From: Candidatus Zixiibacteriota bacterium
GTDB taxonomy: Bacteria; RBG-13-66-14; B26-G2; WVWN01
Direction of reading: 5' to 3'
Length of the DNA stretch: 64,000 nucleotides
Assembly: GCA_030613505.1 (NCBI GenBank)
Contig: JAUWLW010000011.1
Span: forward strand, 3,069-67,068
Shown here piece by piece: positions 1-64,000 of this stretch. A program made the position numbers and the translations under genes. The notes beneath the pieces were generated by a model. The model did no database searches. It was given only the letters and a program-made list of their open reading frames with translations, and was not told where the DNA came from. The stretch's first letter is position 1. The number at the start of each line of letters is the position of its first letter.

Positions 1-316
1 CGAGTGTCTTCAGATCGGCGGGCGTTATTAGCGGTACAGTAACACCGTACTCTGCGGCGAGCTTTCTTATCGCTTCCCGAAAACTTACTCCGTCGATACG
101 CTCAACAAATTTGATAACGTCACCGCCGGCGCCGCAGCCGAAGCAATGGAAATATTGCCCTTGGCGGTTAACCGAAAAGCTCGGCTTTGTGTCGTCGTGA
201 AACGGGCAAATGCCTTTCAAATTCTGATCGAGTTCTACGTGTTTACGTACGACCTCTACGATATCGACGCGCGACTTAAACCCGTCGACCTCTCGTCTAA
301 ATTTCTCGGATTCCAT
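1..316 (-). CDS. DNA primase, N-terminal part (CHC2 zinc-finger domain), cut by window edge
   Basis: Reading the minus strand from an ATG at 316 gives about 105 codons with no stop before the window edge. The protein begins MESEKFRREVDGFKSRVDIV and then shows the zinc-binding pattern CPFHDDTKPSF...YFHCFGCGAGGD (Cys-x2-His...Cys-x2-Cys), the hallmark of the CHC2 domain of DnaG-type primases, which make RNA primers for replication. A ribosome-binding AGAGG lies a few bases upstream. Next to an excisionase-like gene, a repressor and an integrase, this is most likely a phage replication primase, possibly fused to a helicase further left. The domain call is firm; phage rather than host origin is inference. 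Confidence 0.85.
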   Translation of the reverse strand, partial: MESEKFRREVDGFKSRVDIVEVVRKHVELDQNLKGICPFHDDTKPSFSVNRQGQYFHCFGCGAGGDVIKFVERIDGVSFREAIRKLAAEYGVTVPLITPADLKTL

Positions 317-453
317 TTTTCTTACCTCTCGCTATTGTGTAACCGCTTTTCGTACGATTCATCTTCCGCACTTCGGCTAAGTACTGGTTAAACGTTAGGA
401 TCACAACGCAGCTACGAGTAGGACCTTAGCCCAGTTAAGACCCGGCCGGCCAC

Positions 454-750
454 TTACTCCAAAACTTTTTTCTTCCGCGGCCGGCCCCGTTTTCGCGGCA
501 ATTGTACGCCCCGCTCGATGGCCTTCTCGACATCACCTCGGCGGACGCGCCAACCGCCGCCCAGCCGAACCGCGCGAAGCCCGAACTTCCCAGTAGCCGC
601 GAATAATTGGCACCATCGTGTTATCGTGCTAGGGTCGCGGACCAGGATACGCGCGACCTGAGCCACGGTATATAGCCTCTCGAAACTATTTTCGATCCGA
701 CCGTCTATCGCAGTCGATTTTTTATCGCCGGCCGCGTTTTCCTTAATCAT
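454..750 (-). CDS. Excisionase-like / MerR-type helix-turn-helix protein with AT-hook-like tail
   Basis: A 98-residue protein with an ATG at 750 preceded by a strong AGGAGG. Residues about 25-75 (YTVAQVARILVRDPSTITRWC ... GGGWRVRRGDVEKAIERG) match the winged helix of helix_turn_helix_17/excisionase proteins, in which a variable 'Gly-Gly-Trp-Arg-Val' wing follows the recognition helix. The C-terminus, RKRGRPRKKK, resembles an AT-hook that binds the minor groove. It is transcribed away from the repressor gene under a consensus promoter at 863-891. Either a directionality factor for the nearby integrase or an early regulator is possible. The fold is likely; the exact role is inference. Confidence 0.65.
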   Translation of the reverse strand: MIKENAAGDKKSTAIDGRIENSFERLYTVAQVARILVRDPSTITRWCQLFAATGKFGLRAVRLGGGWRVRRGDVEKAIERGVQLPRKRGRPRKKKVLE

Positions 751-862
751 TTATACCTCCTAGACTTACGTTTGCCTTTGACCCTTTCAGCTCGAGTTTT
801 TCCTGGAATACCCTTTTTACTTGCAATCGCCTGAGAAATATGCTAAAAACTATTTATGCGCG

Positions 863-891
863 ATTTTAACACAAGAGGCCCCGAATGTCAA
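863..891 (-). promoter_or_regulatory. Sigma70-type early promoter
   Basis: On the minus strand TTGACA (886-891) is followed after exactly 17 bases by TAAAAT (863-868). It lies in the A/T-rich gap between the divergent excisionase-like and repressor genes, so it is a candidate for the repressor-controlled early promoter of the phage. Confidence 0.7.
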
Positions 892-967
892 TCTTTAATA
901 TGGCAAAGGCGTGACCCTGAAACCCTAAAACCCGTAAACCATTAAATACGCCTAAAGTGAGAACGAT

Positions 968-1546
968 ATGGAACTGCACGAATTACTAAAGGCGAAGATG
1001 GAAGAAAAAGGTGTATCAGTGCCGGAACTCGCTGAAAAAACCGGGGTCGCGCCACAAGCAATTTACAATATCATTAAAGGGAAAACGCGGAGGCCGCGGT
1101 TGAATACGTTGAGGAAGATCGCCGCCTTTTTCGGCATCCCGGTATCCGTCTTCCTAGTCGCAGGACGGGGCGGTGGTACACCGGAAAATGCTGCGGAATC
1201 CGTGGAGAGCGATCTCGAAACCATTTGGAGAAAACTCGAGGGGATAAAAGTATTGGAGGACCGGTTGGGAAAGTTAGAGGCGCTCCTCGACCGAGTGCTC
1301 AACCTGCAAGACCGAGGCGTAGACTACTGCTTGGAGTTACCAGGGGTCGAATACGACGGGCTCGCGATGGCGTTGCCGGAGGAGTGCCCTGAAACGGTCG
1401 ACGCCGAAACAAGGAAAGTGCTGTCGGAAAAATTTATACGGGAAGGGATAGCCATCGTCAAGCTGAACGGTTTGGACGAAAATCTCCTTAACGCGGTATT
1501 CCAGTTGTTGTGGCTAATCAACGAGGCGGAAAAAGGCGACGATTAG
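968..1546 (+). CDS. XRE-family phage repressor-like protein
   Basis: A 192-residue protein. Residues 1-60 form a canonical XRE/Cro-CI helix-turn-helix (LAEKTGVAPQAIYNIIKG ... LRKIAAFFGIPVSVFL). A glutamate-rich, probably coiled-coil segment (about 75-115) follows, then an unrecognised acidic C-terminal domain. There is no S24 LexA-like peptidase signature (no Ser/Lys dyad context), so RecA-dependent self-cleavage is not supported. It is divergent from the excisionase-like gene and 12 bp upstream of the integrase, the usual place for a lysogeny repressor. Function as the prophage master repressor is inference from fold and position. Confidence 0.7.
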   Translation: MELHELLKAKMEEKGVSVPELAEKTGVAPQAIYNIIKGKTRRPRLNTLRKIAAFFGIPVSVFLVAGRGGGTPENAAESVESDLETIWRKLEGIKVLEDRLGKLEALLDRVLNLQDRGVDYCLELPGVEYDGLAMALPEECPETVDAETRKVLSEKFIREGIAIVKLNGLDENLLNAVFQLLWLINEAEKGDD

Positions 1547-1558
1547 GGTGTTGTCGAG

Positions 1559-2566
1559 ATGGCCCGGATATTTAAAATAGGGAAAACTTACTACGTAGAT
1601 ATCGTCGTAAACGGCCGGCGTATACGGCGGTCGCTCGGGGTAAAAAATAAAGCCGCGGCCGAAGCCGCGCGCGGTCGCCTCGAACTAACGGTCGCTCAAG
1701 GTAAGTCCCCTTTCATCGACGGCGACATCCGGATGGAAGATCTTATCGACGTGTATCTCGCCTATTGCGAAGCGAGGAACACGACGAAGACGGTGTCTTT
1801 GAAACGGACCTACCTCGGCAGGTTCTTGGAATTCGCCGGTAACGTAGGAGTGAGGAGTATCAAACGCGCCGACGTCGAAAACTACCTTAGCCGCCGGGCT
1901 AAAAGCGGAGAGTATCCAGCCGTGAACCGCGAACTCACGACGTTGAAGCATTTCTTCAACTTCGGGATCCAGCGGGAAATCATCGAGAAGAACCCGGCCG
2001 TCGGCGTCAAGAAGCTCCCGGAGAAACGCCGGCCTATAAGGTTACTCTCTGAGCGAGAACTCGATGCTTACTTCGACTACTGTCGTAAGAACGACCAGTT
2101 GCTGTATGACTTGTCGGTAATCGCATTTCATACTGGACTTAGGCGCGGAGATATATTAAAAATAAAGGGGGAAGATGTAGACGCCGAACGGCGTATGCTT
2201 ACGGTAGTCGTGTCGAAACGGCGCGGCGAGCTAACGTTGACGTTACCGTTGAACGACACGGTTCACGAGGTACTGGCCCGGCGTAGTAATGACAATGGAA
2301 ACGATTACCTATTCCCTGGCCGAAACGTTGACCACATCGTCGACTTCAAACGCCGATTTGAACGGGCTAAAAAAGCGATAGGGGTCGACTTCAAATTCAT
2401 GGAGTTCAGGCACAATTGCGCTACGGCGCTACTACAATCCGGCGTAGATATATACACGGTGAAAGAGATTTTAGGACACACGAGCCTAACGACGACGGAG
2501 CGGTACCTTAAGCTCGTAGATGAGAGGAAACGCGCGGCTCTCAATAAACTTGACCGCAAAAGTTAG
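1559..2566 (+). CDS. int: Tyrosine recombinase / phage integrase
   Basis: A 335-residue tyrosine recombinase. It has an N-terminal arm-binding region, a SAM-like core-binding domain (about 55-145) and a catalytic domain (about 160-325). Visible catalytic residues are Arg in HTGLRRGDIL, Lys in VVVSKRRGEL, Arg in FRHNCATALL, His in ILGHTSL and the Tyr nucleophile in TTERYLKLV. The usual His of the HxxR box is replaced: the segment reads MEFRH, with Met where His is expected. It is co-transcribed with the repressor (12-bp gap) and points at tRNA-Pro 118 bp downstream, a common attachment target. It would catalyse site-specific integration and, with a directionality factor, excision. Confidence 0.9.
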   Translation: MARIFKIGKTYYVDIVVNGRRIRRSLGVKNKAAAEAARGRLELTVAQGKSPFIDGDIRMEDLIDVYLAYCEARNTTKTVSLKRTYLGRFLEFAGNVGVRSIKRADVENYLSRRAKSGEYPAVNRELTTLKHFFNFGIQREIIEKNPAVGVKKLPEKRRPIRLLSERELDAYFDYCRKNDQLLYDLSVIAFHTGLRRGDILKIKGEDVDAERRMLTVVVSKRRGELTLTLPLNDTVHEVLARRSNDNGNDYLFPGRNVDHIVDFKRRFERAKKAIGVDFKFMEFRHNCATALLQSGVDIYTVKEILGHTSLTTTERYLKLVDERKRAALNKLDRKS

Positions 2567-2683
2567 GTTTGCCTTATTTTTGCCATAATTCTATTTCGGT
2601 ATACCCGTCACGCAAACTATGCAAAATATGCACAATCTTACAAATACTTGTAATATCAGGAAGTTAAACAACAGCAAGATTTC

Positions 2684-2757
2684 GGGGGCGTAGCGCAGGT
2701 CGGCAGCGCGTCTGCTTTGGGAGCAGAAGGTCGGAGGTTCAAATCCTCTCGCCCCCA
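2684..2757 (+). tRNA. tRNA-Pro(TGG)
   Basis: A cloverleaf can be drawn by eye: acceptor stem GGGGGCG (2684-2690) with CGCCCCC (2750-2756), D-arm GCGCAGGTCGGCAGCGC, anticodon stem TCTGC/GCAGA (2711-2715/2723-2727) with loop TTTGGGA and anticodon TGG (2718-2720), and T-arm GGAGG-TTCAAAT-CCTC(T). The discriminator is A and the CCA end is not encoded (CAT follows). It lies between the integrase and the lysis genes. It may be the attachment site or a phage-borne tRNA. Confidence 0.95.
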
Positions 2758-2785
2758 CATAAAAAGCCGCCCGGACGGGCGGCTT
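2758..2785 (-). terminator. Rho-independent terminator of the lysis operon
   Basis: The inverted repeat AAGCCGCCCG-GA-CGGGCGGCTT spans 2764-2785. Read on the minus strand the stem is followed by TTTTTATG, so it ends the leftward transcript just after the stop of the 2803 gene. On the plus strand it may also end the tRNA transcript. Confidence 0.75.
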
Positions 2786-2802
2786 CGTCGTTTATCCCTT
2801 CG

Positions 2803-3438
2803 CTATTCTATCGCGAGCGACACCCCCACCGCAGCCGTGCCTCCCGCGGTGCCGTAGCCGCCGGCGAGGCGTACGTCGACGTTGCGCCAGACGCTGTAGC
2901 CGAGGGTACCGACGGCGGCTACCTCTCTATCCGGGAAGGCGACGGCGACGCCCGGGCCCAGGTGCAGCCGCCACGCCCGTACGACGTCCACGCCCGCGAC
3001 GACGGCCGGGCCGTCAATACTCAGGCCGGCGCCGACGAAGGGTCTTAGCTCGAGCGCTACGGCCGGTTCGGGCTTGTGGTAGACGGTAACGCTGTGTGGC
3101 TGGCCTTCGGGAACCGCCACCTCGCCGCCGGGCAGGATGCCGAGCTCGACTTCCTCGCCGCCCTCGGTCTCAATCCTCACGACGCGCGAGCCCGCCGGCC
3201 AATCCTTCATGACGACGTCGGCCTCGCCAGGCCGGTGCAGCGGGTTGAGCCGCTGGAGCGCCGACGACGTTCGTTCCTCGTCGGCGACGCGCCAGCCGGG
3301 CGGCGGTTGGTCCGCAGCTCGAGCGGGCGCTCGAGCCGGCCCCTCCCCCCTCACGAACAACCACCTCACCGCCAGCGCGCCGATCACGACTACGACGGCA
3401 ATTAACAGCGGGATGGTAAGCCGTTTTAACATCTTCAC
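2803..3438 (-). CDS. Single-pass membrane protein at the end of the lysis operon
   Basis: A 211-residue protein. The start is GTG at 3438, overlapping the amidase stop as GTGA, or the in-frame ATG at 3432. A short basic N-terminus precedes one strong transmembrane helix (LTIPLLIAVVVVIGALAVRW, about residues 6-25). A Pro/Ala-rich linker and a mostly beta, Gly/Val-rich domain resembling an outer-membrane barrel fragment follow. Directly downstream of the amidase, and with its single anchor, it occupies the position of a spanin or other lysis accessory protein. No family is recognised, so the lysis role is inference from position. Confidence 0.6.
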   Translation of the reverse strand: MKMLKRLTIPLLIAVVVVIGALAVRWLFVRGEGPARAPARAADQPPPGWRVADEERTSSALQRLNPLHRPGEADVVMKDWPAGSRVVRIETEGGEEVELGILPGGEVAVPEGQPHSVTVYHKPEPAVALELRPFVGAGLSIDGPAVVAGVDVVRAWRLHLGPGVAVAFPDREVAAVGTLGYSVWRNVDVRLAGGYGTAGGTAAVGVSLAIE

Positions 3439-4109
3439 GGGTAAGGCACCCCCTCGTCAGGTATAAGCGTCGGGTCGCCCCGCCAGATGACGTAGGTGGC
3501 GAACGCCGGCGGACTCGCCATGGCCTCCAGCGCGCGGAGGCGGTCCCAGTCGAAGAGAAGGCCCGGGTCCGTCTTGGAGTAGTGAAGGTTGCCGTGCGCC
3601 AGTAGGCCGCGGAAGCCGTCGAGCTCGTCGAGGCCGTACGCGTCGCCGCCGTGCTCGCGGCTGACGCGCGGGTCGCAGCCGAGCCAAGGGTCGGGCAGCG
3701 TTTGCAGGGGGACGTCGAAGCGCGCGAGGAGCAGCGGCAGGAGGAAGGCCAGCGCGCGGTACTGCGCCTCGGCGAATTTGCGGGGCGGGCCGAGGTTGGA
3801 GATCTCAATGCCGACGGAGCGCTCGTTGGGCCGGAACGCGCGCCAGCGCCGCCACCGCCAGGTGTACGGCCTGCTCCACGTGATGCCGGCGTGAAAGGCG
3901 ACGTTCTCCAGGCGGACGAGTTGATAGACGTCGCCTTCGGGGCATATGTAGAAGTGCGCCGACGGACAGGCGGGCCGGGGCGAGCGCGCGAGCCAATTCA
4001 GGTCGCCCGGGTGCGAGCCGGCGGTGTAATGCAGTACGACCCAATCTACGTTAAATTCGGCCGGCCGCGCGGCGAACCCCCGCGCCGGCCGCCAATAGAG
4101 GCGCGGCAT
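3435..4109 (-). CDS. N-acetylmuramoyl-L-alanine amidase (PGRP/Amidase_2 fold), phage endolysin
   Basis: A 224-residue protein with an ATG at 4109 after GGGGGGAGTACC. The amidase-2 signature is clear: WVVLHYTAG (first zinc His), SAHFYICPEGDVYQLV, AFHAG (second region), SVGIEISN, and late GNLHYSKTDPG with the C-terminal zinc ligand context. It would cleave the MurNAc-L-Ala bond of peptidoglycan at the end of infection. No signal peptide is seen, so export would need the holin-like genes at 7250-7748. It overlaps the next membrane-protein gene by 4 bp and is preceded by two small genes. The enzyme family is confident; use as endolysin follows from the phage context. Confidence 0.85.
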   Translation of the reverse strand: MPRLYWRPARGFAARPAEFNVDWVVLHYTAGSHPGDLNWLARSPRPACPSAHFYICPEGDVYQLVRLENVAFHAGITWSRPYTWRWRRWRAFRPNERSVGIEISNLGPPRKFAEAQYRALAFLLPLLLARFDVPLQTLPDPWLGCDPRVSREHGGDAYGLDELDGFRGLLAHGNLHYSKTDPGLLFDWDRLRALEAMASPPAFATYVIWRGDPTLIPDEGVPYP

Positions 4110-4130
4110 GGTACTCCCCCCAATACCTCG

Positions 4131-4379
4131 TTACCGGCCCGAGCGGGCCCGGGTCGGCTCGAGTATTTTTTTACGGATTACGTTGACTTTGGGGATATGG
4201 CTCACGTGGCGCCACTCGCCGGCGCGCACGTCGTAGTCGGAGGCGACGGTTATGGTCTCGTCGTCCTCGCGGGCGAGCAGGCCGGCGGAGACGAGAACGA
4301 CGCGAGGCTCGAAGTCGTCCTCGCCCAGGGGCCCCTCCTGATAGGAGGCGTCGAGCCACTCGACGTAGGCGAGTTTCAT
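4131..4379 (-). CDS. Small conserved-type phage protein, unknown function
   Basis: An 82-residue protein starting MKLAYVEWLDASYQEGP. I chose the ATG at 4379 (AGAAAG upstream) rather than the longer frame that begins at 4484, because the longer form would overlap the winged-helix gene ending at 4423. The sequence is acidic in its first half (GEDDFEPRVVLVSAGLLAREDDETITVASDYD) and basic at the end, with no signal peptide or membrane segment. Short proteins of the form 'W.DA.......R..S.G.L..E....I.V...' next to lysis genes are common in phages, but no function is assigned. Confidence 0.55.
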   Translation of the reverse strand: MKLAYVEWLDASYQEGPLGEDDFEPRVVLVSAGLLAREDDETITVASDYDVRAGEWRHVSHIPKVNVIRKKILEPTRARSGR

Positions 4380-4422
4380 CTTTCTATAATCGGAACGGAT
4401 TGATAGGTAGACTAGCGAGGTA

Positions 4423-4713
4423 TTAAACGGAGGTTTTACCGGTCCACTTCCAACCGCCGTCGGCCGGCTCCGCGTACCCTTCACGCTCGAGTTCCTCCAT
4501 AATCTTGCGGCATTTGACGGCGCTGATGCCGGTCATCAACTCGAGCAACTCGGCCGTGATAACCCTTTTCCCGTGGGCGTCCCGGTGTAGGTGCTGCAGC
4601 GCCCGCAATACCCTCAACTTCTCCGGGGTACCCGGGGTTGGTAACGATTCGAACCGCAGCGGCGACGGCGGGCAACTCGCGACGTCGTCGCCGCCTCTTT
4701 TGCGATTTCCCAT
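4423..4713 (-). CDS. Small winged-helix DNA-binding protein
   Basis: A 96-residue protein starting at ATG 4713 after GGGGGGCTGAG. Residues about 30-90 read as a winged helix: KLRVLRALQHLHRDAHGKRV, TAELLELMTGISAVKCRKIMEELEREGYAEPADGGWKW, i.e. three helices followed by a two-strand wing. This is the MarR/Lrp-like or replication-initiator-like arrangement. It could regulate the late lysis operon or the adjacent NHL cargo gene. The fold is likely; target and sign of regulation are unknown. Confidence 0.6.
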   Translation of the reverse strand: MGNRKRGGDDVASCPPSPLRFESLPTPGTPEKLRVLRALQHLHRDAHGKRVITAELLELMTGISAVKCRKIMEELEREGYAEPADGGWKWTGKTSV

Positions 4714-4743
4714 CTCAGCCCCCCGTATTTCGTTTCCGCTGGT

Positions 4744-5700
4744 TTACGGATTATTCCTGCGGAAGTATTGGATGCGACGGTTTAATATATCCGCGACGTA
4801 GACCACGCCGTCGCTCGCGACGGCCAGGCCGCGGGGCCAGTTGAACTCCCCCGCGCCCGCCCCCTTCGAACCCCACGACGTTAGAAACGACCCGGCCTCG
4901 TCGTACACGCAAATCCGGTTCGTCTCGTCGTCGGCGACGAAGACGTTGCCCTCCGGCCCGACCGCTACGGCCCAGGGCCATTTCAATTCCCCCGGCCCCG
5001 AGGCGGGCGACCCCCACGCGCCCTTGAAGACGCCGGCCGCGTCGAAATATTGTACGCGGGCGTTGCCGACGTCGACGACGTAGACCACGCCGTCGCGCGA
5101 GACGGCCACGTCGACCGGGCTGTCGAATTCACGCTCGCCCGAGCCGGCCGAGCCCCACGCGCCGAGGTACGAGCCGTCGACGGAGAAGTATTGAACCCGG
5201 TCGTTATTCCTATCGGCCACGTAAACCGTTCCGTTCGGCGCCACGGCTATCCCGTTCGGGACATCGAACTCACCAGGGCCGTCGCCCTCACTACCCCACG
5301 CGCCGAGGTACGAACCGCTCGAGGTGAAGTACTGTACGCGGTTGTTGAAGGAGTCCGCGACGTAAACGTCGCCGTCGTCCGCTACGGCTACACCCGAGGG
5401 CACGTGGAACTCGCCGGGCCCTTCGCCGCTCGTGCCCCACGAGCCGGCCAGGGAACCCGCGGAGGTAAAACACTCGATTCGATCGTGCAGACAAACGGTA
5501 ACGTAGACGTCGCCGTCCGGCGCGGTCGCCACGCCCCACGGCGACAGCGGCTCGCCGTCCACGGCCGAAACTCCTCCCCACTCGCCGGCGTAAACGTATT
5601 CCAACCGCGGCGGCTCGGCCTCGTCCACGGGCGCCGCGGCAACGAGCGTCCACGCCCCGGCACTTGCTAAAAACGCCATATAACCCAAAGCCTTCTTCAC
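4744..5700 (-). CDS. Secreted NHL-repeat six-bladed beta-propeller (phage cargo)
   Basis: A 318-residue protein with a GTG start after GGAGGAGG and a signal peptide (KKALGYMAFLASAGAWTLVAAAP). Six repeats of about 47 residues follow, each with the pattern P.G.AV..DG.VYVAD..N.RVQYF...GS.LG.WGS.G.G.GEF. NHL propellers bind proteins, RNA or glycans on the outer rim. The C-terminus is RIQYFRRNNP and lacks the SLGRVKALFR-type tag of the chromosomal copies. It sits between lysis genes of the phage and looks like inserted cargo. The ligand is unknown. Confidence 0.8.
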   Translation of the reverse strand: MKKALGYMAFLASAGAWTLVAAAPVDEAEPPRLEYVYAGEWGGVSAVDGEPLSPWGVATAPDGDVYVTVCLHDRIECFTSAGSLAGSWGTSGEGPGEFHVPSGVAVADDGDVYVADSFNNRVQYFTSSGSYLGAWGSEGDGPGEFDVPNGIAVAPNGTVYVADRNNDRVQYFSVDGSYLGAWGSAGSGEREFDSPVDVAVSRDGVVYVVDVGNARVQYFDAAGVFKGAWGSPASGPGELKWPWAVAVGPEGNVFVADDETNRICVYDEAGSFLTSWGSKGAGAGEFNWPRGLAVASDGVVYVADILNRRIQYFRRNNP

Positions 5701-6060
5701 AGCCCGCCTCCTCCGCGTGTAAACGTTGACCTGTGTCTACAGTAACGTTACCAGTATAGCAGATTCGGCACGCGGCGCAAAACGCCCGACGTTTACCGCC
5801 GACGGTACCGGCGGTACGGCCCGGCGCGAGGCGTCGCGCCGCTCCCAAGTAGTTAAACATAGCGCGCCGCGGAATCAACGGCTTAGGCGTGTTCATACGC
5901 GATTAAAAGGGTTCAACCGGGGGGATTATAAGGAGGGTTTGCGCTTCCGGCGCCGCAAACAAAAACCGGGGGCTTCAACCCCCAGATAGGGTGAGGAAAG
6001 GGGCCTGGACTACCCCTCGGGTGGCGCGAGGCCGGCCCCGCTAAATCCCCGCGGCGCCTC
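5701..6060. other. 360-bp intergenic region between two cargo genes
   Basis: No ORF is supported here. Near 5740-5765 the minus strand reads TGCTATACTGG, a possible -10 box (TATACT) for the NHL gene, with only a weak -35 box. The palindrome GTAACGTTAC lies at about 5741-5750. The region also contains the terminator of the right-hand gene (listed separately) and a second hairpin-forming GTTTGCG...CGCAAAC segment at about 5937-5960. Confidence 0.5.
5960..5985 (-). terminator. Rho-independent terminator of the 6061-7104 gene
   Basis: On the minus strand GGGGGTTGAAGCCCCC (5968-5983) is followed by GGTTTTTG, a stem plus U-tract about 75 bp past the stop codon at 6061. Confidence 0.65.
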
Positions 6061-7104
6061 TCACTCGACGTAAAGCAGTTCGTATTCCCATCTCTGTTTT
6101 TTCAGGTCGCCCCGGGCCGGATCCGTCGGCAACGGGAACGGCTCGCCGTACGTGGTGTCGAGGTACTTCGTCACGATGCGGATGCCGTTCTCCTCCACGT
6201 CGAGTTCGGGGATGTAGACGATCACCTCGCGGTACCGACATAAAAAGAACCCGGCCGTAGTCTCTTCCACTTTAATGTTACGATAATCGTCCGGGTCGTC
6301 GGGTTCGCGGAAGTAGTAGTCGATGCCGTAGCCCGAGCCGCACTTCACTACGCCGAGGCCATAAGTCAACGGCCCCTCTCCCGGCACCGCCGGCGTGTCA
6401 GGCGCCTCCCCCGGGTTCCAATGCCTGTCCGGCGGCTCGAATCCCGAGTCCGTCAATTCCCCCGTCGCCACGTCGTAGTAGCCGAATACCGCAGTCCGCC
6501 CTTCGGGCCGCCACTCGTCGTAGTCGACGTAGAACTTGTTTTCCCCCGCTACGCCGCAAAACCCAACGTTCCCCTCGACCTCCGCCATTTCCTCGATTCC
6601 CGTTCCCGGCGCGTAACGATAAAGGGTCGTCCGCGGCTGTGGCTCGGCCTCCTCCGAAGCCCGCTCGGAGGAAGACCGGTTGAAGTAGAACACGCCCTCC
6701 TCGGGTACGGGCAAAACGTACGTGTAGTCGTGCCTCCGGTAACGGTCCTCGAAGATGGTTTCGCTTTCCCCACCCTCACCTAACGCCACCTTGTAGAAAC
6801 GGGTTATCTCTCCGGTCCCATTGTACGTAAAACCCGCAACGAGTAAGTATTCCCATGCAGGGTCTGGCACGGCGTCCGATATAACGAAACCCGGTTCGAA
6901 CGTCGCCACCGCCTCAAGGGTACGGCTAGTCAAATCGCCGACGTATAGCGTCGCGTTAGCCAACCCCTCCTCGTCGTCAAGGGTTCGCAGCAGCAGATAA
7001 CGCCACCAGTCTTGGGCCGCCGGACCCTGCACCGCCGCTACCGCCGCGGCGACGAGACCCAGCGTAATTAGACCCCAAAGGCCCCACACGTTTGCAGATC
7101 TCAC
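6061..7104 (-). CDS. Secreted protein of the '...LLYVE' family (347 residues)
   Basis: GTG start at 7104 with GGAGGA upstream and a hydrophobic signal peptide (VWGLWGLITLGLVAAAVAAV). The mature part is a beta-rich sequence with repeated 'LY.(G/V)D..T.(R/G)..E.VA.F' strands, suggesting a propeller-like fold unlike NHL. It ends WEYELLYVE. The same ending and strand pattern occur in the 356-residue protein at 38017-39087, so the two are paralogs; both are cargo inside the phage. It has its own promoter (7173-7201) and terminator. No enzymatic motif is seen and function is unknown. Confidence 0.7.
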   Translation of the reverse strand: MRSANVWGLWGLITLGLVAAAVAAVQGPAAQDWWRYLLLRTLDDEEGLANATLYVGDLTSRTLEAVATFEPGFVISDAVPDPAWEYLLVAGFTYNGTGEITRFYKVALGEGGESETIFEDRYRRHDYTYVLPVPEEGVFYFNRSSSERASEEAEPQPRTTLYRYAPGTGIEEMAEVEGNVGFCGVAGENKFYVDYDEWRPEGRTAVFGYYDVATGELTDSGFEPPDRHWNPGEAPDTPAVPGEGPLTYGLGVVKCGSGYGIDYYFREPDDPDDYRNIKVEETTAGFFLCRYREVIVYIPELDVEENGIRIVTKYLDTTYGEPFPLPTDPARGDLKKQRWEYELLYVE

Positions 7105-7172
7105 CTTCGTCCTCCTCTCGTTACAATCGGCCTACGATGATACCCCTCAATACTTCGGAAACGTCGGATTGT

Positions 7173-7201
7173 ATTATATCACGTTCGCCGCTAGTCGTCG
7201 A
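7173..7201 (-). promoter_or_regulatory. Promoter of the 347-residue cargo gene
   Basis: Minus strand TCGACG (7196-7201), 17 bases, TATAAT (7173-7178), about 70 bp upstream of the GTG start. Confidence 0.65.
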
Positions 7202-7249
7202 GAGGAGGGATAAGAAAAACGCACGGCGCCGTACGAGGTCTTGACGACG

Positions 7250-7456
7250 TTAGCCGCCCCCCGCGTGCCGGCGGTCCATTATGGCGTTGCCGGCGATGTA
7301 CGCGGCGGCGAGCGAGCAGGCCGCGGCGAACACCCCCACCGTGTGCTCCCGCAGCCAGGCGAACGGCCCCAAGGCCGGCAGCACGAACGCCGCGACGATG
7401 CCGCCCACTACCCCCAGCGCCGCCAGCATGAACTTCCTCGATTTAAATCCGTTCAT
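7250..7456 (-). CDS. Small two-TM protein, holin-like
   Basis: A 68-residue protein with ATG at 7456. A basic N-terminus (MNGFKSRK) is followed by two hydrophobic helices (FMLAALGVVGGIVAAFVLPAL and VGVFAAACSLAAAYIAGNAI) separated by a short PFAWLREHT loop, then a basic tail MDRRHAGGG. Size and layout fit a class II holin, which would permeabilise the inner membrane for the amidase. It lies 1 bp downstream of the XhlA-like gene. Holins have little sequence conservation, so the call rests on topology and position. Confidence 0.6.
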   Translation of the reverse strand: MNGFKSRKFMLAALGVVGGIVAAFVLPALGPFAWLREHTVGVFAAACSLAAAYIAGNAIMDRRHAGGG

Positions 7457-7457
7457 C

Positions 7458-7748
7458 TCATCCCCCCAGCAGGCTGACGAGCGCGACGACGACCGAGGCC
7501 ACGGCCATCACGACGGCGCTGCCGACGATGGCCCGGGCGCGGCCTGAAAGCTCCGCCCGGGCGCAGCGCTCGCGGCAGCGGTCGTCAATGACGGCGATAT
7601 CGGCGGCGTGGCGGTGGACCGTGTCGCCCACGCGCTCGACGTCGGCGCTGAGCCGGCGCAGGTCGGCGCGCATGCCCTCCAGCATCTCGCCCACCTTGCC
7701 GCGCCAGGCCGCGGCCTTCATCCCGCTCCAGTCGTTGTTTTCGGCCAT
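7458..7748 (-). CDS. XhlA-like coiled-coil membrane protein (lysis accessory)
   Basis: A 96-residue protein. Residues about 15-55 form a heptad-like helix (VGEMLEGMRADLRRLSADVERVGDTVHRHAADIAVID), followed by a Cys-containing RCRERCARAEL segment and one C-terminal TM helix (AIVGSAVVMAVASVVVALVSLL). This is the layout of XhlA/hemolysin proteins that partner a holin in PBSX-like phages. No good ribosome site precedes the ATG at 7748. The gene is nearly contiguous with the holin-like gene. Confidence 0.55.
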   Translation of the reverse strand: MAENNDWSGMKAAAWRGKVGEMLEGMRADLRRLSADVERVGDTVHRHAADIAVIDDRCRERCARAELSGRARAIVGSAVVMAVASVVVALVSLLGG

Positions 7749-7816
7749 TAGCGTTTACGTATTAATTGACATAAATTCGTATCAAGCCCCGATTATTTAC
7801 GGCGCTTTTATTTACC

Positions 7817-7845
7817 TTGACACCGGCGCCCCAAAGTGCTACAAG
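7817..7845 (+). promoter_or_regulatory. Promoter of the plus-strand tagged cargo gene
   Basis: TTGACA (7817-7822), 17 bases, TACAAG (7840-7845), about 50 bp upstream of the ATG at 7896 and opposite in direction to the phage late genes. Confidence 0.65.
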
Positions 7846-7895
7846 ATATATAGAAGAGGGACTTTTCCGGAGTGGACCTTCGGAGAGGAGGAGCG

Positions 7896-8720
7896 ATGAC
7901 GAAAAGGGTGACGATAGCGTGCGTAGTGGCGATTGCGGTGCTCCAGGCCGCGGCGCCGGCCCGGGCGACGATCGGTTCGATAATAAGTTCTTTTCCCATA
8001 GGACGTTACCACGGTATATACCGCGAAGGGAATTACGTCTATATTTCCGAAAACGTTAACAACTATAACTACCTACGGATTTACACGTTAACTGGGACTT
8101 ACTTAAGGCGGGTACGACTTATAAACGGCAACGTATATTCGCTTCGTAGCGGCTCCCGTACGCACCTGGGGGCCGGTTACGTAGCGCTTGGCGATACTAA
8201 CGATAGAGCGATTAAAGTATTCCGCCTAAGCGGCGGCAACCCCGTTACGTCATATCCCGTAATTACTCCTCAAAATATCTTCTGGGACGGTGACTACTAT
8301 TACGTAAATCGATGGGGCGACAAAGGGGGTTTTCGCCGTTATACGCGCACCGGCGCTAACGCAGGGACGTGGAATTGTGTCGGTTGGCCTGCTACCATGC
8401 TTGAATGCCACGGCGCCGAATACGCCCGCCGCGGGAACTACGGCGAGGGCCCATATTTCGTAGCCAGCCCGGGGCAAGGGTCGAAGCCTTGTTGCATAAC
8501 GACATTCCCGGCCGGTTCGCTCGTTAGTACGTGGACCGTTACGAACGGCCAAGTTTGGCACTTAGCCTACGGCGACTCGTCCAAGCCGTCTACGTACGGC
8601 GCCGCTATATGGGGGATACAATATAGTCCATACTATATAATCGAGTTCGACATAGACGCCCGCGGCGCGTCCGCGGTAATGCCGGCCTCGTTAGGCAAGG
8701 TAAAAGCTATATACCGCTAA
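7896..8720 (+). CDS. Secreted propeller-like protein with C-terminal SLGKVKAIYR tag
   Basis: I start this gene at ATG 7896 because GGAGAGGAGG sits just upstream and a clean signal peptide follows (MTKRVTIACVVAIAVLQAAAPARA). The mature 250 residues are Tyr/Gly-rich with repeated YVYISE, YLRIYT, YYYVNRWG strands, suggesting a propeller distantly like NHL. The last residues are VMPASLGKVKAIYR, the tag seen on chromosomal secreted proteins. The gene is on the plus strand with its own promoter, between the XhlA-like gene and the tail-fibre gene, so it is inserted cargo. It resembles the protein at 19885-20652 in layout. Ligand unknown. Confidence 0.75.
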   Translation: MTKRVTIACVVAIAVLQAAAPARATIGSIISSFPIGRYHGIYREGNYVYISENVNNYNYLRIYTLTGTYLRRVRLINGNVYSLRSGSRTHLGAGYVALGDTNDRAIKVFRLSGGNPVTSYPVITPQNIFWDGDYYYVNRWGDKGGFRRYTRTGANAGTWNCVGWPATMLECHGAEYARRGNYGEGPYFVASPGQGSKPCCITTFPAGSLVSTWTVTNGQVWHLAYGDSSKPSTYGAAIWGIQYSPYYIIEFDIDARGASAVMPASLGKVKAIYR

Positions 8721-8742
8721 GGGCGCTTTTGGCCGCGGTTTT

Positions 8743-10830
8743 TTACGGCGCGTAGTAGTAACCCCAGACGGAGAATATCACGGACGCCGCGGCCGTAACG
8801 TCTCCCGTTTCGGAGCAATACGGGGCGCCGATATAGTCGTCGCATTCGTGGCCGGCATTAGTATAGGTTGTAACGTGGTTAGCTCCTTCTTGCTGGGTCT
8901 CAGGTATCGTAACCGAAATACCATTCGCCGACGTCGCATCGACGTACAATTGGTAAGTGGTATCGAGGTTAGGCGTCGTAAGGCACCGGGCCCCGGCCTT
9001 CAACATCAAATACCCGCCTGCGGCCCCGGGCATCGGGTAGCGGCCTCCTTGGAAACCAAGCGCGTCCATGTCTTCGGTCGCGAACGCCGTCTCGTCCGAG
9101 AAGTCCCACCGCATCTCGCGCCATCCCGCGGAGGGTTTAAACATCAGCGGGAACTCGCCGACGTGCAGCATCGCGTTGTCTATTCTTACGTTTTTCGCCG
9201 CGGCATGTTTGTTTAGGACCTTGAAGTAGACCTGCTTGGCGTCGGCCTGTATTTCTTTATATATAGTGAAGCGGCGCATCTCATCGTTGAGCGGGTGTAC
9301 CTCCAGCGTCGTCTCCTCGGAAGTCGTAGCGTCGTCGTGGTCTCCCAATACGAGCGTTATGGGTTCGCTCGTCGTCGTGTCGAGCATCAAATCCACCGAC
9401 GCGCATACCCTCGAGCCCCGAACAAGCCCCACGATAATATTCTCGTTTACGCAATCGCCCGCGTAGGTGGTGTCGGTTACAAGGCCAAGGTACTGGCCTA
9501 TACCTTCGTTCGCGTCTAATTGCGCGTAGCACAACTTATTGCCCGTACCTGTCGCGACGTCGGCCCCGGCCTCGGGCGAGAAATCAGCCCCTCCTTCGGC
9601 GAACCAACCGTCGGGAGGTTCGTTATTTTCTGTCAACGTCCAGCGCTCGAAGCCGCCGTTGGAGAAGAGGTTGTCCTGGGTGGTGTCCATCAGGATGCGG
9701 GCGGCGTCCTCGTACGGGCCGATGGAGAAGCCGAACGCCTTGTCGCCTATGTTCATCTGCGCCCGGGCGACGTAGAAGGTACACGCCTGGTTGCCGCGGA
9801 CGTACGCCCGCACTTCGGCCGTGCCGGCGGTTATCTCCCTCGTGACGGTGACGGTGGTCCACGTGTCCGCCGTTATGTCGGGCGTCGTCCCGTAGCAGGT
9901 TGAGTCCTCCAGGAAGCCTATCTGGAGCGAGTCGGCGACGGAGGTCTTCACGCGGAACGTCGCGGCGACGTACTTACCGGCCAGGATCTTGTCGGCGAAG
10001 TTGGGGCTCAAAGATAACGCGATGCCCTCGTTCGAGCCGGAAGCCGTTACCTTCTGCGCCCGGGCGGAGCCGTCGGTGTGCTCGGGGGTCGTCACTATTT
10101 CGTACGTGCCGCCGGAACCTATTTCCTCCACTTTGAACAGGAAGTCGTGCCGGTCGCCGTAGTGCTCGAGCGAGCCGCCGGCCAGGAGGTTCAGGGCGCT
10201 GTCGGTCATGACGGCCTCGCTGCCGTCGATGGCGGTGGAGTCGACGACGTCGGCCAGCAACTCGCCGGTGTCCTCGTGCAGGACGGCGTCGACGCGGCTC
10301 TTGACCTTGTCGATGAACGCGGCGAGGGTCCCGCCGTTGTGGGCTATCTGCCCGGTGCCCAGCGTGCCGCCGGCGCCCTCGGCCGTTATAAGCCAGTCGG
10401 CGGGGAGCATCATCTTCTTGGGGAAGAGCATTATGTGGAGGGCGTCGATGAAGGCCGCGGCGGAGTAGTCCGAGATGCCGGAGGTAGCCGGGTTCTCGAG
10501 CTGGCCGTCGCCGAAGACGATGTAGCAGTCGGACCCGCTGACGGATACGGTCGTCTCCCACACGTTGGAGGAGCCGTAGTAAATCAGGGCGTACCAGCCC
10601 GAATCGCACACGTCGCGCGCTTCGCCGTTGGCCTGCAGCCATATCTCGCACGTGGCCGCGGTCGAGTTCTTGTCGGCGCAGGAGATGCCGCGGACGTAGC
10701 GGGCCCCCACGGCGTCGCAGATGTCCTGGTAGTTCTGGTTAAACTCGTCGGCGTCCGCCAGATAGGTCGCGGACAACGGCCCGCCGGGCGGGTAGTTGGA
10801 GTGGTCGTGCGTGACCCATTTATTGGCCAT
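8743..10830 (-). CDS. Large phage tail fibre / receptor-binding-type protein
   Basis: A 695-residue protein, convergent with the tagged cargo gene. The N-terminus (MANKWVTHDHSNYPPGGPLSATYLADADEFNQNYQDICDAV) resembles virion fibre proteins. The middle and end contain two jelly-roll, carbohydrate-binding-module-like segments, introduced by NLFSNGGFERWT and by DTGELLADV...SALNLLAGGSLEHYGDRHDFLF, with 'YAQLDANEGIGQYL' and 'RVCASVDLMLDTT' strands. It lacks a signal peptide. It is the last gene of the tail-tip cluster 8743-15275, consistent with host-surface recognition. The fibre role is inference; no catalytic residues are recognised. Confidence 0.65.
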   Translation of the reverse strand: MANKWVTHDHSNYPPGGPLSATYLADADEFNQNYQDICDAVGARYVRGISCADKNSTAATCEIWLQANGEARDVCDSGWYALIYYGSSNVWETTVSVSGSDCYIVFGDGQLENPATSGISDYSAAAFIDALHIMLFPKKMMLPADWLITAEGAGGTLGTGQIAHNGGTLAAFIDKVKSRVDAVLHEDTGELLADVVDSTAIDGSEAVMTDSALNLLAGGSLEHYGDRHDFLFKVEEIGSGGTYEIVTTPEHTDGSARAQKVTASGSNEGIALSLSPNFADKILAGKYVAATFRVKTSVADSLQIGFLEDSTCYGTTPDITADTWTTVTVTREITAGTAEVRAYVRGNQACTFYVARAQMNIGDKAFGFSIGPYEDAARILMDTTQDNLFSNGGFERWTLTENNEPPDGWFAEGGADFSPEAGADVATGTGNKLCYAQLDANEGIGQYLGLVTDTTYAGDCVNENIIVGLVRGSRVCASVDLMLDTTTSEPITLVLGDHDDATTSEETTLEVHPLNDEMRRFTIYKEIQADAKQVYFKVLNKHAAAKNVRIDNAMLHVGEFPLMFKPSAGWREMRWDFSDETAFATEDMDALGFQGGRYPMPGAAGGYLMLKAGARCLTTPNLDTTYQLYVDATSANGISVTIPETQQEGANHVTTYTNAGHECDDYIGAPYCSETGDVTAAASVIFSVWGYYYAP

Positions 10831-10848
10831 AATGCCCCCTTGGGTGCG

Positions 10849-11511
10849 TTAATCGAATATCAATTCCTCGGACGTATCGGTGAGGTAGCCGAGCGTGCTC
10901 TCTTTCTCCGACGTCGAGAAGGACCCCCACGAGCCTTCGTCGGCCATGGCGCAGTTGACCTTCTCGGCGCCGGAGTAAGAACCCCACAGCGACTTATCCA
11001 TGAACTTGAGGCCGCGCTCCACGGGCCAGGGTATGCTCTTGAAGGGCGCCAGGCCTATGACCTCCAGCGCCGCGGCGTGGCCGCCGGCGAAGGGCCGGCC
11101 GTCGACCTTGAAGTCGTCGACGCTTCCCTTGACGTGGCAGACGAAGAAGATGTCGTCGTTGTCGGAGTGGGGATAGAACTTGACCTTGAAGAGGCCGCCG
11201 CGGGCGCAGTGGTTGAGGACCGCGCACACCTCGCCCCCCACGGCCTTGCTGAGCAGCGGGAACTCGAGCTTGGCGCGGTAGTAGTAGCCGCCGGTCTCGA
11301 CGATCTTGTGGCCGTCGATGCCGAGGCGGATCTTCTCCTCGAGCTCGAAGGATTCGATCATAACGGGCGCGACGTGCTCGAGCTCGAACAGGGAACCGGC
11401 GGCGACGTCGGTCCAGGTGTAGCTGAGCAGCACGGTCTCGCCGTCCTGGTCCAGGCAGTCCACCTTGGGGCCGAGCTCGCCACGAGTGTGGTACAGGTCC
11501 CAGGAACCCAT
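10849..11511 (-). CDS. Phage tail-tip protein, unknown family
   Basis: A 220-residue protein, beta-rich, with no signal peptide. It begins MGSWDLYHTRGELGPKVDCLDQDGETVLLSYTWTDV and contains ELEHVAPVMIESFELEEKIRLGI. The C-terminal 50 residues hold three repeats of 'WGS(Y/F)S...K' followed by LTDTSEELIFD. It lies 18 bp before the fibre gene and 16 bp after the 376-residue gene, so all are probably co-translated. Position between hub-like and fibre genes suggests a baseplate or tail-tip component. No family is recognised. Confidence 0.6.
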   Translation of the reverse strand: MGSWDLYHTRGELGPKVDCLDQDGETVLLSYTWTDVAAGSLFELEHVAPVMIESFELEEKIRLGIDGHKIVETGGYYYRAKLEFPLLSKAVGGEVCAVLNHCARGGLFKVKFYPHSDNDDIFFVCHVKGSVDDFKVDGRPFAGGHAAALEVIGLAPFKSIPWPVERGLKFMDKSLWGSYSGAEKVNCAMADEGSWGSFSTSEKESTLGYLTDTSEELIFD

Positions 11512-11527
11512 TTACATCCCCCCGATA

Positions 11528-12658
11528 TTAATCGTAGGCCGCGACGACCTTCTCCACCACGGTAAAGTTGGTCGTGCCCTTGGGGCTGAAGTCGCGGCCG
11601 GTAACGATGCCCGAGACCTTCCGGCCCAGGTAATAAAACACTTTCTCTTCGCACAGGCCGAATTGCTCGATGATACCGGCGCACTCGACGGTGAACATGC
11701 GCCGCTTTATGGTATAGAAGTTGTAGGCCGCGGCGCACAGCAGTTCGGCGTGGCCCTTGTCGTAGACGTACTTGCAGCTCAGGCTCATCACCGGCTTGCC
11801 GCTCCCCAGCTCGACCTTGCCCTTGGCGTAACCGAAGGACACCTTCTCGTAGGCGGGGAGGTCGCGCTTGGTTATCTTGAGGACGTTGGGGAAGGCGCCG
11901 GTCTTGCTCGGCGTGTCGCGGCTGACGATGTAAAGCGTACCGAGGTGGTCGAAGCAATACTGGTCGCACGCCCGGGCGAGGTCGGCGACGACGTTCCATA
12001 TCTTCTTGCCGCCGGCGTCGACCTCGTGGACGTAGCCGGACCACTCCTTGCCGAACTGGACGAGCAGGTTGGAGGGCGCGCTTATGGCCCAGATGCGGTC
12101 GTCGCCGGCCGTTATGCACGTCAGCTCGCGGTCGCCGTGACGCGGCGAATAAGTATTGACGAAGGTCCCGCCGCTGACCTGCGCGAAGCGATGGCGCGCG
12201 CCGGCCTCGTTAAAGTAGAGCTTGCCGCCGAAGACGACGGGGCACTTGATCTCGGCGTCGGCCAGGAAGTACCGGTACGCGACGTCGACCTTCTGGTTCT
12301 CCAGCGCCGGGTTGAAGTAGAGGTAGCACCGGTTATACTCGTCGCCCTTCCGGCGGTGCGCGACGCAGCGATACTTGGCCGGGACGGGCCAGGTCTCGTA
12401 GAACTTGGACTCCTCGCTCTCGTCGGTGTAGTCGGTGAGCTCGAGGGGCTTGGCGCTGGCGGTTAGCGTTACGGTTACGGTGCCCGGCACCACGTTCGTC
12501 TCTTTCAGCGTGACGCGGGGCATGCGCTCGTAGTCGTCGTCGTATTTTACGGTGTGGCTCTCGCCCCGCCACTGCTTGGCCGCCCAGTCGACCTCGCCGC
12601 CCTCGTCGGGCTCGCCAGCCCAGGGCTTGGTCGCGTAGACTACTTCCCAATAGGCCAT
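11528..12658 (-). CDS. Phage tail-tip protein with propeller-like body
   Basis: A 376-residue protein with no signal peptide, starting MAYWEVVYATKPWAGEPDEGGEVDW. The middle reads as a kelch/NHL-like propeller (GGKLYFNEAGARHRFAQVSG, DDRIWAISAPSNLLVQFGKEW, FDHLGTLYIVSRDTPSKTG). The C-terminal part (GIIEQFGLCEEKVFYYLGRKVSGIVTG) looks beta-sandwich-like. It overlaps no neighbour but is only 7 bp from the 869-residue gene. A role in the distal tail is inferred from gene order. A propeller inside a structural tail protein is unusual and echoes the cargo proteins. Confidence 0.55.
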   Translation of the reverse strand: MAYWEVVYATKPWAGEPDEGGEVDWAAKQWRGESHTVKYDDDYERMPRVTLKETNVVPGTVTVTLTASAKPLELTDYTDESEESKFYETWPVPAKYRCVAHRRKGDEYNRCYLYFNPALENQKVDVAYRYFLADAEIKCPVVFGGKLYFNEAGARHRFAQVSGGTFVNTYSPRHGDRELTCITAGDDRIWAISAPSNLLVQFGKEWSGYVHEVDAGGKKIWNVVADLARACDQYCFDHLGTLYIVSRDTPSKTGAFPNVLKITKRDLPAYEKVSFGYAKGKVELGSGKPVMSLSCKYVYDKGHAELLCAAAYNFYTIKRRMFTVECAGIIEQFGLCEEKVFYYLGRKVSGIVTGRDFSPKGTTNFTVVEKVVAAYD

Positions 12659-12665
12659 AACCGCC

Positions 12666-15275
12666 TCACAATCGCCAGATCTGATGCCGCTCGACGCGAC
12701 CCTTCATGAAGCTGATGTACTTGTCGCCGAGCTCCTCCATAGCTTGCTCGGGATAACCCCTCCAGCTCACGCCGTCGGCGTCCAGCGACAGCAGCGCCAT
12801 CCACGTAACCTGGCCGCGGAAGTCGCCGGTCGTGGTCTCGGTTATGCGCCGCCAATCGGGCGATAGGTGATTGGGGCTCGTCGACTCCTTGACCTCGCGC
12901 GCGCCCGTCTCCACCTGGCTGACGTAGTAGTGCTTGGCCTTCGGCTGGTTGAACTTGTCCCCGAGTTTAATAATGGTGCCCGGCTCGAAGATGTCGGTGC
13001 GGTCGCCGGTTACCATGACTATGGCCGCGGTCATGCCGGTGTAGCCGGTCGGCGCATTTTTATCCTGGGGCGCCGCGGCCCAGAAGATCTGAAGGTTGGT
13101 GGGGACCCAGTTGGGCTCGTAGTAGCGACGGCCGCCGTAGCACCGGTCGCGGTAGCGCGCGAAAGACGTTATGTAACACTCCGGCCTCTTCCACCAGCGG
13201 TTGGGGCCCTGGGCGTTGCGGCGGTCGATAAACCTGTTGCGGAACTTCTTGGCCTGCGGGTCCCACTTCGCGACGCGGCACTGGGAGAAGAACTTGCCGG
13301 TGACTTCGCACCGGGCGTGGTCGTTCCAGGCCGCCCAAACGCCGGAGCTATCTTTAAATAGGAATATGTCGCCGTAGGTCTTGAGCTCGCCGGCGCCCAC
13401 CTTGCAGGTAACCCATTTCCCGCCCTGCGAACGGACCACGCGGCACGGCCCGGGCTGGTTGAAGGGGCCGTACTCGCCGTGGTCCTGCAGCGCGCTGGCG
13501 ACGAAGAAGCCGTCCTCCACCAGGAACGACGGGTTGTACCCCTCGAGCTCGACCTCGAAAGGCGCCACCGCGCCGCTGGCGTAGTACTCCTTCGACTCTT
13601 CTTGAGTCGAGTCGTACATCTCCATGTCGCGGAACTCGATGAACGAGGCGTAACCGACGCGGTCGATGTAAAACTCGCCGGCCTCGTCTATCTGGCCGAG
13701 CTCGCGGGGCCAGAAGAAATCGTCGCGGCCCGTCTTGCGGTCGCGCGCTTCGACGTAGACGGTGGCGGAGTCGACGGACTTCAGGCCCTTGGGGAAGTTG
13801 AAGCGGACCTTGACGTTCTGCGGCTTGGCGATGAAGACGTTATTCGTAGGCTGCTTGCCGGGGGGGTAAAGGAATATCGTGGAGGTAGCGGGGAAGTCGT
13901 AGGCGGCCTTATGTTGCACCGTGCACTCGAACGATTTGTCGTGTCCTTCGACGCGCGTAATGCGCCCCAGGGCCTGCCTCTTAGTCTGGTTGTCGTATAC
14001 CTCTACGGAATAATCTTTGCCGGGGTGTTTCCACTTATATTTTGTCCTGGCGATAAACAGCTTGTTGTCGCGTTTTTTAATGGGGCTACCGGCGATAAGC
14101 GACGCCTCTATCCGGTCGGCGTTGCCGAGGACGCCGTGCTCCTTCTCGCCCCTCGGCGTCCCCCACCCTATGCACCGGGGCACGGCGTACGCCCAATACT
14201 GGGTTTCTTCGGTAGTGGTCCCGCCCTTGTTCTCGAAGAACATCACCTTCGACCTTACGACCGCGCCCTTATTGTGGAGCGTTAACAGCTTGGCGTCGAG
14301 TAGCTTGGCGTTCTCGGGCGGGTTGTCCATGCTAATCTCGCCATAACACTTGTAGTGAGTTTCTTTTTTACTGAGATCGGTTTTGGTCGTCTGGCAGACG
14401 TAATAGACCTTGTCTTTGGAGGCGCTGTACTCGAGGTGAAGGACCTCCCATCCCTTCCCCTTGAGGAAACGCTTACTTCCGGCGTACGTAAAGCCGCAGA
14501 CGCGGTTCCACTTCCGCGACGCCGGGTGGTACGACATTAGCCACGGGTTCCGGCGGGAGTACGAGCTCCATACGCCCATATAGACGACCTTGCGGCTCGA
14601 GTCCCAGCAGATGGCCTTGACCTGGTAGGTATCGTCGTATTTGGCTCCCGGGCGGGCGAGCTTCTTGCGCGGCAGCTCCCCCCCGCTCCAGAAGTAGTTT
14701 TGCCCTTTAACTTTCTGTTCGTCGAGCTTGTACTTGCGGCCGCCGCCCGGGCCGGCCTGCTTGAACGCCTTCTTTAAAAATTTGGGGAGGAGCAGGTCCG
14801 TGACGTGCTTGTTCTTGTGCCAGGTTTTGGTGTTTGGGTCTTTGACGGCGTCGCCGTCCTCCCAGGCGCCGGGGGGCGACGTAAAGGTCAGCTTGAGCTT
14901 GTCGGAGGGGTAGGCGTCCACCCCTTCGGGCAGTTTCTCGAGGCGGCCGAACCAGACGAGTTGCTTCTGCCCTTTGCGGAAGATAAGGTAGGAATATATT
15001 TTGATGGACAGCCGCTTGGGGTCTTTAAGGCCCCCTAAAAAATCGACCAGTTCGTCGGTGCGGGTAAGCTCGACGGTAACGTGGTCGATGGTCGAGATCG
15101 AGTACTTGTCGCTCTCGAGCTTGGCCTTCACCGCGGGAAGGTTGTAGGCCTCGTCGTCGGGGACGTAGTTGCGCCTGGCGTCGCTGCGGCGGAGCTTCAC
15201 CTGCCACAGCGGCTTGACGTACCCCTGTCGCGCCAGGTAACCCGGCGGCCTGTACGGAAATTCTATCGTGCTCAT
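12666..15275 (-). CDS. Large tail-tip / hub-like protein (869 residues)
   Basis: ATG at 15275 with GGGGTAGAG upstream. The N-terminal 150 residues (MSTIEFPYRPPGYLARQGYVKPLWQVKLRR ... KLKLTFTSPPGAWEDGD) resemble distal-tail/baseplate-hub N-domains of long-tailed phages. The middle has propeller-like strands (VKAICWDSSRKVVYMGVWSSYSRRNPWLMSYHP). The C-terminal third holds further beta domains with many Tyr/Trp and ends VERHQIWRL. No signal peptide, membrane segment or lytic motif is seen. In a standard tail cluster this gene would directly follow the tape measure; here a 5.3-kb plus-strand island separates the two. Hub function is inference. Confidence 0.6.
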   Translation of the reverse strand: MSTIEFPYRPPGYLARQGYVKPLWQVKLRRSDARRNYVPDDEAYNLPAVKAKLESDKYSISTIDHVTVELTRTDELVDFLGGLKDPKRLSIKIYSYLIFRKGQKQLVWFGRLEKLPEGVDAYPSDKLKLTFTSPPGAWEDGDAVKDPNTKTWHKNKHVTDLLLPKFLKKAFKQAGPGGGRKYKLDEQKVKGQNYFWSGGELPRKKLARPGAKYDDTYQVKAICWDSSRKVVYMGVWSSYSRRNPWLMSYHPASRKWNRVCGFTYAGSKRFLKGKGWEVLHLEYSASKDKVYYVCQTTKTDLSKKETHYKCYGEISMDNPPENAKLLDAKLLTLHNKGAVVRSKVMFFENKGGTTTEETQYWAYAVPRCIGWGTPRGEKEHGVLGNADRIEASLIAGSPIKKRDNKLFIARTKYKWKHPGKDYSVEVYDNQTKRQALGRITRVEGHDKSFECTVQHKAAYDFPATSTIFLYPPGKQPTNNVFIAKPQNVKVRFNFPKGLKSVDSATVYVEARDRKTGRDDFFWPRELGQIDEAGEFYIDRVGYASFIEFRDMEMYDSTQEESKEYYASGAVAPFEVELEGYNPSFLVEDGFFVASALQDHGEYGPFNQPGPCRVVRSQGGKWVTCKVGAGELKTYGDIFLFKDSSGVWAAWNDHARCEVTGKFFSQCRVAKWDPQAKKFRNRFIDRRNAQGPNRWWKRPECYITSFARYRDRCYGGRRYYEPNWVPTNLQIFWAAAPQDKNAPTGYTGMTAAIVMVTGDRTDIFEPGTIIKLGDKFNQPKAKHYYVSQVETGAREVKESTSPNHLSPDWRRITETTTGDFRGQVTWMALLSLDADGVSWRGYPEQAMEELGDKYISFMKGRVERHQIWRL

Positions 15276-15421
15276 TCTCTACCCCGCGAAGTCTTCCGCA
15301 TATTTTTAACAGACGCCGCCCTATAATCAACATTTCAAAACGTGTTTTTGGCGGCTAAAGGGGTTCAAACCGGCTCGAGCGCGCCGCCCGACCGCATCAC
15401 CCGCCGGGCCGCACGAATTAT

Positions 15422-15450
15422 TTGACACCGCCTCGAGGCGGTGTTAGCAT
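15422..15450 (+). promoter_or_regulatory. Promoter with a perfect palindrome as spacer
   Basis: TTGACA (15422-15427), 17 bases, TAGCAT (15445-15450). The 20-bp perfect palindrome ACACCGCCTCGAGGCGGTGT (15425-15444) fills the spacer and overlaps the -35 box, the position of a repressor operator. It drives the phzF-like gene at 15506. Confidence 0.65.
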
Positions 15451-15505
15451 CTGCCCAAGTTTGCGCCGCGATTATCGTTCTCATTAGCAAATCGGAGGAG
15501 CCGCA

Positions 15506-16300
15506 ATGGAAGTCCCCATCTACCAGGTGGACGCTTTTACCGAGGAACCGTTCGCCGGCAACCCGGCGGCGGTGTGCATATTGGAGGGCCCGGCCGACGA
15601 GGGTTGGATGCAGAACGTGGGCCGCGAGATGAACCTCTCCGAGACGGCGTTCCTCTATCGCCAGGACAACGGCTTCAACCTGCGCTGGTTCACGCCGACG
15701 GTGGAGGTGGAGCTATGCGGCCACGCCACGCTGGCCAGCGCCCACGTACTGTGGACGGAGGGTTACTTGCCGCCGGCCGAGGAGGGTCGCTTCCACACCA
15801 AGAGCGGCCTCTTGACCGCCGAACGTAAAAACGATTGGCTCGAGCTCGACTTCCCCGCCACGGCGCCGAAGGAGGCGGAAACCCCTCCGGGTCTACTGGA
15901 GGCGCTGGGCGTCGCGGAAGCCGGGTACGTCGGCAAGACGCGGTTCGACTACCTGGTGGAGGCGGCCCGCGAGGAGGTAGTCCGGAGTATCGAGCCGGAC
16001 ATAGGCCGGCTGCGCGAGCTCGACGTCCGCGGCGTGATGGTGACGGCGCGCACGGCCTCGGGCGAACACGACTTCGTCTCCCGGTTCTTCGCGCCGGGCG
16101 CGGGCATCGACGAGGACCCGGTGACGGGCTCGGCCCACTGCGCGCTGGGCCCCTACTGGGGCGCGAAGCTCGGCCGCGAGGAGATGGTGGCGTACCAGGC
16201 TTCGCCTCGGGGCGGCGTCGTGAGGGTGACGCTGGCGGGCGACCGCGTCAAGCTGGGAGGGAAAGCGGTCACGGTCCTCCGGGGTAAGTTGGCGGCGTGA
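15506..16300 (+). CDS. PhzF-family isomerase
   Basis: A 264-residue protein of the PhzF/diaminopimelate-epimerase fold. Two related halves are visible, with the family signatures FAGNPAAVC near the N-terminus, the proposed general-acid/base Glu in LSETAF, CGHATLASAHVL, and DEDPVTGSAHCALGPYWG in the second half. Length and motif order match full-length PhzF-like proteins (YddE and relatives). Known members isomerise small acids, such as the phenazine precursor in PhzF itself; most homologs have unknown substrates. It is the first gene of the plus-strand island, 19 bp before the methyltransferase, under a promoter with a palindromic spacer. Confidence 0.85.
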   Translation: MEVPIYQVDAFTEEPFAGNPAAVCILEGPADEGWMQNVGREMNLSETAFLYRQDNGFNLRWFTPTVEVELCGHATLASAHVLWTEGYLPPAEEGRFHTKSGLLTAERKNDWLELDFPATAPKEAETPPGLLEALGVAEAGYVGKTRFDYLVEAAREEVVRSIEPDIGRLRELDVRGVMVTARTASGEHDFVSRFFAPGAGIDEDPVTGSAHCALGPYWGAKLGREEMVAYQASPRGGVVRVTLAGDRVKLGGKAVTVLRGKLAA

Positions 16301-16318
16301 ACGAACGGGGTCGCGACG

Positions 16319-17062
16319 ATGCCTAACGGTACCCCCCGCGCCGAGCGGGAAGCAACCGCCGCGGCGGACAAGGCCGGCGAGACGAGGCGAGGCGTCAAAC
16401 GTTGGCTTATCAAAAATTGCCTCGCGGTATTGATCGTCGGCGCCGCGGCCTTCCTCGCCGCGGGCCGGTTGGATTGGTTCTGGGGGTGGGCCTTCGTCGG
16501 CCTTCTGGACGTCAACGTCGTCGTCCTGGCGGTGGTCCTAATCCCGACCAACCCGGAGCTACTCGCCGAGCGGTCGGGCCTCAAGGAGGGAACCAAACGC
16601 TGGGACCTGGTCCTCGCGCCGCTCGTGGCGTACGGGCCGTTATACACGGCGATAGTAGCGGCGCTCGACTTCAGGTGGGGTTGGTCGGGGCCCCTTCCCC
16701 TCTGGCTGCACCTGGCGGCGCTGGTAGTCGTCGTCGCCGGGTGGGCGCTCACGGTCTGGGCCATGGCCGCCAACAAGTTCTTCGCGGCGACGGTGAGGAT
16801 ACAGACGGACCGGGGCCACACGGTAGCCGAAGGCGGCCCGTACCGCTTCGTGCGGCATCCGGGGTACGTAGGCGCGGCCGCGTTCGTCGTCGCGCTGGCG
16901 TTAATGCTGGGGTCGCTGTGGGCGCTAATACCGGCGGCGGTAGCGCTGGCGGCGGTTATCGAGCGGACGGCGCTGGAGGACCGGACGCTTCGGCTCGAGC
17001 TCGACGGGTACGAGGCGTACGCCAAGAAGACGCGATACCGGCTGGTGCCGGGCGTGTGGTAA
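16319..17062 (+). CDS. Isoprenylcysteine-carboxyl-methyltransferase-like membrane methyltransferase
   Basis: A 247-residue protein with about five TM helices (first at 28-48, CLAVLIVGAAAFLAAG). The C-terminal SAM-binding signature of the ICMT/phospholipid-methyltransferase superfamily is clear: GPYRFVRHPGYVGA, then ERTALEDRTLRLELDGYEAYAKKTRYRLVPGVW. Bacterial members methylate lipids or small molecules at the membrane; the substrate cannot be told. It is in an operon with the PhzF-like gene. Confidence 0.8.
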   Translation: MPNGTPRAEREATAAADKAGETRRGVKRWLIKNCLAVLIVGAAAFLAAGRLDWFWGWAFVGLLDVNVVVLAVVLIPTNPELLAERSGLKEGTKRWDLVLAPLVAYGPLYTAIVAALDFRWGWSGPLPLWLHLAALVVVVAGWALTVWAMAANKFFAATVRIQTDRGHTVAEGGPYRFVRHPGYVGAAAFVVALALMLGSLWALIPAAVALAAVIERTALEDRTLRLELDGYEAYAKKTRYRLVPGVW

Positions 17063-17117
17063 CCAGCGGCCAGCGTAGCCCGGCGTGACGACCGTGGAGT
17101 TTAAGCAGAAAAAAATA

Positions 17118-17145
17118 TTGCGAAAGCCGGAAAAGTAGCTATAAT
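17118..17145 (+). promoter_or_regulatory. Promoter of the zinc-ribbon barrel genes
   Basis: TTGCGA (17118-17123), 16 bases, TATAAT (17140-17145), about 50 bp upstream of the ATG at 17196. Confidence 0.55.
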
Positions 17146-17195
17146 ATAACCGGCCGGCCGGGAGGAGGCCCGACGGCTATTTCAAGCGGGAGAAG

Positions 17196-17963
17196 ATGAA
17201 GTTAACGTTATACGTTGCGTTCCTGGAGGCCGCGCTGTCGGGTCCGTTCTGTACTTTCGCCGCGACGGAACCGGCCGAGGCCCTCCCGGCCGAACTTCCG
17301 GAATCGGCCTCCGCCGAAAACGGAACGTCGGCCGACGTCGCCGGTTGGCGCCTCTGCCCGTCCTGCGCGAAGTTGAACGGGCCGGAGGCGTCTTACTGCA
17401 TTTATTGCGGCCGCGACCTCGGGCGGAGCCGACCCGCGACGCGACGCGGCCCGGCGGTCACGTTGGAGCCGAGCCTCAGTTTCCTCTACTCCTTCACCGA
17501 ACTCGGCCCGGGCTTCTCCTTCGCGGCCGAGGGAGGCCGCGTCCGCGAAGAAATTACAATGTTCGCCGTGCTGGACGCCGATTATCGATTACATTACGAC
17601 GGCGTTTTCTTCGCGAGCGGCACCCACTTCTATTTCACTAACTACGCGTTAAGGCCTTACGCCGCCGTCGACGTCAGCCTCTGGAATTACGGAGACGACG
17701 TAATCGCCGAGTTGGGCCCGGGGGCCGGCGTCCGCTACGACTACGGCCGCCGGGGCTCGTTCTTCTACTGCGGCGCGGGCTTCGGCGCGCGCGCGTTCCC
17801 GGCGTGGCGGGAACACGGCCCGGATACCTACGAGTGGGACAGCCAATTTTGGGCGAGGTTCCGCCTGACGCAATACTACGCCGACTTCGCGGGCGTCGCT
17901 TTCGCCGCGCAAACGTTCTTCGGGGGCGCGGTGATAACGGTAGGGCACGCGTTCACTTTCTAA
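17196..17963 (+). CDS. Secreted zinc-ribbon plus beta-barrel protein (first paralog)
   Basis: A 255-residue protein. A hydrophobic N-terminus (LTLYVAFLEAALSGPFCTFA) resembles a signal peptide. A double-CxxC zinc ribbon comes next (LCPSCAKLNGPEASYCIYCG, about 53-72). The rest alternates aromatic strands typical of a small outer-membrane barrel (YAAVDVSLWNYGDDVIAELGPGAGVRYDYG...FFGGAVITVGHAFTF, ending in Phe). Zinc ribbons are usually cytoplasmic, so their place right after an export signal is odd. The next gene is a paralog 17 bp away. Outer-membrane location is inference from strand pattern and terminal Phe. Confidence 0.65.
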   Translation: MKLTLYVAFLEAALSGPFCTFAATEPAEALPAELPESASAENGTSADVAGWRLCPSCAKLNGPEASYCIYCGRDLGRSRPATRRGPAVTLEPSLSFLYSFTELGPGFSFAAEGGRVREEITMFAVLDADYRLHYDGVFFASGTHFYFTNYALRPYAAVDVSLWNYGDDVIAELGPGAGVRYDYGRRGSFFYCGAGFGARAFPAWREHGPDTYEWDSQFWARFRLTQYYADFAGVAFAAQTFFGGAVITVGHAFTF

Positions 17964-17979
17964 CACCCAGGGGGAGCGT

Positions 17980-18789
17980 ATGAAATATTTCCTGGTGCTA
18001 ACGGCCGCGCTGGCGGTTTTTACGGTCGCCGCTCGCGCCGAAACGGCAACCTCGCCGACCGAAGAGACGACTACCTCGCCGGTCGACGTCAGCGGGTACC
18101 GCGTATGCCCGAAATGCAATACGTTGAACACGGCGCAGGCCGATTACTGCATGCGGTGCGGCGCGCAACTCGGCGAGGGCCCGGAGGAAGGGGCGGCTCC
18201 GCCGCCGGCCGCGGTCAAGGCCTTCGCGCTGACGCCGTTCGGCTTCGCGGGCAACTACGAGGCTCTGGGGGGAGGGTTGCGAGGCCGGTTCGACCGCTCG
18301 ACGTGGTCGTACACCCCCTCCTACGCTTACGACGCGCGCGGGCCGGGAGCTTCCTTTTACGATAGCCACCAACATCACGTCCTTCGCAACGACGCTCGCT
18401 TCTACTTCGGCGCCGCCGCGCTCCGGCCTTTCCTGGGCGGCGCCCTGGACGCGAACTACTACTACTCTCGATATGATTACTACCGGTACTACGGACGCGA
18501 AAGACACTCCTTCATCGTATTCTTGGGGTTCGGCGGCGGCCTGGAGTTCAATTACGACCCCCGCGGCTCGTTCTTCGACATCCGCGGCTTCGCCGGCCCG
18601 GCGGCGACGTGGCTCGGCGGCCCCGACAGCAATTCGAGGATAATCACCTATTTTTCGTTCTCCACCGGCAACGTCGTCTACTTCAACCGACACGTCGGCC
18701 TGGACATCCATTTAGCGGCCGACGCCGGCATGGGTTACTACTCGGAAAACCGCGTAATGTTGGAAATCGGGCCGGCCTTCGCGTGGTAG
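17980..18789 (+). CDS. Secreted zinc-ribbon plus beta-barrel protein (second paralog)
   Basis: A 269-residue protein with GGGGGAG upstream of the ATG, a signal peptide (MKYFLVLTAALAVFTVAARA) and a zinc ribbon (VCPKCNTLNTAQADYCMRCG, about 45-64). A barrel-like C-terminal domain rich in Tyr/Phe follows and ends MLEIGPAFAW, with a terminal aromatic typical of outer-membrane barrels. Layout matches the preceding gene (SDVAGWRLCPSC versus VDVSGYRVCPKC), so the two arose by tandem duplication but have diverged strongly in the barrel. Confidence 0.65.
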   Translation: MKYFLVLTAALAVFTVAARAETATSPTEETTTSPVDVSGYRVCPKCNTLNTAQADYCMRCGAQLGEGPEEGAAPPPAAVKAFALTPFGFAGNYEALGGGLRGRFDRSTWSYTPSYAYDARGPGASFYDSHQHHVLRNDARFYFGAAALRPFLGGALDANYYYSRYDYYRYYGRERHSFIVFLGFGGGLEFNYDPRGSFFDIRGFAGPAATWLGGPDSNSRIITYFSFSTGNVVYFNRHVGLDIHLAADAGMGYYSENRVMLEIGPAFAW

Positions 18790-18819
18790 GGCCTTGTATA
18801 AGGCCAAAAACATGAAGTA

Positions 18820-18856
18820 AGCCCGGCCGCCTTGGCGGTACGCCGGGCTCCTTTAC
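18820..18856 (+). terminator. Hairpin terminator after the zinc-ribbon pair
   Basis: AGCCCGGC (18820-18827) pairs with GCCGGGCT (18842-18849) around an inner hairpin (CCGCC...GGCGG). The T-rich CCTTTACTT follows. Confidence 0.55.
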
Positions 18857-18902
18857 TTACGGTCGATACTCCCGCACCCCCCAACCCGAAAGGACCGCAA
18901 CG

Positions 18903-19739
18903 TTGGGAAACGATATAGCCAGGCCACACGGCGGCGACGACGAATACCGTAGGTTGTTGGAGGTGACGCACCCGCTGCGCGAAGGGATAATACGGGACGC
19001 GGTCGCGGCGCTTCGCCTACCGGCCGGGAGTCGGGGCCTGGACGCCGGCTGCGGCGTCGGCTTGCCGGCGATAACTTTGGCCGAGGCCGTCGGTTCCTAA
19101 GGCCGCGTCGTCGGCCTAGACATGTCGGCGCCGCTGCTGGCCCGGGGAGTGGAGCTCGCCCGCGACGCCGGCCTGGCCGAGCGGGTCTCGTTCGAACGGG
19201 GAGACGTCAACGACCTCCCCTTCGAAGACGACGTTTTCGATTGGGCGTGGAGCGCCGATTGCGTCGGGTATTATAGGGAAGCGCCTTTCCCGGCGCTGCG
19301 GGAGCTGGCGCGGGTCGTAAAGCCGCGGGGCACGGTGGCGCTGCTGGCATGGTCGTCGGAGCAGCTGCTGCCGGGGTACCCCGAGTTGGAAGCCCGGCTG
19401 AAAGCGACGGCCGCGGGCCTGGCGCCCTTCGCCCGCGGGATGCCGCCGTCGCGGCACTTCTCGCGCGCGCTGGAATGGTTCGGGGAGTTGGGGCTGGAGG
19501 AAGCGGGGATCAGCACCTTCGCCGGCGACGCGCACGCCCCCTTGACCGACGAGTTCCGGGAGGCGCTGACGGCGTTGCTCGAGATGCGGTGGCCGGGAGC
19601 AGAAGAGGAGTTGACGGCCGAGGAACGGGCGGAATTCAAACGCCTCGCCTACGCCGCGTCGCCGGATTTCGTATTGAACGACCCCGCGTACTACGCTTTC
19701 TTCACGTATTCGATGTTCTGGGGCAAGGTTCCGGCTTAG
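18903..19739 (+). pseudogene. SAM-dependent methyltransferase interrupted by an in-frame TAA
   Basis: A TTG start at 18903 (GAAAGGA upstream) opens a class I methyltransferase whose motif I is GLDAGCGVGLPAITLAEAVG. The frame then hits TAA at 19098-19100 and continues in the same frame with GRVVGLDMSAPLLARGVELA (motif II region) and DLPFEDDVFDWAWSADCVGY (motif III/IV) to a normal stop at 19739. One base change in the TAA codon would restore an uninterrupted 278-residue enzyme. TAA is an ordinary stop elsewhere in the window, so this is probably a nonsense mutation, not recoding. The family resembles UbiE/Methyltransf_11; substrate unknown. Confidence 0.75.
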
Positions 19740-19809
19740 CTTCAACCGCCGTAACCTCGCCCGACGCCGCGCCGGCCTTGCCGCGACGGCATATTCCTGA
19801 ATTTAAAGG

Positions 19810-19838
19810 TTGACTATCGGGCGGCTAACGGTTAAAAT
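19810..19838 (+). promoter_or_regulatory. Promoter of tagged secreted gene 19885
   Basis: TTGACT (19810-19815), 17 bases, TAAAAT (19833-19838), about 45 bp upstream of the ATG. Confidence 0.65.
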
Positions 19839-19884
19839 GCCAAGCTTACTACCCGTCACAGCTATCCCGAAAGGTGGTTAGGCC

Positions 19885-20652
19885 ATGAAGAAACGTTTAT
19901 CGATAGCGCTGGCCGTCGTACTATTGACCGCCGCCGCCGCGGATGCTTATTTAGGACAGATCCAGACGTCCTTCCGTTCGCCGGCGGCCGCCAACACCCG
20001 GGGCCTGGCCCGCGCGGCCGGGTACCTGTACGTGGTGGACGGGACCGACCGGGGCATCGTTTATCGTATGAACCCCGACACAGGCAAGGTGTACGACTGG
20101 TACGTCGTGCAGTGGGACGGCAACAACAGCGGCCTCGCGTTCTCCACTCCCTCGTATCTCTGGGTCGGCTGCATAAGTAACGACACCGTCTACCGGACGC
20201 GCGCTTTTACCGGCAGCATCCATTCGTCGTGGGGGGCCGGGCACGACCCGTTCGGCATCGCGCCGCGGAGCACCGGCGACAGCGGTAAGGGGACGACCCA
20301 CATCTTCACTACCGACAACCTGCCCGACTACTTGTTCACCCACCGCCTGAACGGCAACGTCTTAAACTCCTTTCCGCTGGGCACGCGCTCCCGTTACGAC
20401 TGCGCGTTCGATTGGCGCAACAACCTCGTGTGGCGGGGTGGCGGCGATTACATCTACGCCCACACGCCCACCGGCTCGATCGCGGCGTCCTTCGAGTCGC
20501 CCGCCGGATCGCCCCGGGGGCTGGCATATAACAACTACCGGCTGTGGATCGCGTGCACCGGCAACAGCTACATCTATCGGGTCCACTGCCCGAGGGACTT
20601 CTTCGCCGTGGAGCCGGCGTCGGTGGGCCGCGTGAAAGCGCTGTTCCGCTGA
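19885..20652 (+). CDS. Secreted propeller-like protein with C-terminal SVGRVKALFR tag
   Basis: A 255-residue protein with a signal peptide (KKRLSIALAVVLLTAAAADA). The body has propeller-type strands (RAAGYLYVVDGTDRGIVYRMNPDTG, TPSYLWVGCISNDTVYRTRAFTG, NYRLWIACTGNSYIYRVHCPRD) and ends FAVEPASVGRVKALFR, the shared tag. It is related in design to 7896-8720, which is also plus-strand cargo within the phage. It has its own promoter and a strong terminator and closes the plus-strand island. It is presumably exported to the cell surface; the partner is unknown. Confidence 0.75.
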   Translation: MKKRLSIALAVVLLTAAAADAYLGQIQTSFRSPAAANTRGLARAAGYLYVVDGTDRGIVYRMNPDTGKVYDWYVVQWDGNNSGLAFSTPSYLWVGCISNDTVYRTRAFTGSIHSSWGAGHDPFGIAPRSTGDSGKGTTHIFTTDNLPDYLFTHRLNGNVLNSFPLGTRSRYDCAFDWRNNLVWRGGGDYIYAHTPTGSIAASFESPAGSPRGLAYNNYRLWIACTGNSYIYRVHCPRDFFAVEPASVGRVKALFR

Positions 20653-20674
20653 GCGGCGACGCCGATTCGTAAGT

Positions 20675-20702
20675 AAAGGAGCCCTAAGGGCTCCTTTTTT
20701 TG
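20675..20702 (+). terminator. Rho-independent terminator
   Basis: AAAGGAGCCC-TAA-GGGCTCCTTT (20675-20697) followed by a run of T, 22 bp after the stop at 20652. Confidence 0.85.
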
Positions 20703-20746
20703 CGCCGACCGCGGCCTTTAACTACGAGTGAAGTTGTTCGGGGAAT

Positions 20747-21388
20747 TTACCCCTCGAGTTGCGAAAGTCGCACCTCGCCGGCCCGGGCGCGGTAGGCGGT
20801 CTGGATGTCGGCGTCGACGCCCGGGGCTACGCTCACCTCGACGTTGACGTTGGGGGAGGCGACGTTTACGTTGGGGGCGCCGAAGTCGCCCGGGCCGAAG
20901 CCGTAGCCCGACCGGCCGCCGGACAGCAGCGCGCGCATCCGCTCCTGCGTAACGACGAACTCCGGCTCGCGCTCGCCGACTAAGGCGAGGGTGGGGCTAC
21001 GGACCAGGCCCTCGTGTTGGAAGCCGAGGAGGCTCGTTATCATGCCGAGGCCAGGGATCATGCTGAGGATGGAGCTGATGCCCTCGGTGACGAGGTTGGT
21101 GGCCGCGGTGGTGGCCATCTGCCCGCCTAAGTCCGCCATCGCGCCCTTCACGTCCCCCGACTTGAACCCCTGGACCAGGCTTGACGAGATCATACCCGAG
21201 ACGCGCTCTACGGAAGCTTTTTCGGCTTTTTTGTCTCTTCCGTCTCCTTCGCCTCCGCCTTCTTTTTTCGCACCTTTACCCTTTAACGGCTCCTCTTGCA
21301 GGCGCTCCAATTGCTCGCCGAGGGTCCCGAGACCCTCCGTATCCTCAACCTTTAGCTCGCAGATTATTTCGTGTTGTTCTTGGTCCAT
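20747..21388 (-). CDS. Very short tail tape-measure-like protein
   Basis: I start at ATG 21388 (GGGGGGAGTAAC upstream), giving 213 residues. The C-terminal half carries the usual tape-measure ending: helical Ala/Gly-rich MATTAATNLVTEGISSILSM, then FQHEGLVRSPTLALVGEREPEFVVTQERM, matching the 'GG.V..PTLALVGE.GPE.V.P' motif of phage tape measures. Typical tape measures are many hundreds of residues long; this one is far shorter yet has a normal-looking start. The last 23 residues recur at the end of the chimeric gene 28754-28987. It lies between the cargo operon (21.5-26.7 kb) and the plus-strand island. Confidence 0.7.
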   Translation of the reverse strand: MDQEQHEIICELKVEDTEGLGTLGEQLERLQEEPLKGKGAKKEGGGEGDGRDKKAEKASVERVSGMISSSLVQGFKSGDVKGAMADLGGQMATTAATNLVTEGISSILSMIPGLGMITSLLGFQHEGLVRSPTLALVGEREPEFVVTQERMRALLSGGRSGYGFGPGDFGAPNVNVASPNVNVEVSVAPGVDADIQTAYRARAGEVRLSQLEG

Positions 21389-21470
21389 GTTACTCCCCCC
21401 AATCGGGAATGGTGGTAATAAAACCATCGTATAGCTGAAGGCCGTTTTTGTACGGACGATTTATATATCC

Positions 21471-21545
21471 TTAAACCCTCTGCGCCATTATTTCCGCGAC
21501 TTTGGCAGCAACCGGGGCCGCAAGCGGACCCGGTTTCTTTTTATA
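21471..21545 (-). pseudogene. Remnant of the caspase-like family N-terminal motif
   Basis: In the 176-bp gap the minus strand encodes YKKKPGPLAAPVAAKVAEIM followed by AQRV and a stop (21471-21473). This matches the GPLAAPLAPVIGEIMGQK motif near the N-terminus of the caspase-like genes at 22907 and 25950. No start codon precedes it in frame (TGA lies upstream), so it is a broken copy. Nothing else is seen in the gap. Confidence 0.5.
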
Positions 21546-21564
21546 CCGCTTTCATGGCGGGACT

Positions 21565-22905
21565 TTAATACCGTAAGAAGGGAGACGGCTTCAACTCAAC
21601 TAATCCCCCCAACGGTTGGTCGACCCTGTTGAGGTAATTCGAGCTATCGGCATCGAATTCGCCGCACCGGAGCCAAGATACGAGACGGGTTTCCTCCATA
21701 TAGTTGCGGCCCCGGGCTTTAAAGAGAGGCGTCAAGGTTCGCGTCTCGACCTCAAGCAGTTGGAATTCGACGACCTCCTCCTCGTGGGAGGCCCCCGGTA
21801 TATAACGGGCAAGCACGACGCCTAAACCCTCCGGCGGTTGGAGGGTCGTAACCACCCACCCCGCGGGAACCTTGTAGAAAGGACGCTCCAGGTCGACGCG
21901 GAAGCCGGGGCGGTCCAACGGGGCGAGGTATAAATAGCGGCTATGGGCGCGGTCTCCTTTGGCGGGAACGGAGATCAGGCACTGGCGTTCGCCGTTCAAA
22001 GGGATGACGTCTTCCGTCCCCACGTCCTCCCAGAGGTCCACCAACGGCAGAACGTCCTCCTTCCCCGCTTCTTTACGGATCTCCACCAAACGTTCGACGC
22101 AGCTACTCCGCCTCGGCCTGCGGCCCACCCAAATGCCGCGGCGAAGTCCGCCGAGTACGTAGAAGTAGTTTCGGGAAACGGCCACGATGGGATAACCAGG
22201 TGTGCCCGGGAATAAGTGCCAACGGCAAGGGGGGCGCGTCTCGACGACGGCCACGTCGGACGGGGGGGCTCCGTAGTCCCCATGCCTCCGACCCTTAACG
22301 AAACGCATCACTAATTCCCCGGCGCCGTCGTCCCAATACATACTGCCAATAGAAGCCAGGGTATTAAAATCCAACGTCGCAGCGTACGTGAAAGGACCGC
22401 GTTCATTTTTACGGGTCAGTACGCCGACGTCCGGCCGGCTGAACTTAAACGGCCAGAAGAAGAAGAAGTGGCCATCACGGGACATGACTAAGTCTTGAGC
22501 CCGCCAGATGAATACGGCATACCCCACGCGCCGCCGCGACTCCTTAGTAAGGTTATATTCCATCAGCGCCGTAGTGAATTCCGGGAGGTCTACGGCCCCC
22601 ACCCTCGCCAACGGCTCATCCGTCTCGACGCCGCGTTTATCGATAGGCCTGCGAACGCCCCGCCGGCGGGTGACCACAGCGTAGTATATGAGGTCGTCGC
22701 CGGCTTCGGGCGCCGGGGCGTAGTAGCCGGCCATTTGGAGGCGCGTAACAATTATACGCGGGAGCGGAAGGCTAGCCGGAGCACCGCCGGGCGGCGGTTC
22801 TTTATCTAGGCCGGTACATACAACCAGGGTAAAGGCCAAGGCCAAAAGGCCGGCCGTACGTAATAAGCGGTTTCCCGAACAGGGCCTATGTGTCAAACTA
22901 ACCAC
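21565..22905 (-). CDS. Lipoprotein with propeller-like body, last gene of the caspase-like/NHL operon
   Basis: A 446-residue protein with a GTG start one base after the stop of the caspase-like gene, implying coupled translation. The N-terminal signal has a lipobox-like LVVC (LLRTAGLLALAFTLVVCTGLDKEPPPG). The rest is beta-rich with recurring 'YYFYVLGG', 'FFFFWPFKFSRPD', 'YLYLAPLDRPGF' strands, suggesting a propeller unrelated to NHL. No catalytic motif is recognised. As the distal gene of the operon at 21.5-26.7 kb it may be a membrane-attached partner of the NHL receptors. Function unknown. Confidence 0.65.
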   Translation of the reverse strand: MVSLTHRPCSGNRLLRTAGLLALAFTLVVCTGLDKEPPPGGAPASLPLPRIIVTRLQMAGYYAPAPEAGDDLIYYAVVTRRRGVRRPIDKRGVETDEPLARVGAVDLPEFTTALMEYNLTKESRRRVGYAVFIWRAQDLVMSRDGHFFFFWPFKFSRPDVGVLTRKNERGPFTYAATLDFNTLASIGSMYWDDGAGELVMRFVKGRRHGDYGAPPSDVAVVETRPPCRWHLFPGTPGYPIVAVSRNYFYVLGGLRRGIWVGRRPRRSSCVERLVEIRKEAGKEDVLPLVDLWEDVGTEDVIPLNGERQCLISVPAKGDRAHSRYLYLAPLDRPGFRVDLERPFYKVPAGWVVTTLQPPEGLGVVLARYIPGASHEEEVVEFQLLEVETRTLTPLFKARGRNYMEETRLVSWLRCGEFDADSSNYLNRVDQPLGGLVELKPSPFLRY

Positions 22906-22906
22906 G

Positions 22907-23611
22907 TTAATCTTCTATCGCTTTCCTAATATATTCCGGTATGTCCCTACGCGGTATACAATCCCCTCCGGTCCCGGGGATTACGGTCAACGTAAAATAA
23001 CCCTCGGCGCCCTCGCCCTCTTCTTCGCGCTTTCGCCGTTTATCATCCCACTCCCTTTGCCTCTGCTCGCACGAGAAAATCCAAACCTCGCCGCCGGGTT
23101 TTAATAATTTCTCGACCTGGGCGAATAATTCACTCGGAGCGACGTCGCTATAGGGATCGTAATAACCGGGTTCGGCGTTTTTAGGGCGAGCCCTTTCTAA
23201 CGCGGGCCCGTAACCGGTGACGTTCCCTTTCTCGTCGAAAATAGGCTCCCCGCCACCGTGGACCAGGAGCGCTATGCGATCGAACTTCGGGGCCTCCTCC
23301 AACGTTTTACCTTCGAACTCTCGTTGCTTTTTGTACTCCTCCACTAACTCCTCTGGGGTAAACCAACCTTTTTTGAATTCATAAAAAAAGATTTCTTTAC
23401 CTTCCGGTTTCATCTCCCTCCGCATATAGCTTTTAACCGCGTCAAATTCCGGGTACGTCTCCATAATGTTATGGTCGCCAACGAACAACGTCCGCTTCGT
23501 GATTTCCGGTTGTACCACCTCCTCCGCCTTCTGCCCCATGATTTCGCCTATTACCGGCGCAAGCGGGGCCGCAAGCGGGCCCGATTTCTCCTTGAGCCGG
23601 CCTTGCGCCAC
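22907..23611 (-). CDS. Caspase-like (clan CD-type) protein, second copy in operon
   Basis: A 234-residue protein with GTG start and no signal peptide, so probably cytoplasmic. The N-terminal helical motif SGPLAAPLAPVIGEIMGQK is shared with the 25950 gene. Next comes the strand KRTLFVGDH, then FDRIALLVHGGG with a candidate catalytic His, SELFAQVEKLLKPGGEVWIF ending in SCEQ with a candidate catalytic Cys, and TVIPGTGGD. The order strand-HG...strand-C is that of caspase/CHAT/DUF4347-type folds. Three such proteins in the window conserve the His, the Cys and the following PG.G. A protease role is inference from the dyad pattern only. Confidence 0.6.
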   Translation of the reverse strand: MAQGRLKEKSGPLAAPLAPVIGEIMGQKAEEVVQPEITKRTLFVGDHNIMETYPEFDAVKSYMRREMKPEGKEIFFYEFKKGWFTPEELVEEYKKQREFEGKTLEEAPKFDRIALLVHGGGEPIFDEKGNVTGYGPALERARPKNAEPGYYDPYSDVAPSELFAQVEKLLKPGGEVWIFSCEQRQREWDDKRRKREEEGEGAEGYFTLTVIPGTGGDCIPRRDIPEYIRKAIED

Positions 23612-23622
23612 CGTCTCTACTC

Positions 23623-24705
23623 TTAACGCGTCGTTGTCCCTTTTCGCCGTTTAAGGAAACGGCGCGCGATTAGCGTAATTAAAAAAACGATTATTAAGGC
23701 AGTTACGCCAAAAACGCCATACCGTGCAACGTGGAAAATCCGACTAGGCTTAAAACAACTTATACGCTGATTATAGCGGTCCGAAATGAATACGGTCCCA
23801 CCCGGGGCCACGGCGATACCCGGGCCGTAGACCGTACTACGGTTTTCTGGTAAACCGAAAGAGCCCAAGAACGAGCCGGCCGCGGTGAAATAATCGAAAC
23901 GACGGCCAACCCCTACGCGAGGATTTTCGAAAATGTAGACCTTGCCGTCCGTGCCGACGGCGATACCGCGGGGCTTCTTATACCTACTGTACCTACACCC
24001 CTCGGGCCCCCACCTCCCTAGATATGAACCTTCGGGGGTAAAGTACTGTACGCCGCCGAAGTCGTAATCTAAAACGTAAACGGTACCGTCCGGCCCTACT
24101 GCTAAATATAACGCTAAACCAAATTCCCCTTCCCCGGTCCCGTACGGACCCCATTCGGCGAGTAGAGTACCGTTAACGTCATAACGTTGTATACGCCGCC
24201 CCGTCGAAGCGTAGATATCGCCGTTGGGCCCAACAGCCAACGGTCCTACTTCAGCTTCCCACTCCGATATCAATCGGCCCCGCGGCGTGAATTCGTACAC
24301 GCGGCTTGCGGAGTGGTCGGCGGCGAAAACGGCTCCACCGCGCGCGATAGCTAAGCCGAAATACCCGAAACGAAACGGGGAAATCGGCATTTCCCATTCC
24401 CCGAGAAAAGACCCCGCACTCGAAAAGTATTGCACGTGACCCTCGGATGCGACGTATACGTCGCCCGTTGGCGCAACGACTACCGGTATCGGCGGAGCGC
24501 CGGTCCAACAACCGAAATCCTCTACCGGCCATTCGCCCGCTTTAACGTAATCCGGCGGGTTGTTCACCTTTTTAATAAAAGATACGATTTTACGAAAACG
24601 GCTTTCGTCAGGCGTTTCGTCGATACGAGCCGACGCCACTCCCAAGGAGCAAACGGCCACCGTTATTACTGCGAAAATTACTTTTTTATAAGGAATTGAA
24701 TACAT
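23623..24705 (-). CDS. Membrane-anchored NHL six-bladed propeller (receptor-like)
   Basis: I start at ATG 24705 (MYSIPYKKVIFAVITVAVCS), which opens a signal peptide. Six NHL blades follow (IQRYDVNGTLLAEWGP, VQYFTPEGSYLGRWGP and others). After the last blade a single TM helix (GVFGVTALIIVFLITLIARR) and a short basic tail KRRKGTTTR give a type-I topology: propeller outside, tail in the cytoplasm. Only 11 bp separate it from the caspase-like gene downstream, and a second gene of the same design lies upstream. A sensor feeding the caspase-like proteins is inference from topology and operon structure. Confidence 0.75.
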   Translation of the reverse strand: MYSIPYKKVIFAVITVAVCSLGVASARIDETPDESRFRKIVSFIKKVNNPPDYVKAGEWPVEDFGCWTGAPPIPVVVAPTGDVYVASEGHVQYFSSAGSFLGEWEMPISPFRFGYFGLAIARGGAVFAADHSASRVYEFTPRGRLISEWEAEVGPLAVGPNGDIYASTGRRIQRYDVNGTLLAEWGPYGTGEGEFGLALYLAVGPDGTVYVLDYDFGGVQYFTPEGSYLGRWGPEGCRYSRYKKPRGIAVGTDGKVYIFENPRVGVGRRFDYFTAAGSFLGSFGLPENRSTVYGPGIAVAPGGTVFISDRYNQRISCFKPSRIFHVARYGVFGVTALIIVFLITLIARRFLKRRKGTTTR

Positions 24706-24822
24706 ACTTAACGTCCCAACATTGGGCCTATGAAAGGCTTCATGTCGCGGTCGAAATCGCATTCTTCCCCTTCACCGGGCCAAACGATGGCCCTAAAAGG
24801 GCGGCCACTTTCCGCTACGGCT

Positions 24823-25926
24823 TCATCCCATTCCTCCTGTTCGCCGCGTTTTAATTACCCGGCATATTATAAAGGAACCTACCAAGCTCGCAACGAAAAC
24901 GCCGGCAGCGACGATTACCCACACGTATACGCGTTTATTAACCGAACGCTTGAACGTACGCACTTTCAAATCCCTACCGTCGGCAACGTAAACGTCGCCC
25001 GAAGGAGCCGCCGCTACCCCCCAGAAGAAATCGCCCCGGCGCGGCGGCGCGGTATACTCCAGCACGCCTTTTAACCGGCCGCGGCGGTCGAAGTATTCCA
25101 CTTTATCCTTTGACATATCGGAAACGAATACCTCTCCCGCACGCGCAACGGCAACGGCGTTGGGGTATTTGAACTCGCTCGGGCCGGTGCCCTCTTCGCC
25201 CCACGCGCCGAGGAACGAACCGTCGGCGCTGAAATACTGCACGCGCTCGTTCAACGTGTCGGTAACGTATACCGCTTCCCCGTCCGGCGCTATTGCGATA
25301 CTTTCGGGATAATGGAATTTACCCTCGGCTGCCCCGTACGAACCCCATTTACCCAAAAAGGAACCCGTACTCGAAAAATACTGAACCCTCTCGTTGAGGG
25401 TATCGGCGACGTAAACTCGGCCGGTCGAATCGACTGCCAAACCCGCCGGGCTGCCGAATTGCCCTTCGCCGGTCCCGCGACTACCCCAGCCGCCCAAGTA
25501 AACGCCGTCCGACGAGAAGTAAATCACCGCATCTCCGCACAGCGCGTAAACGTTGCCGTCGGGCCCGCCGGCAATACCCCGCGGCACGAACGTATACCTC
25601 GCCAACCCTACCGTACCGGGCGGCGGCGGCGGGACAACGTACCATTCATCAAGGGAGTTCCCCGTCGCGTCGTAACGGCGTATCCGCTGCGTTAACGGGT
25701 CGGCGACGTAGACATCGCCGTCCGGGCCTACGGCTATGGGGATCGGCGGCGCTAATATCATGCCACACCGGTGGAAACCTTCAAGGTCCCACTCGCCGGC
25801 GTATTCGTACCAGGTCGCAGGACCCGGCTTCAAGCGTTCGATGATATCCCGTTTGCCGCTACTGCACCCGGAGAAAATAATGAGGATAGATAAAAACGCG
25901 GAAAAAAAAACGAGGTTTTTACGCAC
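24823..25926 (-). CDS. Membrane-anchored NHL six-bladed propeller lipoprotein (receptor-like)
   Basis: A 367-residue protein with GTG start after GGAAGGAGG and a lipoprotein signal peptide with lipobox FSGC (LVFFSAFLSILIIFSGCSSG). Six NHL blades follow (IRRYDATGNSLDEWYV, VQYFSSTGSFLGKWGS, VEYFDRRGRLKGVLEY), then a TM helix (VYVWVIVAAGVFVASLVGSF) and a basic tail CRVIKTRRTGGMG. Both ends are therefore membrane-attached, with the propeller outside. It lies 23 bp downstream of the first caspase-like gene and 117 bp upstream of the second receptor-like gene. It may bind a surface or phage ligand; none is evident. Confidence 0.75.
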   Translation of the reverse strand: MRKNLVFFSAFLSILIIFSGCSSGKRDIIERLKPGPATWYEYAGEWDLEGFHRCGMILAPPIPIAVGPDGDVYVADPLTQRIRRYDATGNSLDEWYVVPPPPPGTVGLARYTFVPRGIAGGPDGNVYALCGDAVIYFSSDGVYLGGWGSRGTGEGQFGSPAGLAVDSTGRVYVADTLNERVQYFSSTGSFLGKWGSYGAAEGKFHYPESIAIAPDGEAVYVTDTLNERVQYFSADGSFLGAWGEEGTGPSEFKYPNAVAVARAGEVFVSDMSKDKVEYFDRRGRLKGVLEYTAPPRRGDFFWGVAAAPSGDVYVADGRDLKVRTFKRSVNKRVYVWVIVAAGVFVASLVGSFIICRVIKTRRTGGMG

Positions 25927-25949
25927 GGGGCGTACCTCCTTCCTGGTTT

Positions 25950-26672
25950 TTACAAACCCAATAAGTCGTCGATAAACGGAGCCGCGTCCTCTTCGTAACG
26001 GAAATCTCCCCCGCCTCCGGGGTAAATAATCACGTCGAAGTTACAACCGGCCTTTTCCAGTTCTTCCTCCCATTCGCTTAGGTACTGGCCGCAAACTAAG
26101 AGCCATAAATCGCCTCCGGGTTTAAGGTATTTCGCAACTACCCTGAACAATTCTCTCGGTTCTACCGGATACAAATTCGCGCCCCTGGAGAGGGCTGGCT
26201 CGGCCGGCAAGCTATCTTCTTCGTACACGATCCTTGCCCCGTGCACCATTATACCTATCCGGTCGAAAACCACCTTATCATCCGTAGGCTGACCTTGTCT
26301 ACTCGACCATTCTTCGTAGTAACTATCCATAAGTGTGGGTTCGAAGTATGAATGGAATTTTACGAACACGACCGTTTTATCGGGCCACGTGTTTTCGTAT
26401 ATCTTCCGTTTATCTCCTAATACCCTTTCGTCCGGATATAAGTCCGCATCGTAGACTATAAGCGTACGGCCGGCCAAATAGTCAACGGCCACCTCTTCCG
26501 CCGCCTTCTGCCCCATGATCTCGCCAAGCACGGGCGCGAGCGGGGCCGCAACCGGACCGAGTATTTCCGGAAGTTGAGCTTTAACGGCCTGCGTTACGGC
26601 AGCCGATACGTCCCTTGCGGCATTACCAGTAGTCGTTTGGACCACTACTTTTATCTTTTTTACCTTCCCCAC
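25950..26672 (-). CDS. Caspase-like (clan CD-type) protein, first gene of operon
   Basis: I start at GTG 26672 because the longer frame (TTG 26723) would overlap a consensus promoter. This gives 240 residues and no signal peptide. It has the N-terminal helical motif LGPVAAPLAPVLGEIMGQK, strand RTLIVYD, FDRIGIMVHGAR (candidate His), ELFRVVAKYLKPGGDLWLLV followed by CGQ (candidate Cys), and IIYPGGGGD. The His and Cys positions align with 22907-23611 and 30086-30640. As first gene behind its own promoter it is expressed independently of phage late transcription. Protease function is inference. Confidence 0.6.
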   Translation of the reverse strand: MGKVKKIKVVVQTTTGNAARDVSAAVTQAVKAQLPEILGPVAAPLAPVLGEIMGQKAAEEVAVDYLAGRTLIVYDADLYPDERVLGDKRKIYENTWPDKTVVFVKFHSYFEPTLMDSYYEEWSSRQGQPTDDKVVFDRIGIMVHGARIVYEEDSLPAEPALSRGANLYPVEPRELFRVVAKYLKPGGDLWLLVCGQYLSEWEEELEKAGCNFDVIIYPGGGGDFRYEEDAAPFIDDLLGL

Positions 26673-26694
26673 TTTATAAATAATCCCCTTACAT

Positions 26695-26723
26695 ATTATA
26701 CCCGCTATTCGTACGGCCGTCAA
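26695..26723 (-). promoter_or_regulatory. Near-consensus promoter of the caspase-like/NHL operon
   Basis: Minus strand TTGACG (26718-26723), 17 bases, TATAAT (26695-26700). It lies immediately after the frameshifted chaperone frame ends at 26724, so cargo transcription starts exactly at the phage/cargo junction. Confidence 0.75.
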
Positions 26724-27427
26724 TTAACCCAAACGCTCGCGTCGCACGCGGCGCCGGGTATCTTCAACCGCCGCTTCCTCCTCCGCGGTTAAATTACACA
26801 GGCACTCCACCACGCCGTAGAACTTGGCCGCGTTCCACGCGAGGACGTCGCGAGGATCGAGGCCCAGCCGCCTCCCCACCTCCACGACCAGCTCCGTTAA
26901 GCCGCAGTACCTTGCCGGCCGGCCTCCTCTTTTTTTTTAAACATCACGCGCTCCAGCAAGCCGAATAAGGCCGGCGCGAGCGACGTCACCACGACGTCGG
27001 CTCGAGGAATCCGCTTCCGGAGGAGCTCGAGCGCCGCGGCCTCATCCACCTCCGGTACGACGTACTTTTTACGCCGCAACCAAGCGAACAACCCCCGCGG
27101 CCGCTGGTGGAGAAGCCAGAACGCTCGCGCCAATATCGTTACGTACTCGTGGATGTCGGTTAGCTCCGGCCCCAGCCGCTCCAGCTCCCGCACCACGGCC
27201 TCGAACACCTCCAGCGACGGCACCGGTATCGTGACGCGCAGCCGCTCGTCCTCGTAGACGTAGACCTGCTCGTCGGCGAGGCGCTTGAGCTCCACGCCCA
27301 CCCGGCCCGAGCCGGGCATCCCCGGCGCGTAGCGCGTTATCATCTCTTGCGCCTCGGCCGGAAGCTCCGACGACGGCCTTACGTCGGCGCCCAGCCGCTT
27401 CAGCTCCTCCTTCAGCTCCTCGCTCAT
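26724..27427 (-). CDS. Tail assembly chaperone, -1 frameshift fusion product
   Basis: The chaperone gene starting at 27427 contains TTT AAA AAA AAA G (26929-26941) ten codons before its stop. The -1 frame is open from this run to a stop at 26724 and encodes about 65 more residues (RGGRPARYCGLTELVVEVGR ... DVLAWNAAKFYGVVECLCNL ... RRRVRRERLG). Long-tailed phages such as lambda (G/GT) make two chaperone forms by a -1 slip at such a run. The heptamer A AAA AAA G fits. The -1 frame also has TAA immediately before the run, so it is reachable only by slippage. No mass data exist here; the call is by analogy. Confidence 0.65.
26897..27427 (-). CDS. Tail assembly chaperone, unshifted form
   Basis: I start at ATG 27427, which overlaps the tail-tube stop as ATGA; upstream sequence in the same frame is a shadow of the tube gene. 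The 176-residue product (MSEELKEELKRLGADVRPSS ... FKKKEEAGRQGTAA) is largely helical and acidic to neutral. Helices such as VFEAVVRELERLGPELTDIH and YVTILARAFWLLHQRP fit a gpG-type chaperone that binds the tape measure during tail assembly. The position between tail tube and (originally) tape measure is the standard one. A slippery A-run near its end allows the longer product. Confidence 0.65.
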   Translation of the reverse strand: MSEELKEELKRLGADVRPSSELPAEAQEMITRYAPGMPGSGRVGVELKRLADEQVYVYEDERLRVTIPVPSLEVFEAVVRELERLGPELTDIHEYVTILARAFWLLHQRPRGLFAWLRRKKYVVPEVDEAAALELLRKRIPRADVVVTSLAPALFGLLERVMFKKKEEAGRQGTAA

Positions 27428-28182
27428 CAGTCGAAGTAGATGACCAGGTCGCCGGAGGCGTCGTTGTTGACGCGGAACTCGCGCGTTAAGGCGTCGTGGC
27501 CCGCGCGCGTAGCGCCCAGCTTCAGCGCGCCGGTCCACACGATATCCTTGGCGTGGATCGTCATGCGGCCCAGCGTATTGGTCTCCAGGAACCGCTCGAT
27601 GACGAGATACCCCGCCCAACTTGACGGCGTATCCGTAGGTCCTATCGTGACCTTGACGCCGGAGGTGTTGGTATACAGGTACGTCGTCTTGACCGCCTTG
27701 TCGGCGTCCGCGGAGTGGAACGTCAGCACGCCGCTCGCGACCTGGACCTCGCCCGACCCCGACGGCGCGCCGGAGACGACCTGGAAGTACGACTTGGCCG
27801 CGCCCGAGCCGGTATACACGGAGCCGTGGCCTATGGAGTCGTCGCCGCAGTTGGCGGAGTTGGTCAGCGTCACGTCGTACGGCGAGCCGGACGGGACCGT
27901 CCCCGCCTCCTCCTTGGCCACCGATATGCCCTGCGAGGCGGTGGTCGAGCCGCCGATCAGCGCCGCGACCAGGTTGGCGTCGGAGTAGTGCCAGCCGATG
28001 GTCCCGCCGAACCCGCCTATCAGCGCGTGGTACGCGTTCTGGTTGTTCCAGTTCCCCTTCGGGATCTCGATCTCCTTGGTGTCGACGTTGAAGTTTATCT
28101 CGGCGTAGCCCAGGAACGGGTACTTGTTCGTGGTGTCGAACACCATCCCCTGGCCCACCAGCGCACCCAGTGCGAGTGCCAT
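27427..28182 (-). CDS. Major tail tube protein-like
   Basis: A 251-residue protein, ATG at 28182 with GGGGGGATAG upstream. It is beta-rich with LGYAEINFNVDTKEIEIPKG, GGFGGTIGWHYSDANLVAAL, VTIGPTDTPSSWAGYLVIER and the late GRMTIHAKDIVWTGALKLGA, giving the 'tube' pattern of alternating strands with a C-terminal 'FRVNNDASGDLVIYFD'. Placed after the tail completion gene and before the chaperone, this is the tail-tube slot. No sheath gene is seen, supporting a non-contractile tail. Confidence 0.65.
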   Translation of the reverse strand: MALALGALVGQGMVFDTTNKYPFLGYAEINFNVDTKEIEIPKGNWNNQNAYHALIGGFGGTIGWHYSDANLVAALIGGSTTASQGISVAKEEAGTVPSGSPYDVTLTNSANCGDDSIGHGSVYTGSGAAKSYFQVVSGAPSGSGEVQVASGVLTFHSADADKAVKTTYLYTNTSGVKVTIGPTDTPSSWAGYLVIERFLETNTLGRMTIHAKDIVWTGALKLGATRAGHDALTREFRVNNDASGDLVIYFD

Positions 28183-28243
28183 AATCTATCCCCCCTGGTT
28201 GTGGGTTATGTGAAAAGGAATTTTTTTAACGAAGTGTTGCGTT

Positions 28244-28681
28244 TTATACGCCGCCCGGGACGAGGCCGGTCGAGAAGTCGAACCGCACCTCGACCGTTAC
28301 GTTCTCGGGCTTCTGCACCACCTTGGTGGCGCTGGCGGCGACGTCGTACCAGGGCGGCCCGTCGCCGGAGATGACCGGCAGGCCGCGCCGGACGCCCTCC
28401 CGCACCGTCTCCACCAGGTGGCTCGCCAGGTCGCCGGCGTTCTCGTGGGCGTCCTCCTTCGAGCCGTGCTGGATGGCGGCGCGCACCGAGGCGTGGCACA
28501 CGGCCCACCCCAGCCGGTCGTACGTGTCGGCGCCCATCTCGACCTCGAACGTGGGCTGCGTGAACCGGCCTATGGGCGCGGCCTTCTCGTAGACGTAGCT
28601 CGAGCCGTACTCGTCCTTCAACAGCTGGACGAGGTAGCGCTTCACGCGCTCGCCCGGGCTCTCTCCTATCGTTACGGCCAT
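28244..28681 (-). CDS. Tail completion / head-tail joining protein (Mu gp37-like position)
   Basis: A 145-residue protein (MAVTIGESPGERVKRYLVQLLKDEYG ... FSTGLVPGGV). The opening helix with VKRYLVQLLKDEYGSSYVYEKA and the later ETVREGVRRGLPV and VTVEVRFDF strands resemble tail terminator proteins, which cap the tube. It sits directly between the gp36-like genes and the tail-tube gene, the usual slot for such a protein. The exact family is not recognised; role from order. Confidence 0.5.
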   Translation of the reverse strand: MAVTIGESPGERVKRYLVQLLKDEYGSSYVYEKAAPIGRFTQPTFEVEMGADTYDRLGWAVCHASVRAAIQHGSKEDAHENAGDLASHLVETVREGVRRGLPVISGDGPPWYDVAASATKVVQKPENVTVEVRFDFSTGLVPGGV

Positions 28682-28753
28682 AGCGTCAAACCTCCGCGGC
28701 TGCGACGCGGCGTTCTGTTATTAAGTTGGAATGGGAATGTGAACGGGTGGAAA

Positions 28754-28987
28754 CTAGCCCTCGAGCTGGGAGAGGCGGGCCTCGCCGGCTCGCGCCCGGT
28801 AGGCGGTCTGGATGTCGGCGTCAACGCCGGGGTCGGAAAGGTCGTAGCGGTCGCGCAGGACCGCCTCTATCTCGGCCTCCGCCCGGTCGCGGTTGGCGGT
28901 TACGCGCGCGTCCGCGCACAGGTCGCTCGTAAGCAGCGGATACTCCGTCCGCACGTCGCTTACGTTCGCCGGAGTCGTCCAGGCCAT
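28754..28987 (-). pseudogene. Chimeric gp36-like fragment fused to the tape-measure C-terminus
   Basis: A 77-residue frame. Residues 1-54 (MAWTTPANVSDVRTEYPLLT ... AVLRDRYDLSDPG) are almost identical to the start of the gp36-like connector genes at 30717, 37425 and 41035. The last 23 (VDADIQTAYRARAGEARLSQ LEG) are almost identical to the end of the tape measure at 20747. The junction falls at the shared Pro-Gly codons. It has a start and stop and could be translated, but lacks two-thirds of the connector. It marks a recombination scar at the right edge of the caspase-like/NHL cassette. Confidence 0.75.
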
Positions 28988-29038
28988 CTTTAATTCACCA
29001 TCCTATTAGCGCGTCCCCAGGCCGGCCTCGAGCCAATC

Positions 29039-29114
29039 GAGGCGCCGGTGGTAAACGCTGCAATCGTTTAATGGGAAATGCGCGAGATGGGAAACTTACG
29101 GTGAGGAAAGGTTG
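29039..29114. repeat. 75-bp cargo-flanking element, copy 1
   Basis: Contains the core GGCGCCGGTGGTAAACGCTG and then TTTAATGGG and GATGGGAAACTT. It lies between the end of an NHL cargo gene (29115) and the chimeric gp36 gene. Other copies are at 34647, 37921 and 39203. No ORF is inside. Confidence 0.75.
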
Positions 29115-30089
29115 TTACTTATCGTCCGCGGCGACGGGGCGGAAGTATTGGACGCGGTGGTTGCCGGCGTCGGCAACGTAGACGGTGCCGTATGCGGCGA
29201 CGGCTACGGTAATGGGGCCGGAGAATTCGCCTTCGCCTTTACCGTACGAACCGAATTGACCCAGGAAAGAACCCTCGCGGGAGAAGTATTGTACCCGTTC
29301 GTTGCCGACGTCTGCGATGAAGATGGTACCGTTGGAACCTACGGCGACGCCGCTCGGGAATTCGAATTTACCCTCCCCCGACCCGTGCCGTCCGAAAGAT
29401 GCGACACACGAACCGTCGGAAGTAAACCGCTTAACTACGCATTCGTACGTATCCGCGACTAAAAATCCGCCTTCGGAGGTGGACGCCAAGGCAGCCGGGT
29501 AGAAACGGCCGCTTTTTTCTCCCACGACGGCCGGACGAGACTTGAAGATTATCGACCCGGCTTCATCATAACATGTTACGAACGGCGACGCGCCATCACC
29601 CACTAAAACCCGGCCACCAGCGGTTACGGTAAGAGAGGGCGGCATACCGTAAACGTACAGCCTTTCCCTAGGGTTGGCGTCTCGGTAAGGCCACTCGTTT
29701 ATGAACGAGCCGGCGGCGGTAAACCTTTTCACGTTGCGGGTACGCGCGTCGGCAACGAAAACCGAACCGTCGATACCCGCCGCTAAACATACCGGTTCTA
29801 ACCCCGGGGGATTTCCCCCTTCTTCGGGAACCTGAGGATCGAGTTGCCATTTAGTTATGAAAGAACCTGAACCCGAAAAAACCTGTACCGTTCGTGCCGC
29901 CTCGTCAATCGCGTAAACACTACCTTGCGGTCCGACGGCAATACCGACCAACTCGAGGAATTGCCCGTCGCCCGAGCCCTTTTCGCCCCAACCGCCGGCG
30001 TAAACGTACCTCTGGGGGGCCGCGGGTTTGGGGCTGCACGTTACGGACAAAGCAACCGCTAATAACGTTATTGAAAATAGGCGCGTCAT
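29115..30089 (-). CDS. Secreted NHL six-bladed propeller paired with a caspase-like gene
   Basis: A 324-residue protein with signal peptide (MTRLFSITLLAVALSVTCSP; a Cys after the hydrophobic core may be lipidated, though the lipobox is imperfect). Six blades follow, from VQVFSGSGSFITKWQL to the terminal VQYFRPVAADDK. No C-terminal TM and no SLGRVKALFR tag. The ATG overlaps the stop of the upstream caspase-like gene by 4 bp, so the two are translationally coupled. The 3' end is followed by the 75-bp element. The XDDK ending recurs in the cargo propellers at 34726, 35671 and 39282. Confidence 0.75.
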   Translation of the reverse strand: MTRLFSITLLAVALSVTCSPKPAAPQRYVYAGGWGEKGSGDGQFLELVGIAVGPQGSVYAIDEAARTVQVFSGSGSFITKWQLDPQVPEEGGNPPGLEPVCLAAGIDGSVFVADARTRNVKRFTAAGSFINEWPYRDANPRERLYVYGMPPSLTVTAGGRVLVGDGASPFVTCYDEAGSIIFKSRPAVVGEKSGRFYPAALASTSEGGFLVADTYECVVKRFTSDGSCVASFGRHGSGEGKFEFPSGVAVGSNGTIFIADVGNERVQYFSREGSFLGQFGSYGKGEGEFSGPITVAVAAYGTVYVADAGNHRVQYFRPVAADDK

Positions 30090-30640
30090 TTCCCGAATAA
30101 ACTACCAAACCATTGTAATAAGTTAGGCGGTTCTTCCTCAACTATAAACTTACCCCTAAGTTCCGGGTATTTGAAACCTCGACCCGTACCCGGCCATACT
30201 CTCAACTTCCGTGTGAACCCGCAGGATATCGCCCATTCCCGCCACTTGTCTATTTTTTGGTAACACGCGCATATATACAACGTTCCATCACCCGCGATAT
30301 AAGGCGCGGTATTTCGGAATATCTCGTCAGGACTTATTAATTCTAGTTGCGGGGGCCAATGCCGCAATAAACCGGGTCCCGGGTAAACGCCATGATGGTA
30401 AATTATAATATGGTCGAACCGTCGCCAACCGCTAACACCTTGATAAGTCCGCCACACGAAAGTATTTTGGATCGTACTACCGATGTCGTCGGGTTCGGTC
30501 GGAACGAAATAGGCAAAATCCAATATGACATCATTCGCCTCGGCCAGGTCGAGATAAGTTTCCTTATCCCCCTCTACGTCGCCGGCTTGGCGACTACCAA
30601 GGGCTGTGACTATACACGCGAATTCCGTGCGATCGCCCAT
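30086..30640 (-). CDS. Caspase-like protein, short form
   Basis: A 184-residue protein without signal peptide and without the GPLAAPLAP N-terminal motif. It aligns with the two larger family members: strand EFACIVTALGS, FDHIIIYHHGVY (candidate catalytic His), DEIFRNTAPYIAGDGTLYICACYQK (candidate Cys), RVWPGTGRGF. It is coupled by a 4-bp overlap to the NHL gene 29115. The His, Cys and PG.G positions are conserved although the rest has diverged strongly, which supports functional importance. Whether it is a protease is untested. Confidence 0.55.
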   Translation of the reverse strand: MGDRTEFACIVTALGSRQAGDVEGDKETYLDLAEANDVILDFAYFVPTEPDDIGSTIQNTFVWRTYQGVSGWRRFDHIIIYHHGVYPGPGLLRHWPPQLELISPDEIFRNTAPYIAGDGTLYICACYQKIDKWREWAISCGFTRKLRVWPGTGRGFKYPELRGKFIVEEEPPNLLQWFGSLFGK

Positions 30641-30716
30641 TTACAATCGTAGTATTATTCGGCCGCTAGAGGCAGCCGCGGCCTTTCACGTATAACCGGG
30701 CGGCTGTTACCGTTAA

Positions 30717-31175
30717 TTAATCGTCGTCGTTGAATGGGAATCCCGGCCCGGGATGTTTATTAAGGCCGAAACTACTAAAGGCGCTCTTTCCCAGGTCGAA
30801 ATTCCCCACCGTCGGCGTAGGGATGTTCCTCGATACTTTTAAAGAAAGCTTTACCTTGCCTCGAAGAACGTCCGCTTTAAATACTTCCCACTCGTGCCAG
30901 TACGTCGAAGCCGCCGTCCGCCCCTCCCCGGTCCACCCCTGCTCGCCGTACGCCGAGTTGATGCAGTGGTAGAGCGTCAGCGCCAGGCAGATGCGCCACA
31001 CGTACTTGTCGGCGCCGGGGTCCGTCAGGTCGTAGCGGTCGCGCAGGACCGCCTCTATCTCCGCCTCCGCCCGGTCGCGGTTGGCGGTAACTCGCGCGTC
31101 CGCGCACAGGTCGCTCGTAAGCAGCGGATACTCCGTCCGGACGTCGCTTACGTTCACGGGAGTCGTCCAGGCCAT
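30717..31175 (-). CDS. gp36-like head-tail connector (probable original copy)
   Basis: A 152-residue protein, MAWTTPVNVSDVRTEYPLLT, with AEIEAVLRDRYDLTDPGADK and the helical YVWRICLALTLYHCINSAYG. The arrangement resembles the Mu gp36/DUF1320 connector family: helical bundle with an early 'YPLL' segment. It follows the gp35-like gene (start/stop overlap at 31175) behind the capsid gene, the standard place, so I treat this as the ancestral copy. Near-identical copies occur at 37425 and 41035, and a truncated one at 28754. It would form the ring joining head and tail. Confidence 0.7.
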   Translation of the reverse strand: MAWTTPVNVSDVRTEYPLLTSDLCADARVTANRDRAEAEIEAVLRDRYDLTDPGADKYVWRICLALTLYHCINSAYGEQGWTGEGRTAASTYWHEWEVFKADVLRGKVKLSLKVSRNIPTPTVGNFDLGKSAFSSFGLNKHPGPGFPFNDDD

Positions 31176-31489
31176 TATTCTTTCCCCCTTCTCTTGCTCG
31201 AGCCGCGGCCGCGGCCTTTGCCGGATGTCGCTTTCTTATCGTTTGAACTCTTCTTCGCCGTCGCCGTGGGCGCCTTTTTGGCCGGGGCCTTCCGTACCTC
31301 CAGGTGGCCCAGCTCGACGCCGCGCTCGAGGCGCGCCATGTCCGCGGCGGCCTCGTCGAACGCGGTCCACTTGCCGGCGAAGAACCGTACGTCGCCGAAG
31401 ACGCGGCCTCGCGTCCTCATGAGCGCCGGGCCGTCGCCCTCCAGCGTCCTCAGATATTCGTCCGTCAGTCGTCCTTCGCACATAGCCAT
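31175..31489 (-). CDS. Small head protein, gp35-like position, with basic tail
   Basis: I start at ATG 31489 (GAGGT seven bases upstream) instead of the longer frame from 31549. The 104-residue product begins MAMCEGRLTDEYLRTLEGDG, contains KWTAFDEAAADMARLERGVE, and ends in a Lys/Arg/Ala/Ser-rich tail (KKAPTATAKKSSNDKKATSG ... SKRRGKE) that may bind DNA. It lies between the capsid and the connector. No family is firmly recognised. Confidence 0.55.
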   Translation of the reverse strand: MAMCEGRLTDEYLRTLEGDGPALMRTRGRVFGDVRFFAGKWTAFDEAAADMARLERGVELGHLEVRKAPAKKAPTATAKKSSNDKKATSGKGRGRGSSKRRGKE

Positions 31490-31567
31490 AGCGATTACCT
31501 CACGTCGGTAATATTCAACGAAAAGGAGTTGGGAGCCCGGGTTGGCCAAGCCTCCCCGGGCTCTTTT

Positions 31568-32488
31568 TTAGACGTCGCCGATTATCGCAAGGTACCACGG
31601 GCCGTAGCCGAAGCGGTACCGCTCGTACGTCTTGGTGACGTAGTTGTCGGTATGCTGGTCGGGCTCGAAGACGTTGACCTCGAGGTCGATGCGCTTCTGG
31701 AATATGAACGGCCTTACGGGCTTGCCTAGGTCGAGGAAGTACCAGGCGGTGGCGCTGGAGATGTAGGGCGTCTGGATGAGCGCCAGCTTCTCGTAGAACG
31801 GGTTGTAGCCGGCGTTGGCGGTGCCCGCGGCGCCCGGCGTGTTGATGAGCATCTCCCACGCGACGCCGGTGTCGCCGGCGCCGGTCACGATGTGGGTCGG
31901 CCGGACGTCAAGCGGGCTGCCCTTGGGGTCCGTGAAGGCGCGCATTACCTTGAGGACGTCGATGGCGTTTGAGAGTGACGTCGCCAGATCGGCGGTCCCC
32001 ACGGCCTTGTTCTGGTCGTCGTTGGACTGGTTGGAGCTGCCGGCGTGGTCGGTGTCGAAGAAGTACTGGCCGTCGTGGCACGTGGCGGCGGTGCCGCCGG
32101 TGACGAGCGAGGCCCAGTTATCCTGGAGCTTGATCTGGTGGCCTATGGCGGCGCTCTGGAACTTCTGGCGGATGTAGTTGTGCCGGTCGTCCTCCACCAT
32201 CTTGCGGTGGATGTCGATGGCCAGGCCGTAGGTGTAGTTGGTTAAGGAGTAGCTCTCGTCGTCTAGGCCGTAGTGGATGCGGGCGTCCTCGTCGATGCGC
32301 CCCGGGACCGGCAAGCGGCCGCCGAAGCCGTAGTACTCTGTTTCGCCGTCGCTCGACGTCACCATAACGGCGTCCTTCCAGGAGGCGTCCTGGTAGTACG
32401 AGTCCTCGTAGATGCGGAAGAACTCCTCCTTGCACGCCACCTCCAGGACCCGGGCGAAGTCGCTCGGCGAAAGGTTAGGTCCTGCCAT
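31568..32488 (-). CDS. Major capsid protein, Mu gpT-like
   Basis: A 306-residue protein with ATG at 32488 after GGGGGGTGAAC. Features of the Mu-like major head subunit are visible: N-terminal helix SPSDFARVLEVACKEEFFRI, YGLAIDIHRKMVEDDRHNYI, the HDGQYFFDTDHAGSS loop, VRPTHIVTGAGDTGVAWEML and a beta C-terminus ending WYLAIIGDV. Length matches the family. It is followed by gp35/gp36-like genes and preceded by a decoration protein and the protease/scaffold, as in Mu-like head modules. Confidence 0.8.
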   Translation of the reverse strand: MAGPNLSPSDFARVLEVACKEEFFRIYEDSYYQDASWKDAVMVTSSDGETEYYGFGGRLPVPGRIDEDARIHYGLDDESYSLTNYTYGLAIDIHRKMVEDDRHNYIRQKFQSAAIGHQIKLQDNWASLVTGGTAATCHDGQYFFDTDHAGSSNQSNDDQNKAVGTADLATSLSNAIDVLKVMRAFTDPKGSPLDVRPTHIVTGAGDTGVAWEMLINTPGAAGTANAGYNPFYEKLALIQTPYISSATAWYFLDLGKPVRPFIFQKRIDLEVNVFEPDQHTDNYVTKTYERYRFGYGPWYLAIIGDV

Positions 32489-32543
32489 TAAAGTTCACCC
32501 CCCTTGAATTGGGATTCGGACAAGGGGCTTGGGCCCCCTGCGT

Positions 32544-32990
32544 TTACGGACAATAGTTGTCGACGGCGAGCACGGCCGTCGAGGTCAGGTAGTCGACGCA
32601 GCAGCCGACCTTGCAGCCGGTGGTCGTGCCGGACTGCGCCGTGGCCGGCGTACCGGAGGCCCCGCCGTCGCAGTAGAACTCGGTGCCGACGTCGGTGACG
32701 GCGGGCGTGCCCTTGACGAACTCGAACAGGCCCTTGCGCCACACCTTTATCTTGGCGGTGCCGTCGCCGGTTACGGTCTGAGCCGCGACGCCGGCGAAGG
32801 TCTCGCTCGCCAGGTTGGCGGCGTACGTCACGTAGCCGGTTAGCGCGGTCGTGTCGTACTCGAAGACCACGAGCGAGCCCTTGTAGACCGTGACGCCGCT
32901 CTTGACGATGTAATGGGTGTAGGCCGAGTCGTCGTTGGGAATGCGGCGCGGGTTACACTCGTGCTCCGCGGTGATGTTTCCAAACGCCAT
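32544..32990 (-). CDS. Capsid decoration protein-like (DUF2190-like)
   Basis: A 148-residue beta-rich protein starting MAFGNITAEHECNPRRIPND. The pattern AYTHYIVKSGVTVYKGSLVV ... LASETFAGVAAQTVTGDGTA ... VWRKGLFEFV matches DUF2190-type head decoration or stabilisation proteins ('V..G..V..G..V...........AGVA......G....V...G.....'). It sits between the protease/scaffold and capsid genes, where such proteins are encoded in Mu-like heads. Confidence 0.65.
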   Translation of the reverse strand: MAFGNITAEHECNPRRIPNDDSAYTHYIVKSGVTVYKGSLVVFEYDTTALTGYVTYAANLASETFAGVAAQTVTGDGTAKIKVWRKGLFEFVKGTPAVTDVGTEFYCDGGASGTPATAQSGTTTGCKVGCCVDYLTSTAVLAVDNYCP

Positions 32991-33043
32991 TTACTTCACC
33001 CCCCTTTGGGTTCGGTATAGGGCGGCGGGTATGAAACCCGCCG

Positions 33044-34603
33044 TTATAATTGGCCGTAGAGCTCGCCGAGGCGGCGCTCGATGGCGGCTTCGTCGTAGCC
33101 CATCGCCTTAAGCACTTCCACCACTTCGGGGTTCTCGCGCGCCAAAGGCGACGGCTCCGCGGGCCGGCCGTGCTCCTGGGGCTCGCCTCCGGTGGGCGCG
33201 GCGTCGAAGCGGACCTCCAGAGCCGCCGCGGCCTCCATCGCGAGCTCCTTGTCCTTCAGATAGAGCTCGAGCCACTTGCTTTGATGCGCCGGCTTGGCAC
33301 GGCCCGCGCGGACCAGCGCCTCGGCGAAGCGTTCCGCCTCGGCCTCGAAGGCCATGCGGTCGTGGGCGGCGCGCTCGAGCTTCTCCAGCCGGAGATTGTC
33401 GCGCTCGGCCTTGACGGCCTCGAAGTCGGTCGCCAGCCGCTCGTGCCGACCCCGGAGCGCCTCGAAGCGGGCGCTCAGGCCGTCGAGCCGCGTCTCCATC
33501 CGGGCGACGTCTTTCGACGGAGCGCCCTCGCCGCGGAAGCCGAGCTTGCCGAGGAACTTCGCCAGCCGCCGCGACTTAGCGCCTTCGGCCTCGACCGCGG
33601 CCTTGTCTTCCTCCGCGGGTTTCTCCCCTTCCGCCTTGGCCTCCTCCAGCAGCGCCTCCAGCTCCTCGCGGACGCGCTCGCGGTCTTCCTCGGGAATCGG
33701 CTCGCCGGTGGACATAGTCTCGGCGTCGAGCGCCGCCAACGCCTCCTCCACGTGCGAGAGCGAGACGTTGCCTTCCGCGTCGCGGACCGGGAAGTGGCGC
33801 AGCTCGCGCGGGACGGTCTTACCCTCCTCGTCGGCCTCGCCGCCGGGCTCTACGTAGGCGAACGACTCGTCGGGCAGGGCGTCGACGTACTCGGCGTCCC
33901 ACTTTTCCTCGGGCCCTTCGGCCTTCGGCTCCTTCTCGTCGTCGACGGCGTCGCCGGCGCGGAAGTAGAAGCCGCCGTCGCGGCGCGCTTCCATCAGCGC
34001 CTGGAAGCCGTCCTGTTCGCGGACGTGGGGGTCGAGGGTCAGGGCGACGTGGCGGATGACCTCGTCGTAGCGGCGGCCGCAGGCCGTGAGCACCGGCCCC
34101 ACGCCGACGGAGACGTCCTGGATGGTGCCGTCCACGATGCGGGCGGCGGTGTCCTCGTCGGTAATGTTGAAGACGCCGTAGAGCTTGCCGTCGGCGATCT
34201 CGAAGGCCTCCACCCAGCCGGCGTTGTCGGCGGGATGGTAGGAGTGGTGGTACGGGACCCAGGTCTTGACGCCGGCGGCCCGGGTATCGTTCACCCAGTC
34301 CCGCAGGCGCTCGAGCGTGACGTCGACCGTCTTGCCCGGGTCGTCGGGGAGGACGTAGCGGCCCACGCGGATTATCTCCTTGCGGAAGCGCGCCTCGGCC
34401 TTGAGCGTCCACTCGCCTTCGGCCTCCTCGTATTTTTCTTTGGCCTTCTCCCAGGCGACGTCGGCGCACTCCTTCTGGGCGGCCTCGTCGGTCTTGCCCT
34501 TGTCGGCCAGGCAGGCGAAGTAGGACTCGCGCAAGAGCTCGTTGAGCTCCGCGGGGGCGTCCGGGCCGGCCTCGGGCGGTTTGAGCTTCTTCTCGTCGGG
34601 CAT
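33044..34603 (-). CDS. Mu gpI-like prohead protease fused to scaffold
   Basis: I start at ATG 34603 because GGAGGGG is six bases upstream; 519 residues. About residues 60-190 carry the Mu protease-I pattern (VGRYVLPDDPGKTVDVTLER, TWVPYHHSYHPADNAGWVEA, TAARIVDGTIQDVSVGVGPV, RHVALTLDPHV), with His/Ser candidates in this region. The C-terminal half is highly charged and helical (FEALRGRHERLATDFEAVKA, ERAAHDRMAFEAEAERFAEA), a scaffold-type coiled coil. It would process and shape the prohead. Between it and the portal gene lies a 6.9-kb block of cargo. Confidence 0.75.
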   Translation of the reverse strand: MPDEKKLKPPEAGPDAPAELNELLRESYFACLADKGKTDEAAQKECADVAWEKAKEKYEEAEGEWTLKAEARFRKEIIRVGRYVLPDDPGKTVDVTLERLRDWVNDTRAAGVKTWVPYHHSYHPADNAGWVEAFEIADGKLYGVFNITDEDTAARIVDGTIQDVSVGVGPVLTACGRRYDEVIRHVALTLDPHVREQDGFQALMEARRDGGFYFRAGDAVDDEKEPKAEGPEEKWDAEYVDALPDESFAYVEPGGEADEEGKTVPRELRHFPVRDAEGNVSLSHVEEALAALDAETMSTGEPIPEEDRERVREELEALLEEAKAEGEKPAEEDKAAVEAEGAKSRRLAKFLGKLGFRGEGAPSKDVARMETRLDGLSARFEALRGRHERLATDFEAVKAERDNLRLEKLERAAHDRMAFEAEAERFAEALVRAGRAKPAHQSKWLELYLKDKELAMEAAAALEVRFDAAPTGGEPQEHGRPAEPSPLARENPEVVEVLKAMGYDEAAIERRLGELYGQL

Positions 34604-34646
34604 ATTGAACCCCTCCAATCTTAAATTATGGAAAGCTTGCCGGCCG

Positions 34647-34725
34647 CTCGAGGCGCCGGTGGTAAACGCTGCGATTGATTAATGGAGATTAAGGGAGATG
34701 GGAAACTTGCCGCGAGGAAAGGTTG
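34647..34725. repeat. 75-bp cargo-flanking element, copy 2
   Basis: The same GGCGCCGGTGGTAAACGCTG core with GATTGATTAATGGAG and GATGGGAAACTT. It lies between the NHL gene ending at 34726 and the protease/scaffold start at 34603, i.e. at the phage/cargo boundary. Confidence 0.75.
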
Positions 34726-35655
34726 TTACTTATCGTCGGGGGCGGCGGGACGGAAATATTGGATGCGGCCGTTGCCGGTGTCGGCTACGTAGACGGTGCC
34801 GTCCGCGGCGACGGCGATACCTGCAGGGTAATGGAACTCGCCCGGGCCGAGACCGTCGTTACCCCAGGCGCTTACGAAAGACCCCTCGGCTGTGAAGTGT
34901 TGTACACGGTGGTTATAATTATCCGCGACAAATACGTCGCCGTTCGGGCCGACGGCGATGTCGCCCGGGTATAAAAACTCGCCTAAACCGGAACCCATTT
35001 TACCCCAAGAACCGAGGAATTCCCACTCGGCGTCGAAATACATAACTTTCCCGGAAGTGTTGTTTAATAAATATATTATACCCTCGGCCGTTATAGCGAT
35101 ACTCACGAAATCAGTGTAGCGGAATTCTTTACAACGCCACTCCCCTATATATTCCCCCCCGGGCTTGAAGTATTGAATCCGGCTGTTATTGTAGTCTACT
35201 ACGAAAACCGTCCCTAAGGGTCCGAACGCTATACCCGCCGGTCCATGGAACTCGCCCGGGCCCTTACCAGGACCGCCCCATTTACCGACAAACTCCTTTT
35301 CCTTCGAAAAAAACTGCACGTCGTCCCGGTATATATCGGCGACGTATATATTCCCGTTATCGGCTACGGCTACGGTCGTAGGATATCGGAATTCGCCGTC
35401 GCCGTTACCTCCGGAACCGAACGCGCCGAGGAATATACCCTCGGGCGAAAAATATTGTACCCGGGCGTTCCCCGTATCGGCAACGTAAACGATGCCTTCA
35501 GGGCCGACGGCGACGTCATAAGGAATGTTAAAACAGCCGTTGAAGGCCGCGCTAACCCCCCAAGACCCCGCGTACACGTAATCATTTCCGGCCGCCGTCA
35601 ACCCGGGAGTTAAGAGAAGGACGCAGCTTAAAAAGTTTATGAGGAGTTTATACAT
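34726..35655 (-). CDS. Secreted NHL six-bladed propeller (phage cargo)
   Basis: A 309-residue protein with signal peptide (MYKLLINFLSCVLLLTPGLT) and six NHL blades (VQYFSPEGIFLGAFGS, VQFFSKEKEFVGKWGG, VQHFTAEGSFVSAWGN). It ends IQYFRPAAPDDK, like its neighbours, without tag or TM anchor. Its start is only 15 bp after the stop of the next propeller, so both are in one operon with the M15 and gp36-like genes. The 3' end abuts the 75-bp element. Codons are more A/T-rich than in the flanking phage protease gene. Confidence 0.75.
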   Translation of the reverse strand: MYKLLINFLSCVLLLTPGLTAAGNDYVYAGSWGVSAAFNGCFNIPYDVAVGPEGIVYVADTGNARVQYFSPEGIFLGAFGSGGNGDGEFRYPTTVAVADNGNIYVADIYRDDVQFFSKEKEFVGKWGGPGKGPGEFHGPAGIAFGPLGTVFVVDYNNSRIQYFKPGGEYIGEWRCKEFRYTDFVSIAITAEGIIYLLNNTSGKVMYFDAEWEFLGSWGKMGSGLGEFLYPGDIAVGPNGDVFVADNYNHRVQHFTAEGSFVSAWGNDGLGPGEFHYPAGIAVAADGTVYVADTGNGRIQYFRPAAPDDK

Positions 35656-35670
35656 AGGTTAAGAACGGTA

Positions 35671-36603
35671 CTACTTATCGTCCGCGGCGGCGGGGCGGAA
35701 GTATTGAATGCGGCCGTTGCCTTTATCAACGACGTATAACAAACCCCCCGCGGAAAAAGCCAAACTACACGGTGCATAGAATTCGCCGGCGTTGAAACCC
35801 TCTACCCCCAACTTGCCTAAAAAAGAACCTGTCGACGTGAAATATTGAATGCGATGATTAAACTCATCCGCAACGTACACGTTGCCATCAGGGCCCACCG
35901 TAATACCGGTAGGGAAATCGAATTGCCCGTCGCCAACGCCGTGAGAACCCCACATACCTAAAAAAGAACCGGAACGGTTAAAATACTGCACCCGATGGTT
36001 TTCTGAGTCGGTAACGAAGATTTTACCGCCCGAACCAGCCGCGATATCTCCGGGGTTCCTAAAACACCCCTCTCCCGTACCGCTGGAACCCCATTCCCTT
36101 AAAAATGAACCGGTGGAAGTGAAATGTTTTATACGGTTTTCGAGGCGGTCGGCTACATAAACGTCGCCGTTAGTATCCACACCTAGGGCACTCGGAAAAG
36201 AAAAAGAACCGCCGACGGTTACGAAGGAACCCCACTCGTATACGAAATCGCCGTCCCGCGTAAACCGTTGTACCTTCCCGAGTTCGGTTTGGAGAATGTA
36301 AATATCGCCGTTGGGGGCTACCTCCACCGCTTCCGGAAAATCAAACTCCCCCTCGCCCGGAGCGTAATTACCCCACGTACTTATTACCGACCCGGAAGGC
36401 GTATATTTGGCGAGACGTTGCATCCTTAAATCAATTACGTATACGTTTCCATCAGCGCCGACGGCGACGCGCCCGGGAAGCGAAAGATTCATTGTCCCGT
36501 CTAAGGTACGCCACTCCCCCGCATATCGGTATTCATTAGCGATAGATGGCTTACCGCAGGTAAGCGACAAAAAGACGAATACCATTAGAAATCGAACGCG
36601 CAT
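35671..36603 (-). CDS. Secreted NHL six-bladed propeller, duplicate of 39282-40214
   Basis: A 310-residue protein with signal peptide (RVRFLMVFVFLSLTCGKPSIA) and six blades ending IQYFRPAAADDK. It is nearly identical to the propeller at 39282-40214, including its 5' flank and promoter, so the two are copies of one gene. Small differences include a Ser/Thr-rich blade 3 and the last residues (RPAAADDK versus RRVAPEDK). It belongs to the duplicated module gp36-like, M15, NHL. Confidence 0.8.
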   Translation of the reverse strand: MRVRFLMVFVFLSLTCGKPSIANEYRYAGEWRTLDGTMNLSLPGRVAVGADGNVYVIDLRMQRLAKYTPSGSVISTWGNYAPGEGEFDFPEAVEVAPNGDIYILQTELGKVQRFTRDGDFVYEWGSFVTVGGSFSFPSALGVDTNGDVYVADRLENRIKHFTSTGSFLREWGSSGTGEGCFRNPGDIAAGSGGKIFVTDSENHRVQYFNRSGSFLGMWGSHGVGDGQFDFPTGITVGPDGNVYVADEFNHRIQYFTSTGSFLGKLGVEGFNAGEFYAPCSLAFSAGGLLYVVDKGNGRIQYFRPAAADDK

Positions 36604-36645
36604 ATTCTATATCCCGTGGATATCGTAAAACATCTTATATTACTT

Positions 36646-36674
36646 ATTATAGCTATAAAAAGCGGAAACGTAAA
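36646..36674 (-). promoter_or_regulatory. Promoter of cargo NHL gene 35671
   Basis: Minus strand TTTACG (36669-36674), 17 bases, TATAAT (36646-36651), about 45 bp upstream of the ATG; conserved in the duplicate at 40256-40284. Confidence 0.65.
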
Positions 36675-36717
36675 GTCCCTACGTCATCGTGGTAAATATA
36701 TTAAAATATTTAAACGC

Positions 36718-37416
36718 TTAAGGCCGGACGGGTCCGAAAGGCCAAGGACAAGTATACCGCACCGTAACGTACCAATGGGGCGGGTCCCCCGTTAGGTGGT
36801 AGAAACCGCCCACGTCGTTGTCACCTATACTGTGCAAGACGGCTGGGTCCATCGGCGGGTCGAATCGGTTGGCGAAAAAAGTCTTAGCATCAGGCCTCGT
36901 AACGACGTCAACGGCGCAACCGTTCCAATGGCCGAACGCGTCGCTTGCGTCCCGAATGCCGTACGGGTCACTCTCGGGTAAACCATTAATTACCGGCGTA
37001 CCCAAGCGCCGATAACCCGACGTTAAGTATATAACCGGCTTCATTCCGGCGGGTATGCCCCAGGGGCGAGGGAATAATTTCTTATGCTCCTCCCACGCCG
37101 CGTCGCGCCACTCGCGCAGCTTCTCGATTAACTCCGGACGCGCCAACATACACCGATCGCCGTGCGCCGTCGTCGCGACCTTATTGGGGATAGGCTCCAG
37201 GACATTTTTCTCTATATCGTCGACGACAGCCTGTAAATCCTCCCACGAACTTACGCCCGGTTGGTGCCTTTTAAAGCTCGTTATTAAATCCCTAATCGCG
37301 GCCCGTTCTTCCCAGTCGTTGGAATACGCGTACGACGCCAGCGTTCGGAAGCGGCAAGAATTCAACCCCCGAACCGTGGAGTGCCGGGCCAATGGTCCCA
37401 TCGGGTCGGCAGCCAT
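36718..37416 (-). CDS. M15-type metallopeptidase-like protein (copy 2)
   Basis: A 232-residue protein without signal peptide. The C-terminal half carries the M15 (VanY/endolysin) pattern: LTSGYRR, then HWNGCAVD fitting the zinc motif HxxGxAxD, and the last zinc His in DPPHWYV; the usual catalytic Glu before this His appears as Asp. The N-terminal half is helical (SSWEDLQAVVDDIEKNVLEP, RPELIEKLREWRDAAWEEHK). M15 enzymes cut D-Ala cross-bridges or peptide stems in cell walls. It follows the gp36-like copy by 8 bp. A second lytic enzyme in a head module is unusual. Confidence 0.7.
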   Translation of the reverse strand: MAADPMGPLARHSTVRGLNSCRFRTLASYAYSNDWEERAAIRDLITSFKRHQPGVSSWEDLQAVVDDIEKNVLEPIPNKVATTAHGDRCMLARPELIEKLREWRDAAWEEHKKLFPRPWGIPAGMKPVIYLTSGYRRLGTPVINGLPESDPYGIRDASDAFGHWNGCAVDVVTRPDAKTFFANRFDPPMDPAVLHSIGDNDVGGFYHLTGDPPHWYVTVRYTCPWPFGPVRP

Positions 37417-37424
37417 TTTTCCCC

Positions 37425-37886
37425 TTAGTCGTCGTCTTCGCTAAACGGAAAACCCGGCCCGGCGTGTTTATCCAGGCCGAAACTGCTGAAGACGCTTTTT
37501 CCCAGGTCGAAGTTCCCCACCGTAGGCGTAGGGATGTTCCTCGACACAGTTAAAGAGAGTTTAAGCTGGCCGCGAAGGACGTCGCCTTTGAACACTTCCC
37601 ACTCGTGCCAGTACGTCGAGGCCGCCGTCCGCCCCTCGCCGGTCCAACCCTGCTCGCCGTAGGCGGAGTTGATGCAGTGGTAGAGCGTAAGCGCCAGGCA
37701 CACGCGCCACACGTACTTGTCGGCGCCGGGGTCGGAAAGGTCGTAGCGGTCGCGCAGGACCGCCTCTATCTCCGCCTCCGCCCGGTCGCGGTTGGCGGTT
37801 ACCCTAGCGTCCGCGCACAGCTCGCTCGTCAGCAGCGGGTACTCGGTCCGCACGTCGCTCACGTTCACGGGAGTTGTCCAGGCCAT
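37425..37886 (-). CDS. gp36-like head-tail connector (duplicate 2)
   Basis: A 153-residue protein almost identical to the copies at 30717 and 41035 (differences such as SELCAD, SDPGADKYVWRVC, DKHAGPGFPFSEDDD). I start at ATG 37886 to match the other copies; an ATG two codons upstream is also possible. Upstream lies the 75-bp element and downstream the M15 gene. As a duplicate outside the tail-proximal position it is probably dispensable and marks the left edge of a cargo cassette. Confidence 0.75.
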   Translation of the reverse strand: MAWTTPVNVSDVRTEYPLLTSELCADARVTANRDRAEAEIEAVLRDRYDLSDPGADKYVWRVCLALTLYHCINSAYGEQGWTGEGRTAASTYWHEWEVFKGDVLRGQLKLSLTVSRNIPTPTVGNFDLGKSVFSSFGLDKHAGPGFPFSEDDD

Positions 37887-37920
37887 TACCATACACCTTC
37901 CTTCGCCGGCCTCGAGCCGC

Positions 37921-37990
37921 TCAAGGCGCCGGTGGTAAACGCTGCGATCGTTTAATGGGGATTAAGCGCGATGGGAAACTTGCTGTGGGG
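37921..37990. repeat. 75-bp cargo-flanking element, copy 3
   Basis: The core AAGGCGCCGGTGGTAAACGC followed by GATCGTTTAATGGGG and GATGGGAAACTT, between the 356-residue cargo gene and the second gp36-like copy. Confidence 0.75.
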
Positions 37991-38016
37991 AAACTTAATT
38001 AATTACGGCCGGGCCG

Positions 38017-39087
38017 CTACTCGACGTAAAGCAAGCCGTAGTCGTACGGCGGCGGGGCTTCGGCAGCCTCCGCTTCCGGGATGGAGACGGGAACCGGTTC
38101 CGCGGAGGTCCCGTCGGGATACGTTACCGCGATATGCGCGGTGTCCTCGTCCCTCGGGGGAGTTAAAATATATACAAAAGCATCGCGGGAGAGCGAGTAA
38201 CATACAGGCCCCGGCGTTCCGTTGACCTTCACCTCGCGGTAACCGCCTGGCGCGCCGGCGTAGCGGAGGTAGATCGTACGTTCGTCGGCCTCCTCGGCCT
38301 TTGCGGTATCGTCGGCGTACGCTCTCGGGCCGGCGATCGCCGTCGGCGCCGCGGGTAGGAGTTGGCCTACTCCCTCCGGGCCGCCGTACGGAACGTACCG
38401 CGTCGGCTCGCGGCCGAAATGGTCCGGGAATATTCCGAGGGGAACGACGTCGAACGTCTTCTTGTCGACGTAGCCGTAAAGCCGCCGTCGGCCGTAAGAG
38501 GTTTTATCGTCATACAAAACGCAAATCCTGTCGTCGTCGGCCTCGCCGTCCAGGAAGACGGATCGTCCCAAGCGGGCGAGCTCAAGCGGAGGCCCCGCGG
38601 TCGGCTCGTACCGATATAGGACCGTCTCGCGGTACTTCTCGCCGTCGGCCCCGGTCGCGACCGCTTCCGCGCCGACGTAGAACGCCCCCTCGCCGGCGTC
38701 GAAAATTACGTCCCCGTACGGCTGACGGGGCCCCTCTAATTCCAGGATAACCTCGGCCTCCCCGGACTCGCTCGAGGCGCCGGGGGCGGCGAGGCGGTAA
38801 CAGACGAAACGCCCGTCGGCCTTCAGGTCGAAGCCGGCGACCAGGACCGTCTCCCACGGCTCGTCCGCGACGGCGCTCCATACGTGTAAATCGTGGAAGG
38901 AGGCGAGCTCCTCTCCCTCGCCGGTTCGTACGTCGACGAGGTAGAGGGTGAAGAGGTACTCGTCGCCGGCGTTCTTAAGCCACTCGCCGTAGAGACATCG
39001 CCAGGGGTCTTCTTCGGCGGCAGAGAAGGCGACCGTACTTAAAAGAAATAAACCCGCGGCGTAAAACGCCAATAGCTTACGGCCCAT
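38017..39087 (-). CDS. Secreted protein of the '...LLYVE' family (356 residues)
   Basis: Signal peptide MGRKLLAFYAAGLFLLSTVAFSA, then a beta-rich body (YLVDVRTGEGEELASFHDLH, TVLYRYEPTAGPPLELARLG, RRRLYGYVDKKTFDVVPLGI) and the ending YDYGLLYVE shared with the 347-residue protein at 6061-7104. The two are paralogous cargo at opposite ends of the phage. It has its own promoter (39159-39187) and is flanked on both sides by the 75-bp element. Fold probably propeller-like; function unknown. Confidence 0.7.
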   Translation of the reverse strand: MGRKLLAFYAAGLFLLSTVAFSAAEEDPWRCLYGEWLKNAGDEYLFTLYLVDVRTGEGEELASFHDLHVWSAVADEPWETVLVAGFDLKADGRFVCYRLAAPGASSESGEAEVILELEGPRQPYGDVIFDAGEGAFYVGAEAVATGADGEKYRETVLYRYEPTAGPPLELARLGRSVFLDGEADDDRICVLYDDKTSYGRRRLYGYVDKKTFDVVPLGIFPDHFGREPTRYVPYGGPEGVGQLLPAAPTAIAGPRAYADDTAKAEEADERTIYLRYAGAPGGYREVKVNGTPGPVCYSLSRDAFVYILTPPRDEDTAHIAVTYPDGTSAEPVPVSIPEAEAAEAPPPYDYGLLYVE

Positions 39088-39158
39088 CTCCGACGCCTCC
39101 CGTTCAGCGCGTTAAACGACGTAGTTCTACACGAGGATTCGATTGCGTCTTCGCCGTG

Positions 39159-39187
39159 AAATTAACACCGGGTCTAACAGTTGTCAA
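39159..39187 (-). promoter_or_regulatory. Promoter of the 356-residue cargo gene
   Basis: Minus strand TTGACA (39182-39187), 17 bases, TAATTT (39159-39164). Confidence 0.6.
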
Positions 39188-39202
39188 GGAGCATACCGGC
39201 CG

Positions 39203-39281
39203 CTCGAGGCGCCGGTGGTAAACGCTGTAATCGTTTAATAGGGATTAAGCGAGACGTGAAACTTGCTACGAGGGAACGTTA
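39203..39281. repeat. 75-bp cargo-flanking element, copy 4
   Basis: The core GGCGCCGGTGGTAAACGCTG with AATCGTTTAATAGGG and a diverged GACGTGAAACTT, immediately downstream of the NHL gene ending at 39282. Confidence 0.75.
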
Positions 39282-40214
39282 TTACTTATCTTCCGGCGCG
39301 ACGCGGCGGAAATATTGGACGCGGCCGTTACCTTTATCAACGACGTATAACAACCCGCTAGCGGAAAACGCCAAACTACATGGTGCGTAGAACTCGCCGG
39401 CGTTATAACCCTCTACCCCCCACGTACCTAAAAAAGAACCATTGGGCGTAAAATATTGAATGCGATGATTAAGCTCATCAGCAACGTATACGTTACCGTC
39501 GGGGCCTACCGTAATACCAGTAGGGAAATCGAATTGCCCGACACCAACCCCGTGAGAACCCCACATACCCAAAAAAGAACCCGAACGATTAAAATATTGC
39601 ACGCGATGGTTTTCCGAGTCGGTAACGAAGATTTCGCCGCCCGAACCAGCCGCGATATCTCCGGGGTCCCTAAAACAACCCTCACCGCCACCCTTCGAAC
39701 CCCATTCCCCTAAAACCGAACCGGTGGAATTGAAATGTTTAATACGGTTTTCCAGGCGGTCGGCTACGTAAACGTCGCCGTTAGCGGCCACACCCAAAGC
39801 GCTAGGAAAAGAAAAAGGACCTCCGACGGTTACAAAGGACCCCCACTCGTATACGAAATCGCCATCCCGCGTAAACCGCTGGACCTTCCCGAGCTCGGTT
39901 TGGAGAATGTAAATATCGCCGTTGGGGGCTACCTCCACCGCTTCCGGGAAATCAAACTCCCCCTCGCCCTCGGCGAAATTACCCCACGTACTTATTACCG
40001 ACCCGGAAGGCGTATATTTGGCGAGACGTTGCATGCTTAAATCAATTACGTATACGTTTCCTTCAACGCCGACGGCAACACGGCCGGGAAGTGAAAAATT
40101 CATTGCCCCGTCCAAGGTACGCCACTCGCCCGCATATTCGTATTCGTTACCGATAAAAGGCCTACCGAATGCGAGCGACAAAAGGATAAATACCATTAAA
40201 AATCGAACCCGCAT
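39282..40214 (-). CDS. Secreted NHL six-bladed propeller (phage cargo)
   Basis: A 310-residue protein with signal peptide (RVRFLMVFILLSLAFGRPFIG) and six blades: LAKYTPSGSVISTWGN, VQRFTRDGDFVYEWGS, IKHFNSTGSVLGEWGS, VQYFNRSGSFLGMWGS, IQYFTPNGSFLGTWGV and the closing VQYFRRVAPEDK. It is a near-copy of 35671-36603. No TM anchor and no SLGRVKALFR tag. It is the third gene of the module gp36-like, M15, NHL, but has its own promoter upstream. Confidence 0.8.
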   Translation of the reverse strand: MRVRFLMVFILLSLAFGRPFIGNEYEYAGEWRTLDGAMNFSLPGRVAVGVEGNVYVIDLSMQRLAKYTPSGSVISTWGNFAEGEGEFDFPEAVEVAPNGDIYILQTELGKVQRFTRDGDFVYEWGSFVTVGGPFSFPSALGVAANGDVYVADRLENRIKHFNSTGSVLGEWGSKGGGEGCFRDPGDIAAGSGGEIFVTDSENHRVQYFNRSGSFLGMWGSHGVGVGQFDFPTGITVGPDGNVYVADELNHRIQYFTPNGSFLGTWGVEGYNAGEFYAPCSLAFSASGLLYVVDKGNGRVQYFRRVAPEDK

Positions 40215-40255
40215 ATTCTACATCCCGTGGACGTCGTTAAATATCTTATTGTCTT

Positions 40256-40284
40256 ATTATAGCTATTGAAAGCGGAAACGTAAA
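40256..40284 (-). promoter_or_regulatory. Promoter of cargo NHL gene 39282
   Basis: Minus strand TTTACG (40279-40284), 17 bases, TATAAT (40256-40261); same site as at 36646-36674. Confidence 0.65.
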
Positions 40285-40327
40285 GCCCTTACGTAATCGT
40301 GGTAAATGGATTAGAATATTTAAACGC

Positions 40328-41026
40328 TTAAGGGCGGGCGGGCCCGAAAGGCCAAGGACAAGTATACCGGACATTAACGTACCAATGGGGCGGGTCGCCC
40401 GGCAAGTCGGAAAATCCCTCCACGTCGTTGAGACCTATACTTTTTAAGACAGCTGGGTCCATCGGCGGGTCGAATTGGTTAGCGAAAAAAGTTTTAGCTT
40501 CCGGCCTAGTAACAACGTCAACGGCGCAACCGTTCCAATGGCCGAACGCGTCCCCGGCGTCCCGGACGCCGTAAGGGTCGTCTTCGGGGTAACCGTTAAG
40601 TATTGTCTTACCCAAGCGACGATAACCCGACGTTAGGTAGATAACCGGCTTCCTTTCGGCGCGTTGGCCTTTGGGGCGAGGGAATAACTTCTTGTGCTCC
40701 TCCCACGCTGCGTCGCGCCACTCGCGCAGCTTCTCGATTAACTCCGGACGCGCCAACATACATCGGTCGGCGTGGTCTGTCGTAGCGACGGTGGTCGGAA
40801 TGGGAACTAGGATATTCTTCTCGATGTCGTCGACGACGGCCTGTAAATCCTCCCACGAACTTACGCCCGGTTGGTGCTTTTTAAAACTCGCAATCAAATC
40901 CCTTATCGCAGTCCGTTCTTCCGAGTCGTCGGAATACGCGTACGACGCCAACGTTCGGAAGCGGCACGAGTTCAACCCCCGAACCAAGGAATATCGGGCC
41001 AAAGGTCCCATAGGATCGGTAGCCAT
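40328..41026 (-). CDS. M15-type metallopeptidase-like protein (copy 1)
   Basis: A 232-residue near-copy of 36718-37416: LTSGYRR, HWNGCAVD (HxxGxAxD zinc motif) and terminal DPPHWYV are all kept, so both copies could be active. Differences cluster in the linker (RPKGQRAERKPVIYL versus RPWGIPAGMKPVIYL). No signal peptide. It starts 8 bp after the gp36-like stop and is 114 bp before the NHL gene. It could act as a cell-wall hydrolase for entry or release, or be cargo acting on competitors. Confidence 0.7.
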   Translation of the reverse strand: MATDPMGPLARYSLVRGLNSCRFRTLASYAYSDDSEERTAIRDLIASFKKHQPGVSSWEDLQAVVDDIEKNILVPIPTTVATTDHADRCMLARPELIEKLREWRDAAWEEHKKLFPRPKGQRAERKPVIYLTSGYRRLGKTILNGYPEDDPYGVRDAGDAFGHWNGCAVDVVTRPEAKTFFANQFDPPMDPAVLKSIGLNDVEGFSDLPGDPPHWYVNVRYTCPWPFGPARP

Positions 41027-41034
41027 TTTCCCCC

Positions 41035-41496
41035 TTAGTCGTCGTCTTCGCCGAACGGGAATCCCGGACCCGGATGTTTATTCAAGCCGAAACTGCTGAA
41101 GGCGCTCTTTCCCAGATCGAAGTTCCCCACCGTCGGCGTAGGGATGTTCCTCGACACAGTTAAAGAGAGTTTAAGCTGACCGCGAAGGACGTCGCCTTTG
41201 AACACTTCCCACTCGTGCCAGTACGTCGAGGCCGCCGTCCGCCCCTCGCCGGTCCAGCCCTGTTCGCCGTAGGCGGAGTTGATGCAGTGGTAGAGCGTCA
41301 GCGCCAGGCAGATGCGCCACACGTACTTGTCGGCGCCCGGGTCGGTCAGCGCGTAGCGGTCGCGCAGGACCGCCTCTATCTCCGCCTCCGCGCGGTCGCG
41401 GTTGGCGGTAACGCGCGCGTCCGCGCACAGGTCGCTCGTCAGCAGCGGGTACTCCGTCCGAACGTCGCTCACGTTAACGGGAGTCGTCCATGACAT
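41035..41496 (-). CDS. gp36-like head-tail connector (duplicate 1)
   Basis: A 153-residue protein (MSWTTPVNVSDVRTEYPLLT, C-terminus NKHPGPGFPFGEDDD), nearly identical to the copies at 30717 and 37425. It begins 6 bp after the portal stop with GGAAGG as ribosome site. In Mu-like heads no connector gene is expected between portal and protease, so this copy is displaced and marks the entry point of the cargo block. Confidence 0.75.
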   Translation of the reverse strand: MSWTTPVNVSDVRTEYPLLTSDLCADARVTANRDRAEAEIEAVLRDRYALTDPGADKYVWRICLALTLYHCINSAYGEQGWTGEGRTAASTYWHEWEVFKGDVLRGQLKLSLTVSRNIPTPTVGNFDLGKSAFSSFGLNKHPGPGFPFGEDDD

Positions 41497-41502
41497 CGCC
41501 TT

Positions 41503-42801
41503 TCACCTTCCTGGTTGCGCCCCGACGGTTTCCGCCACATCCCCCTCGCCCTTGGGCATGGGCTCTTCCTCGGCGGCGGCGGGGCCGGCGGTCGGGGGGG
41601 GCGAGGCCGGCGTCTCTTCCGGCATCTTGAGGCCCATCTGCGCCACCTTGTCGCGGCAGGCTTCGATGGTGCGGCGGTCGGCGTTGGCCGAGAGGATGCC
41701 GCGGCACAGCTCGAGTATGAACTCGCGCTTGTCGTCGGAGAGTGGCTCGGCCTCGAGGTAGCACGTCGGCGGTTTTTGGAAGTTGTACTGGACCAGCTTC
41801 TTGACGTTGTGCTCGTTCTCGGCGCGCAGGACGTCGCCGGCGATGCCGTCGGTGGTCTTGGTGAAGAACTTGGAGTGGACCTCGGCCTGCTTGTACGCGC
41901 CCACCTCGCCCTGCGTCACGACGCGGTCCGGGATGCGGAGCGCGCGGAACATCTCGACGTTGAAGTAGTCGAGCTTCCCTACCCAGTGGCTGCCGTCGCC
42001 GGCGGGCGGGACAACGTCGACGTCCCACAGCGGGTTGCGGCCGTCGTCGAAGACCTGGGGCAGCGTGACGTAGGAGTTGTCGCGCACGTCGCGGCCCAGC
42101 GTCTGCGCCGCGCCGCGGTTGGTTACGTCGTCGCCGGTGTCGGGCGGATACTTCACCTTGACGAAGGGGGTGCCGAAGCGCTCGGCCTCGCGCAGCATGA
42201 ACAACGTCAGCATCTCGTGGTTGTACCAGGCGCGGTAGCAGGACTTGGTGGCCGGGATGCCGTAGAGGTTGCCGAACTCGTCGTCGTGGGCGTACCAGGC
42301 CGACTTGTCGGCGGGGACGTTTATGATGTCGCCGGCGAGCTGCTGGAATCCGTTGTAGGAGCCGTGCTCGTCGGCCAACCAGCGGCAGTTCTCGGGGTGC
42401 GGGTCGCGCAACTCGCGGAAGACCCACCTGGGCGCGCCGTGGTAGTCCACCGAGGTCCAGACGTGCTCGAGCGGCGCGTAACCGAAGTCGAGGGCGTTGA
42501 GGCACATTTTAGTGAAGCGGTCGCTCCACGGCTCCAGGTACTGCGACTCGACGAAGCGGCGCACGTCGGCGTCGTCGCACACCACGCGCTTCTCCGCCGC
42601 CAGCACCGCCATTTTGATGACGGCCAGGCCGAAGTGAATTTGCGGGTACTCGCGCATCCGCTTGAGCGAGGAGAACGATATCGACGAGGGGTTGTAGACG
42701 CCCAGCTCGGCGATGAGCCGCGCGGCGTACTGGTAATAAAAACGGGTCAGCGACGCCTGATACGCCGCCGGGGTTTTTTTGCGGTCTTTATTCTGCGCCA
42801 T
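41503..42801 (-). CDS. Phage portal protein, Mu gp29/DUF935-like
   Basis: A 432-residue protein. The N-terminus KKTPAAYQASLTRFYYQYAA is followed by KRMREYPQIHFGLAVIKMAV, DFGYAPLEHVWTSVDYHGAP, GIPATKSCYRAWYNHEMLTL, a RFGTPFVKVKYPPDTGDDVT segment and YVTLPQVFDDGRNPLWDVDV, the wing-stem-clip order of DUF935 portals. A Pro/Glu-rich tail ends it. It overlaps the terminase stop by 14 bp. The portal forms the DNA channel at the head vertex. Confidence 0.8.
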   Translation of the reverse strand: MAQNKDRKKTPAAYQASLTRFYYQYAARLIAELGVYNPSSISFSSLKRMREYPQIHFGLAVIKMAVLAAEKRVVCDDADVRRFVESQYLEPWSDRFTKMCLNALDFGYAPLEHVWTSVDYHGAPRWVFRELRDPHPENCRWLADEHGSYNGFQQLAGDIINVPADKSAWYAHDDEFGNLYGIPATKSCYRAWYNHEMLTLFMLREAERFGTPFVKVKYPPDTGDDVTNRGAAQTLGRDVRDNSYVTLPQVFDDGRNPLWDVDVVPPAGDGSHWVGKLDYFNVEMFRALRIPDRVVTQGEVGAYKQAEVHSKFFTKTTDGIAGDVLRAENEHNVKKLVQYNFQKPPTCYLEAEPLSDDKREFILELCRGILSANADRRTIEACRDKVAQMGLKMPEETPASPPPTAGPAAAEEEPMPKGEGDVAETVGAQPGR

Positions 42802-44092
42802 AGTCTAAACCTCTGCTTTGGTATACCCGGCCGCCGTCGGCGGTCGGTAGGGCGCTCGAGCTCCCGCGCCCCAATCCCCAACAGGCCAGCGCCAGCGCGG
42901 TCACGGCGTCGTCGTGGTAGCCGGCCGGCGCGCCGTAGCGGACGCCCCCTCCCGGGAGCTGCTCGGCGGCGTAGATCTCGAGCTCGCTCAGTAGCGCCGG
43001 CACGTCCGGGAAGCGAACGGTTCGCTCCGCCAGCGCCAGCGCCAGATTCTCCACCAGGCGGCGCTTGGTCTCGGCGGTGAACTTGTAGCCGCGCGCCGGG
43101 ACGCCCAGCGACTTCAAGCGGTCGTAGACCGGGTCGCCTAGGCCGGTGCTGTCGAGCCACACCGTCGCGTCGTGGTAGCGGCTCGAGGCGCTGCGGACCT
43201 TCGCCACCTGGAACTCCCAGTCGAGCTGGTTGAAGCGCTCGAAGTGGACCAGCGCCCGGCTCGAGCGCTTGAGCACGCACATCACGGTGAAGTCGGTCGT
43301 CTTGGCGAGGTCGCAGCCGACGACGTAGGTCTCGTCCGGCTGCGGCTCCTCCAGGTCGCCGGCGACGCACTCGCGGATGTCGTGGAAGACGCCGCCCAGG
43401 TCGCCCAGGAACTCGGCCAGAATTTCCTGGCGGTAGACGTTCTCGGGTAGGCTGCGGGCCTCGGCGTCGATGCTGGCCGCGGGGAGGATGCCGTCGTAAC
43501 TGGTGAAGTGGAAGCCGACGTAGCCCGGTTCCGCGGCGGCGGCTCGCGCCCACAGCTCGTGCGCCTGGTTGAGGCCCTTGGGCGTGAAGATGAAGAGGGC
43601 GGGCGCGTCGCGGGCCATAAGGGTAGGGCGGACGCACTCCTCCCAGGCGTAGCGGCTCCAGAGGCTGAACTCCTCGGCCACCAGGCCGGCGACGGAGAGC
43701 GGCCGGACAGCGTCCGGGTTGTCCATCGAGCGCAGGATTATTTTGGCGTCGTTGGCCAGCGTCAATACGTGCTCCGTCTTGTTGTAGGCGTCGCCCCAGC
43801 CGCCGCCCCGGAGGGCTTCGGCCGGGATGGCGCGGATCATTTCGGGGACGAGCTGGTCGCGCAGGTAAGCGTACTCGGGCGCGGCGACGAGAACGTACGC
43901 GCCGGGTTGGGCGTCGCAGGCCCAGTCGCGGGCGACGCGCACGGCGGCGAAGGTCTTGCCGAACTTGCGGCCGGCGCGCACGACGACGCGCCTGTGTTTA
44001 TCGAGAACGCACGCGCGGTAGACGGCATATTGCTTAGGATTTCGCCTTAGCGTTGCGTCCCTTATTCTTATGCGAGTTTTCGGGAGGCACAA
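42788..44092 (-). CDS. Terminase large subunit
   Basis: A 434-residue DNA-packaging ATPase/nuclease. Walker A is RAGRKFGKTFAAVRVARDW, Walker B is near VAGLVAEEFSLW, and an ATPase coupling motif lies near LFIFTPKGLNQ. The RNase-H-like nuclease domain shows VVGCDLAKTTDFTVMCVL, VWLDSTGLGDPVYDRL and the closing HDDAVTALALA acidic residues. The start is TTG at 44092, inside the small-subunit gene and with a poor ribosome site, suggesting translational coupling. Confidence 0.9.
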   Translation of the reverse strand: MCLPKTRIRIRDATLRRNPKQYAVYRACVLDKHRRVVVRAGRKFGKTFAAVRVARDWACDAQPGAYVLVAAPEYAYLRDQLVPEMIRAIPAEALRGGGWGDAYNKTEHVLTLANDAKIILRSMDNPDAVRPLSVAGLVAEEFSLWSRYAWEECVRPTLMARDAPALFIFTPKGLNQAHELWARAAAAEPGYVGFHFTSYDGILPAASIDAEARSLPENVYRQEILAEFLGDLGGVFHDIRECVAGDLEEPQPDETYVVGCDLAKTTDFTVMCVLKRSSRALVHFERFNQLDWEFQVAKVRSASSRYHDATVWLDSTGLGDPVYDRLKSLGVPARGYKFTAETKRRLVENLALALAERTVRFPDVPALLSELEIYAAEQLPGGGVRYGAPAGYHDDAVTALALACWGLGRGSSSALPTADGGRVYQSRGLDYGAE

Positions 44093-44423
44093 CTTCGGAG
44101 ATTATTTCAACGGCGCCTTCGCCGCCGCCGGGTTGGCGAGCGCGTTCATGGGCGGCCTCGAGTTCCTTGAGGAAGAGTTGGATCGCCTTGTAGTCGCCCT
44201 CCTCGGCGCGGTCGGCCAGGACCTCGTAGATGCGGGCGGCGCGGCTGAGGAGGTAGGCGTCGAGGCGGCGCCGCGAGGCGGCCCAGACGGCCGAGGTGAG
44301 CTTGCGGACGAGGGTGCGAACGCCGACGCCGAGGGCCCGGCCTTTGGCGAGGAGGCCCCTGGTGCGAGAGGAGGCGAGGACCTCGGCCAGGCGCTCGTCG
44401 GTGGGTTCTTTGTTGGATGGCAC
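44034..44423 (-). CDS. Terminase small subunit-like
   Basis: A 129-residue protein with GTG start (MPSNKEPTDERLAEVLASSR). The N-terminal helical part (GLLAKGRALGVGVRTLVRKL) may be a DNA-binding helix-turn-helix. The middle RIYEVLADRAEEGDYKAIQL and FLKELEAAHERARQPGGGEG fit the oligomerising core of small terminases (DUF1804-like). It overlaps the large subunit by 59 bp. Directly upstream is a tandem inverted-repeat motif that could be its binding site. Confidence 0.65.
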   Translation of the reverse strand: MPSNKEPTDERLAEVLASSRTRGLLAKGRALGVGVRTLVRKLTSAVWAASRRRLDAYLLSRAARIYEVLADRAEEGDYKAIQLFLKELEAAHERARQPGGGEGAVEIISEVVPPENSHKNKGRNAKAKS

Positions 44424-44484
44424 ACGTTAAGGCGGGGACGTACGGCGGCCTCCCCCCCAATACCCTTACCCGTCCAGAGGGAGG

Positions 44485-44533
44485 TCGGACGATGAAACCC
44501 TCGGTTTCTTCGGACGATGAAACGTATGGTTTC
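44485..44533. repeat. Tandem 24-bp motif beside terminase genes (possible pac/cos site)
   Basis: Two copies, 44485-44508 and 44510-44533, each TCGGACGATGAAAC plus a variable base pair set and GGTTTC, so each forms a GAAAC/GTTTC hairpin. The period is 25 bp. In the remaining gap to 44717 there is a strong GCGCGGCC...GGCCGCGC hairpin (44611-44634) and no ORF. Confidence 0.6.
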
Positions 44534-44717
44534 CCCCCGGAGGGGGTGCTCGCGGCTGCACTTTTTCCGCGCGGGTTCACCGCGAGCCGGTAGGGACTAA
44601 GGCGCGGCCTCGCGTGGGGCCGCGCTCGCCTATATTATTAGCAGCGGCGGGGTATTAGTCAACGTGCTAAAGGGGGCTAAATGCGGTTAAACGGGGGCGG
44701 GGGTGGTTAGGTAAGTA

Positions 44718-45695
44718 TTATTGTTCGTCCCACTTTACCACCGGCTTGAAGTACTGGATCCGGCCGTTGCCCTGGTCGACGACGTAGACCCAGCCGTTGG
44801 GGCCGACGGCCAGGGCCGAAATCCAACCGAACCGGCCGGCCTTCGTGCCAGCCGCGCCCCACTGGCCCAGGTACGAACCGCTCGAGGTGAAGTATTGAAC
44901 GCGGTAGTTGCGGTCGTCGGCGACGAAGACGGTCCCGTCCGGGCCGACGGCGACGTCCGTGGGTTGTCGCAATTCGCCGGAGCCGGAACCGCCCACACCC
45001 CAAAAGCCAAGGTAGTCGCCGCGCGAGCCGTAATACTCGATAAAGTTATAGCCGTAGTCCGCGACGTACACCGCGCCGTACGGGCCTACGCCTATGCCGT
45101 ATCCCGACGCGACCCAATGAGCGACCAAGAAACCGGCGGGAGTGAAGCAATCGATACTCACCGAGTGCGGCATCTTGAGCGGGGGCGGGCGCCTGTAACT
45201 GACGTAGATATTCCCGTCCGCGCCGGCCGCCACGTCTTCGAGAATCGGCGAACAGATACCGCGGACGCGGCCGTAACGGGCGGGCCAATCCGTAACGTAA
45301 GAACGCTCGGCGTCGTAAACGACGATACGGACATCGTAAACGTCGGTTACGTAAACGGTCCCGTCCGACCCGGCGGCAACTCCGCGCGACGCGAACATCC
45401 CCGACTCGCTTTCGGGCGGGGGCGGTAACGTACCCAGGTACGAGCCCTCCGGCGTGAAATAGTACACGCCCGGAGCGGAGTCTTCAGTTACGTAAACCGT
45501 CCCGTCGGGCCCCACCGCAATACGAGTGGGCCGCATGAAAACCGGCGCCTCCTCGCCCTCGGCGGGCGCGAGGCCGCAGCGGTTCCACTCCCCCGCGTAT
45601 TCGTACGCGACGGCGGCCTCCCCGGCCGTAGGGCCTACGCTCGCCACGACGACGAAGCACAGTGAAGCAACGAGCAAACAAACGTGCTTGTTCAT
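44718..45695 (-). CDS. Secreted NHL-type propeller without tag
   Basis: I start at ATG 45695 (MNKHVCLLVASLCFVVVASV), a signal peptide; upstream codons in the same frame overlap a palindromic repeat. The body has NHL blades (VYYFTPEGSYLGTLPP, IVVYDAERSYVTDWPA, IEYYGSRGDYLGFWGV, VQYFTSSGSYLGQWGA) and ends IQYFKPVVKWDEQ, without TM or tag, like the phage cargo propellers. It is the first gene outside the terminase end, so it may be the last cargo or the first chromosomal gene. Confidence 0.75.
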   Translation of the reverse strand: MNKHVCLLVASLCFVVVASVGPTAGEAAVAYEYAGEWNRCGLAPAEGEEAPVFMRPTRIAVGPDGTVYVTEDSAPGVYYFTPEGSYLGTLPPPPESESGMFASRGVAAGSDGTVYVTDVYDVRIVVYDAERSYVTDWPARYGRVRGICSPILEDVAAGADGNIYVSYRRPPPLKMPHSVSIDCFTPAGFLVAHWVASGYGIGVGPYGAVYVADYGYNFIEYYGSRGDYLGFWGVGGSGSGELRQPTDVAVGPDGTVFVADDRNYRVQYFTSSGSYLGQWGAAGTKAGRFGWISALAVGPNGWVYVVDQGNGRIQYFKPVVKWDEQ

Positions 45696-45710
45696 ATTAT
45701 AAGCCCCCAT

Positions 45711-45732
45711 GGGGCGCAAAGCTTTGCGCCCC
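45711..45732. repeat. GGGGCG...CGCCCC palindrome
   Basis: Perfect 22-bp palindrome (GGGGCGCAAAG and its complement) abutting the cupin stop codon TAG. One of a dispersed family with changing centres (others at 48711, 51907, 55131, 57411, 61718, 61837). Confidence 0.8.
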
Positions 45733-46070
45733 TACAGACGCCGATACCTGTCCGCCTCGTCGAAGATGTCCAACAGGCGGGAGCCCGCTTTAATGCGGGC
45801 GGTATGCGGGGCGCCGGCGGGAACGAAGTACGTATCGCCTCTCCGGTAAACGGCCTTCTCGCCGGCCATCGTCAGCTCGACCTCGCCGTCCAGGACGACG
45901 ACCCACTGCGCCGCGTGCGACTCCTCGGGCGCGTCGACGTCGTCGTCGAACGCGACGAAGACCACCTGCTTACGCTCGCCCTGCAAGAGGTACGCACGCA
46001 CGCGCTCGCCGGGGACGTCGGCCCGCGGCAGATTGGTTATGATTTCCGGAAAGAAGTCCTCTTGCACCAA
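45732..46070 (-). CDS. Cupin-domain protein (copy 1)
   Basis: A 112-residue single-domain cupin with TTG start (AGGAGGTTGAACC upstream). Motif 1 region: FVAFDDDVDAPEESHAAQWVVVLDGEVEL; motif 2: GDTYFVPAGAPHTARIKAG. The metal-binding His/Glu set is partly kept (SHAAQ, PHT). It is a close paralog of the next gene. Small cupins bind a metal and small molecules or sense them; the substrate is unknown. Its stop codon is part of a palindromic repeat. Confidence 0.8.
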   Translation of the reverse strand: MVQEDFFPEIITNLPRADVPGERVRAYLLQGERKQVVFVAFDDDVDAPEESHAAQWVVVLDGEVELTMAGEKAVYRRGDTYFVPAGAPHTARIKAGSRLLDIFDEADRYRRL

Positions 46071-46098
46071 GGTTCAACCTCCTGTTTGAATAACGCCC

Positions 46099-46437
46099 CT
46101 ACTTAGCGCGGTAGCGGTCCTCCTGGTCGAAGAGGTCCTGGAGGCTCGAGCCGCCTTTGATGCGCGCGCTGTGGGGGACGCCGGCGGCGATGGAGTACGT
46201 ATCTCCTTTGTGGAAAGTATTCGTCTCGCCGCCGACGGTCAGCTCGATCTCGCCGTCCAGGACCGCGCCCCACTGCGCCGCGTGGTCGTGTTCGGGCACG
46301 TCGACGTCGTCGGCGAAGGTCATGAAGACGAGCTGCTTGCCGTCGCCCTGGAACAGGTACGCGCGTACGCCGGCGAGCGGAACGTCGGCCTGCGGCAACG
46401 TCGTAACGATATCCGGGAAGAAGTCCTCCTGGGGCAA
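46099..46437 (-). CDS. Cupin-domain protein (copy 2)
   Basis: A 112-residue paralog of the previous gene (MPQEDFFPDIVTTLPQADVP versus MVQEDFFPEIITNLPRADVP), again with TTG start and the same AGGTTGAACC leader. Cupin motifs: FADDVDVPEHDHAAQWGAVL and GDTYSIAAGVPHSARIKGGS. This copy keeps more metal ligands (EHDHAAQ). The pair is co-directional, 28 bp apart, and arose by tandem duplication. Confidence 0.8.
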   Translation of the reverse strand: MPQEDFFPDIVTTLPQADVPLAGVRAYLFQGDGKQLVFMTFADDVDVPEHDHAAQWGAVLDGEIELTVGGETNTFHKGDTYSIAAGVPHSARIKGGSSLQDLFDQEDRYRAK

Positions 46438-46469
46438 GGTTCAACCTCCAATTTCAAATACCTTTTGCG

Positions 46470-46500
46470 CCGGTCGGTAACAACCGGCGCCGCGGCGGTT
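46470..46500. repeat. Hairpin repeat downstream of a tag
   Basis: GGTAACAACCGGCGCC...GGTTACC forms an imperfect palindrome directly after the stop of the tagged gene 46499. The same sequence follows the orphan tag at 48779. Confidence 0.7.
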
Positions 46501-47449
46501 ACCGGAACAGCGCCTTCACCTTCCCCAGCGACGTGGGGGAGATGGCGGGGTTTTCCCATTTGAAATATTGTACCCGGTGGTGAGAATCAGCTATGTAAAC
46601 GCGCTTGCCACTTGTCGGGAAAGCCACGTCCTCAGGGAAAACGAATTCCCCGTAAAATAAACCCAGGAAAGAACCTGTGGGCGTGAAATATTGGATACGA
46701 CTATGGCCCATATCGGCGACGTAAACGTCGCCTTGGGCCGTAACGGCAACGCCACGAGGCATTAAGAATTGCCCGGCGCCATGCCCGGGAGACCCCCACA
46801 TACCGATAAAAGACCCGTTAGCCGTGAAGTATTGTACGCGTTCGTTATCGATGTCTACGACGTAAACGTTGCCGCTGGGGGCCACCGCCAAGCCCCACAG
46901 ACGGTTAAATTCGGCGGGGCCGGAGCCGGGGCTGCCCCACTTACCGAGGTACGAACCGGCGGAGGTGAAGTATTGGACGCGGTCATTACCCCAATCGGCG
47001 ACGTAAACGTTACCGCTCGAGGCGACGGCCACGCCGACGGGGAGGACAAATTGGCCGTTACCGGGGCCCAACGAACCCCATTTGCCTAAAAAAGAACCCT
47101 CCGACGTGAAGTACTGAACGCGGTTATTGAAACGGTCGGCGACGTAAACGTCGCCGTTGTCGGCTACGGCTATGTGCATGGTTATCGTAAATTCGCCGTC
47201 GGCCGTACCGAGGCTACCCCACATACCTAAAAACGAACCCGTAGGCGTGAAATATTGAATGCGATGGTTGCCGTGGTCGGTCACGTATACGTTACCGCTG
47301 GGGGCTACCGCCAACCCGTAAATGTGTATGAACTCCCCTTTCCCGGAACCGTACGAACCCCACTGGCCCTCGAACACCCACTCGCCCCAGGCGCAAAAGG
47401 CCGCCAACGCATACAGCGCCGCGGCCGTCATTATCGTCAGCTTCCTCAT
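46499..47449 (-). CDS. Secreted NHL six-bladed propeller with SLGKVKALFR tag
   Basis: A 316-residue protein with signal peptide (MRKLTIMTAAALYALAAFCA) and six blades: IQYFTPTGSFLGMWGS, VQYFTSEGSFLGKWGS, VQYFTSAGSYLGKWGS, VQYFTANGSFIGMWGS, IQYFTPTGSFLGLFYG and VQYFKWEN. It ends AISPTSLGKVKALFR. The fifth blade has lost the usual spacer. The 5' region is shared with 48535, 52868 and 63841. A surface or periplasmic binding protein; ligand unknown. Confidence 0.85.
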   Translation of the reverse strand: MRKLTIMTAAALYALAAFCAWGEWVFEGQWGSYGSGKGEFIHIYGLAVAPSGNVYVTDHGNHRIQYFTPTGSFLGMWGSLGTADGEFTITMHIAVADNGDVYVADRFNNRVQYFTSEGSFLGKWGSLGPGNGQFVLPVGVAVASSGNVYVADWGNDRVQYFTSAGSYLGKWGSPGSGPAEFNRLWGLAVAPSGNVYVVDIDNERVQYFTANGSFIGMWGSPGHGAGQFLMPRGVAVTAQGDVYVADMGHSRIQYFTPTGSFLGLFYGEFVFPEDVAFPTSGKRVYIADSHHRVQYFKWENPAISPTSLGKVKALFR

Positions 47450-47517
47450 TTCCCTTTACCTCCTCAAGCTACTGTCCTCTTAGATTAACTATAACAGGAA
47501 ATACCGGACAGCGCCAA
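47450..47517 (-). promoter_or_regulatory. Shared 5' module, copy 1 (promoter plus leader)
   Basis: TTGGCG (47512-47517), 18 bases, TATAGT (47488-47493), then a leader with AGGACAGTAGCTTGAGGAGG before the ATG. The leader recurs before three other genes. Confidence 0.6.
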
Positions 47518-47520
47518 CTA

Positions 47521-47548
47521 AAAAAAGGGCCGACCTTAGGGTCGACCC
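47521..47548 (-). terminator. Terminator of gene 47573
   Basis: On the minus strand a GGGTCGACC/GGTCGGCCC stem with CTAA loop (47527-47548) is followed by TTTTTTT. Confidence 0.8.
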
Positions 47549-47572
47549 GTACGTATATGAGCAAAAGGGAGG

Positions 47573-48535
47573 TTATCTAAACAGCGCCTTCACGCGGCCG
47601 AGGGAGGCCGGCTCCACCGCGGGGTCGGAGGGGCGGAAGTACTGGATGCGGTCGTTATGGGTATCGGCCACGTAAATTCTATCGCCCGCGGCGTTGGAAG
47701 CGATGCCCTCCGGTTCGTCGAATTGGCCGCGGCCCGTGCCGTACGTACCCCACTTGCCCAGGAAGGAGCCCGTAGCGGTGAAGTATTGGACGCGGTCGTT
47801 TTTGTTGTCGGTCACGAAAACGTGGTTACCGGCCGAGACGGCCACGCCGTACGGGTCGTCGAACCGGCCGTTGGCCGTGCCGTGCGAACCCCATTTGCCG
47901 AGGAACGAGCCCGTCGCCGTGAAGCGCTGGACGCGGTTGTTGTCGCCGTCGGCGACGTAGACGTTGCCGTTGGCCGCCACCGCTACGCCGACGGGGCCGT
48001 CGAACCGGCCGTTGGCCGTGCCGTGCTCGCCCCACTTGCCCAGGTAGGAGCCGGCGGAGTTGAAGTATTGGACGCGGTCGTTACCCCAATCGGCGACGTA
48101 AACGTTACCGCTCGAGGCGACGGCCACGCCGACGGGGAGGTAAAATTGGCCATTGCCGGGGCCCAACGAGCCCCACTTGCCGAGGAACGAGCCGGTCGGC
48201 GTAAAATACTGCACCCGTTCGTTCATCCGGTCCGTTACGTAAACGTTGCCGTTCGGGCCCAGGGCTATGCCGGCGGGGAATTGGAACTGGCCGTCGCCGG
48301 AACCCGACGAGCCCCACTTCCCGTTGAAGGAACCGGTCGGGGTGAAATATTGGATCCGGTGGTTCCACTCGTCGGCTACGTAAACGTTGCCGCCCGGCGC
48401 CACGGCGACGCCGTCGGGCTGGTTGAACCGACCGTTGCCCGTTCCGGGCAATCCCCACTTGCCCGCGTAGACCCAGTCCGTGGCGGCGGCGGCCGCCGCG
48501 AGCGCCGCGGCCGTGATTATCGCGAGTTTCCTAAT
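47573..48535 (-). CDS. Secreted NHL six-bladed propeller with SLGRVKALFR tag, apparent ATT start
   Basis: No ATG precedes the signal peptide. Alignment with gene 46499 places the start at ATT (48533-48535), nine bases after GGAGG, giving (M)RKLAIITAAALAAAAAATDW and 320 residues. The first ATG in frame (48451) would remove the signal peptide and part of blade 1. Six blades follow (IQYFTPTGSFNGKWGS, VQRFTATGSFLGKWGS, VQYFTATGSFLGKWGT) and the tag AVEPASLGRVKALFR. Either ATT is used as a rare start or the gene has lost efficient initiation. Confidence 0.8.
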   Translation of the reverse strand: MRKLAIITAAALAAAAAATDWVYAGKWGLPGTGNGRFNQPDGVAVAPGGNVYVADEWNHRIQYFTPTGSFNGKWGSSGSGDGQFQFPAGIALGPNGNVYVTDRMNERVQYFTPTGSFLGKWGSLGPGNGQFYLPVGVAVASSGNVYVADWGNDRVQYFNSAGSYLGKWGEHGTANGRFDGPVGVAVAANGNVYVADGDNNRVQRFTATGSFLGKWGSHGTANGRFDDPYGVAVSAGNHVFVTDNKNDRVQYFTATGSFLGKWGTYGTGRGQFDEPEGIASNAAGDRIYVADTHNDRIQYFRPSDPAVEPASLGRVKALFR

Positions 48536-48603
48536 TACCTGTTACCTCCTCGAGCTACCGCCCTCTGCGCATAAATATAATATAAAAACCTCGACGGCCA
48601 CAA
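48536..48603 (-). promoter_or_regulatory. Shared 5' module, copy 2
   Basis: Minus strand TATATTATATTTATG near 48570-48585 followed by AGAGGGCGGTAGCTCGAGGA and GGAGG; aligned with copies at 47450, 52869 and 63842. The first codon here is ATT. Confidence 0.5.
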
Positions 48604-48604
48604 A

Positions 48605-48636
48605 TAAAAACGGGCCGACCTTAAGGCCGGCGCGTA
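48605..48636 (-). terminator. Hairpin terminator
   Basis: CGCCGGCC/GGTCGGCC-type stem with TTAA loop (48611-48634), then GTTTTTATTTG on the minus strand. Between it and 48778 there is a CCGGCGG/CCGCCGG hairpin (about 48666-48687) and a degenerate GGGGCGCACAG palindrome at 48711-48733; no ORF is seen. Confidence 0.6.
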
Positions 48637-48778
48637 CGTATATCGCGGGGACAAGGGGCCGTTAACCGGCGGTTTTAACCGCCGGGTTGCCCCCTGTCCG
48701 AGCGGCCTTAGGGGCGCACAGCCGTGCGCCCTTACAAAAACTTTCCGCGTTTTCCGGTAACAACCGGCGCCACAGCGG

Positions 48779-48820
48779 TTACCGGAACAGCGCCCGGATA
48801 CGGCCCGGCGAGGCGGCGAC
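48779..48820 (-). pseudogene. Orphan C-terminal tag (VAASPGRIRALFR)
   Basis: The minus strand encodes VAASPGRIRALFR and a TAA stop, with the same downstream hairpin as the intact tag of gene 46499. It is out of frame with, and beyond the stop of, the NHL gene at 48852, so that gene has probably lost its tag by frameshift. Confidence 0.65.
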
Positions 48821-48851
48821 CCGAATATAAACGCGCGTGAAGGCCACGCCC

Positions 48852-49862
48852 TCAGTATAGCACGCCGCCGCAGCCTCCGCACCCGTCGCGCGGCGTCCCG
48901 CCGCAAACAGGCGGCACCGGGATGGCGAAAAACTGGACCCGGTGGTTGCCGGAATCGACTACGTAAAGCAGTCCCTCGTACCGGGAGGCCGCGAGGCCGC
49001 GGGGGTGGTTGAACTCGCCGTCCCCGGCTCCCCGCCGGCCCCACGCGCCGACGAAATCGCCCGCGGAAGTGAACTCTTGAACCCGGCCGTTGCCCTTGTC
49101 GGCAACCAGTACGCCGTACCCGTCGCCCGTAACCGCTACCCCCTCCGGGAACCGAAACTCGCCGTGGGCCGAACCCTCCGAACCCCACGACGCAACGAAA
49201 GAACCGGCGGCGGTAAAACTCAGGACGCGGTGGCGTCCCCCGGCGCCGCCACCCTCGGTTACGTAAACCAGGTCGTCGCGCGGCGAGAGGGCGATGCCCA
49301 ACGGGTAACCGAGGCGACCTTCGCCCTCGCCGGACCATTTTCCCAGGAAAACGCCGTCCGGGCCGAAACGTTGGACGCGGCGGTTGAGAGTATCGACGAC
49401 GTAGATCTCGCCGGAGAGGGGGTGGACGGCTACGCCGGTCGGGTACCGGAACTGGCCGTCGCCCTTCCCCTCCGACCCGATCTGACCCAGAAACGAACCG
49501 GTGGAGGTGAAAATTTGGAGGCGGTGGTTGTACTTATCGGTGACGTACGTCGTCCCGTCCCAGGCCACGGCGACGCCGTGCGGCTCGCGGAACTGGCCGG
49601 GGCCGCCGCCCTCCGACCCCCACTTGCCGAGGAAGGAACCGCGCGAGGTGAAGTACTGGATCCGGTGGTTCAAGGTGTCGGCCACGTATACGTAGTGACG
49701 GTAAACGGCCACGCCGACGGGCGACAGGAATTGGCCGTCGCCCTTCCCCTCCGAACCCCACTGCCCCTTGTATTCGTAACGTCCGGGATCGCCGCGGGGC
49801 GTCGTCACCGTCGCGAGGACGAAAAGCAACGCCGCAGCAACTAAACGCCATAATGTTTTCAT
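48852..49862 (-). CDS. Secreted NHL six-bladed propeller with altered C-terminus
   Basis: A 336-residue protein with signal peptide (MKTLWRLVAAALLFVLATVT) and six blades (IQYFTSRGSFLGKWGS, LQIFTSTGSFLGQIGS, VQRFGPDGVFLGKWSG, VQEFTSAGDFVGAWGR). After the last strand VQFFAIPVPP it ends in an unusual Cys/Gly-rich tail, CGGTPRDGCGGCGGVLY, and not in the family tag. A tag-coding remnant lies 31 bp past its stop in another frame. The Cys-rich end may be the product of a frameshift. Confidence 0.8.
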   Translation of the reverse strand: MKTLWRLVAAALLFVLATVTTPRGDPGRYEYKGQWGSEGKGDGQFLSPVGVAVYRHYVYVADTLNHRIQYFTSRGSFLGKWGSEGGGPGQFREPHGVAVAWDGTTYVTDKYNHRLQIFTSTGSFLGQIGSEGKGDGQFRYPTGVAVHPLSGEIYVVDTLNRRVQRFGPDGVFLGKWSGEGEGRLGYPLGIALSPRDDLVYVTEGGGAGGRHRVLSFTAAGSFVASWGSEGSAHGEFRFPEGVAVTGDGYGVLVADKGNGRVQEFTSAGDFVGAWGRRGAGDGEFNHPRGLAASRYEGLLYVVDSGNHRVQFFAIPVPPVCGGTPRDGCGGCGGVLY

Positions 49863-49872
49863 CTTAACCCTC

Positions 49873-49911
49873 CTACCGGGACAGCGCCCTCACGCGGCCC
49901 AGCGGAGGTAC
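49873..49911 (-). pseudogene. Orphan C-terminal tag (VPPLGRVRALSR)
   Basis: Starts one base after the stop of the FG-GAP gene 49913, in another frame, and encodes VPPLGRVRALSR and TAG. Confidence 0.6.
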
Positions 49912-49912
49912 C

Positions 49913-51850
49913 TTACCGTACCACCACCATACGCTTCGCCGCGGCCTCGCCGCCCGCCTCCAGCCGGTAAGTGTAGACGCCCGGCGCGAGGTAAGACACG
50001 TCAAGCTTGAGCTTATTCGCGCCCGCGTCTGCCGACACGGCGCGGGAGGCGACCTTCCGCCCGGCCAGGTCGTAGAGCGCGAGCATGGCGTCGCAAGCCC
50101 CGGGGACCGAGAACGCGATCGTCGTGGCCGCTCGAGCCGGGTTGGGGACGTTCTGCGCCAGCGCGAAGGACGCTTTGCCGGCGCCGCCGGCGGTACAGTA
50201 AACCGGCCCGTAGGTCTCTTTGCCGCCGCTCAGGTCGACGGCCTCGAGCCAGAACTTATATTCCACGCCGCGGCCTACTTCCCGGTCGAGGAAGTTATAA
50301 GGGGATTTGCCCGTGACGAGCGAAGCGTTGAGCCTGGCCTTAGCGTCGTCGCCCCCCGCGGAGGCGCGGTAGAGGTTGAAGCCGGCGCGGTTCCACTCGC
50401 CGGCGGTGGCCCAGCGGAGCAGGACGGCCTCGCCCTCGGCACGGGCGCCGAAGTAGTCCAGCTTGATGCCGATTCCCAAATCGGTATCGTAGCAGCAGGT
50501 ATGGCGGCGGTCGTGGTTGTGCATGGGCCAGACCCGCGAGTCGGGGTCGCCGCCCAGGCGGAAAGCCTCGACGTAACCGCCACCCCAATTAGAGGAGACG
50601 GTTACCATCTCAAGCGCGCCGTCGCGGTCAATATCCCATACGACCACCGAATTGCCGCTCGCGTCTCCCCTGGTCACCACCGGGAAACCGGCCAGGGGAG
50701 AGCCGTCGTGGTTAAAACCTACAATATCGCCCCAATCTCCGTTCCCTACGATCTCGAAACGCCCGTCGCCGTCGACGTCCGCCACCGCGGCGTTGCCTAC
50801 GTCGCTTGCGCTGGAAACCGGAAAGCCGGGTATGGTGGTGCCGTCGTAATTCCACACGTAGACGTGGCCGCGCGAGTCATATTCGCGCGCTACGATTTCC
50901 AGATAGCCGTCGTTATCGATATCGGCCGCCGAGGCCGAAGCCCATATGCGTTTCACTTTTTTAGGCCACCCCGGCAAAACCTTGCCGTTTCCGCCCAGAA
51001 GGTAAAAATAACTCTGGCGCGGGTCCCACGACGGGGAAGCCGGCCCGGTCCCGAAAGCTATTTCCAAATCGCCGTCGTTGTCCCAATCCGCCAGCGTCGG
51101 CGCCGCGCCCGCCATGTACGTTTTCGCGTCGTGGAACAGGTACGGGAAGCCGCTCACGGCCGTACCGTCGGCGTTCCAGGCGAAAAGGGCGTGCCTACCC
51201 GCCCGGGTTTTACTCGAGAGGAGTATCTCCGGCTTGCGGTCGCCGTCTATGTCGCCTACCGCGAATCCGCTATAGGGCAAGCCGTATAGATTTTTGGGCC
51301 ACCCGGGAAACCGCTTGCCGGCGCCGTCGTACACGCGGACCTTGCCGACGGGGTAGTTTCTCTCGGCGGCTATTATCTCGCACGCGCCGTCGGCGTCCAG
51401 GTCCTCCAACGCTACCGTGCCGGATACGCGAATTTCATCTTTCGGAAACCCGCTCACGGCCTTGCCGTCGTGATGCCAGGCGTAAAGAGCGCCGCGGTCG
51501 CGGGCATACCAACCCCTGGCGCCGATTACGACTTCGAGGTCGCCGTCGCCATCTATATCGCCGACGGCCGGCGAGGACGTGAAGTAATAACCGGACCGGT
51601 GGACCTGGGTCGGGAAGCCGGGGAATTCGGTCCCGTTGGGCCGCCAGACGTGACATTTCCCGTCGGCGGCGGCGACCACTACGTCGTCCTTTCCGTTGCT
51701 ATCGAGGTCGGCGACGACGGCCCCGTCGAGCGGCCGCAAAGAACCGGCTACGCCTATTGCTCTCTCCCAGAGCTTCACCGGCCCTACGCCCCAAACGCCG
51801 AGGGGCGCGCACGCCGCGGCGCCGACGAAGCATAGAATTATCTTTCGCAT
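49913..51850 (-). CDS. FG-GAP/VCBS-repeat surface protein with T9SS-like C-terminal domain
   Basis: I start at ATG 51850 (GGAGGAAAGGGG upstream, signal peptide MRKIILCFVGAAACAPLGVW); 645 residues. Seven or so FG-GAP repeats with Ca-binding D.DGDGD-type loops follow (VVADLDSNGKDDVVVAAADG, VGDIDGDGDLEVVIGARGWY, IDNDGYLEIVAREYDSRGHV), forming a propeller. Then comes a fibronectin-like segment and the C-terminal domain FALAQNVPNPARAATTIAFS ... DLAGRKVASRAV ... GVYTYRLEAGGEAAAKRMVV VR, typical of type-IX secretion or FlgD-like sorting domains. Its stop is followed directly by an orphan tag. Confidence 0.85.
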   Translation of the reverse strand: MRKIILCFVGAAACAPLGVWGVGPVKLWERAIGVAGSLRPLDGAVVADLDSNGKDDVVVAAADGKCHVWRPNGTEFPGFPTQVHRSGYYFTSSPAVGDIDGDGDLEVVIGARGWYARDRGALYAWHHDGKAVSGFPKDEIRVSGTVALEDLDADGACEIIAAERNYPVGKVRVYDGAGKRFPGWPKNLYGLPYSGFAVGDIDGDRKPEILLSSKTRAGRHALFAWNADGTAVSGFPYLFHDAKTYMAGAAPTLADWDNDGDLEIAFGTGPASPSWDPRQSYFYLLGGNGKVLPGWPKKVKRIWASASAADIDNDGYLEIVAREYDSRGHVYVWNYDGTTIPGFPVSSASDVGNAAVADVDGDGRFEIVGNGDWGDIVGFNHDGSPLAGFPVVTRGDASGNSVVVWDIDRDGALEMVTVSSNWGGGYVEAFRLGGDPDSRVWPMHNHDRRHTCCYDTDLGIGIKLDYFGARAEGEAVLLRWATAGEWNRAGFNLYRASAGGDDAKARLNASLVTGKSPYNFLDREVGRGVEYKFWLEAVDLSGGKETYGPVYCTAGGAGKASFALAQNVPNPARAATTIAFSVPGACDAMLALYDLAGRKVASRAVSADAGANKLKLDVSYLAPGVYTYRLEAGGEAAAKRMVVVR

Positions 51851-51906
51851 GTCCCTACCCCTTTCCTCCTCGCCCCGGGACGCGGTCGCCGAGGCGGTAT
51901 AAGCAA

Positions 51907-51926
51907 GGGCGCAAGGCCTTGCGCCC
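51907..51926. repeat. GGGCGC...GCGCCC palindrome
   Basis: GGGCGCAAGGCCTTGCGCCC, perfect, abutting the TAG stop of the tagged NHL gene 51927. Confidence 0.8.
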
Positions 51927-52868
51927 CTACCGGAACAACGCCCGCAGCCGTCCCAGCGACGTGGGCGCGACGGCGGGGTTAGCGTATTCGAAATATACGA
52001 CCCTATGTCCACCATAGTCCGCCACGTAGACGCGACCTCCGTCCGGCGTCACCCGGACGCCGGTGGCCGAGAACCGGCAGAAAAAATTGAGGTAAGAACC
52101 GGAGGAGGTGTAGATATATATGCGTCGGTACCCCAACAGGCAGACGAACACGGTACCGTCCGTTCCCACGTCGATGCCCGTGGGGCCACTCATAAAGCCG
52201 GTGCCCCACTTGCCGAGGAAGGAGCCCGCGGCGGTGAAGTATTGCACGCGGTCGTTTTCGTACTCGGTGACGTAGACGGTGCCGCCGCCGCTAAAGGCGA
52301 TTTGGTCGGGCGTATTGAATTGGCCGTCGCCGGTACCGTACGAGCCCCACTTGCCGAGAAAGGACCCGGCGGCGGTGAAGTATTGGACGCGATGGTTTAG
52401 GCTGTCGGCTACGTAGACGTACCCGTTCGGCCCGCGCCGTACGCCGAACGGCTCGTTGAATTGGCCGTCACCCGAACCCAACGCGCCCCATTTTCCCAGG
52501 AACGAACCCGTCGAGGTGAAGTATTGGACGCGGTGGTTGCCTATCTCGGAGACGTAGGCCGTGCCGTCGGCGGCGACGTATATGCAGACCGGCTTGTCGA
52601 ATTCGCCGTTGCCCGTGCCCCGCGAGCCCCATTTGCCGAGAAAGGACCCGGCGGCGGTGAAGTATTGGACGCGGTGGTTATGGGTGTCGGCGACGTAGAC
52701 GTTACCGTTGGGCGCCAACGCCAAGCCGTACGGTATGTAAAACTGGCCGTCGCCCGACCCCTCGGAACCCCATCCGCCGGCCTTGACGTATCGGGGGGGC
52801 GAGGCCCAAACGCAAACGGCCGCCAGCGCGCCGAGCGCCGCGGCCGTAGTTATCGCGAGTTTCCTCAT
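51927..52868 (-). CDS. Secreted NHL six-bladed propeller with SLGRLRALFR tag
   Basis: A 313-residue protein with signal peptide (MRKLAITTAAALGALAAVCV) and six blades, four nearly identical (VQYFTAAGSFLGKWGS) and the fifth diverged (IYIYTSSGSYLNFFCR). It ends AVAPTSLGRLRALFR followed by TAG and a palindrome. The high similarity between internal blades suggests recent blade duplication or gene conversion. It shares its 5' module with 47449, 48535 and 63841. Confidence 0.85.
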   Translation of the reverse strand: MRKLAITTAAALGALAAVCVWASPPRYVKAGGWGSEGSGDGQFYIPYGLALAPNGNVYVADTHNHRVQYFTAAGSFLGKWGSRGTGNGEFDKPVCIYVAADGTAYVSEIGNHRVQYFTSTGSFLGKWGALGSGDGQFNEPFGVRRGPNGYVYVADSLNHRVQYFTAAGSFLGKWGSYGTGDGQFNTPDQIAFSGGGTVYVTEYENDRVQYFTAAGSFLGKWGTGFMSGPTGIDVGTDGTVFVCLLGYRRIYIYTSSGSYLNFFCRFSATGVRVTPDGGRVYVADYGGHRVVYFEYANPAVAPTSLGRLRALFR

Positions 52869-52935
52869 TTCCCTTTACCTCCTCAAGCTACTGTCCTCTG
52901 GAAATAAATATAACATAAAAACCTCGACAGTTACG
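52869..52935 (-). promoter_or_regulatory. Shared 5' module, copy 3
   Basis: Minus strand CTGTCGAGG, TTATGTTATATTTATT, AGAGGACAGTAGCTTGAGGA and GGAGG before the ATG at 52868. Confidence 0.5.
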
Positions 52936-52939
52936 AATA

Positions 52940-52966
52940 AAAATGCGCCGACCTGAAGGTCGGCCC
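52940..52966 (-). terminator. Hairpin terminator of gene 53019
   Basis: GCCGACC-TTCA-GGTCGGC stem (52947-52964), then GCATTTTTATTCG on the minus strand, about 55 bp past the stop at 53019. Confidence 0.7.
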
Positions 52967-53018
52967 CTACAATTCCAGTTTAGCGGGGGCGGTTGAGGTC
53001 AACGGCGAGCTCCCCCGG

Positions 53019-54119
53019 TCATTTCAACTCGCCCTCGACCCTCTTGATATACCGCTTAACCTTCGCGTTCCCGGGGTCGTAGATCAGCGCCCGGCGCCAG
53101 GCCTTGAGCGCCGCCGTAAGCTTGCCGCGGGAATATAGGTCGAGGCCGTGGAGGAGGTAGGCGTCGACCAATTTACCGCGGGCCGCGCCGTAGGTGGGAT
53201 GCTCCCCCACGACGGCGCCGAGGATGCGTATGGCGCCGCCGATGTCGCCGCCGGAGAGAGCGGCCTTCCCCCGCCCGTAGGCTTCGACGGCCTCCGGCGG
53301 GATGGTACGTTTTACAACCTCCGGCTCCGGCTCGGGCCTGGGCACCGGCCTCGGCCTGGGCGCGGGCGCGCGAAGGCTCTCGGCGAGCAGGCGCTCCGAC
53401 TCCTGCAGCAGCTCGTCCGCCTCGGCGTGGCCCGGGTACGCGGCGAGCACCTCTTTACTTATTTTTATGGCTTCGTGGTAATCGCCCCGGCCGTTGGCCT
53501 CCCCGACTTCGGCGAGTTTTTCCGCGACGGCCTCCTCCTCGGCGATGAGGGCCAACCTCTCTTCCTCGAGGCGCCTTGCCTCGGCGATGCGGGCCTGTCT
53601 CTCTTTCTCGAGCCGTCGAACGCGCCCCGTGCTGAAGCGCACGCCCACCTCGACCTTGAAACCGGTATCCGCTTCTTCGCCGACAAAGAAGAGGACGCCC
53701 GCATCCACGTACGGCGACAGCGACACCCGGGGAATGTCGAAGTCGCAGCCGGCGGCGAAGTTGACATACGCGCCGGTCTTTGCCTCGTTTATTTTTGTAT
53801 CGTCCTCGTCTAAGGCGTGGGCGGCGCCCAGGCCGAACGCCAGATGGGGCTGGAAGACGTCGTGAAGGCTGGGGATAACGTAAAACCTCGCCGCGGCGCC
53901 GCCGTAGAACGCGCGGCCGCCGCCGAAGCCCAGCGCGAACTCCGGCCCGATGCAGACGTACGGCGAGAGCATGAAGTTGCGCTCGCCGCCGACGTAGCCG
54001 TCGGCGAGGCCGCCGGCGCCCAGGCCGAAGGTCAAGCCGGAAAGGCCGTGTGGCAAAGCAATCGCGGCCGATGTGGCCGCGAGCGTCAAAACCGCCGCAA
54101 TCGTCGCCGTTTTTTTCAT
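53019..54119 (-). CDS. Outer-membrane-barrel protein fused to coiled coil and TPR-like repeats
   Basis: A 366-residue protein. Signal peptide (MKKTATIAAVLTLAATSAAI), then a small barrel (about 25-165: GLTFGLGAGGLADGYVGGER ... PYVDAGVLFFVGEEADTGFK) ending VEVGVRFSTG. A charged coiled coil follows (LEKERQARIAEARRLEEERL), a Pro-rich linker (APRPRPVPRPEPEPEVVKRT), and two TPR-like helical hairpins (AVEAYGRGKAALSGGDIGGA, LVDAYLLHGLDLYSRGKLTA). Gene is monocistronic with its own promoter. A barrel with a large periplasmic TPR arm suggests a surface assembly or scaffold role; this is inference. Confidence 0.7.
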   Translation of the reverse strand: MKKTATIAAVLTLAATSAAIALPHGLSGLTFGLGAGGLADGYVGGERNFMLSPYVCIGPEFALGFGGGRAFYGGAAARFYVIPSLHDVFQPHLAFGLGAAHALDEDDTKINEAKTGAYVNFAAGCDFDIPRVSLSPYVDAGVLFFVGEEADTGFKVEVGVRFSTGRVRRLEKERQARIAEARRLEEERLALIAEEEAVAEKLAEVGEANGRGDYHEAIKISKEVLAAYPGHAEADELLQESERLLAESLRAPAPRPRPVPRPEPEPEVVKRTIPPEAVEAYGRGKAALSGGDIGGAIRILGAVVGEHPTYGAARGKLVDAYLLHGLDLYSRGKLTAALKAWRRALIYDPGNAKVKRYIKRVEGELK

Positions 54120-54158
54120 ATCCCTACACGCCTGCGCCCCTCCGGCGCCTTAGCTTAC

Positions 54159-54187
54159 ATTATAACACAACGCCGGCGGCGAAGCAA
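54159..54187 (-). promoter_or_regulatory. Promoter of gene 53019
   Basis: Minus strand TTGCTT (54182-54187), 17 bases, TATAAT (54159-54164). Confidence 0.65.
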
Positions 54188-54196
54188 ATCGCGTAA

Positions 54197-54252
54197 AAGG
54201 AAAGGCCGCCCCGGCGGGCGGCCCTTCAAGGACAAGGGGCTAAAGCCCCTCC
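54197..54252 (-). terminator. Tandem hairpins ending gene 54253
   Basis: GGGGCTTTAGCCCC directly after the stop, then GGCCGCC-GGGG-like stem (54204-54223) followed on the minus strand by TTTCCTTTT. Confidence 0.6.
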
Positions 54253-54840
54253 TTAACGAAATACCGCCCGGACGCGGCCCAGCGAGGTTGGGGAGACGGC
54301 GGGTTCGCCGGCGTCAACGACGACGTTGTCCAAGTCCCAGGCGTAAACGGCTACGTGCTGCGGGTGCCGGTTCTGGACCCACACCTCGAAGCGGGCCTTC
54401 ACCAGGCCCTCGTGCGTCGCGACCGCCGTACCCCTAAATACCCGCCACGTGGACGTCAACGGTATCCGGTGCGAGGCGAAAACCTCTTCCGGCTGGGTCG
54501 CGTAGAGCAACGAGAAGGTCGCCCGGTTCTCCGCCTCGAAGCCGCCGTGGCCGTACTTGTAGTCGAAACGAAACGCCAGCTCGGTTTTGGCGGGCACGGC
54601 GAAGGAGTAGGTATCCATCTTGGCCCACCGCTCGGCGCTCGCGGAGCTGGACGCCCACCCCACGGCGAACTTCCCCCACGGCCCGCCGGCTTCCGCGTCC
54701 CAGCCGGCCCCCGCGCCGCTCTTGCTCGACGTCCACCGGGGCGGCGGAACGCTTTGCTCAAACTTTTCGTCGACGTAGGTCGCGGCGTCCGCAAAGCCGG
54801 CCGCCGCCAACGCAGCTACTACTATAAGCCATAACTTCAC
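54253..54840 (-). CDS. Small secreted jelly-roll-like protein with SLGRVRAVFR tag
   Basis: I start at GTG 54840, where GGAGG and the overlapping stop of a small ORF lie just upstream and a signal peptide follows (VKLWLIVVAALAAAGFADAA). The 195-residue product has MAM/concanavalin-type strands (YVDEKFEQSVPPPRWTSSKS, KTELAFRFDYKYGHGGFEAE, VKARFEVWVQNRHPQHVAVY, DLDNVVVDAGEPAVSPT) typical of carbohydrate- or protein-binding jelly rolls. It ends VSPTSLGRVRAVFR. It shows that the tag is not restricted to propellers. Confidence 0.75.
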   Translation of the reverse strand: MKLWLIVVAALAAAGFADAATYVDEKFEQSVPPPRWTSSKSGAGAGWDAEAGGPWGKFAVGWASSSASAERWAKMDTYSFAVPAKTELAFRFDYKYGHGGFEAENRATFSLLYATQPEEVFASHRIPLTSTWRVFRGTAVATHEGLVKARFEVWVQNRHPQHVAVYAWDLDNVVVDAGEPAVSPTSLGRVRAVFR

Positions 54841-54845
54841 GTTGG

Positions 54846-55022
54846 TCACCTCCGTGAGGCGATATCTCGCGCGAAGGCCGTCGGCGCCTTGCCGCCGGCC
54901 GAAAGGCATACGCCGAAAAACAACGCCAGGTCGGCCGTTTGGCCTACCTGGGCACTGTTCGCTTCCGCGCGGCTCTTGCCGCGACGTACCGGCGTTACGC
55001 CCGATTCCGTTTCCCCCGACAT
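54846..55022 (-). CDS. 58-residue small ORF upstream of the tagged jelly-roll gene
   Basis: ATG at 55022 with AAGGTGG seven bases upstream; stop TGA at 54846-54848 lies inside the ribosome site of the next gene. The product starts MSGETESGVTPVRRGKSRAE. It is the first frame of the transcript from the promoter at 55045-55073. Its start resembles the small ORF at 57167-57229 (MPGSEETGVRNERGRRSGRS). It may be a leader peptide, or the region may be a structured RNA (CAGGTAGGCC/GGCCGACCTG can pair) that happens to be open. Confidence 0.45.
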   Translation of the reverse strand: MSGETESGVTPVRRGKSRAEANSAQVGQTADLALFFGVCLSAGGKAPTAFARDIASRR

Positions 55023-55044
55023 ATCTTAGCCACCTTGACAAGCC

Positions 55045-55073
55045 AATATAAAATAATTCGTTGAATTAGTCAA
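55045..55073 (-). promoter_or_regulatory. Promoter of the small ORF / jelly-roll operon
   Basis: Minus strand TTGACT (55068-55073), 17 bases, TATATT (55045-55050). Confidence 0.7.
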
Positions 55074-55130
55074 TTAAAAAGTGTCCCAATCATCAAACGG
55101 CGTTACGCCGCGCCCGCCCCTTCCGAATGG

Positions 55131-55150
55131 GGGCGTACAGCTGTACGCCC
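55131..55150. repeat. GGGCGTACAGCTGTACGCCC palindrome, copy A
   Basis: Perfect 20-bp palindrome abutting the TAG stop of gene 55151; preceded by CCCCTTCCGAATGG as in the copies at 57411 and 61837. Confidence 0.85.
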
Positions 55151-56116
55151 CTACTTAAATATCGCCTTTACCCGGCCGAGGGAGGTGGGGGTAACGCGCG
55201 CCACGTTCCGGTTGAAGTACTGGACGCGGCAGTTGCCCGAGTCTCCGACGTACGCCCGGGCGCCTGATCCCGAAACGGCAACGTGCGCCGGCTGTTCGAA
55301 TTGACCTTCCCCGGCCCCCCTCGAGCCCCATTTGCCGAGGAAGGACCCGCTCGAGGTGAAGTATTGCACGCGGTGTAAGTCAATGTCCGTCACGAAGAAG
55401 TCGCCGTTAGGCGCGGCGGCGATGCCCCACGGCGCTAAGAACTCGCCGTCCCCGCGGCCCTCGCGGCCTACAACGCCGAGTAACGAACCCGCGGCGGTGA
55501 AGCACTGCACGCGAGAGTTCAGCGTATCCGCTACGTACACGCGGCCGTTGGGGCCGACGGCTACGCCGCAAGGCATCACGAACTGCCCCGCCGCCGAGCC
55601 GTAGTACCCCCATTTGCCGAGAAACGAACCGGCGGGCGTGAAATATTGTATACGATGGTTCAAGGAATCCGCTACGTAGACGTTCCCGTTCCCCGCAACG
55701 GCGACATCTTCGGGGAGGAAAAGTTGACCGTCGCCGGAACCGAACGTGCCCCACTGGCCCAAGTACGAGCCGGCGGCGGTAAAGTACTGGATACGGTCAT
55801 TACCCTCGTCCGCGACGTACACGCGGCCGCCACCGGCAACTGCCATGCCGGTGGGTTGTTCGAATTGGCCGTTACCAGAGCCGAACGAACCCCAACGCCC
55901 CAAGAACGAACCGGACGCGGTGAAGTATTGCACGCAATCGTTTGCGTGGTCAGATACGTAAACGTTACCCGTGGGCCCGACCGCAACGCCGCGAGTTGAG
56001 TTAAACTGGCCGTTCCCCGAACCGCGACTGCCCCATTGGCCCTCGTACGTCCAAGCGCCCCAGGCCGCGGCGGCCACGAGCGCCGCCGCCGTCAAAACAA
56101 CTAAAACCCTCTTCAC
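55151..56116 (-). CDS. Secreted NHL six-bladed propeller with SLGRVKAIFK tag
   Basis: A 321-residue protein with signal peptide (MKRVLVVLTAAALVAAAAWG) and six blades: VQYFTASGSFLGRWGS, IQYFTAAGSYLGQWGT, IQYFTPAGSFLGKWGY, VQCFTAAGSLLGVVGR, VQYFTSSGSFLGKWGS and VQYFNRNV. It ends RVTPTSLGRVKAIFK and TAG. It is 11 bp downstream of gene 56128 and co-transcribed with it; signal peptides of the two are similar, pointing to tandem duplication. Confidence 0.85.
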   Translation of the reverse strand: MKRVLVVLTAAALVAAAAWGAWTYEGQWGSRGSGNGQFNSTRGVAVGPTGNVYVSDHANDCVQYFTASGSFLGRWGSFGSGNGQFEQPTGMAVAGGGRVYVADEGNDRIQYFTAAGSYLGQWGTFGSGDGQLFLPEDVAVAGNGNVYVADSLNHRIQYFTPAGSFLGKWGYYGSAAGQFVMPCGVAVGPNGRVYVADTLNSRVQCFTAAGSLLGVVGREGRGDGEFLAPWGIAAAPNGDFFVTDIDLHRVQYFTSSGSFLGKWGSRGAGEGQFEQPAHVAVSGSGARAYVGDSGNCRVQYFNRNVARVTPTSLGRVKAIFK

Positions 56117-56127
56117 CTCTTAACCTC

Positions 56128-57057
56128 CTACTTAAACAACGCCTTCACGCGGCCCAGCGAGGCCGGAACTACGGCCGTGGCCGTATCGTCGAAGTATTGG
56201 ACGCGGCAGCCGTAGTAATCGGTGGCGTACGCGCGCACACCCGAGGGCGAAACGGCCACGTCATGGAGGAGGGTGAATAGGCCGACACCTTCGCCGGGCC
56301 CGCCGAATATGCCGAGCCAGGAGCCGGTAGCGCTGAAGTAATCGACGCAGTGATTGTACGTATTGGCGACGAACACTATCCCCGACCTCGAGACGTCGAG
56401 TCCGCGCGGGTCGTCGAATTCGCCGGGCCCCTCGCCCCATTTACCCCACGCACCCAGGAACGAGCCGGTAGGCGTGAAGTATTGGACGCGGCTGTTGCCG
56501 TTGTCGACTACGTAGACGGTACCGTTCAAGGCGACGGCGATACCGTCCGGGTTATAAAATTGGCCGGGGCCCGAACCTTCGGAACCCCACGAACCGAGCA
56601 ACGAGCCGGTGGGGGTATAATACGACACGCCGGGAAGCCAGAATTCGCTCACGTATACGTTGCCGTCGGGCGCCACGGCCACGTCCATCGGGGAGGCGAG
56701 ACAGCCCCAGGAACCGACGAACGAGCCCGTCGAGGTGTAGTAACGAACGACGCTGCCCTGGGAATCGATTACGTAGACGACGCCGCGGCGCGAGACGTCG
56801 ATGCCGCCGCCGCCGGGGTTATTCCATTGGCCGAGGTACGAGCCGGCGGAGGTGAAGCACTGAACCCTTTTCGTCCCCGAGTCGATTACGTAGACGTTGC
56901 CGTTGGGCGCGGTAGCCAAGGCGTAGGGGCCGGCGAACTCCCCCGGCCCGGACCCGTACTTACCCCACGTGCCCGCGTACTGGTACGTGGGAGCCGCGAC
57001 CGAGGCCGCGGCGGCCGCGAGCGCGACTGCAGTTAAAACAACTAAACCCGTCTTCAT
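56128..57057 (-). CDS. Secreted NHL six-bladed propeller with SLGRVKALFK tag
   Basis: A 309-residue protein with ATG after GAGGAGGTAG and a signal peptide (MKTGLVVLTAVALAAAAASV). Blades: VQCFTSAGSYLGQWNN, VRYYTSTGSFVGSWGC, VSYYTPTGSLLGSWGS, VQYFTPTGSFLGAWGK, VDYFSATGSWLGIFGG, VQYFDDTA. The first two blades are short. It ends AVVPASLGRVKALFK. The leader between promoter (57288) and start is over 200 nt long and holds a small ORF and a terminator-like hairpin, suggesting attenuation. Confidence 0.85.
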   Translation of the reverse strand: MKTGLVVLTAVALAAAAASVAAPTYQYAGTWGKYGSGPGEFAGPYALATAPNGNVYVIDSGTKRVQCFTSAGSYLGQWNNPGGGGIDVSRRGVVYVIDSQGSVVRYYTSTGSFVGSWGCLASPMDVAVAPDGNVYVSEFWLPGVSYYTPTGSLLGSWGSEGSGPGQFYNPDGIAVALNGTVYVVDNGNSRVQYFTPTGSFLGAWGKWGEGPGEFDDPRGLDVSRSGIVFVANTYNHCVDYFSATGSWLGIFGGPGEGVGLFTLLHDVAVSPSGVRAYATDYYGCRVQYFDDTATAVVPASLGRVKALFK

Positions 57058-57117
57058 CGTTCTACCTCCTCTTCGATTTATGAACGCTTTCTTTTATTGC
57101 GCCGTTGAGCCGGTTGT

Positions 57118-57157
57118 GAATAAAAAAGGCCGGGCCGGCGCGGAGCCGAACCCGGAT
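57118..57157 (-). terminator. Terminator-like hairpin in the leader of gene 56128
   Basis: On the minus strand CCGGGTTCGGC...GCCGGCCCGG is followed by TTTTTTATTC. It lies between the promoter and the gene start, after the small ORF, i.e. in the position of an attenuator. Confidence 0.6.
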
Positions 57158-57166
57158 AGTATTCTC

Positions 57167-57229
57167 TTATGAGCGACCGGACCGTCGGCCGCGTTCGTTA
57201 CGCACTCCCGTTTCCTCCGATCCGGGCAT
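57167..57229 (-). CDS. 20-residue leader-type ORF
   Basis: ATG at 57229 with AAGGAGGT seven bases upstream, the best ribosome site in the area. The product MPGSEETGVRNERGRRSGRS is Arg-rich (six Arg of 20) and ends just before the terminator-like hairpin. It resembles the start of the small ORF at 54846-55022. A leader peptide controlling the tagged NHL genes is possible; translation is not shown. Confidence 0.45.
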   Translation of the reverse strand: MPGSEETGVRNERGRRSGRS

Positions 57230-57287
57230 AACCCTGACCTCCTTAGGAAATCGCCCGGTTAAATTTCTACGCCAACCCTATGTGGAC

Positions 57288-57316
57288 ATTATGACACCGG
57301 CCTGTACCCAAGTCAA
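57288..57316 (-). promoter_or_regulatory. Promoter of the 56128/55151 NHL operon
   Basis: Minus strand TTGACT (57311-57316), 17 bases, CATAAT (57288-57293). Confidence 0.65.
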
Positions 57317-57382
57317 GCAAAAACTATCCTAATCATTAATTATTTAGTAAGGTTGACATATGCTTATTTTAGTACGGAAAAA

Positions 57383-57430
57383 AGGGGCCGCGCGGGCCCC
57401 TGCCGAATGGGGGCGTACAGCTGTACGCCC
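57383..57430. repeat. Composite 3' repeat: terminator hairpin plus palindrome, copy B
   Basis: GGGGCCGCGCGGGCCCC with a flanking A-run (terminator on the minus strand), TGCCGAATGG, and the palindrome GGGCGTACAGCTGTACGCCC (57411-57430). It directly follows an orphan tag; same order as at 61803-61860. Confidence 0.75.
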
Positions 57431-57481
57431 CTACCGGAACAACGCCTTCACGCGGCCGAGGGAGGTGGGCGCAACGCCGGG
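57431..57481 (-). pseudogene. Orphan C-terminal tag (VAPTSLGRVKALFR)
   Basis: A perfect tag-coding stretch with TAG stop and palindrome, but no secreted gene in front: the preceding gene (57505) is a membrane protein in another frame. It is the best-preserved orphan tag. Confidence 0.7.
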
Positions 57482-57504
57482 CCTTCTCGCGTTGCGCGCC
57501 GATC

Positions 57505-58068
57505 TCAACATCCTGATAATTGGCTCAACCATATCAGTAAACCGCAAATTAATCCCACCGCGCCGCTGGTTCCGCCGAGGACGACGGTCCATTTTACCGC
57601 GCGCCAACCGGGGTATTCGTAGAGTAGCTCGCCCCGGGCGGCGGCCCCGGCGCTCGCGAAGGCGCCGTAAACGAGAAGTCCTATCCAAACGACGCCCCCC
57701 AACGTACCGCCGAAGAGGATTATTATGAAGATGACTTGCCCGAACCCTTCGGCGGCGTCGAGTCGCCCGAATATCGTCGCCACCGCGGCCCAACCTGCGA
57801 CCACATAGTAGAAGGCGAGCGTCGTCGCCGCCACGGCGAGCCAAAGCTCGAGGGCGCGAAAGAGATGGTGCCGGACGAAGGTATTAACGAAAGCTGCGGG
57901 GATCGCGAGGGGTAGCGCAACCAGGAAATACGAGCCGGCGGCTACTGACCGCGCGGCCTTATTCGATTCGACGACGTCGCGAGGCGAAGACATGGTAAAC
58001 GTTGCCGCTAAGGCGAGTGTGATACCCGCGGCCCAGGCCGCTAGACGCGCACCGCCATCGTGACGCAC
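57505..58068 (-). CDS. Multi-pass membrane protein coupled to the ferredoxin-like gene
   Basis: About 187 residues with four to five TM helices (LAAWAAGITLALAATF, SYFLVALPLAIPAAFVNTFV, FRALELWLAVAATTLAFYYV, IFIIILFGGTLGGVVWIGLL, VVLGGTSGAVGLICGLLIWL). I place the start at GTG 58068, overlapping the ferredoxin stop, because the first hydrophobic stretch precedes the only early ATG (57993), which remains the alternative. The frame upstream of this is a shadow. It may anchor or accept electrons from the ferredoxin-like protein; no haem or quinone motif is seen. Confidence 0.5.
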   Translation of the reverse strand: MRHDGGARLAAWAAGITLALAATFTMSSPRDVVESNKAARSVAAGSYFLVALPLAIPAAFVNTFVRHHLFRALELWLAVAATTLAFYYVVAGWAAVATIFGRLDAAEGFGQVIFIIILFGGTLGGVVWIGLLVYGAFASAGAAARGELLYEYPGWRAVKWTVVLGGTSGAVGLICGLLIWLSQLSGC

Positions 58069-58595
58069 GCCTCCGGGCAGACGTCGGCGCACAGGCCGCA
58101 GCCGTAGCACTTCTCGTCGGCGACGGCCAGCTTGCCGTCGGCTATCTCGCGGGCGCCGAAGTAGCACACGTCGACGCAGGTCCCGCAGGCCGCGCACGCG
58201 CCCATATCGATGCGGGCGGCGAACATCCCCCGGTCGCACGCCGCCGTCTCCACGTCCGACCGGAAGTAGTAGCAGCAGTCGTCGCAGCAGAAGCAGATCC
58301 CCTGGACGCGGGTTTTGTCCTCCTCGTACCGGAACGGCCGGACGACGAGGCGCTTGTCCTCCGCCTCCTTCATTATCCCGGCGACGAAGTCGGCGCCTAC
58401 CTCGCGGAAGTCGGAGCCGGTCCCGGCCATCTGCGTGTCGAAGAAGAGGCACACGTCGGCGCGGGAGCGTTGACACCCCGGCTCACCCTCACGGCAGCCG
58501 CAGTTGGAGACCCAGAACTTGTCGAACCCGGCGATCAGCTCCTCCGCCTCCTCGCGCGTCGCGACGTAGTGGAAATGCAGCTCGTCGTCTTTCAT
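58041..58595 (-). CDS. Ferredoxin-like protein with two [4Fe-4S] motifs and Cys-rich N-domain
   Basis: I start at ATG 58595 (GGAGGTAATATT upstream); 184 residues. The N-terminal domain contains KFWVSNCGCREGEPGCQRSR and ADVCLFFD, then GICFCCDDCCYYF. The C-terminal 60 residues hold two 4Fe-4S clusters, CAACGTCVDVC and CYGCGLCADVCPEACVTMA. Similar proteins are found next to oxidoreductases and corrinoid proteins; here no such enzyme is adjacent. Likely cytoplasmic electron carrier. Its stop overlaps the membrane-protein gene. Confidence 0.8.
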   Translation of the reverse strand: MKDDELHFHYVATREEAEELIAGFDKFWVSNCGCREGEPGCQRSRADVCLFFDTQMAGTGSDFREVGADFVAGIMKEAEDKRLVVRPFRYEEDKTRVQGICFCCDDCCYYFRSDVETAACDRGMFAARIDMGACAACGTCVDVCYFGAREIADGKLAVADEKCYGCGLCADVCPEACVTMAVRV

Positions 58596-58711
58596 AATAT
58601 TACCTCCAAGCGTTAACAAGGGGCTTAAGCCCCCTGGCCGGCGCGCCGCCGTCAAGGGGGAAAGCCTCCCGCGGCGCCGCTACGTTACGAAAGGAAATAC
58701 GAAGCCGTATA

Positions 58712-59659
58712 TTAAAACGCGCGGACGACCGACGGTAGTATTTGGACCGCGAACGCGAAGGCAAAGGGTAGCAGGACGGACGATAAAAATATAATAATAA
58801 AAAACGAGGTGGCGTCGAATTTCCTCTCGGCGACGTCGTCCGGCGCAAGCTGCCGCCCCGCTACTAACGCGAGGTAAAAAAGCGGCAACCACGCGAAAAT
58901 CGTCGCGGCAAGGCCGACGTCGTAGCGTCGGGAAAAACACGCCACTATCAGCGCCGCCGGCAACGCGGCAAGCAACCCCCAGCGCACGGGCCGCCACACC
59001 GGCGCGAGTTCCCTCGTTAACGCCCGGCCAAAATGATACCGTCGGGCGGTCGCGCCGCGGTACCGCGTTACGACGAGAGCATACAAGAGGAAGTAGGCCG
59101 CGGCGATGGCGGCGGCGACGGCGAGGTAATGGCCTATTATGAAACTCCATACCCGCGTAGGCTCTTCGGCCCGGTAAGAAACCGCCAGGCCGCCAACGGC
59201 GACGGCCGCCAAGAGAGAAACGGGCCAGAAGCCGAAGACCACCGCCACGTCGAGTAGTTTCTTTTTCCCCTCCTCGGTCGCCGGCACCGCGGCCCGTTGG
59301 AGGGCGTACGGCGCGCGAAGTAAAAAAGACGCGTTAATCCACAACGCCGCTAAGTAAAAAGCGCCGAGCGCCATACGGCTCAGGTCGCCGGGGAGGTCGA
59401 CAAGCTCGTACAGGAAAGAGGCGACGACGAAAACGGTCACGTAACTCGCTACGCGGAAAAACTCCCGCACCGTAACGGGCGACGAATCGCCCGCAGAAGC
59501 GAAGGCCTTTAAAAGCGGGCCGGCGGCAACTGCGAAATACAACGCCGTGAGCGCCAGCCACGGGTAAGGTAAATAAAAGAGCAACCCGGCGTACGCCGCG
59601 GCCGCCGTCGCGTACCATACTACGTAAACCGACCTGGATACTTTGGCCTCGGCCTCCAT
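58712..59659 (-). CDS. Integral membrane protein with about eight TM helices
   Basis: A 315-residue protein starting MEAEAKVSRSVYVVWYATAA. Hydrophobic helices include AYAGLLFYLPYPWLALTALY, YVTVFVVASFLYEL, MALGAFYLAALWINASFLL, VVFGFWPVSLLAAVAVGGLA, YLAVAAAIAAAYFLLYALVV, WGLLAALPAALIVACF and TSFFIIIFLSSVLLPFAFAF. No motif of a known transporter or enzyme is recognised. It is monocistronic. Confidence 0.65.
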   Translation of the reverse strand: MEAEAKVSRSVYVVWYATAAAAYAGLLFYLPYPWLALTALYFAVAAGPLLKAFASAGDSSPVTVREFFRVASYVTVFVVASFLYELVDLPGDLSRMALGAFYLAALWINASFLLRAPYALQRAAVPATEEGKKKLLDVAVVFGFWPVSLLAAVAVGGLAVSYRAEEPTRVWSFIIGHYLAVAAAIAAAYFLLYALVVTRYRGATARRYHFGRALTRELAPVWRPVRWGLLAALPAALIVACFSRRYDVGLAATIFAWLPLFYLALVAGRQLAPDDVAERKFDATSFFIIIFLSSVLLPFAFAFAVQILPSVVRAF

Positions 59660-59676
59660 AACGTAAATATGCGAAA

Positions 59677-59703
59677 AAGGCGCGCCGCCGTCAAGGGCGG
59701 AGC
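59677..59703. repeat. GC-rich dispersed repeat, also at 61012 and 58637
   Basis: AAAAGGCGCGCCGCCGTCAA then GGGCGGA, occurring upstream of the start codons at 59659, upstream of the Fic gene (61012-61038) and, shortened, at 58637-58662. Confidence 0.65.
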
Positions 59704-59749
59704 GTCGCGGGCCGGTATATTGTCATTTAAATACGGCAATAACGTAAAA

Positions 59750-59800
59750 ATAGAATTGCGAAAAACACAAATTCTTTCCCTGGAATTGCGAAAAACCGCT
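59750..59800. repeat. Direct repeat GAATTGCGAAAAAC downstream of the Fic gene
   Basis: Two copies about 30 bp apart in an A/T-rich 120-bp gap. The first is inside AGAATT...AATTCT, an inverted repeat. Role unknown. Confidence 0.55.
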
Positions 59801-59825
59801 CTTAATTACAAATTTCAGTCATAAC

Positions 59826-60992
59826 TCACTCAGAAAAAAGGATTTCGAAAATCGGATCGGCGATAAAAGCCTTCGGATATTTAATTTCCCCTAACTGACT
59901 TAAGATACCCAATTCGACTAATCTATTTACGCAATCCCTCGCAACGCTATATTTAACGCTTAATATTACCGCCGCTGATTTATAAGTAATAACCGGATTT
60001 CCTATTAAAGCTTCTGCTAGCTCAACGTCAGAAGCCGATGCCCTGGGGCGCTTTATCAGCTCGCGCCAATCCTTCCTAAGTGCGTCCAAAGCGTTAATAC
60101 GCCTTCCAACGTCCGCAGCTTGGGTTCTAATAGCTTCCAGGAAAAAAAGTATCCATTCGCGCCACGCACCTTTGGTACTAACTTCAAACATCAAATCACA
60201 GTAGGCCTCTTTATTATTTTCAAAGTAACGGCTCAGGTGTAGTAACGGGGTGGGTAAAAGGCCCCAATAAACTAATAAAAATATAACTAACAACCTGCCT
60301 ATCCGGCCGTTCCCGTCCCGGAACGGATGGATCGTTTCGAATTGGTAGTGGATAAACGCAAGCCTTACCAACTTTGGATAATTGTCATTCGCGTGTAGGT
60401 ATTTCTCAAACGCGTCCAGGCAATTTTCAATTTCCGGCGGTGGCGGCGGTATAAAAACGGCTTCTTGAACCGTCCCGCGTCCTCTTACGCCTACCTGGAG
60501 GCGCCGGAACTGACCTAACTCTGCTTCCCCTCCACGCACCCCGGTCATTAGTATTTTGTGCAATTCGCGTATTAACCTTAAACTCAAAGGAGTTTTCGTT
60601 TGGTCCAAAGCATACTCAATCGCGGCGACGTAATTAAATACTTCCTTTAAGGCGGCAGCCCGGGGGTCGGTTTCAAACCCCGGTAGTTTAAGTTGCCCAG
60701 CTTCGTACGCGTACAGGTCTTTAATATCGACGACGGTACCCTCAATGATCGATCCTAGGCGCGCCTCCCGGCGAATAAAAGGCCGAACGAATAGGTTAGC
60801 ATTCTCGACTTTTCTACCCAGGCCGTCCAACGCGCCCAAAGCGAGCGAAGCCTCCTCGACCGCGCCAGTTAAATCGCTCAAATCTATGCGAGGCGGAAGA
60901 GGCTTAGGTATAAACGCCCAATCGCCTCCGTATTTCGTCGAAATCGGGACGAGTTTACCGGGGGCGTCTTCCGTAAAAAGGCCAGCGTCCAT
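59826..60992 (-). CDS. Fic/DOC family AMP-transferase-like protein with C-terminal winged helix
   Basis: I start at ATG 60992; a TTG at 61010 is also possible. 388 residues. The Fic motif HPFRDGNGRIGRLL (complete HPFx[DE]GNGRxxR) indicates active AMPylation. The N-terminal inhibitory helix reads RLGSIIEGT, with Gly where the first Ser/Thr of the (S/T)xxxE(G/N) motif is usual. The C-terminal part (NPVITYKSAAVILSVKYSVA RDCVNRLVELGIL) is a winged helix. Such proteins modify cellular targets and regulate themselves. Codon use is clearly more A/T-rich than in neighbours, pointing to recent transfer. Confidence 0.85.
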   Translation of the reverse strand: MDAGLFTEDAPGKLVPISTKYGGDWAFIPKPLPPRIDLSDLTGAVEEASLALGALDGLGRKVENANLFVRPFIRREARLGSIIEGTVVDIKDLYAYEAGQLKLPGFETDPRAAALKEVFNYVAAIEYALDQTKTPLSLRLIRELHKILMTGVRGGEAELGQFRRLQVGVRGRGTVQEAVFIPPPPPEIENCLDAFEKYLHANDNYPKLVRLAFIHYQFETIHPFRDGNGRIGRLLVIFLLVYWGLLPTPLLHLSRYFENNKEAYCDLMFEVSTKGAWREWILFFLEAIRTQAADVGRRINALDALRKDWRELIKRPRASASDVELAEALIGNPVITYKSAAVILSVKYSVARDCVNRLVELGILSQLGEIKYPKAFIADPIFEILFSE

Positions 60993-61043
60993 CGAACACG
61001 ATAATATCAAAAAAGGCGCGCCGCCGTCAAGGGCGGACGTCGC

Positions 61044-61679
61044 TCAGTCGGTTACTCCCGGCGGCAGGTGTACCGCGAAGGTGCAGCGCTCGTCGCCCCG
61101 CATGACGGACCGGAGGACCTCGACGCGCACCGGCCTCTCGACGATGAACTCCCAGATACGGCCGTACCACCCGCCGCCGCAGCAGCAGTAGGGCTCCGGC
61201 GCGGGCGTCGTCGCCGCCCCGGCCCGGGCCAGCGGGCAGTGGCAATAGGCGACCCGCCTCTCGTCCGGCGTTTGGGCGGCCGCGAACGCCTCGGCGTCGC
61301 CGGGGGCCTTGGTCTCGTAGATGACGTCGCCCTCGCGGTAAGGGCGGGAGTGCTTTTCGGGGTCGCGGGCCATGGCCTCGAAGACCGCGTCCACGCCGCC
61401 GGCCTCTCGGTAAATTTTCCGCAGCTCGAGCAGCGGCTCGTCGCCGAACTCCTCGACGAAGACGCAGGCCCGGCGTTCCATTATCTTCTCGCGCGTCGCG
61501 ACGTCGGGGACGGCCTCGGCCAGCCGCTCCATCGCCAGCCGCGACCAGGCCGCGCGCTCCTCGGGGGAGGCTTCGGCCAGCTCCCGGTGGCCCTCCAGGA
61601 CCCGCTCGCTGACGCCCGGGCCGGCGTGCTCGTCGATAAGCCGGGCCCACTTGGCCATCTTTTCCTCCAACCAACCCAT
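61044..61679 (-). CDS. Cys-rich cytoplasmic protein, ATC-hydrolase/V4R-like
   Basis: A 211-residue protein (MGWLEEKMAKWARLIDEHAG). The N-terminal half is helical. The C-terminal half contains CHCPLAR, YCCCGGGWYGRIWEFIVERP and VEVLRSVMRGDERCTFAVHL, a pattern seen in L-2-amino-thiazoline-4-carboxylic-acid-hydrolase-like and V4R-type proteins ('C..CGGG....E...G.PV.VE...S...GD..C.F.I'). It may bind a metal or small thiol compound. No operon partner; palindromic repeat upstream. Confidence 0.55.
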   Translation of the reverse strand: MGWLEEKMAKWARLIDEHAGPGVSERVLEGHRELAEASPEERAAWSRLAMERLAEAVPDVATREKIMERRACVFVEEFGDEPLLELRKIYREAGGVDAVFEAMARDPEKHSRPYREGDVIYETKAPGDAEAFAAAQTPDERRVAYCHCPLARAGAATTPAPEPYCCCGGGWYGRIWEFIVERPVRVEVLRSVMRGDERCTFAVHLPPGVTD

Positions 61680-61717
61680 ACGTGACCTCCTTGCCTACAA
61701 GGTGACCGGCCCGCCCC

Positions 61718-61739
61718 GGGGCGCACAGCGGTGCGCCCC
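61718..61739. repeat. GGGGCGCACAG...CGCCCC palindrome
   Basis: 22-bp palindrome with one central mismatch, upstream of gene 61044; flanked by TATAAAAA. Confidence 0.7.
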
Positions 61740-61802
61740 TATAAAAACAAACGTTGCCGGCGGCCATTATAGGGCGGCGGCGGCTCGGCGTCAAGGGGGG
61801 AT

Positions 61803-61856
61803 GAAAAAGGGGCCGCAGGGGCCCCTTCCGAAGTAGGGGCGTACAGCTGTACGCCC
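61803..61856. repeat. Composite 3' repeat: terminator hairpin plus palindrome, copy C
   Basis: AAAAAGGGGCCGC-GGGGCCCC (terminator on the minus strand), TTCCGAAG, then the palindrome GGGCGTACAGCTGTACGCCC (61837-61856, extended by GTAG/CTAC to 28 bp). Confidence 0.75.
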
Positions 61857-61895
61857 CTACCGGAATAACGCCTTCACGCGGCCGGGGTGCCGGCG
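61857..61895 (-). pseudogene. Orphan C-terminal tag (RRHPGRVKALFR)
   Basis: Two bases after the stop of the FG-GAP gene 61898, in another frame, the minus strand encodes RRHPGRVKALFR and TAG, followed by the palindrome. Same arrangement as at 49873-49911. Confidence 0.65.
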
Positions 61896-61897
61896 GC

Positions 61898-63841
61898 CTA
61901 CCGAATCACGACCATCCGCTTCGCCGCGGCCTCGCCCGCTGCCTCCAGGCGGTAGGTGTAGACGCCGGGCGCGAGGTAAGACACGTCAAGCTCAAGCTTA
62001 TTCGCGCCCGCGACTGCTGATACGACGCTGGAAGCGACCTTCCGGCCAGCCAGGTCGTATATAGCGAGCGTCGCGTCGCAGGCCGCGGCCACCGAGAACG
62101 CGACCGTCGTGACGCCGCGAGCCGGGTTGGGCCGGTTCTGCGCCAGCGCGAAGGAGGTTTTGGCGCCCGTCGTACATTCGACCGGGCCGTGGCGCTCAGG
62201 CGCCCCCGCCAGCGGTACGACCTCCAACCAGTAGCGATACGTCTTTCCGGCAGCCACGCCCTCGTCCAGATAGCGATACGGCGAGCGGCCGGTGATTAGC
62301 CCGTCGTTTATCTTAACGGGTTCGGCGGCGACCTCGGCCGCCTTGACGTCCCGCAGGACGTTGAACCCGCCGACCGGTTCGTTCACCTCCCAGCGGAGCG
62401 CGACGCCCTTCGCGGCCGGCGAGGCGGCGAAATTCTTGACGTGTACGCCGATATCGCACCGATTTAAGAATAGTAGGTTAGGACCGCCGGTGGGGCCGGA
62501 AACGCCGACGCACGCTACCGCGACGTCCGGGTAGCCGTCGGCGTCGACGTCGCCCACGCGGTTATCGATAGTCCCGTAGGGGTAGGGGGAGTATTCCCAC
62601 GAGGGTTGTTTCAATAAATTACCGCCTTCACGGAAATACGCGATTACTGCGCCGCCGCAGGCCTGTATGAGGTCCAACAGGCCGTCGGCGTCGGCGTCCG
62701 CCAGGCACGAATTATTGCAATGGGTGTAGTAACCGGATTCCCAGCTCGGCGTCTTGGGCAGTACGCCGCGGTTGGAATAGTAGATGTCGGCGTACGGGTC
62801 GTGTTCCCCCCCCCGGCCGCATATACCCTTGAGCAGGTCGAGCCAGCCGTCGCCGTTGACGTCGCCCCACGCCAGCGCGTCGCAACGGCCCGCGGGCGGG
62901 TCGTTCTTCCAGTAATGCGTCTTGGCGAGGGTACCGTTTTCGTTGCGGAACAAGTAGACGAACCCCTCCGTCACGCCGAGGCTGGCGCGGGTACCGCCCG
63001 CCAGGTCCATGTCGCCGTCGCCGTCGGCGTCGCCCCAGGCTGCGTGGTTGGCGTCCGAATATCCCGCCGACCACGACGGCGACTTCTCCAGCGTCCCGGC
63101 GTTGTTCTTGAAGACGTAGAACCTATCGACGTACGAATCCACGACCGCCAACTCGAGATAGCCGTCGTTGTCGACGTCGCCCCAGGCGAAGCACGCCGCC
63201 CATCCCCCGGGCAGCGCCGTGCTCCACGACGGCGTGCCCTCCAGGCCGGTGCCCGTGTTCTTGTAGATCTTGATAAACGCGTCGCCGCCTATGGCCACGT
63301 CGACGTCGCCGTCGGCGTCGTAGTCGGCTTCCATCACGGTCCAGGTCTCCACGCGGGCGGTCGACAGCCACGACGGCGTCTTTTCCAGCGCGCCGTCGCG
63401 GTTGAAGTAAATCACGTCGCGGTTGTCGGTCTGCGCGCGGTCCTCGTTGCCGGCGAAGAAGTCGAGGCGGTTCGACCATTTATAATCCACGTCGACGCGG
63501 GCGCCGTTCGCGGGCGCGTTCTTGAGGGAGAACCAACCGGCCCGGGCGTCGAAGCAGTAATCGGCCCGCGGCACGGCCTTGCCGTTTACGCGGACCTCGG
63601 CGATAGTGAGCGCGGGGTAATGGCGGAGGTAAAATACGTGGCTTTGGCCGTCGCCGGTGCTCTTTTCGCCCTTGGTGACTTGCCACCCGTCGCCGTTGAA
63701 GTCGGCCAGCGCCATTTCTATCGTAGACCGTTGGTCGGCGCTCTCCCAATCGGGCTGATACCCGAACGGCACGGCGCCCCACGCGCAAAAGGCCGCCAGC
63801 GCCGTCAGCGCCGCGGCCGTCGTTATCGCGAGCTTCTTCAT
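61898..63841 (-). CDS. FG-GAP/VCBS-repeat surface protein with T9SS-like C-terminal domain
   Basis: A 647-residue protein. Signal peptide MKKLAITTAAALTALAAFCAWG is that of the NHL genes. FG-GAP repeats with calcium-type loops follow (EADYDADGDVDVAIGGDAFI, WGDVDNDGYLELAVVDSYVD, WGDADGDGDMDLAGGTRASL, VGDVDADGYPDVAVACVGVS). A fibronectin-like stretch and the terminal domain FALAQNRPNPARGVTTVAFS ... GVYTYRLEAAGEAAAKRMVV IR end it. The last domain is almost identical to that of 49913-51850 although the propellers differ. Probably surface-displayed by a type-IX-like route. Confidence 0.85.
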   Translation of the reverse strand: MKKLAITTAAALTALAAFCAWGAVPFGYQPDWESADQRSTIEMALADFNGDGWQVTKGEKSTGDGQSHVFYLRHYPALTIAEVRVNGKAVPRADYCFDARAGWFSLKNAPANGARVDVDYKWSNRLDFFAGNEDRAQTDNRDVIYFNRDGALEKTPSWLSTARVETWTVMEADYDADGDVDVAIGGDAFIKIYKNTGTGLEGTPSWSTALPGGWAACFAWGDVDNDGYLELAVVDSYVDRFYVFKNNAGTLEKSPSWSAGYSDANHAAWGDADGDGDMDLAGGTRASLGVTEGFVYLFRNENGTLAKTHYWKNDPPAGRCDALAWGDVNGDGWLDLLKGICGRGGEHDPYADIYYSNRGVLPKTPSWESGYYTHCNNSCLADADADGLLDLIQACGGAVIAYFREGGNLLKQPSWEYSPYPYGTIDNRVGDVDADGYPDVAVACVGVSGPTGGPNLLFLNRCDIGVHVKNFAASPAAKGVALRWEVNEPVGGFNVLRDVKAAEVAAEPVKINDGLITGRSPYRYLDEGVAAGKTYRYWLEVVPLAGAPERHGPVECTTGAKTSFALAQNRPNPARGVTTVAFSVAAACDATLAIYDLAGRKVASSVVSAVAGANKLELDVSYLAPGVYTYRLEAAGEAAAKRMVVIR

Positions 63842-63905
63842 TTCCCTTTACCTCCTCGAGCTACTGCCCTCTGCGATTAAATATAACAGAAAATCCCGAA
63901 CAGCT
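63842..63905 (-). promoter_or_regulatory. Shared 5' module, copy 4
   Basis: Minus strand GTAGCTGTTCGGGATTTTCTG, TTATATTTAATC, AGAGGGCAGTAGCTCGAGGA and GGAGG before the ATG; here it drives an FG-GAP gene, not an NHL gene. Confidence 0.5.
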
Positions 63906-63910
63906 ACAAC

Positions 63911-63940
63911 TAAAAAAGGGCCGACGCGAAGGTCGGCCCT
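63911..63940 (-). terminator. Hairpin terminator of a gene beyond the window
   Basis: GGGCCGACC-TTCG-CGTCGGCCC-type stem (63918-63939) followed by TTTTTTAG on the minus strand; it would end a gene lying to the right of the window. Confidence 0.65.
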
Positions 63941-64000
63941 TACATATCTATAAAGGCTTAAGGTGGACGCACCTAAAGGTACGCCCCTACGAAACCGGCG

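Follow-up and report, generated by a model that had tools for sequence, protein, structure and literature searches.

Peptidase-like genes paired with genes for exported, mostly β-propeller proteins in a GTA-like, Mu-type locus of Candidatus Coatesbacteria

Introduction

Gene transfer agents (GTAs) such as RcGTA and CcGTA are encoded by resident phage-derived clusters, in which terminase, portal, protease, head and short tape-measure genes are kept under purifying selection. We know of no GTA that delivers protein effectors. Orphan VgrG/Hcp islands and polymorphic toxins combine an extra carrier copy, a common N-terminus with a variable C-terminus, a partner gene and remnants. The T6SS, a phage-related delivery machine, provides a solved precedent: Tse1, a leaderless Cys-His hydrolase, and its periplasmic inhibitor Tsi1, a partial β-propeller, are encoded in a bicistronic operon (PMC3391265). 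In contractile particles, effectors related to the tape measure have swappable functional domains and include one immunity pair (PMC13277306). Peptidases are also tied to GTAs in Caulobacter, where GTA-mediated lysis depends on the CARD-NLR-like LypABC peptidases (PMC13236601).

Here we describe a locus of Ca. Coatesbacteria, contained in a stretch of 64,000 nucleotides (the window), that resembles each of these systems in part. Like a GTA, it is a resident phage-derived cluster under purifying selection, while it belongs to a Mu-like lineage, is known here from its genes alone and carries cassettes not known from GTAs. As in Tse1/Tsi1, a leaderless putative hydrolase is followed by an exported propeller in one operon. 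In contrast to that pair, the vehicle proposed here is of the headed phage type, the enzymes are M15-, HExxH- or caspase-like, and the partners, which may act as inhibitors, are full NHL proteins or belong to other families. The layout of the VgrG/Hcp islands and polymorphic toxins recurs, but the candidate carriers are phage neck (gp36) and tape-measure genes, and PAAR, Rhs, HINT or another marker domain was not seen in the Coatesbacteria cassettes. With the Sle1-type effectors of actinobacterial CIS the locus shares a phage-derived particle, here predicted, a link to the tape measure, swappable domains and paired partners; unlike there, no sheath is seen in the locus and the leaderless proteins are separate from the tape measure.

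Results

The structural genes form a single cluster that unites packaging, head and tail functions. All features lie on the minus strand unless stated otherwise, and coordinates refer to the window. The terminase large subunit (TerL) occupies 42788-44092; the Mu-like portal (41503-42801) was identified by PF06074 (E 9.4e-29) and the Mu gpT-like major head protein (31568-32488) by PF10124 (E 7.5e-32). A head maturation protease/scaffold (33044-34618) and a head decoration-like protein (32544-32990) complete the head genes, and a gp36-like head-tail connector occupies its canonical position (30717-31175). The tail genes comprise a gp37-like tail terminator assigned by position (28244-28681), the tail tube protein (27427-28182), a tail assembly chaperone with a -1 frame extension (26727-27619) and a short tape-measure-like protein (TMP, 226 aa, 20747-21427). 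The last was assigned through its relatives, and its Coatesbacteria counterpart weakly matches TMP PHROGs. A host PhzF-family gene (15506-16300, plus strand) lies inside the cluster, at the same place in the sister species G001 and G003.

The gene for gpT is present in 4/4 genomes of the genus and 13/14 of the phylum. The loci of the genus have flanking NHL and PhzF genes in common. The dN/dS ratio is 0.14-0.25 for nearly all head genes, and nearly all compared structural genes, cassettes and extra copies fall within 0.08-0.3, the exception being p124 (0.44). Vertical inheritance and constraint in the host lineage are thus seen, within the genus only. Among the window genes scanned, which are part of the ORFs, there was no integrase, transposase or MuA/MuB-type gene and no replication, integration or lysogeny module. 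The locus lacks the sporadic distribution of an active Mu-like prophage and, among the genes scanned, its transposase/integrase module. The first-pass annotation had regarded the genes as phage-borne and carried by a prophage; this simple reading is rejected because gpT and TerL occur genus-wide with the same neighbours. With its presence throughout the genus, purifying selection and internal host genes, we read the locus as a domesticated, GTA-like Mu-type head/tail cluster and not an ordinary prophage.

A single origin of a phylum-wide GTA, suspected from the 13/14 presence, is not upheld by the gpT tree, which sets the genus apart from the other genomes of the phylum. A TerL search of IMG/VR found one related phage (L088; TerL 56%, gpT 39%). 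It has replication genes and, within the part seen, no cassettes. IMG/VR scans with gp36 and TMP returned no relatives.

Five tightly packed genes between the chaperone and TMP genes (21565-26723) had attracted attention in the first-pass annotation, and their ORFs were confirmed. The promoter that it placed in front of them is borne out as a prediction: TTGACG-17-TATAAT (26723-26695) matches the consensus at 11/12 positions and ranks first among the promoter-like matches in this region, and its start coincides with the end of the second chaperone frame. Use of this site would exclude TTG 26723 as the start of gene 1 and leave GTG 26645 as the next candidate. Gene 1 (casp1, 25950-26723, with GTG 26645 as its likely start) is followed by its partner NHL2 (gene 2, 24823-25926), then by NHL3 (gene 3, 23623-24762), casp4 (gene 4, 22907-23611) and gene 5 (21565-22905), the partner of casp4 at a gap of 1 nt. 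Both NHL2 and NHL3 are, as had been described, exported, membrane-anchored NHL proteins by topology, with a hydrophobic segment at the N-terminus, a TM-like helix towards the C-terminus and a basic tail; their NHL repeats match Pfam at E 2.5e-24 and 2.1e-14, respectively. Gene 5 had been called a lipoprotein. Its N-terminus is of the export type, but the lipobox (LVVC) is non-canonical and the protein matches no family.

While the five genes are real, the earlier inventory was incomplete. It overlooked a third intact casp gene and two casp remnants, one C-terminal and from a further copy, between NHL2 and NHL3 (about 24714-24836; tblastn 37% over 41 aa, E 1.3e-4), the other N-terminal (PGPLAAPVAAKVAEIMAQRV*) and recognised by similarity downstream of gene 5 (21450-21548). 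It also missed the gp36-like copies and, in the head module, two cassettes of M15-like and NHL genes and a fragment that fuses gp36 to TMP, and with them the surrounding cassette pattern. The third intact gene, caspC (30086-30640), overlaps by 4 nt its partner NHLc (29115-30089), an exported NHL propeller that lacks a TM helix.

The proposal that genes 1 and 4 share an N-terminus and conserve a His-Gly and a Cys holds: both contain Asp-x-Ile..His-Gly and a strand-end Cys. The two proteins are 41% identical. Their common N-terminal block, GPxAAPLAPVxGEIMGQK, is 84% identical in DNA, far above the remainder (34.7% aa over 219 aa), and recurs in one casp remnant. H161, G162 and C211 (numbered on the long ORF of gene 1) are invariant across casp1, casp4 and caspC as aligned with one another, and remain so when two G003 proteins are aligned with them without guidance. 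The background rate for aligning all three residues is 3/300 random proteins. Of 895 proteins examined, exactly 5 contain the motif [FY]D.I.[hydrophobic]..HG, and every one is encoded by a gene in a cassette slot. Such slots next to exported partners recur in both sister species, with X243 in G001 and two His-Gly/Cys proteins in G003. X243 is matched by the casp profile (E 0.0013 among 934 proteins) and aligns with caspC from the His-Gly through the Cys (E 0.005). In a single comparison, X283 of G003 showed similarity to DUF4347 in the surroundings of the Cys (44% over 18 columns, E 0.0066).

In the DUF4347/caspase-hemoglobinase fold, His-Gly likewise ends one strand and Cys the next. Two AlphaFold models, built from two alignments, have low confidence (pLDDT 53 and 51). 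In both, strand 3 ends with the His and strand 4 with the Cys, which is the clan CD arrangement; the strand order therefore agrees with the fold suggested earlier, while the models do not confirm it. Compared with the PDB (VIA/Foldseek), these models gave generic Rossmann-like matches, and the clan CD chain 3gcd (Z 3.9), being among ties, proves nothing. Unlike established members of the fold, the casp proteins have no Pfam match, no domain-wide profile significance and no confident predicted fold. No clan CD family match was found in Pfam, NCBIfam or PDB sequences, hhalign against small DUF4347 and C14 profiles was not significant, and searches of the PDB and family libraries with the X genes gave no usable match. 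Homology of casp to X283 and X291 of G003 was likewise not significant by hhalign. Pattern and tblastn searches of IMG/VR, GTDB contigs, phage records and 386 genomes found no casp homologs; X243 escaped these same searches, and the M15 profile alone led to it. A match in G250 looks spurious, as it sits in a TPR/membrane protein. We therefore describe casp1, casp4 and caspC as caspase-like, with a putative caspase fold and putative proteolytic activity.

The same arrangement extends beyond the caspase-like genes. A cassette consists of a leaderless gene, here termed X, followed by a gene for an exported protein, usually an NHL propeller, and adjoins extra copies of phage structural genes. Across the three species, X comes in three types: caspase-like (His/Cys), M15-like and HExxH. 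In the window, M15_1 (40328-41026) and M15_2 (36718-37416), both identified by an M15 profile, are 84% identical (dN/dS 0.19). M15_1 precedes NHLa (39282-40214) and M15_2 precedes NHLb1 and NHLb2 (34726-36603), all three partners being exported NHL propellers by repeats and topology. Upstream of each M15-like gene lies a further copy of the gp36-like gene (copy 1 at 41035-41496, copy 2 at 37425-37892), and a short ORF (28757-28987) fuses a gp36 N-terminus to a TMP C-terminus, apparently as a recombination scar. The locus thus holds three intact gp36-like copies and one fragment. Among the extra copies, dN/dS is 0.08-0.11 for gp36, 0.27 for TMP and 0.16 for NHLa/NHLb1. Between the two M15 cassettes lies p356 (38017-39087), an exported non-NHL protein by topology that belongs to one family with the G003 partners p352 and p354. 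For gene 5 and the p356-family partners, propeller status is putative.

Of the 13 intact X genes in the three species, 12 lie directly upstream of a gene for an exported partner in the same orientation; in one G003 cassette the order is reversed, NHL-X. No export signal was found among the X proteins examined. Because the NHL family is huge in this genome (150+ repeat matches) and NHL genes also flank the locus, adjacency to NHL alone means little. NHL genes of the window that lie outside the phage cluster are not in X-NHL pairs. This abundance, together with the remnants and the fusion scar, would suit a decaying prophage in an NHL-rich region that gathered orphan ORFs and duplicates of host NHL genes without any function in common. 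We regard such neutral accretion as improbable: the dN/dS values given above point to constraint on structural genes, cassettes and copies alike, and the X-partner order is kept across species despite different X and partner families.

Exchange of domains is seen in G001, where the M15-like X277 and the caspase-like X243 are 45% identical over residues 1-62 (E 3e-11) and share nothing after. By sequence, this is the layout of polymorphic effectors, with one swap seen. The 62-residue module is not detectable in other X proteins. A resemblance of the X N-terminal module to the N-terminus of the tape measure was tempting by eye and found no profile support.

Discussion

The first-pass annotation had envisaged propellers that sense an outside signal and cytoplasmic caspase-like proteins that execute superinfection exclusion or abortive infection. 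Bacterial immunity does include caspase-like proteases, and the TM helix and basic tail of NHL2 and NHL3 could pass a signal inwards. As a general scheme this is unlikely, because a C-terminal TM helix able to do so is missing from NHLa, NHLb1, NHLb2, NHLc and the G003 partners, and because X is elsewhere M15-like, with a substrate outside the cytoplasm, or of the HExxH type. PADLOC matches were at chance level only (E 0.007-0.02, to unrelated models), and the locus is not an ordinary prophage. We consider the sensor model very unlikely.

Two further explanations were considered. One is producer-side lysis or cell death, with the M15-like protein as endolysin, the caspase-like protein as death protease and the exported partners restraining or localising X. 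The role of LypABC lends it a parallel, M15_1 and M15_2 are the sole matches of the M15-like profile in this genome, and in the related G005 cluster an M15-like gene and a holin-like gene sit side by side where the structural genes end, as an endolysin would, an observation that speaks against an effector role. However, LypABC are trypsin-like serine peptidases with ATPase and CARD domains, and no NLR, CARD or ATPase gene or anything else comparable was recognised in the Coatesbacteria cluster. A lysis module would not be expected to show numerous divergent X copies in each genome, N-termini involved in domain swaps, or remnants, and the cassettes adjoin structural-gene copies. Lysis is, in our estimate, unlikely. 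Alternatively, X could be a particle-borne peptidase that opens the recipient envelope for DNA, with the propellers as surface receptors or adhesins for uptake. Cleavage of peptidoglycan by M15-like enzymes and the position of the cassettes next to tail and neck genes would fit, but three unrelated enzyme types, several copies of each and one exported partner per X are left unexplained, and such an entry function seems quite unlikely.

In our view the best explanation, with a probability somewhat short of even, is that these are effector–immunity-like cassettes of a phage-derived particle. It accommodates N-termini that are common to different C-terminal domains, as in X277/X243 and the casp1/casp4 block, and the adjacency of X to its partner, at whose site X would act. 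The abundance of the NHL family, the lack of a detectable 62-residue module in the other X proteins, the merely putative propeller status of gene 5 and the p356 family, the NHL-X order of one G003 cassette and the lack of any GTA known to us with protein effectors stand against it. A Mu-like phage may have been domesticated, leaving a resident locus that makes particles and retains the terminase, portal, protease, head, neck and short-tail genes. This locus could then have become a platform for units of an extra structural copy, such as gp36 or the tape measure, X and an exported partner. X, made in the cytoplasm without a leader, would be carried on the particle or inside it, with its N-terminal segment directing the loading, and would be brought to the envelope of related or competing cells, where it would be toxic. 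The exported partner, in the periplasm or on the surface of the producer, would neutralise it. Segmental duplication would spread the cassettes and exchange of C-terminal enzymes diversify them, leaving remnants behind. The full version, a GTA-like headed particle that doubles as an effector-delivery weapon with carrier copy, exchangeable peptidase and exported β-propeller immunity, is more doubtful.

Even if the delivery idea fails, a phage-derived locus is maintained across an uncultured genus, and its neck and tape-measure genes have been repeatedly duplicated together with peptidase–propeller pairs. If it is true, GTAs, phage tails and polymorphic toxins would be linked through a resident particle that packages DNA and in addition bears diversified peptidase effectors with matched exported inhibitors. 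An orphan caspase-like lineage would be added to bacterial conflict biology, and there would be a testable role for the NHL propellers, which are poorly understood and abound in Coatesbacteria genomes.

Caspase-like and NHL genes form a tight cluster

Five minus-strand ORFs are packed into a tight cluster at 21565-26723. The best promoter-like match of the region (11/12) begins, as the first-pass annotation had noted, at the end of the second chaperone frame. This near-consensus, sigma-70-like site at 26695-26723 (-), whose consensus may not be that of this phylum, lies before gene 1 (casp1) and suggests that expression of the operon may not depend on that of the structural genes. If the site is in use, the start codon of gene 1 lies downstream of TTG 26723, and GTG 26645 is the simplest candidate.

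Casp1 is 41% identical to gene 4 (casp4), and a third copy, caspC (30086-30640), had been overlooked. The three share 26 invariant columns, including the previously recognized His-Gly and Cys (H161, G162 and C211). Two further copies survive as remnants: a C-terminus between genes 2 and 3, and an N-terminus downstream of gene 5. Genes 2 and 3 do encode NHL proteins with an export signal, a C-terminal helix and a basic tail. Gene 5, described as a lipoprotein, is predicted to be exported, but its lipobox is weak and no family could be assigned.

The cluster had been read as a phage-borne sensor operon, perhaps for superinfection exclusion. PADLOC returned no meaningful match, and we consider this function the least likely of the explanations weighed here. 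The operon is real and unusual, but it constitutes a local piece of a wider cassette pattern.

Cassettes occupy the same slots with different contents

The window contains three copies of a gp36-like gene and a fragment, two M15-like/NHL pairs and several caspase-like/NHL pairs. In sister genomes of the genus, the same slots carry different contents. One genome (G001) has gp36 – M15-like X261 – NHL – gp37 and, after the tape measure gene (TMP), M15-like X277 – NHL – caspase-like X243 – NHL – protease. In another (G003), we observe gp36 – HExxH X296 – NHL – TMP – gp37, gp36 – X291 (VGHG, AC) – p352 – TMP, chaperone fragment – X283 (VGHG, AC) – p354 – TMP, X288 (M15-like) – NHL, and gp36 – NHL – X345 (M15-like) – TMP. 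The labels M15, HExxH and p356-family are based on sequence motifs and alignments, not library matches.

An exported protein directly follows 12 of the 13 intact X genes, which encode the peptidase-like proteins of the cassettes; no TM-like or signal segment was found in any X protein examined for one. NHL adjacency alone is weak evidence, since this family is very large in the genome. NHL repeats are enormously expanded genome-wide (150 scored hits, 378 candidates), often in tandem arrays. The NHL genes of the window outside the phage-derived cluster have no such X gene before them. Purifying selection acts on the copies of gp36, M15, NHL and TMP, and we give neutral accretion of the cassettes a low probability.

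Traces of recombination can also be seen. In a scar ORF at 28757-28987 (-), the N-terminal 51-56 residues of gp36 are fused to the C-terminal ~25 of the tape measure; a parallel in G001 is a TMP/tail-tube fusion (L045:6324-7307). Protease-gene start fragments in G001 (L125:497-598 and 2597-2662) are repeated ahead of each X-NHL cassette, as boundary repeats resembling D6 and D8 of the window.

Casp-type X proteins are probably clan CD-like

The motif [FY]D.I.[hydrophobic]..HG was defined with the proteins already in view; of 895 proteins examined, exactly 5 contain it: casp1, casp4, caspC, X283 and X291. Their unguided alignment contains 8 invariant columns, three of which are the His, Gly and Cys; the same three residues line up in 3 of 300 random proteins. 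X243 matches the casp profile (E 0.0013). Both low-confidence structure models place His after strand 3 and Cys after strand 4, and their structure comparison gave generic matches. Profile comparisons of casp with DUF4347 and C14, and between the two X families, were not significant. The casp-type X proteins are probably clan CD-like, with putative proteolytic activity. Outside its GTA-like cluster, an outgroup genome encodes a stand-alone DUF4347 protein (183 aa) that has a membrane segment at its N-terminus (L064, G005:C9:103347-103697).

The cassettes lie in a GTA-like locus

The cluster is surrounded by a Mu-like head module (terminase, portal, protease, decoration, gpT) and a short tail, in a genome of 2.86 Mb. 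In named collections, Ca. Coatesbacteria bin961 (CP070633.1) and WVWN01000042.1, the latter labelled Zixiibacteriota, are close relatives. Of 14 genomes of the phylum, 13 carry a gpT gene, with identities of 92-93% inside the genus and 24-28% outside it. In the gpT tree, genomes cluster by family and this genus does not join the others, leaving a single phylum-wide origin of the locus unsupported.

Members of the genus share the terminase (91-95%), NHL neighbours and a host gene, PhzF, that lies within the cluster; dN/dS of the head genes is about 0.14-0.25 (0.44 for p124). This sharing and the low dN/dS suggest domestication of the locus, which we regard as encoding a GTA-like particle in this genus, with putative DNA transfer. 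Both outgroups, G004 and G005, have a compact cluster with no terminase nearby; it ends near rpsB and tsf in G004, and holin-like and M15-like genes adjoin the fibre gene in G005.

A phage contig, L088 (IMGVR_UViG_3300010289_000008), is related to the head module of the genus (TerL 56%, gpT 39%) and carries replication genes, with no cassettes in the stretch seen. It may be related to the free phage ancestor. Armatimonadota MAGs (L051-L053) encode a gpT 55-60% identical to that of Coatesbacteria families f2-f4, whose identity to the gpT of this genus is lower.

A row of exported DUF6923-like propeller genes at 16319-20652 (+) stands within the phage-derived cluster, on its opposite strand, between the PhzF and tape measure genes; it has a counterpart in G001:C10. 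FG-GAP proteins with Por_Secre_tail sorting domains, encoded at 49913-52015 and 61898-63841 (-), suggest that Coatesbacteria have a type IX secretion system.

From a sensor to a proposed effector role

X277 and X243 have their first 62 residues in common (45%, E 3e-11), followed by different catalytic domains. The N-terminal block of casp1 and casp4 is conserved far above the rest of the genes and persists in a remnant. The partners are on the export side, some without any TM helix. This domain swap and the export-side partners shift our interpretation from a sensor towards an effector.

The additional structural genes that adjoin the cassettes are reminiscent of orphan VgrG or Hcp genes. The X-partner order, a leaderless peptidase-like protein and then an exported, usually propeller-type protein, resembles Tse1/Tsi1, in which a Cys-His hydrolase lacking a leader is paired with an exported inhibitor that is a partial beta-propeller (PMC3391265). 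The tape-measure link and swappable domains are also features of tape-measure-related effectors of contractile particles (PMC13277306).

We tentatively favour effector–immunity-like cassettes carried by a phage-derived particle, the best supported reading. X proteins would be loaded, delivered and toxic, and their partners would inhibit them. Alternatively, the X proteins could lyse the producer in the manner of LypABC (PMC13236601), which has a modest chance, or act as virion entry factors, which is less likely and close in probability to neutral accretion, itself marginally lower.

No description of this gene set was found in the literature searched. The known kinds to which it comes closest are a GTA-like locus and effector–immunity cassettes; if delivery is shown, their combination would be a new kind.
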